NCBI RefSeq assembly: GCF_024753565.1
Contig: NZ_JANTPT010000006.1
Location: 1 to 32,959, forward strand
DNA from: Mechercharimyces sp. CAU 1602
GTDB lineage: Bacteria; Bacillota; Bacilli; Thermoactinomycetales; JANTPT01
DNA length: 32,959 nt
Direction of reading: 5' to 3'
Positions 1 to 32,959 of this stretch are shown in pieces. The notes under the pieces were generated by a model. That model ran no database searches, had not been told where the DNA came from, and saw only the letters and a program-made list of their open reading frames with translations. Numbering within the stretch: the stretch's first letter is position 1; every line of letters begins with the position of its first letter. Made by a program: the position numbers and the translations under genes.

Positions 1-184
1 GCCACCCCCAGCTTCTCCCCCTAAAAGACCTAAAGACTAAAAGCCTCTCTGTTCCCCTAGTGAATATAAAAAGGGAAGTGGCTTGTTGCCACCCCCAGCT
101 TCTCCCCCTAAAAGACCTAAAGACTAAAAGCCTCTCTGTTCCCCTAGTGAATATAAAAAGGGAAGTGGCTTGTTGCCACCCCCC
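1..184. repeat. 87-bp tandem direct repeats, left end
   Basis: Two complete 87-bp units (1-87, 88-174) and the first bases of a third (175-183) are identical. The same unit recurs at the right end of the window. Each junction carries a small hairpin, GTGGC-TTGTT-GCCAC, and each unit holds three C-runs (G-runs on the minus strand) and an A/T stretch TGAATATAAAAAGGG. The block lies just downstream of the replication gene, so an iteron or origin role is possible but not shown. The window was most likely cut inside this array from a circular molecule. Confidence 0.9.
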
Positions 185-237
185 GTTGTAAGATCCAAGC
201 AAATTATTTCCCAAAAGCCTGTCCAAATATATATGTT

Positions 238-310
238 TATAGTGACAGTGATTTCATGGGAACATACGTTTCTTATGACCGCTCTATAGTGACAGTGATT
301 TCATGGGAAC
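238..310. repeat. 26-bp direct repeat pair at the end of the replication gene
   Basis: A 26-bp sequence beginning TATAGTGACAGTGATTTC occurs at 238-263 and again at 285-310, 47 bp apart and identical. The second copy encodes the last residues of the primase-like protein (SHEITVTI); the first lies just past its stop codon. It may be a protein-binding iteron or a small duplication of the gene's 3' end. Confidence 0.85.
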
Positions 311-1625
311 TATTGTTCTTGATTTCTTTCTTTAACTGCTGAACCCTTCTGACAGTAACTTGCAGTTCTTCAGCTAACATCCTGTTTGTCATATCTGGAC
401 TACTCTCTAATAGCTCACGTAACTGACCAATTTTCTCGTCTACTTTCTGCCGTTTGTTTTTAATATGTTCCTCTTGAGTAATTGATCCACGCTTATCCCT
501 TACATATTCCGTATTCCGCTTCCGCTTAGTCTCCCTATTAATTAATACTCGCATATGCTCTATTTCTTCATCAGTAATGTCTAGCTTGCGAATAATTGTT
601 GAGGCCTTTTCAGGCTTAATAAGATTGCTTGGTAAGCCAATCATTTTGTATTCATTTGCTTTAAAAGCTTTTAAAAAGTCTAAAGCGTCTTTACAAGCAG
701 ATTTTGCTACAGATTCTAATTCTTTAATTAACAATGGCTCTTTAAATCTCTCATTTGCTTGTCGAGCAAATACAATCGTGCTTTTTTGTTCTTTGAGAAT
801 CAAGGCGATTGTAAAACAGTAGGTATATAAGTAAGTATTCCGGTATCCTGTCATTACCCCATTTCTCAAATCCAAAAGACGATCTAGATCATCTTTTTTC
901 TTTGTGTTAAGGGAATATAGATTAACAATACCCCTTGGTGAAGGTAAAACAACTACCTCTTTTTTCTTCTTTTTTCGCCTACTCTTTCGGGTATCTTCAA
1001 TAGGCGTACAATAGCTGTAGAGTGTCCCTAGATCGTATTCAACTGGATTCCATATATCAACGGTGGTTTTAGCCATATTCTTTTGATTTACCGTATTAGG
1101 AAACCGTAAGACCCGTGTGGGGTCTGTTGTCTGAGAGTCTGCTCCTAAAAAAGAGAGCTTGGATATATATTGCGAGGTAATGTATCGGCTTAACCATGAG
1201 ATGGTCGGAGCCGCCCCACCTTTAATTCCATAGATGAGTTGCAGCCCTCTACCACTATCGATAAGGAGGTTTGGCTCTGGTATTACCTGATCCAGTATAA
1301 GGGCTTGAATCTCATCGCCTGCTTCTTCTACTGTTGCTCCTACATTGTATATATCGAGATCTAACCCTATATTACGAATTTGACGTAAATCTGACTCCTT
1401 ACGGCTACCAAAACTGAATGCATTAAGAGAAAGATAGATATTGCTTGTCGTATTCATCTCTGCATACTGAATCATTTTCTCAATGTCTTTCATTCCCCAA
1501 GATCGTTGAATTCTCTGTGGAAGTTGCAAAGTAGATATAAATCCCGTCTTTTTATTTGCAGAAGCGTAACACTCTGTCCATCTTTTTATTTCTGTTTCTG
1601 TCTCCACTCGAGCCAGAATAGACAT
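273..1625 (-). CDS. Primase-polymerase (AEP-like) plasmid replication protein
   Basis: A 450-residue protein likely to start or prime plasmid replication. Three motifs of archaeo-eukaryotic primases are visible: a metal-binding DLD in GLDLDIYN (about residues 88-95), SGRGLQLIYG (about 124-133), and DPTRVLRFPNT followed by NQK (about 168-181). A basic run (RKSRRKKKKKE) follows, and the C-terminus has a helix-turn-helix (MTNRMLAEELQVTVRRVQQL). I chose the ATG at 1625 because AGAGGGAGAG sits eight bases upstream; the frame is open 11 codons further. No helicase domain is present, so host enzymes would have to supply that. It lies between the 87-bp repeats and a hairpin-rich leader, which fits an origin region. 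Family assignment is from motifs only. Confidence 0.75.
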   Translation of the reverse strand: MSILARVETETEIKRWTECYASANKKTGFISTLQLPQRIQRSWGMKDIEKMIQYAEMNTTSNIYLSLNAFSFGSRKESDLRQIRNIGLDLDIYNVGATVEEAGDEIQALILDQVIPEPNLLIDSGRGLQLIYGIKGGAAPTISWLSRYITSQYISKLSFLGADSQTTDPTRVLRFPNTVNQKNMAKTTVDIWNPVEYDLGTLYSYCTPIEDTRKSRRKKKKKEVVVLPSPRGIVNLYSLNTKKKDDLDRLLDLRNGVMTGYRNTYLYTYCFTIALILKEQKSTIVFARQANERFKEPLLIKELESVAKSACKDALDFLKAFKANEYKMIGLPSNLIKPEKASTIIRKLDITDEEIEHMRVLINRETKRKRNTEYVRDKRGSITQEEHIKNKRQKVDEKIGQLRELLESSPDMTNRMLAEELQVTVRRVQQLKKEIKNNSSHEITVTIERS

Positions 1626-1781
1626 AACTAATACTCTCCCTCTGCGGGGAAACGACAAATTATAACCAATAAATGCTGTTGCATACCCTGCCTCAGGAAT
1701 GGTATCATAAAAGCAAAAGCAGAATCAAAATGTAAAAGGGCATGAAGATGACCTTTTACTACAACAGTAAATACCTTGTCT

Positions 1782-1821
1782 GAAGACCGTTACTAGTTTG
1801 GCGACTGGTGGAACGGTCTTC
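1782..1821. repeat. Inverted repeat upstream of the replication gene
   Basis: GAAGACCGTT (1782-1791) and AACGGTCTTC (1812-1821) are perfect 10-bp arms around a 20-base loop. The position 160 bp upstream of the primase-like gene would suit a leader hairpin or operator controlling copy number. No T-run follows, so it is not an ordinary terminator. The rest of 1626-2000 has no convincing gene. Confidence 0.55.
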
Positions 1822-1984
1822 CGTCGTTTCTACCGCCTCTATTTTTTTCCGTTACATTGATAGTAGCGTATCCACCCTCTTTTTGTCTACTAGATTCAAA
1901 CAACGTCTTTTATTTCCATTTCTCCTCTGCTCAACCATCAACGTAAAAAGCCCATTCTATCCCTCTTAAACCTTTGATAGAGGC

Positions 1985-2153
1985 AGGGAAAAACTTTTCG
2001 CCCGCTTCTAGCGGCTTCGCCCTTGCAATGATAAGAGGGCGGCGCAGCTGCCTTGCTGACAAGGGCAATTCAGGGGGAAAAGCGGCTCTACTTTGCCCTT
2101 GTCGTATTGTACTGCCGCCCCTTATCATTGCAAGGATCAAAAACTTTTTCCCT
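1985..2153. repeat. Large nested inverted repeat (cruciform-forming)
   Basis: The outer arms are 2021-2043 and 2114-2135: CCTTGCAATGATAAG-A-GGGCGGC against its complement, with a single bulged A. Inside them GACAAGGGCAA (2058-2068) pairs with TTGCCCTTGTC (2093-2103). Outside them GGGAAAAA (from about 1987) can pair with TTTTTCCC (about 2145-2152). The stem has more than 30 pairs. It lies between the divergent primase-like gene and the plus-strand gene at 2224. A single-strand origin, a transcription barrier or a mobile-element remnant are all possible. Confidence 0.8.
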
Positions 2154-2223
2154 AGTGCTTTATACTTAAGTAAATTTTAATGATTTCTCAGTAAGTTACA
2201 GGAGATATTTGGAGGAGATATTA

Positions 2224-3213
2224 ATGATCAAAATCGAGAAAAATGACCAATTCAAAGGTAGTGAATTACAACGAATAATTGATCATCATTTCCTGAGCCT
2301 ATCACAAATCGCTGAGAGGCTTCATACGACACGTAAAGAAGTAAAACGTCTGGTCAACGAAAATAAGCTAGTCCCTAGTATATCTAAGCCGGATGCACTT
2401 CTCTTCCGACTGAAAGATATTAATCACTTACAGCCTGAATATACCTCAAAAGCTAATCGCATATGGTCTGACCAAACAGGTACTACTCATAAGAGCCTCA
2501 AGTTCTTTAGTGAGCATAAGGAATACCTTGATCAAATAAAATCGATCTACGTTTATTTCAACCATATGGACGCTATCTTGGATGGATACTATGAAATCCC
2601 TTCAATGATGAACGGAGAGAGATTTCAATACTTAGACTCTCCGCTAATGATCATTCGAGATATTAAAGAACAAGAAGTTTGGCTAGGAGGATGTAATTGC
2701 GGATATGGAGGAACAGGTCCTCATGGATCTATGGATTTGCTTACAGATCTCGGATTAGACAATGAAATGGTTCAATTGATTCCGAACCACCATGTGGTCA
2801 AATACTTAAGGGATCCACAAGATGCTTCATGGGAAGCAATTTGTCATAAGGGGACTGGCGGGGGTGTCTACTTACACCAAAATCAATTTACTTTGCTCAA
2901 CTCCTCACCTGATTCTGAGGCTTTGGAGTTTGTACAGAGGTATCAGCAATTCATCCCAGACCCCATTTCATTGACTATTTTTGAAAATAACGAGGAAATT
3001 ACTGAGAATGACTACTACTGCGAAAAAGAAAACGAATTCTACAACACCGTTATCCAAGATCGATCCGGAAGAAAAATTTGTCTGAATCCCATGATTTATA
3101 ATCAGCCGTTAAACCAACAAGATCATTGGATTGGCATTTTGAATACATTCGGTTTTTCAATGCCAGAAAATGAGTCCTTCTTTGATAAAATCAAACGAGC
3201 ATTTTCTGACTAG
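2224..3213 (+). CDS. Unknown protein with N-terminal HTH and a CNCGYGGTGP motif
   Basis: A 329-residue protein of unknown function, and one of only two clear plus-strand genes here. Residues about 22-48 form a likely helix-turn-helix (SLSQIAERLHTTRKEVKRLV), so DNA binding is plausible. The middle carries a glycine- and cysteine-rich motif, GGCNCGYGGTGPHGS (about residues 155-169), and a second glycine run, GTGGGVYL. I chose the ATG at 2224, seven bases after GGAGGAG (2211-2217); an in-frame TTG at 2209 overlaps that ribosome site and is unlikely. A small hairpin (3235-3253) follows the stop. It lies directly after the large inverted repeat and diverges from the replication gene, so a role in control or maintenance is possible. 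I cannot name a family. Confidence 0.7.
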   Translation: MIKIEKNDQFKGSELQRIIDHHFLSLSQIAERLHTTRKEVKRLVNENKLVPSISKPDALLFRLKDINHLQPEYTSKANRIWSDQTGTTHKSLKFFSEHKEYLDQIKSIYVYFNHMDAILDGYYEIPSMMNGERFQYLDSPLMIIRDIKEQEVWLGGCNCGYGGTGPHGSMDLLTDLGLDNEMVQLIPNHHVVKYLRDPQDASWEAICHKGTGGGVYLHQNQFTLLNSSPDSEALEFVQRYQQFIPDPISLTIFENNEEITENDYYCEKENEFYNTVIQDRSGRKICLNPMIYNQPLNQQDHWIGILNTFGFSMPENESFFDKIKRAFSD

Positions 3214-3234
3214 TAAAAACATCGGGTTTACGAC

Positions 3235-3253
3235 TTTACCCTTTTCGGGTAAA
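3235..3253 (+). terminator. Weak hairpin after the plus-strand gene
   Basis: TTTACCC-TTTTC-GGGTAAA forms a 7-bp stem 22 bases after the stop at 3213. It lacks a T-run, so termination would be weak. Confidence 0.35.
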
Positions 3254-3277
3254 ATAAAGGTGTGGATGTTAATAATA

Positions 3278-3315
3278 AAGACACGAACTCGGTCTCACCA
3301 CCGAGTCCGTGTCTT
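3278..3315 (-). terminator. Terminator hairpin for the minus-strand small gene
   Basis: Arms 3278-3293 and 3300-3315 pair over 16 bases with one mismatch around a 6-base loop. On the minus strand the stem is followed by TTATTATT. It lies 11 bases past the stop of the microprotein gene at 3327-3479. Confidence 0.6.
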
Positions 3316-3326
3316 CCTAGAGAGAC

Positions 3327-3479
3327 TTATTTGTCACAGGAAGTCCGGTTCTCGTTGGTAGCGATCCCGGACTTCTTGCTGTTCTTCTGTTGTAGCCAAT
3401 GGATTAGGATCGGTGGCCCGAAAGCCAAAAACCCCGGCCAAATCACAAAGACTAAAACATAGGAAAGCAAGTCCACCAT
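3327..3479 (-). CDS. 50-residue single-pass membrane microprotein
   Basis: The protein begins MVDLLSYVLVFVIWPGF and continues LAFGPPILIHWLQQ, one long hydrophobic segment (about residues 4-31) followed by a polar Lys/Asn-rich tail. AAGGAGGTG lies nine bases before the ATG, a very strong site, and a terminator hairpin follows the stop. A second frame (stop at 3334, ATG near 3510) overlaps nearly all of it and also has a GGAGG upstream, but that product is less regular. Function unknown. Confidence 0.5.
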   Translation of the reverse strand: MVDLLSYVLVFVIWPGFLAFGPPILIHWLQQKNSKKSGIATNENRTSCDK

Positions 3480-3825
3480 ATGGATTCACCTCCTTCCACA
3501 TGAGTCTCATGGGAAGCATCACCTCCTTTACGGGGATTAGTATAGGGTGTAATCTGCTTTAGACCCTATTCTCTGTAAACACAGAAAACAAGTCGAATTC
3601 AGACCCTCTTCTTATCCTCCTGGAGATGACTAGTTCCTCCAAAGGCTTACGTCCGGCACCTAACGAGCTCGTGCCTTTCTATGATCATATCACTTTTGGG
3701 TGATAATTCCTATATATGCAATTAACAAAAATTAAAAGGGGTACCTATACCCCTTGAAACTATTTTAAATAGCCTTAGAAACGAAATTTGAAGACCGCCC
3801 CATATATTCTCCTTCTCTCTATTCT
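3480..3825. other. Intergenic stretch without a convincing gene
   Basis: It holds the ribosome sites of the overlapping small frames, a 7-bp inverted repeat ATAGGGT/ACCCTAT (about 3542-3569), a possible minus-strand -10 (TATACT, about 3540), and the terminator at 3736-3755. No other open frame with a ribosome site was found. Confidence 0.5.
3736..3755 (-). terminator. Terminator downstream of the zinc-ribbon gene
   Basis: AAGGGGTA-CCTA-TACCCCTT is a perfect 8-bp stem. On the minus strand it is followed by TTAATTTTTG. It probably ends the transcript that includes 3826-4062. Confidence 0.7.
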
Positions 3826-4062
3826 TTAGGTAGGAATATTTAGTTTGACTATCCCTTCATCTGTAAAAGAATTACCCGACTCTTCTACTATCTTCACATA
3901 CCATTGTACCCAACACATCTCACATATTCTCGTGCCATCTCTCCTTTTTTTTGTGTTTTTCTCAAAATAGGTTAAACCACATTCGATACATTCAACCTCA
4001 TCATTCATTGTTTCTGGATTAATTTTATTAGGGTGATTCTTGATTATCTTTTGATAGTCCAT
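3826..4062 (-). CDS. Small zinc-ribbon protein
   Basis: A 78-residue protein with two CxxC pairs, CIEC (about residues 25-28) and CEMC (about 47-50), 18 residues apart and consistent with one zinc ribbon. GGAGGAGGAGAGG precedes the ATG. Such plasmid proteins may bind nucleic acid or partner proteins; the role here is unknown. It is last in a run of small leftward genes and is followed by a terminator. Confidence 0.65.
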   Translation of the reverse strand: MDYQKIIKNHPNKINPETMNDEVECIECGLTYFEKNTKKRRDGTRICEMCWVQWYVKIVEESGNSFTDEGIVKLNIPT

Positions 4063-4116
4063 GTTGCCTCTCCTCCTCCAGTTGTTCTCCTGATAAAAAA
4101 TTAGATATACCTAGAT

Positions 4117-4335
4117 TCATTCAAGCGTCCCGTTTTTCCTTACCGAAAATTTCTTATTTAGTTTCCCACCTCCGATATTTCTTCCCCGACCATGCGTTCC
4201 TATGAACACCTTATTTAGTTCACATCTATCATTCTTCGGATCAAAAAGAAGCACTCTTGATGATTTCTTTAAATGCATTTCGTAGTAGTTCATATACGCC
4301 GACATTCCAAATCCCACTTTGCGTTCATTACTCAT
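4117..4335 (-). CDS. Unknown small basic protein
   Basis: A 72-residue Lys/Arg-rich protein with a Gly-rich stretch (GTHGRGRNIGGGKLNKKF). I start it at the ATG at 4335, nine bases after AGGAGAGG; the ATG at 4344 directly abuts that site. No family recognised. Confidence 0.5.
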   Translation of the reverse strand: MSNERKVGFGMSAYMNYYEMHLKKSSRVLLFDPKNDRCELNKVFIGTHGRGRNIGGGKLNKKFSVRKNGTLE

Positions 4336-4385
4336 TACTTTCATCCTCTCCTGCCTAGCTCATTCAGCGATAAGGCGGCAAACCC

Positions 4386-4466
4386 TTACCGGACAGCGTT
4401 AAAACGCTGTTTCGCCTTGGAAGTTTCGTGGGAACATCCACAGTCTGGACAATCATATTCCCTCAT
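4386..4466 (-). CDS. 26-residue Cys-motif microprotein
   Basis: The product reads MREYDCPDCGCSHETSKAKQ plus six residues. The CPDCGCSH motif looks like half a zinc ribbon or a zinc knuckle. GGGGAGAAGG lies about six bases before the ATG. It sits in the gap between two other small leftward genes. Short length leaves real doubt. Confidence 0.4.
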   Translation of the reverse strand: MREYDCPDCGCSHETSKAKQRFNAVR

Positions 4467-4538
4467 TTGCCTTCTCCCCTTTTTGTCACTTTGAAGACAG
4501 CTACGCATCATTGTGCTTGTTTCAAAATGTCTATAGCT

Positions 4539-4829
4539 TTACCAGCTTAGCGACTTACCCTTGATGGTTAGAAAAATCATGAAGACAGGGATCACGAGAC
4601 AGGCCGCAGGTAAAATAATTATAGCGAGTAATCTTTCTCCTACTCGCTTCATACCAAGCTTAAAGCCATATGTTAAGGAGGTATAAAGTGATAGGATTGA
4701 GAAAGAAACCAGAATATACATCATTGTTGAATAAGCAAATTGATCTCCAGTCAGTATTTCAATGAAATACAAAGCACTTATGACAACCGCTATGACTAGG
4801 GTTGCAATATTGAGAATCATTTGTTTCAT
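4539..4829 (-). CDS. Small membrane protein, three predicted helices
   Basis: A 96-residue hydrophobic protein with three likely transmembrane stretches (about residues 5-24, 34-56 and 68-90). AGGAGGAG lies directly upstream of the ATG. It heads a cluster of small membrane proteins with the next two genes. No family recognised. Confidence 0.6.
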   Translation of the reverse strand: MKQMILNIATLVIAVVISALYFIEILTGDQFAYSTMMYILVSFSILSLYTSLTYGFKLGMKRVGERLLAIIILPAACLVIPVFMIFLTIKGKSLSW

Positions 4830-4929
4830 ACATAATCTCCTCCTATATTTATCATATTATACCATATTTTCATCTCTCTTATGGTAAACAAACTGTGGTT
4901 TTGTGATGTTGAGAGACTAATGAATTGAA

Positions 4930-5301
4930 TCATTGCTTATCATTACTATTCTCTTCAAGATATTTTCTCAACTTTTCTTCACTCTTTTCATTCCTCCGGT
5001 TATTCATATCTTCGATTCTCTTCTGTAGAAATTCTCTTTCTTCATCTGAAATAGTCATCTCTTTAAGTTTTTGCTCTAATCTATAAATCGAACTAGCCTC
5101 TTCAATCTCTTTTTTCCTTACAAGTCGATCCCCCCTATCCGCTTCCTTCTTTTCACGAACTGAGAGATACACCGCATACCATATCAGAATTACCCCGACA
5201 AAACCGATCCACGGAGTAATTGGGTAGTCCCCAACAAAAACCAAGAGAATCACCAACAAGAGAAAGATAGTTCCAATGCTACTAACGACAGTACTTCTCA
5301 T
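4930..5301 (-). CDS. Membrane protein with charged coiled-coil tail
   Basis: A 123-residue protein: two transmembrane helices (about residues 7-25 and 31-48) and a cytoplasmic Glu/Lys-rich tail likely to form a coiled coil. I chose the ATG at 5301 because GAGGTGG precedes it; the in-frame GTG at 5310 lies inside that site. Function unknown. Confidence 0.6.
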   Translation of the reverse strand: MRSTVVSSIGTIFLLLVILLVFVGDYPITPWIGFVGVILIWYAVYLSVREKKEADRGDRLVRKKEIEEASSIYRLEQKLKEMTISDEEREFLQKRIEDMNNRRNEKSEEKLRKYLEENSNDKQ

Positions 5302-5352
5302 CAACTCCACCTCTACTGCGTAACGTGTGTATTATTTTTTGTGATTAAAAGG

Positions 5353-5520
5353 TTACCTCCCAAACACATAGGAAAAATATGTTTCTCCAAAAGCCCAAAT
5401 TAAAACTGCCACGAGGGCTAACCCAATACTACTTGATAACAGACTCCAATTGCCTTTTACCCAACCAAGAACCGCTAGAAATAAAAACATTACAAAAATG
5501 ATTAAGAATGACCATATCAT
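5353..5520 (-). CDS. 55-residue two-helix membrane microprotein
   Basis: The frame starts MIWSFLIIFVMFLFLAVLGW and ends TYFSYVFGR. It has two hydrophobic helices joined by a short KGNWS loop. CAGGAGGGG lies upstream of the ATG with an 11-base spacing. It is the first of three consecutive membrane-protein genes read leftward. Function unknown. Confidence 0.55.
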   Translation of the reverse strand: MIWSFLIIFVMFLFLAVLGWVKGNWSLLSSSIGLALVAVLIWAFGETYFSYVFGR

Positions 5521-5806
5521 GATTTAATACCCCTCCTGTTAGCCGTATTTTTCAAGCTGACAATCGTATTTTTTTGTGATCAAGAAAGGGCATGTAGCCC
5601 TTCCCTATCCTTTAGATCGTCCTAGATTAATAATTTCTCCTAGCTCCTCAACATCTCGGTCAGACCACAGCCAGTTCTTGATAGGAATACTTCGCTTCTA
5701 AGGACGCTACCGCCGCTGCGGAACAAGAGGAGTATACACGTCTTCTATCCCTTTTCCGCTTTAGATAACATGCTGTTGTTCCCTTTGGCTTTTGCTTCTA
5801 GGTAAG
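5521..5806. other. Gap with hairpin and a possible coding remnant
   Basis: A hairpin AAGGGC-ATGTA-GCCCTT lies near 5586-5602. A 31-codon minus-strand open stretch (5605-5697) reads like the tail of a protein (IPIKNWLWSDRDVEELGEII) but has no start codon and a stop directly upstream. It may be a decayed gene end. Nothing else is convincing. Confidence 0.3.
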
Positions 5807-6235
5807 TCACTTTTTTGTTACTAAATCAAACCAAATTGCTATATCTTTAGGTGGGTACAGTAGGGAGAGGTTCTCATAGCCTTCGATCTTTGTATGTAAA
5901 CCAAAGAAGAATTCTCCATCTTCAATAAACTCAATCTCCTCTCTTTTATAGTGATCAGATAATAAGATACTGAAAGATACCATTAATCGGTGGGGAATGC
6001 GTAGATTAACGTTGAAATTCTCCTTTGCATAAAACACCTGATTTCTGATCATGACAAACGAGTTCGGCTTCATATAAAGAATCAAATTTGGTTTTTTTTC
6101 AATCTCGGCATTTCCGACTATTTCAAATGTCTCTGGTTTCCCTCCAAAAGACATTTTAGATTCCCTATCAACCTTATGATGAAGATATACATTTTTTAAA
6201 TCGGATCTTATTGTTCCACTCAAATTTGTATACAT
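5807..6235 (-). CDS. Unknown soluble protein, end of the RHH-led operon
   Basis: A 142-residue protein without membrane segments, rich in aromatic residues and alternating beta-like stretches. The ATG at 6235 is preceded by ATAGGGAGTG; the in-frame TTG one codon earlier is less likely. It follows the 6271-6840 gene by 35 bases and is probably cotranscribed from the promoter at 7413-7441. No family recognised. Confidence 0.55.
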   Translation of the reverse strand: MYTNLSGTIRSDLKNVYLHHKVDRESKMSFGGKPETFEIVGNAEIEKKPNLILYMKPNSFVMIRNQVFYAKENFNVNLRIPHRLMVSFSILLSDHYKREEIEFIEDGEFFFGLHTKIEGYENLSLLYPPKDIAIWFDLVTKK

Positions 6236-6270
6236 CAATTCACACTCCCTATGAAACTTTCATTTTGTAA

Positions 6271-6840
6271 CTAAAAGAATATACCCCATATGACCAAAAA
6301 AATACCAGCAAGGATCGCCCCATAGAATGTTAGTGGTTTAATTATGGTTAGGGGCTCCCATGTAAAACTGAGCCTAGGAACAAATTTAGCAATGTACAGA
6401 TGGATTTTAGGATAGTAGACAACCCTTATCCCTCCAGGATCTCCTTGTCCTTTTCGTATAGAAGATTCTAAGACTTCCAAAGGAATGATCTCATCTGCTT
6501 TTCCTTCCCCAGTAATAAAGGTTTCTAAGTTTAAACACATACGCTGGATATCACTTTTTTTACTTTCTCTTAAGAAACGAAACTTGGAAGAAGGGGTATA
6601 TTCCCATTTCATATACTTGAAGAAATCCTTTTCCAGGTACAAAATCAGTCCAAACATTGGATCAGTGGAATAAGTCCAGACAGCTTCTACTGATTGCCAA
6701 CTTTTTTCTGCCTTTTTGATCTGTCGCAAGATTTCCAACTCAAAAAACATTAGAGGGTTAACACGATTTCCCCAATCTATAGACTCTTCCACTAGATGAG
6801 TTAAGTTGAACCTTAAAAAGATGCGATCATCATCCAACAA
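6271..6840 (-). CDS. Unknown protein with C-terminal membrane anchor
   Basis: A 189-residue protein, soluble except for one hydrophobic helix at the end (AILAGIFLVIWGIFF, about residues 174-189), so it is probably tail-anchored. It uses TTG: AAGGGGG lies five bases before the TTG at 6840, with a second in-frame TTG next to it. It is the third gene of the RHH-led operon. Function unknown. Confidence 0.55.
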   Translation of the reverse strand: MLDDDRIFLRFNLTHLVEESIDWGNRVNPLMFFELEILRQIKKAEKSWQSVEAVWTYSTDPMFGLILYLEKDFFKYMKWEYTPSSKFRFLRESKKSDIQRMCLNLETFITGEGKADEIIPLEVLESSIRKGQGDPGGIRVVYYPKIHLYIAKFVPRLSFTWEPLTIIKPLTFYGAILAGIFLVIWGIFF

Positions 6841-6894
6841 GATTTCCCCCTTCGTTTGTCATTTTTGTTATAGGTGGGACTCTAGTGTCCATTT

Positions 6895-7212
6895 CTAGTC
6901 CTCCAACTCAATTTCAGGGTACTTAATCTCATCTCTTTTTATCTTTACGTCCCCCCATTCTATGTACCCTCTTTTATCCTTCCATTGATCGTAGACCGAT
7001 TGCTGTAATCCCTCTGTTACTTGTATGTCCGAACCATTCTTTAACACAAATCTTAATTGTGTCTTGCTCCATTCATCCTTTCCCCACTCCTCTACTCGTG
7101 GCGCACTTTGCATGTTAATTGACGGGATGGCTTTACCTAATATCTTCCATATGTACAACTGCCTCCTTAAAATAGTAGTAAAACTTTCGTTTTGTAAACG
7201 AACGTATTTCAC
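6895..7212 (-). CDS. Unknown protein overlapping the RHH repressor gene
   Basis: A 105-residue protein starting at GTG. That start overlaps the stop of the RHH gene as GTGA, so translation is probably coupled. The C-terminal half (FVLKNGSDIQVTEG and YIEWGDVKIKRDEI) looks like a small beta-rich domain. The order RHH protein then overlapping partner is the order of many toxin-antitoxin pairs, but I see no known toxin fold. It could equally be an accessory plasmid protein. Confidence 0.6.
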   Translation of the reverse strand: MKYVRLQNESFTTILRRQLYIWKILGKAIPSINMQSAPRVEEWGKDEWSKTQLRFVLKNGSDIQVTEGLQQSVYDQWKDKRGYIEWGDVKIKRDEIKYPEIELED

Positions 7213-7385
7213 TTTTCCTCTTTGACATCTAAATGCACTTTGTATTGCTCTAGTGCCTCAGCAATAAATTGATTCCGACTAATTGCTTGCCCCCTCGCCA
7301 AAGACTCTTCTAGTTTTTTTCTTTCAACCCACTCAAGTAATTCAGGTTCAAGGTCTAACATGATTCTTGTTTTCTTTCGTGTCAT
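7209..7385 (-). CDS. Ribbon-helix-helix repressor, operon leader
   Basis: A 58-residue ribbon-helix-helix protein: beta strand KKTRIMLDLE (about residues 4-13), helix ELLEWVERKKLEES and helix SRNQFIAEALEQYK. I chose the ATG at 7385, after TGGAGGG; the frame is open 17 codons upstream, but that segment contains the promoter. A 19-bp palindrome lies in the promoter just upstream, so autorepression is likely. It heads an operon with the genes at 6895, 6271 and 5807. Confidence 0.75.
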   Translation of the reverse strand: MTRKKTRIMLDLEPELLEWVERKKLEESLARGQAISRNQFIAEALEQYKVHLDVKEEK

Positions 7386-7412
7386 AGTTGCCCTCCATCT
7401 GTTGTTATCTTC

Positions 7413-7441
7413 ATTATATGATATCACGGATATCATTGCAA
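7413..7441 (-). promoter_or_regulatory. Promoter with palindromic operator for the RHH operon
   Basis: The -35 TTGCAA (7436-7441) and -10 TATAAT (7413-7418) are 17 bp apart. The spacer is almost entirely the palindrome ATGATATC-ACG-GATATCAT (7418-7436, on the plus strand). A bound repressor would block polymerase, and the adjacent RHH protein is the natural candidate. Confidence 0.7.
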
Positions 7442-7740
7442 TGATTTTTGAGGATTTTTTCGAAAACTATTTGGTGTAGAAGGAGCATCTATCGATTTTA
7501 CCGCCATTTGAACAATATATGGTAAATACTCTTTAAAAAGTTCCTATAACCACTAGATTCGGAACTTTTCTACTTGAATGATTAGGGATTACCCTAGTTA
7601 TTGATGAAGAATACAGCATGTAAGGCTCAAAGTACCGAATCCAAAACAAAAAAAGGAACTTAGAAATCACTTCTACACTTTATCGCCCCAAATGCGGGCG
7701 GCAATTGCAAGAGTAGAAACTCTCTTAGTTTATTTTTTTA
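7442..7740. other. Gap with a terminator-like inverted repeat
   Basis: AAAAGTTCC (7536-7544) pairs with GGAACTTTT (7561-7569). On the minus strand the stem runs into TTTTT, so it may end the transcript from the RHH gene at 7741. No gene with a ribosome site is visible. Confidence 0.45.
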
Positions 7741-7914
7741 CTATGGTCTCATCTTCTTCTCATTGAGGAGCAACCGAAGCAATTGACTTCGATTCACCCC
7801 TTCTCTGGCAGCCAAATCATCCATAAGCTTTTTGTCAGCTTGACTTAAACGAAATGTCACTCGTGTAGGTTCTTCCAACTCTTGCGGTCGCCCACCCTTA
7901 TTCTTATTTTCCAA
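7741..7914 (-). CDS. Small ribbon-helix-helix DNA-binding protein
   Basis: A 57-residue protein starting at TTG (7914), seven bases after GAGGAGAGG. It has strand PTRVTFRLSQ and helices ADKKLMDDLAAREG and NRSQLLRLLLNE, typical of ribbon-helix-helix repressors. The frame opens upstream to a GTG at 7968, but that segment is a hairpin with arms AGAGGGAGG/CCTCCCTCT (about 7933-7963). It follows the 7970-8491 gene, perhaps as an operon, and could regulate plasmid genes. Confidence 0.6.
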   Translation of the reverse strand: MENKNKGGRPQELEEPTRVTFRLSQADKKLMDDLAAREGVNRSQLLRLLLNEKKMRP

Positions 7915-7969
7915 TTCAAACCTCTCCTCATAAAGAGGGAGGAAGAGACTCTCTCCCTCCCTCTTCACC

Positions 7970-8491
7970 CTAATAAATTTGATCTAAATCCCACAGCGTC
8001 ATAGAAATGTCATCAATCTCGATAAGTGGGGAACCGTCAGCTTCATTGTAATCCCCTTTTAGATTATATTCGATTTGGAAATCTACCATTTCATGAAATT
8101 TATACCAAGCACACCCTCCGCTTAATTCTCCATCCTCAAATCCTTTTATGTCGTCTTCGCAATTATAAAGTGATTGACCTTCTCTTCCAACACGGTCTAG
8201 CGAGGCTAAGTGTACTTCATCCAAACTTAGCAAATAATCTATTTCCTCTACCGCCCGCTTTGACTCAGCAAGAACGTTTTCCCATAAGCGCACGTCATAT
8301 TCTAATGTGTAGCCGAACCGTTTCTTCTCTTTCTCATAAAGATCAACATACTGTCCACTCTGGTTCCCTATTTCCACCAAATCATTTCTGAACTTCTCAG
8401 ACTTTTCCTTCCTAAGTACCAAGCGATGCTCGATCTTGTCAAAATGCTTTCTTGCTTCATTTACCTTGGCTTGTAGCTTTTCATTCATCAT
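7970..8491 (-). CDS. Unknown helical protein
   Basis: A 173-residue protein. The N-terminal half is helical and charged (coiled-coil like); the C-terminal half is acidic and aromatic (SGGCAWYKFHEMVDFQIEYN). AAAGGAG precedes two consecutive ATG codons. A TATAAT lies about 50 bases upstream on the minus strand (near 8547) with a poor -35. No family recognised. Confidence 0.6.
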   Translation of the reverse strand: MMNEKLQAKVNEARKHFDKIEHRLVLRKEKSEKFRNDLVEIGNQSGQYVDLYEKEKKRFGYTLEYDVRLWENVLAESKRAVEEIDYLLSLDEVHLASLDRVGREGQSLYNCEDDIKGFEDGELSGGCAWYKFHEMVDFQIEYNLKGDYNEADGSPLIEIDDISMTLWDLDQIY

Positions 8492-9256
8492 GGTCAGCTC
8501 CTTTTAACTTTGAGAAAGGTCATACTCCCTTCTTCTTACTTTTATTATACCTTAAGTTTTGTATGAACAAAAGGGAACATAAACCGAACAATATGTGAAC
8601 ATTAGGTTAGGGTAAACCCTGTTTCATAAAACTTACAAACGCCACGGCAAATGTCTGCGGCGGTTGGAGGTTAATCACGAACAATCGAGAGTGGATCCTT
8701 TCTGGCCGGAGTTTAAAACCCGAACAATAAAAAGAAGATACAGTTGTTATGTTAATAACTAAAACCCGAACTAATGGTGGTGAAGGTGTTGTGATATCGA
8801 CAGCTGGGGGTGGTATCAAGTAATTGGAGCGGTACCGGACAGAGAGAGGAGGAACGACGAACGAGGGAGGATAAGGAGCGGAAATCACTTGACACCTGCG
8901 CCCACGCCAAACGCTGAAAGATGCCTCAGCCCGGTGGGCTGAGGCTGGCTCCGTGCCGAGCGGTTCCCCCTGGGAGGGGGGTTAGGGGGTTGAGTTTTTT
9001 TGAGATAGAAGGATTCTTAAGGTGGTAGCCTTAAGCCGCCGGAGGCAATCTTTTGTCTTTTAAGCTGTTTTATGAGCTATCTATGGGTGAAACTACTTGA
9101 TGAGTTTTATCAGCTAATCTAGTAACCATATATTCGCTGACAGAGGGGGGATATTATAGATTCGTAGGTAAAGTGAAACGGTTAGGCAAAGCGTAACAAA
9201 AACATTATTACTTTACTTTGAGGATAGTTAACCACAATGGACTATAATATCAAGGC
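8492..9256. other. Structured non-coding region with hairpins and G-runs
   Basis: No gene is convincing here. A motif close to AAACCCGAACAAT recurs on the plus strand at about 8582-8592, 8674-8686, 8716-8728 and 8761-8774 with variations. At 8923-8945 there is a perfect 10-bp hairpin, GCCTCAGCCC-GGT-GGGCTGAGGC. It is followed by CCCCCT-GGG-AGGGGG (about 8966-8980), further G-runs, and a T-run near 8995-9001. CTTAAGG/CCTTAAG arms lie near 9014-9033. Some sequence (GGCAATCTTTT, about 9046-9056) matches the module at 27313. A secondary origin is possible. Confidence 0.5.
8923..8945. repeat. Perfect GC-rich hairpin
   Basis: GCCTCAGCCC and GGGCTGAGGC pair over 10 bases around a GGT loop. A second C/G hairpin and a T-run follow within 60 bases on the plus strand. 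It resembles a terminator for plus-strand transcription, although no plus-strand gene lies upstream. Confidence 0.6.
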
Positions 9257-9271
9257 GTTAACCAGTTAACC
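9257..9271. repeat. GTTAAC-pair motif, right of the coiled-coil gene's end
   Basis: GTTAACCAGTTAACC holds two GTTAAC palindromes separated by two bases. The stop codon of the 9266-9979 gene lies inside it. The matching element is at 10028-10043. A single GTTAACC lies at about 9227-9233. Confidence 0.75.
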
Positions 9272-9979
9272 ATCGTGGTCAATGCGGTTTAATATGTTGG
9301 TGATTTCCTCTAAGTGCTTTTCCTGTATCTCTTGTATTTTACGCTGGTAAGATTTTTCTTGGCGGAGTAAAGCCTTTGCTCGTGCATGATCCTTCTGTTT
9401 ACGTAGGTCTTTCAACTGATTTGAAAGGCTCTCTGTTTCTTTTGCTTTTTCTCTTAGGACATCATTTTCATCTTTTAATCCTTTGTATTGGTTGATTAAA
9501 CCAGTGAGGGTGTCTATTTTAGACTTGTACTCGTCGATGAGTTCACGGAGTGATGAATTTCCCTGTCTGATTTCTTCTAGCTGTTGTTCTGCAGTGGCTT
9601 TGTCTTCTTCGGCATCGGTTGTCCGTATATTTAAATCCCGATTTATCTGTTTTAACTCGCTGATTTGGTTTTGCAGCGAGGTTTGAATTTCGGTGTATTG
9701 TTCTTTTATTTTTTGTATTTGCTCTAGTGTTTCCTCCTGTTTGAAACTGGCTCTTTGTATGACATGGACGAAGAGCTGGTTAGTTCTGTGAGTATGTCTT
9801 TCTAGTTCTGCGATTTCCTCTCTATAACCAATAGGACTTTTCTTTGCCTCTTCAAGCTCTAGGATTGATAGAACGTATTCAAACCATTCTTTAGTAGACA
9901 AACCTGATATATCAATCATCTGTTTGGCTTTTTCTATTGTTTCGGGATTAGCTTTAACACCGAATGTTCTATCTGCCAT
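9266..9979 (-). CDS. KfrA-like coiled-coil plasmid protein
   Basis: A 237-residue protein. Residues about 1-50 form a compact helical segment (TFGVKANPETIEKAKQMIDI then STKEWFEYVLSILELE), perhaps DNA-binding. Residues about 65-230 are a nearly continuous coiled coil. This architecture resembles KfrA-type plasmid proteins that help partition or nucleoid-like packing; I see no direct family signature. I chose the ATG at 9979, after GGAGG in TCAGGAGGTATTACC; the open frame begins 22 codons earlier, before the ribosome site. It follows the resolvase by 58 bases and is probably cotranscribed. Confidence 0.6.
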   Translation of the reverse strand: MADRTFGVKANPETIEKAKQMIDISGLSTKEWFEYVLSILELEEAKKSPIGYREEIAELERHTHRTNQLFVHVIQRASFKQEETLEQIQKIKEQYTEIQTSLQNQISELKQINRDLNIRTTDAEEDKATAEQQLEEIRQGNSSLRELIDEYKSKIDTLTGLINQYKGLKDENDVLREKAKETESLSNQLKDLRKQKDHARAKALLRQEKSYQRKIQEIQEKHLEEITNILNRIDHDG

Positions 9980-10027
9980 GGTAATACCTCCTGACTTGGT
10001 TATCCTTAGAATCCAGTATTGACAGGA

Positions 10028-10043
10028 GGTTAACTGGTTAACC
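10028..10043. repeat. GTTAAC-pair motif at the resolvase stop codon
   Basis: GGTTAACTGGTTAACC spans the end of the resolvase gene; its TAA stop lies in the element. It matches 9257-9271, which spans the stop of the next gene. Operator or recombination-site roles are both possible. Confidence 0.75.
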
Positions 10044-10667
10044 ATGTTCTTGTTTGTAATCTCTCATAATATTGTAAAAGGTGTTTTTTTTCAGCCCTAT
10101 TTTTCTCATAAACTCGACGGAGGTTATTTCTTTGTCTGTCCACTTAGAATAATTTTCTTTAATTATGTGACGCTGCTCTTTACTTAGGGAATCAAGGTTC
10201 TTCCTTGGTCGACCCAGATTCTTACCACTAGCTTTAGCTAGTGCGATCCCCTCAGCCTGCCTCTGACGGATCTTCTTACGTTCTTGGTCAGCAATGTAAG
10301 AAAGTAAACTGAGAAATTGATCTTCCATCAGCCTTCCCATATCACCCATCTCACGAAATTTCCTGCTATCAAAAAGGGCAGCGTTTTCGAGGACTATGAT
10401 ATCTGCTTGGAGCTTACGTGTGATTTCTCGCCATTCATTGATTACCGCGTCGTAATTGCGCCCTAAGCGATCTAAGGAGTCGACATAGACTATATCCCCC
10501 TCTCTTATAACCCGTTTCATCGCTAAGTACCCGTCTCTCTCAAATCCACTACCACTTTGCTTATCAACAAAAATCATCCGCTCTTCTATGCCCTGTTCCA
10601 GCATCTTTTTTATTTGTCGTTGCTCGTTCTGATCTCGTGTTGATACACGAACATAGCCAATCTTCAT
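10038..10667 (-). CDS. Serine resolvase (Tn3-type small serine recombinase)
   Basis: A 209-residue site-specific recombinase. The catalytic serine is S9 in YVRVSTRDQN; DSLDRLGRN (about residues 63-71) carries the conserved arginines; the E helix and a C-terminal helix-turn-helix (DKEITSVEFMRKIGLKKNTF) follow. Length is normal for the family. GAGGAGG precedes the ATG. On plasmids such enzymes resolve multimers to monomers at a res site, usually upstream of the gene; 10680-10800 has suitable repeats. It is followed by a coiled-coil protein gene. Confidence 0.9.
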   Translation of the reverse strand: MKIGYVRVSTRDQNEQRQIKKMLEQGIEERMIFVDKQSGSGFERDGYLAMKRVIREGDIVYVDSLDRLGRNYDAVINEWREITRKLQADIIVLENAALFDSRKFREMGDMGRLMEDQFLSLLSYIADQERKKIRQRQAEGIALAKASGKNLGRPRKNLDSLSKEQRHIIKENYSKWTDKEITSVEFMRKIGLKKNTFYNIMRDYKQEHG

Positions 10668-10679
10668 TTTCTCGTCCTC

Positions 10680-10800
10680 CTCTCTATTTAATTATACCCT
10701 ATGTGTTTATAAAAGATATCTCTCATTAAAAAACGTTTATAAATAAACCCGATAACCTTTTAGGATATAAAAAACCGCTATGTGTTTAGTGGTTTATAAA
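10680..10800. promoter_or_regulatory. Putative res site and resolvase promoter
   Basis: CTATGTGTTTA occurs twice in direct orientation (about 10699 and 10779). GTTTAT-AA-ATAAAC (about 10735-10748) forms a short inverted repeat. A minus-strand TATAAT lies at about 10692-10697 close before the gene. A/T-rich repeats directly upstream of a serine resolvase gene are where res sites usually lie. Confidence 0.35.
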
Positions 10801-10820
10801 GTATACCTTTTTAAACAAAG

Positions 10821-10857
10821 ACAAAAGCCTTCTCTATGAAATAGAGAAGGCTTTTGT
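10821..10857. terminator. Strong bidirectional terminator
   Basis: ACAAAAGCCTTCTCTAT and its complement pair over 17 bases around a GAA loop, with T-runs on both strands. It lies 100 bases past the stop of the gene at 10957 and upstream of the resolvase region. Confidence 0.85.
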
Positions 10858-10956
10858 GAACCCCCAACGGCCCACCAAGGAATATACCAGAAATGATACC
10901 TAACCAACAAGTTTCAGAATGTGCTGTCGATCATCTTTCAGTACGGTGACCCCGTT

Positions 10957-11496
10957 TTAGTGGTTACGGTAGATTCCTGACTTTGAGACAGTCGTGTGGG
11001 TGACCCTCCCTTTCCGCTTAAACGTATCTCCCTCTTTTAATTGCTTCTGACGTTTCAAACTCTCTCTTAATAGAGGGAACGATACGTCATTGAGGATGTC
11101 GTACATTCTCTGAACTTCCGCTTCGGACGGCTGTTCTATTTTAAACAGGTGATTGATAGCTCTTAACGCACCATCTTTTCCCCTACGACAACTCAAAAGC
11201 CCCTGAATCTCTAATACCTCTATGAGAACCTTCTTGAAAGCGGTGAAATGTCTTGCATATGGCTTCTTGGTCTTCACAACTTCAGGGTACATTGAACGAA
11301 GCTTAAACACATTATCACGTTCAGCATTCCTATTTTTCCGCATCTGCTCGCTTTCCTCTACTGTAGAAGCTCCTTGAAGGATGAGCTGGAATTTTTTGAA
11401 ACACTCATTGCCAATATAGAGACGGTTATTATTGTATATGTTAACGATAATATAGTTCGTTTTTAGGTTCGGCGTGTTACACAAATCACAACTCAC
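10957..11496 (-). CDS. Cys-motif protein, start uncertain
   Basis: The span given starts at GTG 11496 and encodes 179 residues. CDLC near the start and a single Cys (NECFKKF, about residue 32) may bind zinc. The same frame stays open and protein-like for about 50 further codons (KKRLTDASRSSDFDKAREEW, then DEDKIREGDIGFR). That stretch has no ATG, GTG or TTG. A good ribosome site (GAGAGGAGTGG, about 11649-11659) lies nine bases before an in-frame ATA at 11638-11640, next to an eight-A run. The true product may therefore be up to 227 residues, from a rare ATA start or after slippage at the A-run. Function unknown. Confidence 0.6.
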   Translation of the reverse strand: MSCDLCNTPNLKTNYIIVNIYNNNRLYIGNECFKKFQLILQGASTVEESEQMRKNRNAERDNVFKLRSMYPEVVKTKKPYARHFTAFKKVLIEVLEIQGLLSCRRGKDGALRAINHLFKIEQPSEAEVQRMYDILNDVSFPLLRESLKRQKQLKEGDTFKRKGRVTHTTVSKSGIYRNH

Positions 11497-11701
11497 TCTA
11501 AAACCTATGTCACCTTCTCGGATCTTGTCTTCATCTGCCCATTCTTCTCTTGCTTTATCAAAGTCAGATGATCGACTCGCATCTGTGAGACGTTTTTTGG
11601 AGAGAGGTCCTGGTTCCTTAATTTCCTTTTTTTTGCTTATTGTAACCCACTCCTCTCAAATTGAAATAAAGCCGCTCTATCTAACTAGAGTGTCTACTCT
11701 G

Positions 11702-11710
11702 ATTATAGCA
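11702..11710 (-). promoter_or_regulatory. Extended -10 promoter for the Cys-motif gene
   Basis: On the minus strand TGCTATAAT is a full extended -10. It lies 43 bases before the ribosome site at 11649-11659. No good -35 is visible, as is common with extended -10 promoters. Its position supports translation starting well upstream of GTG 11496. Confidence 0.55.
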
Positions 11711-11745
11711 TAATAGATAAACGGATCTTTTAAATGTCTAAACAT

Positions 11746-11776
11746 ACAAAAACCCTCTCCATTCATAGAGAGGGTT
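11746..11776 (-). terminator. Terminator of the transfer operon
   Basis: AACCCTCTC (11751-11759) pairs with GAGAGGGTT (11768-11776); on the minus strand it is followed by TTTTTG. It lies eight bases past the stop of the last transfer gene. Confidence 0.8.
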
Positions 11777-11784
11777 AAGACCTT

Positions 11785-11928
11785 TCATAGAAAAAAATAA
11801 AATACAAGGTACATTAAGGGAAACAGGATCGAAAAAAGAACAATCAACACACTTAATCCAAAGACAGTCACTATACTATCTCCAGGTTCTTTACAGTTAC
11901 ATCTGTATCGGCATCGTGAACACCCCAT
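11785..11928 (-). CDS. 47-residue Cys-rich membrane microprotein
   Basis: The protein starts MGCSRCRYRCNCKEPGDS and continues as one long hydrophobic helix to the end (about residues 18-47). Four cysteines (C3, C6, C10, C12) in a short basic head suggest metal binding, disulfides or lipid attachment. AGAAGGAG lies upstream of the ATG, the gene is 17 bases after the hydrolase gene, and a terminator follows. It is therefore probably the last gene of the transfer operon. Not recognised. Confidence 0.6.
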   Translation of the reverse strand: MGCSRCRYRCNCKEPGDSIVTVFGLSVLIVLFSILFPLMYLVFYFFL

Positions 11929-11945
11929 GATACCATCTCCTTCTT

Positions 11946-12929
11946 TTATTCCAAGTAGGGTGCAGGGTCAACCTTATTTCCATCTTTACGGACTTCAAAG
12001 TGGAGATGAGGACCCGATGAGTCTCCATTGTCACCAATTCCTCCAATTGGTTCTCCCTTTTTCACTTTATCTCCTTTTATTAATCCTGACTTTACCTGAT
12101 GCTGCCACATATGAGCGTATAAAGTTTTTAATCCCTTTCCATGATCAATAATAATGTAGGTGCCATAACCCGTTTCCATGTGAGGTACCTTCCTTATCAA
12201 TTCTATGACTCCGTTATCCGCTGCTACAATGGGAGTATCTATTGGACCTGCAAAGTCTAAAGCATAATGAAAGCCCCCAGCTCTTGGACCAAATTTAGAG
12301 GATTGATATGTTCCTGGAGCCGGATGTGTAAATTCTCCTGTACCTGTTAAAAATTCTCCTTTTTCAACTTTCTCTTTGAACTCTTCGTAATATTTCATAA
12401 CTTTCTCCACATAATCTCTGGTCTCGGTTATATATGGAATTTGACCCCCGGCTTGATCTACTCTACCAGGCCCTGCATTATATGCAGCTAGAGCAAGTTC
12501 AAGGTTTCCTTCATACCGATCCAACATTTTTTTTAAGTATTTACTTCCTCCCATGATGTTTTGTTTTGGATCAAACGGATCCTTCACTCCCATCTCCTTG
12601 GCAGTTCCCGGCATGAGTTGCATTAGTCCCATGGCCCCTGCTTCTGAAGTAACCTTGGGATTAAATCCACTCTCTTTCTTTATAACCGCCGCAATCAGAG
12701 CGGGGTTGAGTTCATACTTCGCTGCTGCTTGATTAATATTTTCCGCATAATCTACCTGCCCTATCATCATGAACATGTCTTCTTCTTCTTCCTGACTTAT
12801 ATAGTCTTGTGTACCTGAACCAACAAACATTACTAACATCAATGCGGTAGGTATTCCAATTAGAATACATAGAGCTACAATAATTCCTTTCATGGGAGAG
12901 GAGTTTTCAATTGTTCCTTGACTTTCCAT
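11946..12929 (-). CDS. Lytic transglycosylase / M23 peptidase of the transfer system
   Basis: A 327-residue wall hydrolase that would open peptidoglycan for the transfer channel. One transmembrane helix (about residues 14-36) anchors it. An SLT domain follows (catalytic Glu in KKESGFNP, then [10 protein letters not shown] and [10 protein letters not shown]). An M23 metallopeptidase domain ends it, with metal ligands in HYALD and HLHFEV. AAAGGAG supports the ATG at 12929, which lies 40 bases inside the end of the preceding gene. Two-domain enzymes of this kind are known in Gram-positive conjugation systems (VirB1-like; TcpG/TraG class). Confidence 0.9.
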
Positions 12930-13402
12930 TCTCCATTCTCCTTTCCCACTCGCAGATACAAATATGTGTGCTCTGTGTTCACCACACAACTTGTGCTAAT
13001 TATCCAATCTTGATTATCTTTTCTAATACCTGATACAAGAATCTCATTCCATTTTTGTTCTCGAGCGATCACTGATTTTAATATTTGTTTATAGTAGTGA
13101 AAGTGATATTCTGAGGCTACAGTGACAACTTCTTTTGGCGGAGTATGTTGCGTCGGAACGACTTTAACTTGAGGCATATACTCATTTTCCTCTTCTTTCA
13201 ATTCCTCTGCTTTAGATGGAGAAGAGGGAACGGTCTCCTCTTCTCCATCTAAAGTACTTTCTTCCTTCTGATGATTCTCTTTTTCCCTAATAAGGGAGGT
13301 AGTTGACTCTTGAGATTCTTCTTTCTCACCAAACCAGTACATATATCCACAAACACCCACACCTAACCAAACTAACACAATGATGATTATATTTTTTTTC
13401 AT
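12890..13402 (-). CDS. Membrane-anchored transfer-operon protein, unknown
   Basis: A 170-residue protein: an N-terminal transmembrane helix (about residues 4-24), a long Glu/Ser/Pro-rich linker (about 27-85), and a C-terminal globular domain ([20 protein letters not shown] onwards) of mixed helix and strand. Its ATG overlaps the previous stop as ATGA. The topology suggests an extracellular domain on a flexible stalk, perhaps a channel partner. No family recognised. Confidence 0.65.
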
Positions 13403-15432
13403 ACTTTCCACCTTCTTTTATTTGCTGGTGGATGCTGAGTTCTCTTTTGATCTATAACCCTTAGCTTGCTAGCTGCTTGTTTCCGAACTGCTTTATAATC
13501 TTCATATTCTCTCCGTGATTGGAATGCGTTCGATACGGATTGAACTACACCAAAGGTTTTCGCTTGTTCATCATTCTTAACATATTTTTCTTTATAATTG
13601 TTTAAATCTTCATTCGAATAAGGATTTAAGCCTTTTCTCTTTATATCATTAAATACCTTGGTTTCATCACTGCCTTCCTCAAATGGCGATTCCGGACTGG
13701 ATTGCGAGGATGAAAACGGTTTATTAACGAAATCATCCGGTATATAATTATCCCCTTCTTTATTTACAACAGGATGACTTAAATCAATTCCTTTCTTAAG
13801 CGATCCAATCTCCTGATTACTGCCACTTTCTCTTCCAATTTGTTGTTGTTGACTTCTTTGACTTCCAGCTCCGCGTCCAAACATCGCACCTAGCTTTCCA
13901 CCTAATAGCCCGGGATTTCCTGTAGCTGCTGCCGCTGCTGCACTACCAGCCAACTCCACCCCATCTTTCCCCGTATCTACTGCCTTCTTACCATTGCTAT
14001 TCACCACGCTCTGTATTTGGCCAGCCATCCATCCTCCTGGACCGGATACAATTTGGAATACAGTTTTGTAACCCACAATACATCCAATAAAAATGACCAA
14101 ATGCAGTAGATACATAATTCCTAAGCCAACTTTTGAATTAGCACCAAAATAGTAAATCGTCGACGAGAGCCAAATCATGATTACGAGGACAAACGCAGCG
14201 AGCACTTTATACAGGCCGGCAATGGCAAATGCCTGAATCCAAGTTAACATGACCTTTCGACCTAAAGGGGGCCAGATCATAGTCATGCTAAGTAAGGGAA
14301 ACACCATGCCTAAAAAGATAAAAACTGCAAATGCAACAATTTGTGAAAGAGCCATTAACAAGGCTAAACATCCATAAGCAGTGCCCAGTATCATTGTAAA
14401 CACGGTACCAACCATTCTCCATCCTGAACCCCAGACCGTCATTAGAGGATAAATGGTTTCTTGTTTGATTTCAAAAGACTTGGGAGCGAAAGTATTGTAC
14501 ATATCTTTATACTGATTGTTATCTGTCAACTCCAGAACAAATTGTTGCCTCTCCATCTGCTCTAGAGGCATTAGAGGGTTCAAACTGAGTATTTTGTCTC
14601 CATCATTGATTAATTGTAGATCTCGCTTGGTATACAATAATACCCCTTCACTATCATGATAACCTCGCGGAAAATCACCAAACTCATTTAGCATCCATGG
14701 CTTATAACGATAAACATCGTGAAATTGCTCTCCCCAACGAATTAACGCTTCTTTTCTCGCATTTTTAAATAAACTTTCCTCTGGCATATTAATTTTATCG
14801 GTCTTCCAATGATTAACATCTATTTGGTTTGATACTAGAAAAATGGTATCTGAACCAATTTCCCCTGCACTGTGCAAGGTTCGCATCACCGTGCCCATGT
14901 TCCCTAAAACGACACCCAGTATTAGTAAAATCACAAATACTTCAATGAATTTATCTTTCAAGTTCCCGCGAATTAAGGATAAAGAAATGTAGAAAGCAAA
15001 TCCAACGATGAATAGAGTAAACGCCTTACCAAAAATAAGTCCATCTCTCATTTTCTTACTAAATGAATCCGCTGCATTGAACATATTTTCAAACTCAGTG
15101 AAATTGAAGCTGAGTTGAACGGTATAGATCACTACTTCTGTTGACAGGGAAATTATTTGCCACATAAAATTCAAAGCCAATATGACTCCAAAGTTGAACT
15201 GTCCTGAGAATGTGTTCTCAAAATCCATAATGTAGGAAACAGATGGGTACTTTTCATAGCTCGGTGTCACCTTGGTTTCAAACATTGGTTCATCCGGCAG
15301 GTATGCATCTATTATCCCTTCATCTCCGATGACTTCCCTTGTTTGCTCTGGCTCTGCTGATACACCTCCTATTGGAAACATGGATAACAACAAGCATATA
15401 CAGATCAAATACCGGAGCTTTGACTTTCTCAT
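13399..15432 (-). CDS. VirB6/TrbL-like multi-spanning channel protein
   Basis: A 677-residue polytopic protein. It begins with a signal peptide (MRKSKLRYLICICLLLSMFP, with GGVSA before EPEQ), then hydrophobic segments at about 60-90, 125-170, 325-380, 390-420 and 430-460. A soluble, Gly/Ser/Gln-rich tail of about 190 residues follows. This shape is that of VirB6-like (TcpH-type) inner-membrane components. I chose the ATG at 15432 because it overlaps the previous stop as ATGA. It lies directly after the NTF2-like gene and VirB4. Confidence 0.75.
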   Translation of the reverse strand: MRKSKLRYLICICLLLSMFPIGGVSAEPEQTREVIGDEGIIDAYLPDEPMFETKVTPSYEKYPSVSYIMDFENTFSGQFNFGVILALNFMWQIISLSTEVVIYTVQLSFNFTEFENMFNAADSFSKKMRDGLIFGKAFTLFIVGFAFYISLSLIRGNLKDKFIEVFVILLILGVVLGNMGTVMRTLHSAGEIGSDTIFLVSNQIDVNHWKTDKINMPEESLFKNARKEALIRWGEQFHDVYRYKPWMLNEFGDFPRGYHDSEGVLLYTKRDLQLINDGDKILSLNPLMPLEQMERQQFVLELTDNNQYKDMYNTFAPKSFEIKQETIYPLMTVWGSGWRMVGTVFTMILGTAYGCLALLMALSQIVAFAVFIFLGMVFPLLSMTMIWPPLGRKVMLTWIQAFAIAGLYKVLAAFVLVIMIWLSSTIYYFGANSKVGLGIMYLLHLVIFIGCIVGYKTVFQIVSGPGGWMAGQIQSVVNSNGKKAVDTGKDGVELAGSAAAAAATGNPGLLGGKLGAMFGRGAGSQRSQQQQIGRESGSNQEIGSLKKGIDLSHPVVNKEGDNYIPDDFVNKPFSSSQSSPESPFEEGSDETKVFNDIKRKGLNPYSNEDLNNYKEKYVKNDEQAKTFGVVQSVSNAFQSRREYEDYKAVRKQAASKLRVIDQKRTQHPPANKRRWKV

Positions 15433-15905
15433 CTCGTACTCACTTCCTTCCATTCAGCATTTATCAAGTCATGATAGGAAACTTGAAAGTCAATCCCGAA
15501 TCCAGCTACTTTCCATTGATCTTTTTCGTAATGAAGAACAACCTGTATCATGTAGTCGTTATCTGCTTGATGCACATAGAATGTTTTTTTTGTATCGGAT
15601 TGCTCGTGAAAAGTAGACGGAGCTAATTCTATGGAAGAACGTGTTGTCGGATTTCTCTTTGCTGCATTGATCTGAACTTCAATAGTTTCTTTAGCTAACC
15701 CTGATTTGGCTTTATCCGTCAACAATGAATATGCCTTCTCTGAATCACTGTTAAGATAAACGGCTTCATACAGATCTAAAACGACCTGTTCTCTATCATC
15801 ATTCTTCAAGGAAAGCTGAAAAATGATGATAGAACCTAAAATGAAAGTGATTGATAACAGAATACTGAGCACAGGGGAAGCTTTTAAAATTTTTATCAAG
15901 TTCAC
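15429..15905 (-). CDS. Membrane-anchored NTF2-like protein
   Basis: A 158-residue protein with one N-terminal transmembrane helix (about residues 10-32). The extracellular domain begins with a helix typical of NTF2-like folds (LDLYEAVYLNSDSEKAYSLL) and ends in beta strands (MIQVVLHYEKDQWKVAGFGI). VirB8-type conjugation proteins share this layout, so a second VirB8-like part beside the TcpC-like protein is a reasonable inference. The GTG start overlaps the VirB4 stop (GTGTGA). Confidence 0.6.
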   Translation of the reverse strand: MNLIKILKASPVLSILLSITFILGSIIIFQLSLKNDDREQVVLDLYEAVYLNSDSEKAYSLLTDKAKSGLAKETIEVQINAAKRNPTTRSSIELAPSTFHEQSDTKKTFYVHQADNDYMIQVVLHYEKDQWKVAGFGIDFQVSYHDLINAEWKEVSTR

Positions 15906-18556
15906 ACTCCCACCTCCTGAAGATGATGGTAACGCAGGTGACCATAAGTAGCTTCTCTTTTGTCATTTGCCGTTTTATCGGTTCGGAATGCCTGGTACAA
16001 TACTGGATCAATTTCATCCAACCGAAATGTTACCAAGCCCACCCGCCCTTTAAAGTCACGTAACAAAAAGCGCCCTGAGTGCATAATCTCTTTATTTTGT
16101 AACAACTCTAGTATGTCAGACGAAGGAGTGATGCCAAGAAAGCGACACGCTTTTTTTGCTTCTACTTCATCATCGACTCGATAGACAAAGCGATTTCCTA
16201 AGTTAGAGCGGACTTCAGATGCTTGATCTTCATCATCGGTCGAATTATCTAAAACTAAGTCTCTCATATTGTGCGTACAGAGTTGAACCTTATTGTTCAT
16301 GCTCCGGCCAGTTCTCAGAAGCACGCGAATCATAGAAGCAATCTCGGGTTCAGCCGTAAAATCATACAATTCATCGAATAGCACCGTGCGAAACTCTGCT
16401 TTTGCATCTACAAACTCTCTACAAACATCGGCAATTCCCATAAAAACGGCTTTACGAAGCCTGTTAGTCGGATCTTCTTCGCTTTGCTGCTGTAACCCTC
16501 TAACCTGTAAGATAGTTACATGTTTTGAGTAGTCAATCGGTTCCTCGTTCCCTTCACCGATTAATAGTTGGGCTAATGACGAGTTGGCATGGTAACGCAA
16601 ATCAGCTAATGCTTTAGCTACTTCTCTTTCGGCAGCTTGCGTAACATGATCCAAGTCAGGAAACTCTTCAAAACGGATTTTTTTATTTAGGAACCCTTCC
16701 ATCACTTCGATAACACGAGTCATACACGGTTGATTGTTTGTTAATACTCCTTCTGGTATCAACTTCCTTTTTTCAGGATTAATAACCATGTCAATTCCAT
16801 AGCCAATCACTTTTCCAGCCCACGTATCAGATGATGTTTTTGTCAAGTACCACATGATCCGCTTGGCACTATTAATTGCTTTGATGTCTTCTTGATAATC
16901 TTTTACGCGCAAGAGTGGATCTAGCTTTCCCTTATCACTTGACCCTTCTCGCAAAGTTACGATATTCACTTTTCCCTTTAGATACGGAATTTCAAATGGC
17001 CATGCCCATCGCTCATTCTTGGGATCAAAAATGAGAGCTTTTCCCCCCCTTTTAACTTCTTCGATAACCATGTAATTAGCGAGCATAGATTTCCCTGTAC
17101 CAGGAGGACCAAAATTTATACTCGAATGTGTAGCAGACTTTAGAGGATCTCTAGTAGCTACAAGGGGATCATTTAGGACGGGTACCTGATCATTCAAACC
17201 CGTGTAACCAATCAAATATCCCGTTTGATCACCCAACTGAATGCCACCGAGAGGATGTAAAGCTGCCAACCACTGACTCGTTAATTTCAAATTGTAGAGA
17301 TGACCCAATGCTTTAGAAGGAACAGCTGGAAGTGTATGATAAAACAATTGCTTTTGAATTTGCTTTGGAATGATGATCTTGTAATCACCAAGTGTTTCAA
17401 CAACCTTTTCCCTTCTCTCCATAACCTGGCTCTTTGTCTCTCCCCACACACAGAGAATAATCTGAGTCCGAAACATAGGATACTCTTTTTCACTAAAATC
17501 ATAGATCAGTGCTTCTGAATCCTGTAGTTGTTTATTAGTGTTGTAACCGACTTCCTTACCTCGATTTACATCAGACTGTCCTTTGGATCGTGTAAAACGC
17601 CGAGCACGACTCACTTGCCCTACTGTGTATTCCCAGGATTGAGGCACAAATTGAACAGAAATTTCAACTGGAAAATCAAATATTTGTTGGACTATCTTAA
17701 ACAAACCCGTTTCATGCGGATAATAAACAGTTCCGCCTGGCTTCTGCTTCACCACCATAAATGAAAAATATCCTTCTTTAGTCCCATGAGCAGTTTCCTT
17801 TTCAAATCGCAACATGCCTTTATTCCCTGGATCAAGTTCTACATCAGCAAAATCAGGAATGATCTCATCCGGTGAACAAGTTATCAACTCTACTGCTCCT
17901 TCTTCCTCACTCTCGTGATATATCAACTCATTTTCCTGTTGCGGTTTATCTGGTTCCATTCCTCTCGTTGCAGTCCGCTCCAAAAGCCAACTTACTTCTT
18001 CATAGCTCAATCGCTTAATGTTAAAATAAGTTTTTAAGGTATTAAATGTTTTCTGTTCATCTATTAGAAAGCGATCCCACTGACTTTTTGGAAGAGTGAA
18101 TGGCTGACCGCCCAATTTAGATTCCATCTTTCTCAATGGATTTCTGAAGTTTTCCAAAAATAGATTGAGAGCATCCTTCCATGGATGGCCTAAAATTTCT
18201 TTTACAGATAGTGCTAGAAAGAGCCTATACTGATAGGGAACAGAAAGAATATGATCCCGTTGCTTAATAACAGATTCTTCATACGCAGATCGCAAATTAA
18301 AGGGAACATACTCATCATCTACTCGAAGATTTGTTTCAGGATCAAAGCGGGTTGGAACTTGAATGAAAGTCCCTGCTCTCTTAAGCTTTGCTAATGTCAC
18401 TTCAACTTCTGCCAATCGTTGTAAATCATCCTCATCAGTTGTAAAGTCGGAATGATCTTGTATAACTTCATACAATGCGATTGCCTCAGGCTTATTAAAA
18501 ACAACTGAAGATACAACTAAGTTTTCCGCCCTCATGACGTAAGGAATATTTTTCAT
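15902..18556 (-). CDS. VirB4-type conjugation ATPase
   Basis: An 884-residue cytoplasmic ATPase that powers assembly and substrate passage of the type IV secretion system. Walker A is GPPGTGKSM (about residues 482-490), followed by LIFDPKNERW; Walker B is TVLFDELYDF (about 722-731). The long N-terminal part is usual for VirB4/TcpF proteins. AAAGGAG lies seven bases before the ATG. It overlaps the TcpE-like gene by four bases and is the largest gene of the operon. Confidence 0.9.
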   Translation of the reverse strand: MKNIPYVMRAENLVVSSVVFNKPEAIALYEVIQDHSDFTTDEDDLQRLAEVEVTLAKLKRAGTFIQVPTRFDPETNLRVDDEYVPFNLRSAYEESVIKQRDHILSVPYQYRLFLALSVKEILGHPWKDALNLFLENFRNPLRKMESKLGGQPFTLPKSQWDRFLIDEQKTFNTLKTYFNIKRLSYEEVSWLLERTATRGMEPDKPQQENELIYHESEEEGAVELITCSPDEIIPDFADVELDPGNKGMLRFEKETAHGTKEGYFSFMVVKQKPGGTVYYPHETGLFKIVQQIFDFPVEISVQFVPQSWEYTVGQVSRARRFTRSKGQSDVNRGKEVGYNTNKQLQDSEALIYDFSEKEYPMFRTQIILCVWGETKSQVMERREKVVETLGDYKIIIPKQIQKQLFYHTLPAVPSKALGHLYNLKLTSQWLAALHPLGGIQLGDQTGYLIGYTGLNDQVPVLNDPLVATRDPLKSATHSSINFGPPGTGKSMLANYMVIEEVKRGGKALIFDPKNERWAWPFEIPYLKGKVNIVTLREGSSDKGKLDPLLRVKDYQEDIKAINSAKRIMWYLTKTSSDTWAGKVIGYGIDMVINPEKRKLIPEGVLTNNQPCMTRVIEVMEGFLNKKIRFEEFPDLDHVTQAAEREVAKALADLRYHANSSLAQLLIGEGNEEPIDYSKHVTILQVRGLQQQSEEDPTNRLRKAVFMGIADVCREFVDAKAEFRTVLFDELYDFTAEPEIASMIRVLLRTGRSMNNKVQLCTHNMRDLVLDNSTDDEDQASEVRSNLGNRFVYRVDDEVEAKKACRFLGITPSSDILELLQNKEIMHSGRFLLRDFKGRVGLVTFRLDEIDPVLYQAFRTDKTANDKREATYGHLRYHHLQEVGV

Positions 18557-18909
18557 TTTTTTTCTCCTTTCTCATTCAATGGAATAAACTTTTTTTTGGA
18601 GAACACCATCACGTATACTAACCATCTCCAAAAGCTCAAGCCATCTTTAGGCAAAAGCGTAACAACAAATGATATGGCCAATGGAATGAGAATGACTTGT
18701 ATAAACCACCAATCCTCTTCAAAGGTCCAATCATAGAAAATACTGAGAGGATAGATATCTCCTATCTTCCAAAAGAAAGCCATTCCTAAAATGAAAACCG
18801 AGATGAAATCCCAAATGATGTTGGTAGCATTTCTACCAGAAACAACCCAATCAAACGCGTGATTGTAGGAACGGATTCGTACTCCTTTTGTTTCTTTTTT
18901 TTCATTCAT
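18553..18909 (-). CDS. TcpE/PrgI-like (VirB3-like) membrane protein
   Basis: A 118-residue protein with two transmembrane regions (about residues 30-48 and 66-88). The sequence RSYNHAFDWVVSGRNATN near the N-terminus resembles the charged start of TcpE-family proteins. Position immediately before VirB4, with a 4-base overlap, is where VirB3-like parts are normally encoded. GAGGGG precedes the ATG. Confidence 0.7.
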   Translation of the reverse strand: MNEKKETKGVRIRSYNHAFDWVVSGRNATNIIWDFISVFILGMAFFWKIGDIYPLSIFYDWTFEEDWWFIQVILIPLAISFVVTLLPKDGLSFWRWLVYVMVFSKKKFIPLNEKGEKK

Positions 18910-18931
18910 CTTTATCCCCTCTATCTGGAGA

Positions 18932-18965
18932 GAATAAGATAAGAGCAGTGGCTCTTACCTTATTC
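18932..18965 (-). other. Intercistronic hairpin between TcpD-like and TcpE-like genes
   Basis: GAATAAGATAAGAGC and GCTCTTACCTTATTC pair with one mismatch around AGTG. The stem includes the stop codon of the gene at 18960. There is no T-run on the minus strand, so it is more likely an mRNA stability or partial-termination element than a true terminator. It would raise the upstream small protein relative to the rest of the operon. Confidence 0.6.
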
Positions 18966-19181
18966 TCCTAAATTTATGATTTCGTCTTTGAATTCACCCG
19001 TTAGAACTTTTGCCAAAGCCTCGTTGTTGCCTCCAATATCAGTAAGTACTCCAAAAACAACCAAACCAACTAATACCCAAGCCGTAGCCATCACCATCTG
19101 TCTGTTTTCCATCGCCCCCCATACGGCTTTCCCCATCAGAATCAGGGTAATGACCCCTAGCAAATTTCTAATTAGATCCAT
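18960..19181 (-). CDS. TcpD-like small membrane protein
   Basis: A 73-residue protein with two hydrophobic helices (about residues 4-22 and 29-48) and an acidic tail. It lies between TcpC-like and TcpE-like genes exactly where TcpD is found in Tcp-type systems. GAGGAAG precedes the ATG. Size and shape are also those of VirB2-like subunits. A strong hairpin follows its stop. Confidence 0.6.
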   Translation of the reverse strand: MDLIRNLLGVITLILMGKAVWGAMENRQMVMATAWVLVGLVVFGVLTDIGGNNEALAKVLTGEFKDEIINLGE

Positions 19182-20042
19182 CTATTCTTCCTCCCTTTCA
19201 TAGTCATATGGAATGTCAGGATGAATTTTTATTAAGCCCCATTTTTCTCCTTCTCTTCTTAATATCAACTCATATTTTTGAATCGTTGTTGCCCCATTGA
19301 TTTCCATGATCGCTTCAGCGTTTGCCTTCACATCCCCATTTTCTTTACCCAAGAGGTCTAAGCTTTTTAAGCGATTGTATTTGGCTTCCCACAATGGCAA
19401 TCTAGACTTTCCGTCTGCAAAATATTGCGCTAGATCACTTGCTTGCCCCGACGTATATTGTCGAAAAAACGAATCTAGAAATAGCTGGATCTTCTCTTTC
19501 TCTTTTACTGTCTCTCCACTTTCTTCTTTCGTTTCAGGAACTTTTGGAGCACTTGGCTTGGGAACAAAAGTAGGGATATCATATACCCCGTATTGTCCTG
19601 CTGCCGCTGCCACGACAGGAACAGATAAATAAACCGTTTTTCTCCTAGCCTCTTTTCCCTTCCCTTCCTCAATAAGTCCTTTTATCAACACACTCACAGT
19701 CGTTTTACTCGTATGCACAGGTGCCCACGCCTCTGTCCCCAAAACATTCGGCTTTTCTATCGTGGTTAATGCGTCACTCGGAATCTCAAAACCTTTCGCA
19801 GTATATTGCTGAGCTTTCTCCAAATCATGCATAAGCCAGTAGTATGCAAAGTCTTCCGCGAATTTCGCCGCTCCATAGGCAGAATCCACTTTGTACTCCA
19901 CCGTTTTCTCTTCTACCATCGTCCCTTGCACATCGTCCGGCCCCAATAACTTATAAATTGATAAACCAGCCAACACAACTAAAGAACCGATCAGAATCCA
20001 CGATCCCAATCGAGCAACCCATATTCTTTTATTTGTCCTCAT
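19182..20042 (-). CDS. TcpC/VirB8-like conjugation protein
   Basis: A 286-residue protein with an N-terminal transmembrane helix (about residues 9-29) and two extracellular NTF2-like domains separated by a Pro/Glu-rich linker (PKPSAPKVPETKEESGETVK). This is the layout of TcpC of pCW3 and of Orf13 of Tn916. I chose the ATG at 20042, seven bases after GAGGGGG. It overlaps the sortase gene by 14 bases and abuts the TcpD-like gene. Confidence 0.75.
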   Translation of the reverse strand: MRTNKRIWVARLGSWILIGSLVVLAGLSIYKLLGPDDVQGTMVEEKTVEYKVDSAYGAAKFAEDFAYYWLMHDLEKAQQYTAKGFEIPSDALTTIEKPNVLGTEAWAPVHTSKTTVSVLIKGLIEEGKGKEARRKTVYLSVPVVAAAAGQYGVYDIPTFVPKPSAPKVPETKEESGETVKEKEKIQLFLDSFFRQYTSGQASDLAQYFADGKSRLPLWEAKYNRLKSLDLLGKENGDVKANAEAIMEINGATTIQKYELILRREGEKWGLIKIHPDIPYDYEREEE

Positions 20043-20799
20043 CTTCATACCCCCTCACTTCGATAAATTCAGATTTGATCACATATCGTTTTGTAGTGTA
20101 TCCCAGCTGATCCAAGGGATAACAGGTGTAAAGGTGCATCGTCGCACGATTGGTTTGAGAAAGAACATCTGAATCATTCATATCAGTCACCCAGGTTTTC
20201 TTAACCCGATAAACGATTTTTCCTTGCGTGACCTCAATAATAATATCATCGCCCACTTTTATTTCCCCTGCTCTTTTAAGAGACGTATTATTGTGACCCG
20301 CTAATACAGCATTACCTCTGTCACCTGGAAGGGAAAGAGAAGAATGAACACCAATCCCTCTTTCTAGATCCTCTTCAGCTGTTCCTAATATGACAGGGAC
20401 CTTCAATCCAATTCTAGGAATAAGTAATGTACCTATCTTTTGTGAAAGACTCGGATTTTCCCACTGAATAAAATCAGAGCGCCCTTCTTTTGACTTAGAA
20501 TTTTGCAAGACTGGAGAAGGTGGATTTGAAATGAGTTTCATTTTTCCTTCTACTTTACCCTCATCACCTTTTATAAGAGTGGGCACCTCCACAAGCGCCC
20601 ACTCTTCTTCTATAGCATCCTTATTTTTGGTCTCGATTTTTTTCTCTATATCTCGCGTCTCTATCATTCCATTATTCCACTTCTCAGCCCTTGCCCGATC
20701 TTTACTGAAATCAGTATATAGAATGCTCCCCATTCTAAAACCCTCAATCACCATGATCAGCCCTAACATAAAAAACAGAAATGAAAGGAATCTTTTCAT
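20029..20799 (-). CDS. Sortase encoded within the transfer operon
   Basis: A 256-residue membrane-bound transpeptidase. An N-terminal helix (about residues 3-20) anchors it, and the sortase barrel lies at about 110-250. Catalytic residues are visible: His in LAGHNNT, Cys in LYTCYP, Arg in TKRYVI. It probably belongs to the class D/E side, without the C-terminal helix of pilin sortases. The neighbouring gene encodes a protein with a sortase-type tail, so the two most likely work as a pair. Start codon ATG lies three bases after the upstream stop. Confidence 0.85.
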   Translation of the reverse strand: MKRFLSFLFFMLGLIMVIEGFRMGSILYTDFSKDRARAEKWNNGMIETRDIEKKIETKNKDAIEEEWALVEVPTLIKGDEGKVEGKMKLISNPPSPVLQNSKSKEGRSDFIQWENPSLSQKIGTLLIPRIGLKVPVILGTAEEDLERGIGVHSSLSLPGDRGNAVLAGHNNTSLKRAGEIKVGDDIIIEVTQGKIVYRVKKTWVTDMNDSDVLSQTNRATMHLYTCYPLDQLGYTTKRYVIKSEFIEVRGYEDEDK

Positions 20800-20802
20800 C
20801 TT

Positions 20803-21498
20803 TTAGAAAACCCTTCGGAAACGAATCAATAAAGTCGATCCCGACCCAATGAGTCCAATCATCATTGAAGCTAAAGGAATTGGATTCCAACCTGTTTCAG
20901 CCATAGTTTCTACTTCGCCATCTGACTGAGTTTGACTTGAACCATTATTTTTTGCTATTTCACCTGACTGTGAATCCGACTGTGACTCTGCTTGTGGCTC
21001 TGCTTGTGACTCTGCTTGTGACTCTGACTGTGACTCTGCTTGTGGCTCTGCTTGTGGCTCTGCTTGTGACTCTGCTTGTGGCTCTGCTTGTGGCTCTGCT
21101 TGTGGCTCTGCTTGTGACTCTGCTTGTGGCTCTGACTGTGGCTCTGCTTGTGGCTCTGACTGTGGCTCTGCTTGTGGCTCTGCTTGTGGCTCTGACTGTG
21201 GCTCGGTCTGTGGCTCTGCTTGTGGCTCTGACTGTGGCTCTGCTTGTGGCTCTGACTGTGGCTCGGTCTGTGGCTCTGCTTGTGACTCTGACTGTGGCTC
21301 TGACTGTGGCTCGGTCTGTGGCTCTGCTTGTGGCTCTGACTGTGGCTCTGCTTGTGACTCTGACTGTGGCTCGGTCTGTGGGGTTTGTTGTTGCTCTAGT
21401 GGAACTTCCCCACTTGGATTAGCCGACACAGCCCCGAAAGTAGTCATAGAAGCAAAAACCGCTAGAGAAGCTATCGTTACAGCATCCTTCCTTTTCAC
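20803..21498 (-). CDS. Cell-wall-anchored repeat-stalk surface protein
   Basis: A 231-residue secreted protein, first gene of the transfer operon. The signal peptide (about residues 1-26) ends GAVSA. A stalk of about 34 tetrapeptides of the form (A/S/T)E(P/S)Q runs from about residue 42 to 177. The end is a sorting signal: MAETG, a hydrophobic helix (PLASMMIGLIGSGSTLLI), and a basic tail RFRR. MAETG departs from LPxTG and resembles LAxTG-type signals. GTG start eight bases after GGGAGG. Surface proteins with Pro-Glu-rich stalks are known next to transfer genes, such as PrgC of pCF10, and may aid cell contact. Confidence 0.8.
   Translation of the reverse strand: MKRKDAVTIASLAVFASMTTFGAVSANPSGEVPLEQQQTPQTEPQSESQAEPQSEPQAEPQTEPQSEPQSESQAEPQTEPQSEPQAEPQSEPQAEPQTEPQSEPQAEPQAEPQSEPQAEPQSEPQAESQAEPQAEPQAEPQAESQAEPQAEPQAESQSESQAESQAEPQAESQSDSQSGEIAKNNGSSQTQSDGEVETMAETGWNPIPLASMMIGLIGSGSTLLIRFRRVF
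20968..21375 (-). repeat. 12-bp minisatellite encoding the (A/S/T)E(P/S)Q stalk
   Basis: About 34 imperfect 12-bp units in tandem, all in frame. Since the unit is a multiple of three, copy changes alter stalk length without breaking the frame. Confidence 0.9.
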
Positions 21499-21544
21499 TC
21501 ATTCAACCTCCCTATTGAGGAATATAGTTCCTGTGTTCACTATA

Positions 21545-21574
21545 ATTATATAGTACGTCCTAAGGAAATATCAA
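21545..21574 (-). promoter_or_regulatory. Main promoter of the transfer operon
   Basis: On the minus strand TTGATA (21569-21574) and TATAAT (21545-21550) are 18 bp apart, 47 bases before the GTG of the surface-protein gene. The spacer contains ATAGTACG (plus strand, 21550-21557), which is also half of the palindrome in the coupling-protein promoter. Confidence 0.75.
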
Positions 21575-21584
21575 CCCTTATTTC

Positions 21585-22013
21585 TCAATTTTTCTTCTTT
21601 TTTCGCTTTCGCTTCTTTAATTGATAGATTTCATACCAAATTTTTCTAGGCGCATACCATTCTCTCCCAAGCTTTTGAGGCCATAAAGCATCGGGATTTA
21701 CTTCTTTATAGCTCTTAGCCAACTTAGCAATCCAATTATTTGTTACGCTTAACTCAGGTCCTATTTCTGTGGAGCCCATCAATTCAACATCCGGTATATT
21801 TAGTAGCTTAATGTAAATCTCTAATTGACCAAGACCAACATCTCTCCTTGACAACAAATAGCCCCAGATCTCTTTGGGGGCTACAAAATCTCCACTATGT
21901 AACTTCTTAGGCCATGTGGCCTTGTCGGCTGATTCAGATGCTAATTGGCTCATCCGCCTTCTTGTTTTTCCATAAAAATTAGCTGCTGTACTAGTGGTCC
22001 ACCATTCCACCAT
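21585..22013 (-). CDS. Unknown protein with internal duplication
   Basis: A 142-residue protein of two similar halves. ADKATWPKKLHSGDFVAPKE with IWGYLL matches PDALWPQKLGREWYAPRKIW with YEIYQL. Each half looks like a small helical, possibly DNA-binding unit. The tail is strongly basic (KKRKRKKKKN). ATG at 22013 follows AGGAGGGG; earlier in-frame ATGs overlap that site. It lies between the partition cassette's terminator and the transfer promoter, so it could regulate either. No family recognised. Confidence 0.6.
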   Translation of the reverse strand: MVEWWTTSTAANFYGKTRRRMSQLASESADKATWPKKLHSGDFVAPKEIWGYLLSRRDVGLGQLEIYIKLLNIPDVELMGSTEIGPELSVTNNWIAKLAKSYKEVNPDALWPQKLGREWYAPRKIWYEIYQLKKRKRKKKKN

Positions 22014-22100
22014 TTCCCCTCCTATAACAGATATCAACTATAGTTTGTACGATCTCATTTGCATTGTCCAGAAATATTTACCTATAAAGGAATCAGGTAA

Positions 22101-22121
22101 AAAAAATAGCCTTTCGGCTAT
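22101..22121 (-). terminator. Terminator of the partition operon
   Basis: ATAGCC-TTTC-GGCTAT with a seven-base T-run on the minus strand, 45 bases past the stop of the ParR-like gene. Confidence 0.75.
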
Positions 22122-22166
22122 ATAATCTCTTGCTCTATTCTAATGACGATGGGCCTATATTATTTT

Positions 22167-22535
22167 TTACATAATCATGTCCATATCAACATCATCAGCA
22201 TTCAATTCTTGGACAGGCTCTTCACTTGCGGCTGCTTCTTCTGATTCACTTGGATTTTGTACAGACTGTGTAACCCCTAAATATTGCATCAACGTCTTTA
22301 AGTCCGTTAATTCGCCTGCCAAGCTTTTATTCGCTTCAACTAGTGGCTTTAGTTTGTAAAGGTTTCCTTCAAGTAACTTATCAACTTCCAGCAAAACCTT
22401 AAAGTAAGCTGAGACACTGACATCCTGCTTTTTCGCTTGTTCTTCAACATATTCTTTCAATTTTTGATCATATTCTTTCTTTGTTGAAAACGTGACCCCC
22501 TTAACAATATTCCTTTTTTCCTTCTTTTCGCTCAT
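22167..22535 (-). CDS. parR: ParR-like centromere-binding adaptor
   Basis: A 122-residue protein directly after the ParM gene (14 bases). Residues about 10-50 (VKGVTFSTKKEYDQKLKEYV and the following helix) look like a ribbon-helix-helix; the tail is acidic and ends DADDVD-type sequence that could contact the filament. Known ParR proteins of this size bind parC repeats and link them to ParM. Identified by position and fold pattern rather than by a signature. Confidence 0.65.
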   Translation of the reverse strand: MSEKKEKRNIVKGVTFSTKKEYDQKLKEYVEEQAKKQDVSVSAYFKVLLEVDKLLEGNLYKLKPLVEANKSLAGELTDLKTLMQYLGVTQSVQNPSESEEAAASEEPVQELNADDVDMDMIM

Positions 22536-22549
22536 AAAATCAACAGCCC

Positions 22550-23449
22550 CTAAACAAGTTGTAATTCCTTGGCTTTCAAGTTAGCTACTTTGAAAAAACC
22601 TCTGGCATTTGCAAACAGCGGATCAGGAACAACACTTGCATTAGGATATACTTTCCGAACAAAGGGTAACAAGTCACTAGCCTTTCCACCAGCCAATCGA
22701 ATTGGCAATTCAGAAGGCCAATCCATCCCTTTCATGTCTGTACAAACCATTTCTGCAATCTCTTCATTATTCGCAACCGACTTCTCATTGTCTTCGAGCT
22801 TATCACATCCCCAGAATTTCGTTGTTGAGAAGTCAATCTTCACTCTCTTCTTTGATAGATAAACAAGATTGTGCGTTACACTCCCCAAGTCGGAGATTCC
22901 AATTGAATCATCAACTGGATCATCATAATAAGCTCCCATGGCTTCAGGAACCACAAACCCAAAACGTACATCAAAAACTCTCGCTTCAACTTGATTTTTT
23001 TGTTTATAGAATCTGACTTTATACCGCTTATTATCAAACTGCTCTTTCACTTTCGGACCATACTCCTTCAATTTAAGGTACGGGACCCCCGTACCGATCA
23101 CCACAGGCTGATAATCCTTAATTCCCATTCGATACAACATCGTTAAAGCAAAAATCAAATTGTGTTTTGTAGCCTTTTCTTCTGACAACCTTTTATAATC
23201 CGTTCCTCGTTTGGCTGCAAATTCATTAACCTCCCCTACAAAAAACTTCGGGCCATTATTCTCACCATTCTCCAATAGTTCAACAACCAAATCATCATCA
23301 GACTTTAAAGGATCTTCGCCCTGACTCTCATAATAAGAGCTTATCCAACTTGGGAAACTATATGTTTCTAATTGCCCATACTCGCTCATTTTGACACCTT
23401 TCGGCTGGCTCCGCCCAATATCCAACCCAACTACTTCCCAATTACTCAT
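22550..23449 (-). CDS. parM: ParM-like actin ATPase for plasmid segregation
   Basis: A 299-residue actin-like protein that would form filaments to push plasmid copies apart. Phosphate-1 motif GLDIGRSQPKG (about residues 8-18), phosphate-2 motif SDLGSVTHN (about 190-198), and an adenosine-type motif RLAGGKASD (about 255-263) are visible. ATG at 23449 follows GGGGGAG; an ATG five codons earlier overlaps this site. The ParR-like gene follows, and iteron-like repeats lie upstream, the standard type II partition layout. Confidence 0.85.
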   Translation of the reverse strand: MSNWEVVGLDIGRSQPKGVKMSEYGQLETYSFPSWISSYYESQGEDPLKSDDDLVVELLENGENNGPKFFVGEVNEFAAKRGTDYKRLSEEKATKHNLIFALTMLYRMGIKDYQPVVIGTGVPYLKLKEYGPKVKEQFDNKRYKVRFYKQKNQVEARVFDVRFGFVVPEAMGAYYDDPVDDSIGISDLGSVTHNLVYLSKKRVKIDFSTTKFWGCDKLEDNEKSVANNEEIAEMVCTDMKGMDWPSELPIRLAGGKASDLLPFVRKVYPNASVVPDPLFANARGFFKVANLKAKELQLV

Positions 23450-23469
23450 ATATAACTCCCCCATCTCGA

Positions 23470-23645
23470 AATATGTTTAAAACATGTTTTTAACTTGTTT
23501 TAAACATATCTCATTTCTCGCTCTCTGTCAAATCTCAATAATAAGCTCAAACCCTTATAAATCAAGGATTCAAGTATAATGCTAATATATTCAGAATAAA
23601 CTTTCTTTTAAACATATTTAAAACATCTTTTAAACATGTTTAATA
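23470..23645. repeat. parC-like centromere repeats
   Basis: ATATGTTTAAAAC and GTTTTAAACATAT (about 23471-23508) form a perfect 13-bp inverted repeat. A second cluster at about 23605-23643 holds TTTTAAACATATTTAAAAC and CTTTTAAACATGTTTAA. The common unit is TTTAAACAT in both orientations. Such A/T-rich iterons upstream of parM are where ParR binds. Confidence 0.75.
23503..23531 (-). promoter_or_regulatory. parM promoter overlapping parC repeats
   Basis: Minus-strand TTGACA (23526-23531) and TATGTT (23503-23508) are 17 bp apart. The -10 lies inside a TTTAAACAT repeat, so ParR binding should repress the operon, as known for other type II partition systems. Confidence 0.65.
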
Positions 23646-23752
23646 GTGACTGTCGCGTCGCCATTGATCTGTCTTCCGCTCTTTACCTTTTAAATTAAAG
23701 GAAAATGCCCGTAGAGCCACGACGGATAACTTTCCGTGTGACTCTAACTTTA

Positions 23753-24280
23753 TTAGTCATCTCTTCTAAACCTAGAAAAAAGTCCTCTACGCTTGCGAGA
23801 ATATATCTCAACTCGCGATAGCGTCTGTTTTATCTCTTGATTGTCATCACGTTGCTCCGAAAGATAACTCTGGATCTCCCGCCCAGATCGCGTTTGTTCC
23901 CTCTTTATTTCCTTTAATTCGTGTATTAACTCTTCTTGACGATCTGACAAGTCTTTAATCATCTGAGCTTGTTGAAAAGCAAGGTTCTTCATATCTATTA
24001 AGTCCTGTCGTGACAGCACTGGTGACTGTCTGTCGTCAGTAGGTAAAACGTTTACTGGGTGAGTCTCCAAAAGCAACTTTTTAATCCTGTCTTTCTCCCA
24101 ACCATCTTTATATAGTTGACGAATTTGTTCCATGATTACAATTGCTTCTTCTTTCACCAAAAGAACTCCATTAAATCGCCTAGTCAAAATTGATTCTGGA
24201 TAATCTTCAATATACCGTCTAACCGTTTTTTCTCCCCACCCTGTCTGACCTACTATTTCACTGACTTTTAGCCAATCCAT
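23753..24280 (-). CDS. MerR-like HTH protein with coiled coil
   Basis: A 175-residue protein. The N-terminus is a MerR-type helix-turn-helix (WLKVSEIVGQTGWGEKTVRR, then a wing RFNGVLLVKEEA). Residues about 92-155 form a coiled coil, and the end is basic (SRKRRGLFSRFRR). No effector-binding domain. Similar two-part proteins (RacA-like) bind DNA for segregation or regulation. It lies beside the parM cassette. GACTGTC...GTCG motifs occur at about 23648, 24026 and 24299, possibly its sites. AGGGAG precedes the ATG. Confidence 0.65.
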   Translation of the reverse strand: MDWLKVSEIVGQTGWGEKTVRRYIEDYPESILTRRFNGVLLVKEEAIVIMEQIRQLYKDGWEKDRIKKLLLETHPVNVLPTDDRQSPVLSRQDLIDMKNLAFQQAQMIKDLSDRQEELIHELKEIKREQTRSGREIQSYLSEQRDDNQEIKQTLSRVEIYSRKRRGLFSRFRRDD

Positions 24281-24446
24281 CTTCTAATACTCCCTTTCTG
24301 ACTGTCATGTCGTCACCATTAGTTCTATACACTTAACCCGTGTAATTATGGTTTCAAGAAGGGCTTCGGTCATGACTGAATATCTTCTCACATGACAATT
24401 CGCTTTTTCTATCTAAACCTCCTTTTGAGATGGTATTGCGAACAAT

Positions 24447-24477
24447 AAAAATAGACCTAAGTCTTAGGTCTATTTTT
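24447..24477. terminator. Bidirectional terminator
   Basis: AAAAATAGACCTAAG and its complement pair over 15 bases around one T. T-runs lie on both strands, and the stem overlaps the stop codon of the gene at 24470. Confidence 0.8.
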
Positions 24478-24829
24478 TCAGATACTCACTGATCCATTTA
24501 TTAATCATCTCATTTTTTGACTCAGGAACATACTTAATTGCCTTATCAAATCTCTCCTTCAGAGTCTTGTCCAATCGTAGACCAATCTCAACCCTCTCTT
24601 CTTTAGCTATTCCTGGATTACGCTCCTTAGGAACCTCTTTCGCTCCATTTCTAATTTTCCTCTCCATTTCCTCACAAAACAAGTGGATTTGATATAGCAA
24701 AAATGTCGTTATATCCAAGCCTTTTAATAATAACGATTCCGAAAGAGCATGCTTGTCCCTTTCATGGATCCAGATCATCATCCTAGTTCTCTCAACTTCA
24801 CCTCTAAATCGATCTTTCTTCTCCTTCAC
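24470..24829 (-). CDS. Double ribbon-helix-helix protein
   Basis: A 119-residue protein with two possible ribbon-helix-helix units: RTRMMIWIHERDKHALSESL onwards (about residues 12-50) and VEIGLRLDKTLKERFDKAIK with SKNEMINKWISEYL (about 80-118). A tandem arrangement would bind DNA asymmetrically or as a pseudo-tetramer. I prefer the GTG at 24829, after GAGGTGAT; an ATG ten codons earlier (24859) is the alternative. It lies between the MerR-like gene and the structured region at 25003, so it may act on that region. Confidence 0.55.
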   Translation of the reverse strand: MKEKKDRFRGEVERTRMMIWIHERDKHALSESLLLKGLDITTFLLYQIHLFCEEMERKIRNGAKEVPKERNPGIAKEERVEIGLRLDKTLKERFDKAIKYVPESKNEMINKWISEYLKK

Positions 24830-24859
24830 AAAGATCACCTCTCTTCCACCTCCTCTCAT

Positions 24860-25281
24860 TGTACCCTTTTTAATAGATTGTGAACACGATTTAATGCACT
24901 GTAAATCTTAAGAGACCCTAGAGAGGCCATATGCCTTTTAGAACTCCTTACACAGCATCTCAGTTGACTCAAGAGGCATTGATAGATACAGAAGCCTTCC
25001 ATATTCTTAGATTCCTTGGAGGCACGCCGCAGGCATTCTTTTCAATCCTCCGCAGCACACGGAGGTTTTACCCTCCGCCTAATCTACCAACCTTTTCACG
25101 CTAAAAACAACGAGGTCACGGGTGCTCTTTCCACCCGTGACTCCCTTCCTCGAAGACGCGCGCGAAGGGTCTGACCCCGTAAATACAGAGAATATGATAG
25201 TCTCTAATCTCTTGATTCATTAAAAAATGAATCCTATAGTATACGTTTTATAGATACGTATACTATAGAAACGTACATTTC
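24860..25281. other. Short copy of the structured origin-like module
   Basis: No gene is visible. From 25003 this stretch repeats, in the same order, elements of 27313-28190. First is a 60-bp similar block (25004-25065) beginning TTCTTAGATTCCTTG. Next is hairpin GTCACGGGT/ACCCGTGAC (25115-25141), followed by CTCCCTTCCTCGAAG and a GCGCGCG run. Last is a palindrome pair ATAGTATACGT/ACGTATACTAT (about 25235-25265) joined to one iteron TATAGAAACGTACATT (25264-25279). The left arm of the second hairpin lacks seven bases present in the long copy. Confidence 0.75.
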
Positions 25282-25740
25282 TTAAGACCAATTCAGCAAC
25301 TCTGCCTCACTTTTTAATAAAGATTCTACCTCTAACACAATATCCGTGAACTTATCACACCCTTTATACATCGTCTCCTCGTCCCATTCTTCGGTCGTCT
25401 TAGCGACCTTTTTAGTGTAAAACACTGTATACGACTCTGATCTCTCGTCATTGATGACGCAAATAATATAGTATCCATCACTAGCTTTCACCAGAAAAAA
25501 GAGTACTTCTTTGACCCAATTAGGCTGTATTCGCATAGTAACAAGGGTTTCATTTAGCTTGGTGCTTTTTCCCCATTTACTTAACCCCTGAATAATCATC
25601 TCTTGATAATAACGTGCTTCTTTTTCTGTTACACAGGGAGCCTCTTCCTTTTGATTGCGCTGGATTTCTTCTACCAAATCAGGGTTATCCTTTAATGTCT
25701 TTAAAATTGCACGGAATAATTTATCTTCGGCTGTATTCAT
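25282..25740 (-). CDS. Unknown soluble protein
   Basis: A 152-residue protein with a helical N-terminus and central beta strands (WVKEVLFFLVKASDGYYIIC). No membrane segment or known motif. AAGGGAG precedes the ATG. It is the last of five leftward genes between the two copies of the structured module, and its stop is two bases from the short copy's iteron. Confidence 0.55.
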   Translation of the reverse strand: MNTAEDKLFRAILKTLKDNPDLVEEIQRNQKEEAPCVTEKEARYYQEMIIQGLSKWGKSTKLNETLVTMRIQPNWVKEVLFFLVKASDGYYIICVINDERSESYTVFYTKKVAKTTEEWDEETMYKGCDKFTDIVLEVESLLKSEAELLNWS

Positions 25741-25901
25741 ATACTCATCTCCCTTATCAAAAATTTATTTCCCATTTCTTCAGAAACCGCAGGTAATCCA
25801 TGTTGATGAAACACCTCTATAAGAGAGGTCATTACGAACCTTTTTTTGTTGTACATGTAGCAAAACACTCCTTTATGTTAAAATGATGGTGAGTATTTTT
25901 T

Positions 25902-26099
25902 TCAAGTGCGGGTTACCAGTGGACGCTGGTGAGCCGCCTTTTTTGCGTTGTCTAGGATAGCTTTCTGTTGATCTAGCGTTAGACGCTTCCATTCGTTGTA
26001 CTTCATTGCAAAACGGGGGCGAGGCATGGTCTCAGGTTGTATTGTCTGGAGCCATTCTTTCGGCCCCCGTTCTACATGATGATAAAACTCGTTTCTCAT
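25902..26099 (-). CDS. Unknown 65-residue basic protein
   Basis: Basic, with Trp and Pro residues (RGPKEWLQTIQPETMPRPRF). Its ATG overlaps the stop of the previous gene as ATGA, so the pair is translationally coupled. Function unknown. Confidence 0.5.
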   Translation of the reverse strand: MRNEFYHHVERGPKEWLQTIQPETMPRPRFAMKYNEWKRLTLDQQKAILDNAKKAAHQRPLVTRT

Positions 26100-26284
26100 T
26101 GGTTTCCCTCCTTAAATTGATGCAAATTGATGTAGACCATTAGCTCAGCTAATTCATATGCTTCATGCGGTGATTTCCCACGTTCCATAGCATCTAAATA
26201 TTGCTCTTCATAGTAATGACCAATGGCTTGCTCGTTGTAACCTTCGAGATGTTGAATAGCAAATCCGAAACCCATGTTAATCAC
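26096..26284 (-). CDS. Unknown 62-residue acidic protein
   Basis: Mostly helical, rich in Glu and Tyr (EEQYLDAMERGKSPHEAYEL). Excellent ribosome site AAAGGAGGTGATT before the ATG. A 36-bp palindrome lies 19 bases upstream of the start codon. Coupled by ATGA overlap to the next gene. Confidence 0.55.
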   Translation of the reverse strand: MINMGFGFAIQHLEGYNEQAIGHYYEEQYLDAMERGKSPHEAYELAELMVYINLHQFKEGNQ

Positions 26285-26302
26285 CTCCTTTCACCTTTAC
26301 CA

Positions 26303-26338
26303 CATCATAGTTATGTACATATGTACATAACTATGATG
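26303..26338. promoter_or_regulatory. 36-bp perfect palindrome, operator candidate 1
   Basis: The centre is TATGTACATATGTACATA; the palindrome extends 18 bases to each side as CATCATAGT and onward. The central 28 bases are identical to the element at 26829-26856. It lies between the 146-residue gene's stop and the 62-residue gene's ribosome site. It has no -10 as good as the second copy's. Confidence 0.75.
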
Positions 26339-26350
26339 CGGTTTTTCACC

Positions 26351-26791
26351 TTACACACCTGCAAGTTTCCTTTTCGCAATCCCCATTAGCTTTTCAAGTA
26401 GCGTTTTACTAAACAAACTATAATCAAACGGTGTATCCTCTTCCCCTTCCATTCGCTTTAGTTCCCCTATCTGCTTCTCAGTCAATGTAGTTTCAACACC
26501 TAAGTCCCAGAAATGAATGCATTGATAACTTTCATCAAAAACATTTTCAAAGACAACCTCGCACCTTTTAAAATCGACCACAACTATTCTCGCCTTCGAT
26601 CCGTGGACTGATGTAAACACATCTTTTTCTAGAAGATAAGCGTCTTCCTCTTCCTCTTCCTCTTCAAGTTCAAATTTCATGTGACGATCTGGATTAGTGA
26701 CATAATCATCATGGTCATAGTTGCAATCAAAACACCAGCCCTCATAATCGACTTTCTCTTTCTCCTTACCGCACATACAACACGTTACCAT
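26351..26791 (-). CDS. Unknown protein with N-terminal zinc ribbon
   Basis: A 146-residue protein: CCMC and CFDC (about residues 4-7 and 20-23) form a zinc ribbon, then a run of Glu (ELEEEEEEED), then a mixed alpha/beta domain. ATG follows AAAGGGAG. A promoter with a palindrome over its -35 lies directly upstream, so it is probably repressor-controlled. Not recognised. Confidence 0.6.
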   Translation of the reverse strand: MVTCCMCGKEKEKVDYEGWCFDCNYDHDDYVTNPDRHMKFELEEEEEEEDAYLLEKDVFTSVHGSKARIVVVDFKRCEVVFENVFDESYQCIHFWDLGVETTLTEKQIGELKRMEGEEDTPFDYSLFSKTLLEKLMGIAKRKLAGV

Positions 26792-26820
26792 CTAATCATC
26801 TCCCTTTCCTTGTTACCTTT

Positions 26821-26856
26821 ATTATATCATAGTTATGTACATATGTACATAACTAT
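26821..26856 (-). promoter_or_regulatory. Promoter with palindromic operator, copy 2
   Basis: On the minus strand TGTACA (26844-26849) and TATAAT (26821-26826) are 17 bp apart. The -35 lies inside a perfect 28-bp palindrome (26829-26856) with the centre TATGTACATATGTACATA. The same 28 bases occur at 26307-26334. A dimeric repressor shared by both sites is likely. Confidence 0.7.
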
Positions 26857-26877
26857 TTTTAAGTTTTTCTCTTTTCT

Positions 26878-27297
26878 TTACGCCTCAATCATAATCCATT
26901 TTTCGGTAACCAAGGGATCAAACCATTTCAGGGGTAAAGGTTCAGTAAAAGAGACAGGTTGAAAGATATACGAGTAAAAATATCCTTTGTCGTTGCCATC
27001 TGCTTCAACCCAACCAACTTCTTGACTCCATCGACCTAATAAATAAGGGTTTGGGTAAGCGAATATTACCGTTATATCCAAATCAATTTCATTGGGATCA
27101 TCTTCAATTTGTTTCCTACTCCATTTAGAGATCAAAACATCCATTTCACCCTTAGTGGCTTCTTTTGAAATATATTCAAAAACAATTTCCGAACCGCAAC
27201 CGCTATAAGTTTCAACATAAATATCAAGAAGGCTTTCTTGCTCTTCGTCAAGGCTTTGCCCTTCTAAGAGAACAATATACACAAATGGAATACACAT
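26878..27297 (-). CDS. Unknown protein
   Basis: A 139-residue protein with alternating strands and acidic helices (DEEQESLLDIYVETYSGCGS; later LDITVIFAYPNPYLLGRW). No motif recognised. A weak site (AGGGG) precedes the ATG by about ten bases. It starts right at the left edge of the structured non-coding region. Confidence 0.5.
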   Translation of the reverse strand: MCIPFVYIVLLEGQSLDEEQESLLDIYVETYSGCGSEIVFEYISKEATKGEMDVLISKWSRKQIEDDPNEIDLDITVIFAYPNPYLLGRWSQEVGWVEADGNDKGYFYSYIFQPVSFTEPLPLKWFDPLVTEKWIMIEA

Positions 27298-27488
27298 GTT
27301 TTCATTTCCCCTATCTTCTTAGATTCCTTGAGGCGCGCCGCAGGCAATCTTTTCACTTCTCCGAAGCGCACGGAGACCTTGCGGGCGGTTATACTATCCA
27401 AGCCGACGGGAGCCTTGAAGCCCTATCTTCCTGAGTCCCCGTCGGCACCGACGACACAACCAGCCCGCATGGTTCCGTCAAGGGTGGA

Positions 27489-27538
27489 GAAATAAATATT
27501 TTTGATGAAGAGAATACGAAATCAAAAATATTTATTTC
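27489..27538. repeat. 18-bp perfect A/T-rich inverted repeat
   Basis: GAAATAAATATTTTTGAT (27489-27506) is complementary to 27521-27538, with a 14-base loop. Outer arms TCAAGGG and CCCTTGA flank it on both sides. Confidence 0.85.
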
Positions 27539-27730
27539 GGAAAGCGTAGCGTCCCTTGAGCGTCTCCCTATTACCTCCGTCGGTTCTTAATAAATACCAC
27601 GTCACATAAACTTGCTCACTTACCTATTAAATGCCTAGAATCATCTCCGCTCCCTTGTAACTGCACGTTTACTCTCACTTTCTATTACCTCGCTAGCCTC
27701 TCAAGTTCCTCTCATGTAACTACTTAGATA

Positions 27731-27843
27731 CTCCCACGTGACTATTACCTCCTATGCCCATTAGTACCTCTCACTTATCTACTTCGGTTGCTCTCACGTA
27801 ACTACTACCTCCCATGCCCATTAGTACCTCTCACTTATCTACT
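27731..27843. repeat. 60-bp degenerate tandem repeat
   Basis: 27731-27783 and 27791-27843 match at nearly all positions with an exact 60-bp period (core CCCATTAGTACCTCTCACTT). Weaker relatives such as CTCTCATGTAACTACT extend left to about 27640. The strand bias is strong: pyrimidine-rich on the plus strand. Confidence 0.8.
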
Positions 27844-27879
27844 ACCTTCTTTTTAAATACACACATAACATATACATAA

Positions 27880-27997
27880 GCCCCACCCGCGCGCCCCGTC
27901 CCCAACCCTACGTTAGTAAGTTGGCGGTCGAGGAAGGGAGTCACGGGGATTCTTTCCCCCCGTGACTCCCTTCCTCGAAGGGGCGCGCGGGTGGGGC
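27880..27997. repeat. Nested 18-bp and 20-bp inverted repeats
   Basis: The outer arms GCCCCACCCGCGCGCCCC (27880-27897) and 27980-27997 are perfect complements. Within them CGAGGAAGGGAGTCACGGGG (27929-27948) pairs perfectly with 27958-27977 around a 9-base loop ATTCTTTCC. The outer arms and the inner stem are separated by 31 bases on the left and two on the right, so the whole can fold into one long extruded structure. Confidence 0.9.
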
Positions 27998-28093
27998 CGC
28001 TCCTCTAACTATAACAAAACATTGATATATTAGTCTTTTAAAGGTATTATGAAAGAAAGAATAACTAAGGATTAACATTCATATATTAGTTTG

Positions 28094-28187
28094 AATGTAC
28101 GTTTCATAGAAACGTACATTATAGAAACGTACACTAAATAGTATCGAAACGTACATTATAGAAACGTACATTATAGAAACGTACATT
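28094..28187. repeat. 15-bp iterons upstream of the Replic_Relax gene
   Basis: GAAACGTACATT or a near copy occurs at 28109, 28124, 28146, 28161 and 28176 (15-bp spacing with one 22-bp step), with one inverted copy at 28094-28105. The inverted and first direct copies form ATGTACGTTTC-ATA-GAAACGTACAT. A weak plus-strand promoter, TTGAAT (28091-28096) and TACATT, overlaps them, so the protein that binds here may control the gene at 28205. Confidence 0.9.
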
Positions 28188-28204
28188 GTATTGGGGGAAT
28201 TATA

Positions 28205-29137
28205 ATGAACAAATTCAGCAACATCCTTCCAAAATGGGAAATGTCAGACTCGAAGTGGACAATTGAAATGTTATTGGGTATGGAAAAAAATCCTTTTAAA
28301 TTTTCTCTTCAATCGCGGGATTTAGATATACTTCAATTTTTATTGGAGCATCGCTTTCTAACAACCCATCAGATTTCCATTTTACTTTTCCCTGATGGAA
28401 TCCACGGGTTGCGTTCAACACAGAGAAGAATGAAAACTTTGTATAATGTCGGATTAGTCATGAAAGTGCGTCCACGTGATGGAGACCCTGGAAGCAAGCC
28501 AAACATCTTTGGTCTAACCCATCTAGGAAAGGATCTGTTGATTCGAAGTAGCAGAGTTCATTCAGACGAAGCAGCAGCAGTTTTTTATTCGCTTGAGGAA
28601 AACATAATTGAATTTAGTTACATGCTACATGACTTGCATTTAAACGAATTTTGTTTAGAAATATTCAAAGAGGCTAATAATCGCAAGCTGTCTTTTGAAT
28701 GGTTACCTACTAAACTTTGTAGACAACACGTGAAACTCCCCAATGGCAAATACCGTGTGGTCGAGCCGGATGCTATATTTATTTTTACTACAGATCAGGG
28801 ACAGAAGGTTCTCCATGTCGAGTATGAGCGGTCAGCAGATCCAAGACGATTCAGAGAAAAGATTACAAGATGGAAGCTCTATCGCAGGCAGCAAACATGG
28901 AAAGAGAAATACGATACCGAGCCATTCATTTGTGTTGTGGGAGATCGTGAAAGTTGGGAGACAGGAGGAAGGAAAAGAAGAGTTGTTCGTTCAATCGACC
29001 CTTTACGGAAAATCGCATACGGAGAAGCATTTAATAAGATTGCTTTTCTACCTGTCGACGAAGTAGAGGATCAAACATGGAACTGCTTGCCTTACCCCGA
29101 TAATAGCCTTTCACTATGGGATCAGCTTGAATTGTAA
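28205..29137 (+). CDS. Replication-relaxation family protein (Replic_Relax)
   Basis: A 310-residue protein. Residues about 35-95 form a winged helix (DLDILQFLLEHRFLTTHQIS, then RSTQRRMKTLYNVGLV). The C-terminal half has PDAIFIF, then VLHVEYERS and a helix with KITRWKLYRRQQ, an arrangement like a PD-(D/E)xK nuclease core. Replic_Relax proteins are common on Gram-positive plasmids and are thought to act in replication or transfer initiation. ATG follows GGGGGAATTATA. Iterons and long inverted repeats lie directly upstream, so this is the best candidate for the protein that acts on that region. No other relaxase is visible in the window. Confidence 0.7.
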   Translation: MNKFSNILPKWEMSDSKWTIEMLLGMEKNPFKFSLQSRDLDILQFLLEHRFLTTHQISILLFPDGIHGLRSTQRRMKTLYNVGLVMKVRPRDGDPGSKPNIFGLTHLGKDLLIRSSRVHSDEAAAVFYSLEENIIEFSYMLHDLHLNEFCLEIFKEANNRKLSFEWLPTKLCRQHVKLPNGKYRVVEPDAIFIFTTDQGQKVLHVEYERSADPRRFREKITRWKLYRRQQTWKEKYDTEPFICVVGDRESWETGGRKRRVVRSIDPLRKIAYGEAFNKIAFLPVDEVEDQTWNCLPYPDNSLSLWDQLEL

Positions 29138-29166
29138 AAAGAGGACCACTAGGTGGTCCTCTTTTT
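29136..29166. terminator. Bidirectional terminator between convergent genes
   Basis: AAAAAGAGGACCAC and its complement pair over 14 bases around TAG. It ends both the plus-strand gene at 28205 and the minus-strand coupling-protein gene. Confidence 0.9.
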
Positions 29167-32100
29167 ATGCAGATTCATTTTTCGGTTGGCGGAGCTTCTG
29201 GCGAATAATCTCAGGTTGACTCTTAATAGTCTCACCTGCTGCTTTCCTCTCTTGAATTTCCTTGTCTGCTTCCAATAATAATGGTATTGCTTTTTCGTAT
29301 GAAATTCCTATCTTCTCTACTATTTCCTCCACCTTCTGTGGTTTAACAGTTCCAATTTTCGGCCACTCTTTTTTAACGTCACTTTCACTCTTACTTTCTT
29401 CGACCTCATCTTTTGGATCCCATTTTGATTGCAAAAACTTTCTTAGGTTTCGATCCGTTTCTCTAGTAGTTTTCCCATCCATAGCATTCATGAATTCATT
29501 TAAGTATATTTTTGCTTCAAGATATGGAATACCCATATCTTGAATAATCCCTCTTACCTTATTTGCACTCAGGGAACCAATCGCAGGATAAACTTCCTTC
29601 TTATTTTCTTCTTTTACTTCAGTTGTCTCACTATCAATTTGAGAGGAAATTCCTTTTAATTCTCTTATTTTTGTTTCTTTTGGGTTTACTTTTTTAGCAG
29701 TTTCATCTTTCTTATTGTTCACCCCTAGCTTACTTTGCTCTTCAGGGGTTAATTCAGGTATCTTCACTTCATGTAATTGGATATCTTTTCTTTCAGGCCA
29801 CGGATGATGATTTCTCCATCCGGGATTTTCTTTGTCCTTAATCGTTTGAGCGATAAAGGCTTCTTTTACTTCACCGTTTACAGTTAACCTACAAACAGCA
29901 TGGAATCTCTTCATTTGAAGAATATCGTCCGTCCCAATCCGTACTCTGTCTTGGTCCTCATCACGCAAACCAATGAAATTACTGTAAAGTTGAGCAAAAG
30001 ACTTCGCCCAAGCATCTGCTTCATCCATATCATTGTTTCGGAATATAACTTTATGTCCAAATAGCTGTTTGAACACCTTCTGTAAATTCGGATCCTCAAT
30101 GGATGAAAGGCTAAGTGTGGCTCCCGTTGTACGGGCTCCATATTTCCTAGATTCCTGCAAGATTTCCTTGAGAGCATCGTTTGCGTATCCGTGCATCTCG
30201 TCCAAAAATAGATTCACTTGAACCCGTTCTTCTTGAGGAATGTCAGCTTGTGAGGAAATAGCCTGAAATAGAAGACTCATCAGCATATTACACATGAGCA
30301 TACTGGTCTCTTGGCCAACTTCATTCTTACCCGTATACAAGATGATAGCAGCCTTTTCTTCTCTAATGATTTTCCGTAAAGTAAGCGGCGACGGATGACA
30401 GAGAATCTTTTCTACTCGTTCGCTGGCTAAGAGAGTATTGTATTTATTGAGAATCGGAGCCACCTTATTAACGTAAGTGTTATGTGACTCTCTAAGGTTT
30501 GAAAATTGTGTCGTCCAATACTTCTTAATACTGCTACCATCCGGTAGATCATTCATTACGCTCTCTCGAAAATCATCATCGACTAACATATCACGCATGT
30601 GCCGAAAATCAATAACAGGTATGGCACGCTTCCATCGATCATGAGTATCACGAACTTTTCTTAGAGCCAGAAAACTCTGTTGAAGAAAATCCCCTGACTG
30701 ATCCCCGACAGCAGATCTCCCGTAAGCTGTTCTAAACGAAGATAGGAGGTTCCCTGATAAAGTATCTGCCTGAACCCCATCGTCTGCAAGAACGTTTAAT
30801 CCATAATCACTGGGACGAGATAAATCAATCACATAAGTTTTCTTATCAGGAGGAATTCGATCCAAGAAGGCTTCGGCATCACCTCGGTCATGGATCACGA
30901 TCACAGAGGATTGCTCTGGATCTTTTAAAACTGGAGCAGCATAATCCGTCATAGCCTTCGTCTTCCCCGATCCATGGAGACCAATAAACAACATATTTAA
31001 ATATCGATCTATTTCTAGAATAGAAATGGGCTTTCCATTCTCTGCAATCATGAAAGAATCAGCTTTATTGTCAGGAATACCCGTTGGTAGAGGAACACGT
31101 CGAGAAGCAGATCGTTCTAACCCCGATACCCTCAAACGCATAGACGGCAACTGCAACAAAGTAGCAAGATGGAACGAAGATAATTTAACTTTTGGACCTA
31201 ATAAAATCGAAGGCATTGCCGCTTCCATCCACCAGCGCCACCAAAACCGCTTCATTGCGGATCGCAGCAACCAATTAGGAAGTAATTCAGGAATCAATCT
31301 GTTTTCTGACGAAGCCTCGGCCATGGATCCAATAACAGACTGTCTAGCCTCTTTTGATACAGAAACAATCCGAACTTCGCATTTAAATAATCCTTTTCCT
31401 CGATTCTCAAAACTCGCCTTTAGCTCCTTCTGTCGCCCCATACCTAATCCGCTACCCGAATCCCCTTCCTCTTCTTGGTTGTATTTCATTTCGAATTCAT
31501 CATGCAATTTAATCAATTTATTCTGTCTATGAAGTGATAAAGGTGTCATCACAACTTGGAACTTCACATCCTCTTCTATGTTATCCAGCGAAGCAAAGAA
31601 TGCCTCAGATATTGATTTCTGATAGTTTTTTAAGCTCTGCAAAGGATAAATCCAATCTCGCTGTAGACGTAGTTGCAAATACTCTTTCGGCACAGGTTCA
31701 TTTTTTCTCCGCTCGATAGTCTCAAATCGGATATTCTGATACACAGACTGCAAACTACTACATATTTGATCCAAGATCGGTCCCGGTGCTGAAAGATGAA
31801 TATACTTCTGTCCACTTCGTTGTCCTTGTTCCCAAACGAAATGATGAAAGCCTGTAAACCATCCTGTAAGAGGAAATCTTGTAAGAAGCATCCCATTAAC
31901 AGAATCAATAAACTTCGCGACTTCGAACGGATCTGTCGTATCATCCCTACTCAATATGACTTTTCTTGTTTCGATGATCGAATAACGATGCAAGTAAAAA
32001 TAAAATTGAAACCCTACCATCAAAATCCATATAAAGAAAGGAATGGCGAGAAGAACAGCTAACCCAATGAGAATAGTATCCAAATTAATCATAAAGCTTT

Positions 32101-32218
32101 CCCACAAACCAAAAAAAACATAGTTATATTTATTCCAAAACGACCAAAATAACCCGATAACTGCTACTAGTAATACCAATATACCTTCAATTTGACCATT
32201 TTTAGCTGATTTGCTCAT
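29165..32218 (-). CDS. VirD4/TraG-type coupling ATPase
   Basis: A 1017-residue type IV coupling protein that would deliver the DNA-relaxase complex to the transfer channel. Two or three N-terminal transmembrane helices lie at about 12-75. Walker A is GLHGSGKTKAM (about residues 411-421); Walker B is NLFLDEMHGYA (about 668-678). A C-terminal extension carries two similar modules, YPAIGSLSANKVRGI onwards (about 874) and WPKIGTVKPQKVEEI onwards (about 949). The ATG at 32218 follows AAGGAG and overlaps the previous stop as ATGA. It is encoded away from the main transfer operon. Confidence 0.85.
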   Translation of the reverse strand: MSKSAKNGQIEGILVLLVAVIGLFWSFWNKYNYVFFGLWESFMINLDTILIGLAVLLAIPFFIWILMVGFQFYFYLHRYSIIETRKVILSRDDTTDPFEVAKFIDSVNGMLLTRFPLTGWFTGFHHFVWEQGQRSGQKYIHLSAPGPILDQICSSLQSVYQNIRFETIERRKNEPVPKEYLQLRLQRDWIYPLQSLKNYQKSISEAFFASLDNIEEDVKFQVVMTPLSLHRQNKLIKLHDEFEMKYNQEEEGDSGSGLGMGRQKELKASFENRGKGLFKCEVRIVSVSKEARQSVIGSMAEASSENRLIPELLPNWLLRSAMKRFWWRWWMEAAMPSILLGPKVKLSSFHLATLLQLPSMRLRVSGLERSASRRVPLPTGIPDNKADSFMIAENGKPISILEIDRYLNMLFIGLHGSGKTKAMTDYAAPVLKDPEQSSVIVIHDRGDAEAFLDRIPPDKKTYVIDLSRPSDYGLNVLADDGVQADTLSGNLLSSFRTAYGRSAVGDQSGDFLQQSFLALRKVRDTHDRWKRAIPVIDFRHMRDMLVDDDFRESVMNDLPDGSSIKKYWTTQFSNLRESHNTYVNKVAPILNKYNTLLASERVEKILCHPSPLTLRKIIREEKAAIILYTGKNEVGQETSMLMCNMLMSLLFQAISSQADIPQEERVQVNLFLDEMHGYANDALKEILQESRKYGARTTGATLSLSSIEDPNLQKVFKQLFGHKVIFRNNDMDEADAWAKSFAQLYSNFIGLRDEDQDRVRIGTDDILQMKRFHAVCRLTVNGEVKEAFIAQTIKDKENPGWRNHHPWPERKDIQLHEVKIPELTPEEQSKLGVNNKKDETAKKVNPKETKIRELKGISSQIDSETTEVKEENKKEVYPAIGSLSANKVRGIIQDMGIPYLEAKIYLNEFMNAMDGKTTRETDRNLRKFLQSKWDPKDEVEESKSESDVKKEWPKIGTVKPQKVEEIVEKIGISYEKAIPLLLEADKEIQERKAAGETIKSQPEIIRQKLRQPKNESA

Positions 32219-32682
32219 TTCATCATCTCCTTGGGCAATCCGTATTTCATTATCAAACCTGAAACATGAATCAACCAAATATTAGCTGACTTACGAATAT
32301 CTATTGGATGAAAACGTCCTTCAAGTATCCTTTGACGGATACCACGTATCCTCCAAACATTCTCTGCTTCTTGAGTTGTAATCCAAGGAGATCCCCCTAT
32401 CACCCATAAGATAATAGACCCTCTCTGATCCCTAATATAAGGAGAATACTCTTCTACCTCCTGCAATAAAACAAGAAGACACTCAGCCACAGACCTCTTA
32501 ACATCAATCTTCATTTCATCTTTAACCCAAATAACTTCTTTCCATCGAGAATCATTTAAAGAAATCCATAGAGGATCCATTGAATCAATTGAGCACATAG
32601 GAGCCATCATAGTATCTCCATTCAATACAAAAGGACCTACAGCAAATAGTTGGTCTAAATACTGAAAACAATATACCACCAC
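32215..32682 (-). CDS. Unknown protein coupled to the coupling ATPase
   Basis: A 155-residue soluble protein rich in Trp and Ile; segments such as GSIILWVIGGSPWITTQEAE suggest an alpha/beta fold. GTG start after AAAGGAGAAAA. Its stop overlaps the ATG of the coupling-protein gene, so it is probably a partner of that protein. No family recognised. Confidence 0.6.
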   Translation of the reverse strand: MVVYCFQYLDQLFAVGPFVLNGDTMMAPMCSIDSMDPLWISLNDSRWKEVIWVKDEMKIDVKRSVAECLLVLLQEVEEYSPYIRDQRGSIILWVIGGSPWITTQEAENVWRIRGIRQRILEGRFHPIDIRKSANIWLIHVSGLIMKYGLPKEMMK

Positions 32683-32713
32683 TTTTCTCCTTTACTAGTA
32701 TTTACACAGTTAT

Positions 32714-32741
32714 TTTATAGTACGAAATCGTACTATGTCAA
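32714..32741 (-). promoter_or_regulatory. Promoter with palindromic operator for the coupling-protein operon
   Basis: Minus-strand TTGACA (32736-32741) and TATAAA (32714-32719) are 16 bp apart. The spacer is a palindrome, ATAGTACGAAATCGTACTAT (plus strand 32717-32736). Its half ATAGTACG also lies in the spacer of the transfer-operon promoter at 21550-21557. Confidence 0.75.
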
Positions 32742-32749
32742 CCTATCCC

Positions 32750-32959
32750 GCCACCCCCAGCTTCTCCCCCTAAAAGACCTAAAGACTAAAAGCCTCTCTG
32801 TTCCCCTAGTGAATATAAAAAGGGAAGTGGCTTGTTGCCACCCCCAGCTTCTCCCCCTAAAAGACCTAAAGACTAAAAGCCTCTCTGTTCCCCTAGTGAA
32901 TATAAAAAGGGAAGTGGCTTGTTGCCACCCCCAGCTTCTCCCCCTAAAAGACCTAAAGA
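32750..32959. repeat. 87-bp tandem direct repeats, right end
   Basis: Two complete units (32750-32836, 32837-32923) and 36 bases of a third, identical to the units at 1-184. The last 123 bases equal the first 123. The array separates the coupling-protein promoter from the end of the replication gene if the molecule is closed into a circle. Confidence 0.9.

Follow-up and report, generated by a model that had tools for sequence, protein, structure and literature searches.

A nested-hairpin module present in a long and a short copy on a Mechercharimyces plasmid: the long copy as a probable MOB_C origin of transfer

PF13814 proteins are classed as MOB_C (PMC5357655). TraX binds five direct repeats at a distance of roughly 70-120 bp from nic, and a covalent intermediate with DNA was not observed for MOB_C relaxases (PMC12857230). 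These enzymes use a restriction-endonuclease-type domain, which, together with the lack of such an intermediate, raises the question of how they locate, cleave and reseal their site. The enterococcal MOB_C plasmids pAM373 and pTEF1 carry, beside the MOB_C relaxase gene, an inverted repeat in two tiers, with outer arms of 18 bp and an inner stem of 25 bp, accompanied by 5.5 copies of a 12-bp direct repeat. A TraM-recognition (VirD4-like) gene flanks this element on one side and the replication-relaxation gene on the other. pTEF1 is pAD1-like, and the stretch corresponds to the mapped oriT, which in pAD1 bears the name oriT2; few MOB_C oriTs are known. The pAM373 annotation places a hypothetical ORF over the element.

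The window, by which we mean the whole 32,959-nt stretch analysed here, from Mechercharimyces sp. CAU 1602, likewise has a two-tier inverted repeat and direct repeats next to its MOB_C relaxase gene. The initial annotation knew of no described oriT with this layout; that statement is not supported, because nested inverted repeats with about five 12-bp direct repeats are visible in pAM373 and pTEF1. There are differences as well. In pAM373 and pTEF1, unlike in the window, the inverted repeat separates the direct repeats from the relaxase gene. Unlike in pAD1 and pAM373, the second copy in the window repeats the first in reduced form, with block A in addition.

Two diverged copies on a probable conjugative plasmid

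The plasmid is circular, the contig ends overlapping by 123 bp, and measures about 32.8 kb. We conclude that the long copy is very probably the oriT of this conjugative MOB_C plasmid. VirB4, TcpC, SLT/M23 and coupling-ATPase genes all lie on the relaxase-bearing contig.

273..1658, minus strand: plasmid replication protein Rep (phrog_9432, E 5.5e-125)
11946..12989, minus strand: transglycosylase SLT plus M23 peptidase, which may open the cell wall
15902..18556, minus strand: VirB4/TcpF-type conjugation ATPase
19182..20048, minus strand: TcpC-like conjugation protein
24470..24859, minus strand: Arc-like (ribbon-helix-helix) protein adjoining the short copy (E 1.6e-5), a candidate relaxosome accessory protein or regulator
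25001..25064, plus strand: block A of the short copy, with the 6-bp hairpin CCTCCG 25047-25052 / CGGAGG 25060-25065
25115..25141, plus strand: hairpin B of the short copy, 9-bp stem
25134..25153, plus strand: repeat-proximal core arm CCCGTGACTCCCTTCCTCGA of the short copy, identical to the long copy over 20 nt
25250..25279, plus strand: two 15-bp repeats of the ATAGAAACGTACATT family, one exact and one with 3 mismatches
27313..27375, plus strand: block A of the long copy, with the hairpin TCTCCG 27358-27363 / CGGAGA 27371-27376
27380..27469, plus strand: extra two-tier inverted repeat of the long copy only, TGCGGGCGGTT/AACCAGCCCGCA around GCCGACGGG/CCCCGTCGGC
27489..27538, plus strand: AT-rich perfect hairpin, 18 bp, long copy only
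27670..27843, plus strand: tandem array of a pyrimidine-rich 60-bp unit (2.9 copies), separating block A from the nested hairpin
27880..27997, plus strand: outer inverted-repeat arms, 18 bp (27880-27897 / 27980-27997), enclosing the core hairpin
27928..27978, plus strand: core hairpin, a perfect 21-bp stem TCGAGGAAGGGAGTCACGGGG/CCCCGTGACTCCCTTCCTCGA with a 9-nt loop; proposed relaxase substrate region
28094..28187, plus strand: 15-bp repeats, five direct and one inverted; proposed relaxase binding and autoregulatory site
28205..29137, plus strand: MOB_C-type relaxase, Replic_Relax PF13814, with a winged helix and a probable restriction-endonuclease-like domain
29165..32278, minus strand: VirD4/TrwB-type coupling ATPase

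The short copy (25001-25279) and the long copy (27313-28187) have three blocks in common, diverged in sequence and identical in order and orientation: block A (25001-25064 against 27313-27375, 87.5-88% identity, whole-genome E-value 1.7e-14), block B (25115-25164 against 27940-27989, 88%, 1.1e-10) and the repeat block (25242-25277 against 28098-28133, 89%, 8.0e-6). These three alignments, at 87.5-89% identity, bear out the initial claim of a module present twice with collinear elements. The compensatory changes that it described in both hairpins are likewise exactly there: CCTCCG (25047)/CGGAGG (25060) in the short copy corresponds to TCTCCG (27358)/CGGAGA (27371) in the long copy, and GTCACGGGT (25115)/ACCCGTGAC (25133) to GTCACGGGG (27940)/CCCCGTGAC (27958), around an unchanged loop sequence, TCTTTCC. 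Random substitution at an equal number of sites would break no pair and compensate one or more with a probability of 0.011 in block A (47 nt, 7 changes) and of 0.007 in block B (50 nt, 6 changes).

In the long copy, this second hairpin is just the tip of the 21-bp stem, which in turn sits inside the 18-bp outer arms; the initial annotation had missed both. The outer arms were matched in 0 of 300 shuffles, a further test gave z -13.2, and the large nested inverted repeat scores above all 30 shuffles. The repeats lie 116-128 bp from the end of the core hairpin, and the array ends 17 bp upstream of the relaxase start codon; eight of the nine matches to the 15-bp repeat in the window fall inside the two modules.

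The short copy has neither outer arms nor a large nested inverted repeat, and could be either a secondary, reduced oriT-like site, weakly active, or a decaying relic. Given this reduction, it is uncertain that the module is kept twice. A non-functional decaying duplicate or plasmid-fusion scar, with the long copy alone working, is a serious possibility that we put a little below an even chance. The outer arms are lost, 7 of the 21 stem bases are missing from the partly deleted 5′ partner of CCCGTGACTCCCTTCCTCGA, and a covariance-model search did not recover the short copy. However, the double changes keep both hairpins perfectly paired, the core arm is unchanged for 20 nt, two repeats are retained, and core-to-repeat spacing is similar (97 bp against 116 bp). 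Dual origins also have precedent. The relaxases of ICEclc and R6K belong to families other than the window's. pAD1 is reported to have two oriTs that function (PMC6414798), and ICEclc and R6K resemble the window in having two described oriT sites per element (PMC6414798, PMC5587640).

The neighborhood of the short copy, with an ALP_N actin gene (22550-23464) beside it and the Arc-like gene adjoining, also fits a partition centromere of an ALP-type actin operon. We regard this as very improbable, since in the long copy the same blocks are found upstream of the relaxase gene and away from the actin gene.

The core hairpin in other genomes

Besides the window, a Desulfosporosinus plasmid, Sulfobacillus and several Actinomycetota have the hairpin core TCGAGGAAGGG/CCCTTCCTCGA, and the distal arms around it differ between hosts yet stay complementary. 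The Desulfosporosinus acidiphilus plasmid, pDESACI.01, was reached through its relaxase homologue, not through the hairpin, and carries the identical 11+11-nt core together with 18-bp outer arms and a 15-bp repeat array. Its proteins match those of the window at 30.2% (relaxase) and 25.1% (coupling-type ATPase). Its element adjoins the replication-relaxation gene, where the feature table has no oriT label; unlike in the window, it lies downstream of the relaxase, with about 21 repeats, and the record holds one core hairpin. In the pAM373 and pTEF1 record stretches, TCGAGGAAGGG had no exact match; at up to one mismatch it had none in pAM373, and 50 kb of pTEF1 gave a single chance-like match well away from the oriT stretch. 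The covariance model found nothing in either plasmid.

A core pattern search of genome contigs gave 98 loci, 13 of them with stems of 16 or more contiguous Watson-Crick pairs. Of these 13 long-stem loci, 9 have outer arms 12 bp or more in length, as do 0 of the 85 others (Fisher 4.5e-10), and a MOB_C ORF lies in the fetched piece at 4 of 13 against 0 of 85 (Fisher 2.0e-4). Nested outer arms are present at 12 loci, the window included. At seven of the 12, a MOB_C ORF lies no more than about 1 kb away; six of these ORFs match PF13814, and the seventh (L216) is caught by an iterated profile only. At the remaining five, the fetched stretch around the hairpin held no relaxase ORF, and PF13814 is found elsewhere in the genome. 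As background, PF13814 occurs in 32 of 398 genomes taken from the window's phylum and in 0 of 14 control genomes; most family hosts belong to another phylum. In having no relaxase ORF nearby, these five loci resemble the staphylococcal pWBG749-family oriT mimics, relaxase-less elements with oriT copies mobilized in trans (PMC8136818), although those mimics depend on another relaxase and accessory protein.

At 7 of the 12 family loci, two or more copies of a 12-16 bp repeat are arrayed within 130 bp of the outer arms, a count made without a shuffle control. In most of the PF13814 loci sampled, the surrounding 1.5 kb or so contains no nested repeat of this kind. Strong examples (a score of at least 25, a limit chosen after the scores were seen, and above all 30 shuffles) were found at 5 of 30 loci (L143-L172), the window and Desulfosporosinus counted, with four others just 1 or 2 points above their own shuffles, and at 5 of 17 further loci (L173-L189), all five already known through the hairpin or Desulfosporosinus.

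Pairing is conserved where letters are not. The distal stem pairs are all canonical across 8 distinct arm pairs (shuffled mean 0.59; 0 of 1000 shuffles), and the covariation score of 0.312, against 0.093, is reached by 0 of 500 shuffles; one further covariation measure is weak, the number of stem positions changed on both sides (five) being equalled by 23 of 500 shuffles. The initial annotation had attributed the paired changes to selection on a folded strand. The changes are real, but selection is not required for them. Template-switch correction of quasi-palindromes is a known mutational mechanism that yields paired changes, and none of the 12 hairpins has a mismatch in its first 18 stem pairs, also at positions whose letters differ; the hairpins themselves might then be weakly selected. 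We consider this origin quite unlikely, as it does not account for the core in common with pDESACI.01, for the second, nested tier or for the association with MOB_C genes.

Relaxase and proposed function

The relaxase matches PF13814 at 72.9 bits (cut-off 25.3; E 4.7e-20). Its D189 and E206, acidic residues of PD-(D/E)XK type, are invariant in eight aligned relaxases, including that of pTEF1, and form a putative PD-(D/E)XK-type site. A low-confidence model of the C-terminal domain (pLDDT 54.2) gave listed structure matches mostly to restriction or defense nucleases (best match Z 8.8, rmsd 4.0, 149 residues), the nickase N.BspD6I (Z 7.3-7.4) among them.

The same protein matches phrog_9381, "replication initiation by nicking" (E 7.9e-12), raising the question of whether the modules are replication origins, of nicking-type double-strand or single-strand kind, at which the Replic_Relax protein would nick to initiate. 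Hairpins are in keeping with rolling-circle and single-strand origins, and the long region has several more of them. Yet a distinct Rep lies distant from both modules beside 87-bp tandem repeats, the Replic_Relax gene adjoins a coupling-type ATPase gene both here and in pDESACI.01, conjugation genes are on the contig, and five family hairpins are without a relaxase ORF in the fetched stretch; replication origins are therefore very unlikely. A role in RNA, as transcription terminators or structured leaders of neighboring genes, would fit the short-copy hairpin, which scores as a minus-strand terminator downstream of gene 25282-25740, and a pattern match (L207) beside leucine/isoleucine biosynthesis genes, which resembles a leader or terminator. 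It seems very improbable, given that the long hairpin is absent among terminator-like sites, that the hairpin may stand upstream or downstream of the relaxase ORF across the family, that outer arms are not a terminator feature, and that Rfam gave 0 matches at curated thresholds.

Of the alternatives in the initial annotation, an origin of transfer or of replication acting as single-stranded DNA or RNA, transfer and single-stranded DNA stand and RNA is not favored. Strong support for an oriT whose hairpins form in single-stranded DNA comes from the MOB_C relaxase next to it, from the conjugation genes and from the wider family. What we observe is the anatomy, the gene content, the conservation across the family and the covariation; from these we infer binding, nicking, transfer and autoregulation. 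We propose that the Replic_Relax protein would bind the 15-bp repeats at 28094-28187, which probably also autoregulate its gene, and that its putative PD-(D/E)XK domain, by analogy with TraX of pAD1, might nick a single strand within or next to the nested hairpin, some 100 bp away from the repeats. Once the DNA is opened, the hairpins could fold in the single-stranded DNA so exposed and direct nicking, strand termination or rejoining; the nicked strand would be handed to the VirD4-like ATPase. The TCGAGGAAGGG/CCCTTCCTCGA core may be the sequence-specific part, with the distal and outer arms needing self-complementarity only.

One can go further and envision, although we think it rather unlikely, that the core is a cross-phylum transfer address for one MOB_C branch, carried by conjugative plasmids and, for mobilization in trans, by relaxase-less genomic islands that lie close to integrase, Shedu-type or restriction-like genes; the two direct copies here, flanking a 2-kb block of small genes, would then allow the relaxase to excise or exchange that block by inter-origin recombination.

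A conserved hairpin core with varying, always complementary arms offers a testable definition of a MOB_C site and permits a pattern-based hunt for new oriTs. It also points to relaxase-less islands in Actinomycetota and Bacillota that may ride on MOB_C systems.

Two modules on a putative circular plasmid

The contig G000:C6 is one complete contig of 32,959 bases, spanned entirely by the window, and 123 bp at one end recur identically at the other, inside an 87-bp tandem repeat. Because the ends agree in this way, the simplest reading is a circular plasmid about 32.8 kb long.

Genes and modules of the window
273-1658, replication protein (phrog_9432, E 5.5e-125)
11946-12989, transglycosylase/M23 protein
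15902-18556, VirB4/TcpF-like ATPase
19182-20048, TcpC
20029-20799, sortase
22550-23464, ALP-type actin
25001-25279, short copy of the module
27313-28187, long copy of the module
28205-29137, Replic_Relax (PF13814) protein, a MOB_C-type relaxase
29165-32278, TrwB/VirD4-like coupling ATPase

Each contig end (32750-32959 and 1-183) carries 87-bp tandem repeats; these adjoin the replication protein gene at 273-1658 and are candidate replication iterons. Next to the sortase gene, the gene at 20803-21498 has long tandem repeats of the EPQ/SEPQA type; its product is probably a wall-anchored surface protein. A near-identical pair of palindromes with a ATAGTTATGTACATATGTACATAACTAT core (26299-26342 and 26826-26856), upstream of small minus-strand genes, likely represents the operators of one regulator. 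Neither the actin nor the Arc-like protein had a match in the plasmid collection.

The initial annotation had described two modules that share three elements in the same order, with paired changes in their hairpins, and both observations hold. Block A is 87.5-88% identical between the copies, the hairpin block B 88% and the 15-bp repeats 89%, and both paired changes are found in the sequence. Under a simple substitution model, the chance of unbroken stems with at least one compensated pair is 0.011 and 0.007; since this model is without mutational mechanisms such as template switching, it therefore shows non-randomness, not selection.

Overlooked at that stage was that the block B hairpin of the long copy tops a longer, perfectly paired stem of 21 bp (27928-27978), itself enclosed by 18-bp outer arms (27880-27897 and 27980-27997). 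This nested hairpin has a folding z-score of -13.2. About 100 bp beyond it, at 28094-28187, a 15-bp repeat occurs five times in direct orientation and once inverted, and this array stops 17 bp short of the relaxase ATG; with up to three mismatches allowed, eight of nine matches to the repeat in the whole window fall inside the two modules. In the short copy the outer arms are missing, as are seven bases of the 5′ stem, and the 20-nt arm CCCGTGACTCCCTTCCTCGA is unaltered; the two repeats that it retains lie at a similar distance, 97 bp against 116 bp in the long copy.

The 550 bp from block A to block B of the long copy hold 60-bp tandem repeats and, in addition, a further two-tier inverted repeat (27380-27469) and an 18-bp AT-rich hairpin (27489-27538). 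The latter two occur in the long module only, are missing from the short copy, and are possibly a single-strand priming origin. Two patterns of block A found no relative in viral_contigs, the viral collection, and among the matches listed for block A against the plasmid collection (E up to 10) there were only short ones with E of at least 2.

Distribution and covariation of the core hairpin

No match in the plasmid collection was obtained with the full 4.3-kb region (E up to 1e-5) or with the nested repeat of 118 bp (E up to 10). Searched against 151 kin genomes, the long-module DNA matched, besides the window, three short stretches of 32-72 bases (E 1.5e-5 to 4.6e-5), none of which touches the core hairpin or block A. 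Back-translated words of the relaxase found no relative in genome_contigs (the genome collection) or viral_contigs. The relaxase search of plasmids returned a single record, the Desulfosporosinus acidiphilus plasmid pDESACI.01 (30.2% over 77%), which also encodes a homologue of the coupling-type ATPase (25.1%). In pDESACI.01, the non-coding stretch adjoining the relaxase gene carries the same core, TCGAGGAAGGG / CCCTTCCTCGA, with distal arms that differ, together with 18-bp outer arms and an array of about 21 copies of a 15-bp repeat. This locus was found via the relaxase protein, independently of the hairpin.

Run on genome_contigs, the pattern TCGAGGAAGGN{17,47}CCTTCCTCGA yielded 98 loci, of which 85, with fewer than 16 contiguous Watson-Crick pairs, were set aside. 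Outer arms reach 12 bp or more at 9 of the 13 remaining long-stem loci versus 0 of the 85 others (Fisher 4.5e-10), and a MOB_C ORF lies inside the fetched piece at 4 of 13 versus 0 of 85 (Fisher 2.0e-4). Hosts among the 80 of 98 pattern loci listed include Conexibacter, Paraconexibacter, Solirubrobacteraceae, other Actinomycetota MAGs, and Sulfobacillus; the host of L129, the locus also numbered L209, is not in that list. Four core-pattern matches in viral_contigs were rejected as chance: the surrounding DNA is GC-rich, and no more than 11 pairs are contiguous. When the core letters were searched in the literature, the matches listed were all unrelated by title.

Wider flanks were compared for 17 loci: the 13 with long stems, two with shorter stems (L218 and L219), the window, and pDESACI.01. 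Nested outer arms are present in 12 and absent in five. Arms as long arose in 0 of 300 shuffles for 10 loci, in 1 of 300 for L210, and in 2 of 300 for L216, whose arms measure 14 bp, or 10 bp in a scan that skips the hairpin-adjacent bases. Left out of the 12 were L207, L214, and L217, which have long stems without outer arms (L207 adjoins biosynthesis genes), and the shorter-stemmed L218 and L219, also without them. PF13814 is absent from the genomes of four of these five arm-less loci and present in one (G786). Near 7773-7896 of L219, from a Ferruginibacter MAG (L065) whose genome has no PF13814 match, an array of CCCTTCCTCGACTGCTGTATTTT units contains the same core letters.

A MOB_C ORF lies within about 1 kb at 7 of the 12 nested loci (the window, L016, L205, L211, L212, L213, and L216). 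Six of the seven ORFs match PF13814 itself, and that of L216 is matched only by a profile built iteratively on the relaxases of the window, pDESACI.01, and pTEF1. At L206, L208, L209, L210, and L215 the fetched stretch contains no MOB_C ORF, and PF13814 occurs elsewhere in the same genomes; near these loci a subset of ORFs, 17, was scanned.

Recognized neighbors of nested loci with no MOB_C ORF in the fetched stretch
L206, integrase among nearby ORFs
L209, Shedu-type protein and RepB-primase domain nearby
L210, weak integrase-type match, below curated cut-offs
L215, type I restriction domain nearby

None of the three ORFs scanned at L208 was recognized. Arrays of 12-16 bp repeats adjoin 7 of the 12 nested loci, a raw count with no shuffle comparison.

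Ten pairs of the stem are fixed by the search pattern and are uninformative for pattern-found loci. At position eleven, which the pattern does not cover, 12 of 12 loci have a G-C pair, and the next seven pairs are Watson-Crick in 12 of 12 despite varying letters. There are eight distinct arm pairs, all canonical, versus a mean of 0.59 with the 3′ arms re-dealt (equaled in 0 of 1000 shuffles). A MAFFT alignment of nine distinct rows has 99.3% of its cells paired. Its covariation score was 0.312 versus 0.093 (0 of 500 shuffles; sliding gave at most 0.080), and two-sided changes were present in 17 cells (0 of 500 shuffles). Two-sided change is seen in five pairs, matched by 23 of 500 shuffles, and there are ten further pair types, matched by 4 of 500. 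From the arm-pair and alignment statistics, the hint of compensation first drawn from two copies therefore extends across phyla, with covarying arms in 12 nested loci.

Over 40 sources, a covariance model built on the hairpin detected no additional strong copy. In another genome, a weak match (L160, 2012-2068, minus strand; 18.7 bits, E 0.09) lies upstream of a PF13814 gene, about 100 bp away, and has a GGAAGGG/CCCTTCC core and a loop with TTCTTTC; it hints at a relaxed, wider core and is a lead only.

Known counterparts and the relaxase

The initial annotation knew of no described oriT with such a layout, a view that the MOB_C-typed plasmids pAM373 and pTEF1 do not support. There, a stretch between the TraM-recognition and replication-relaxation genes has 18-bp outer arms round a 25-bp inner stem and adjoining 12-bp repeats (5.5 copies); the core sequence of the window is absent. 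These origins were reportedly described by Francia and Clewell in 2002. Given such nested arms and repeats, the layout in the window varies one already described. A passage in work on another element refers to the 2002 study for the inverted repeats of the pAD1 and pAM373 oriTs (PMC6414798).

In a survey of 30 PF13814 loci (L143-L172), five have a strong nested repeat beside the gene: the window (L144), Desulfosporosinus (L150), L156, L158, and L159. The scores of four more are 1 or 2 points above those of their shuffles; in a second survey, 5 of 17 loci have a strong nested repeat. Nested repeats are not a general neighbor of PF13814 genes. Those of L156 (2005-2190), L158 (2265-2467), and L159 (623-765) have other cores, lie beside other PF13814 genes, and are candidate oriTs of other MOB_C branches. 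The window's genome has another PF13814 gene, on a 2.15-Mb contig (C1:361309-361752); a nested repeat was sought near it and none was found.

PF13814 is filed under the MOB_C superfamily in a passage of PMC5357655. Excerpts of a review (PMC12857230) group MOB_C relaxases with PD-(D/E)XK nucleases, state that a covalent DNA intermediate has not been observed for MOB_C, and describe binding of pAD1 TraX to five direct repeats at a distance of about 70-120 bp from nic. Across eight aligned relaxases, that of pTEF1 among them, D189 and E206 are invariant. The whole-protein model (pLDDT 70.5) matched best in a winged helix (Z 11.5, rmsd 2.6, 82 residues). Since the winged helix made up most of that comparison, a separate prediction was run for the C-terminal domain; this low-confidence model (pLDDT 54.2) gave mostly restriction and defense nuclease matches (best Z 8.8, rmsd 4.0, 149 residues). 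The C-terminal Z values are modest, and the series of related folds, as modeled, would agree with the family description. A sequence search of solved structures gave no more than weak matches (best E 0.012).

A predicted transfer origin and its second copy

As far as our literature searches go, drawn mostly from papers outside subscription, the core hairpin with covarying arms across phyla appears to be new, as do its presence at loci without a nearby relaxase and the occurrence on one plasmid of a second, reduced copy in direct orientation. Two oriTs on one element are reported for pAD1, ICEclc, and R6K in passages of PMC6414798 and PMC5587640, and the short copy could be either a second working oriT or a relic. 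The long copy is very probably the oriT of a conjugative plasmid of the MOB_C type.
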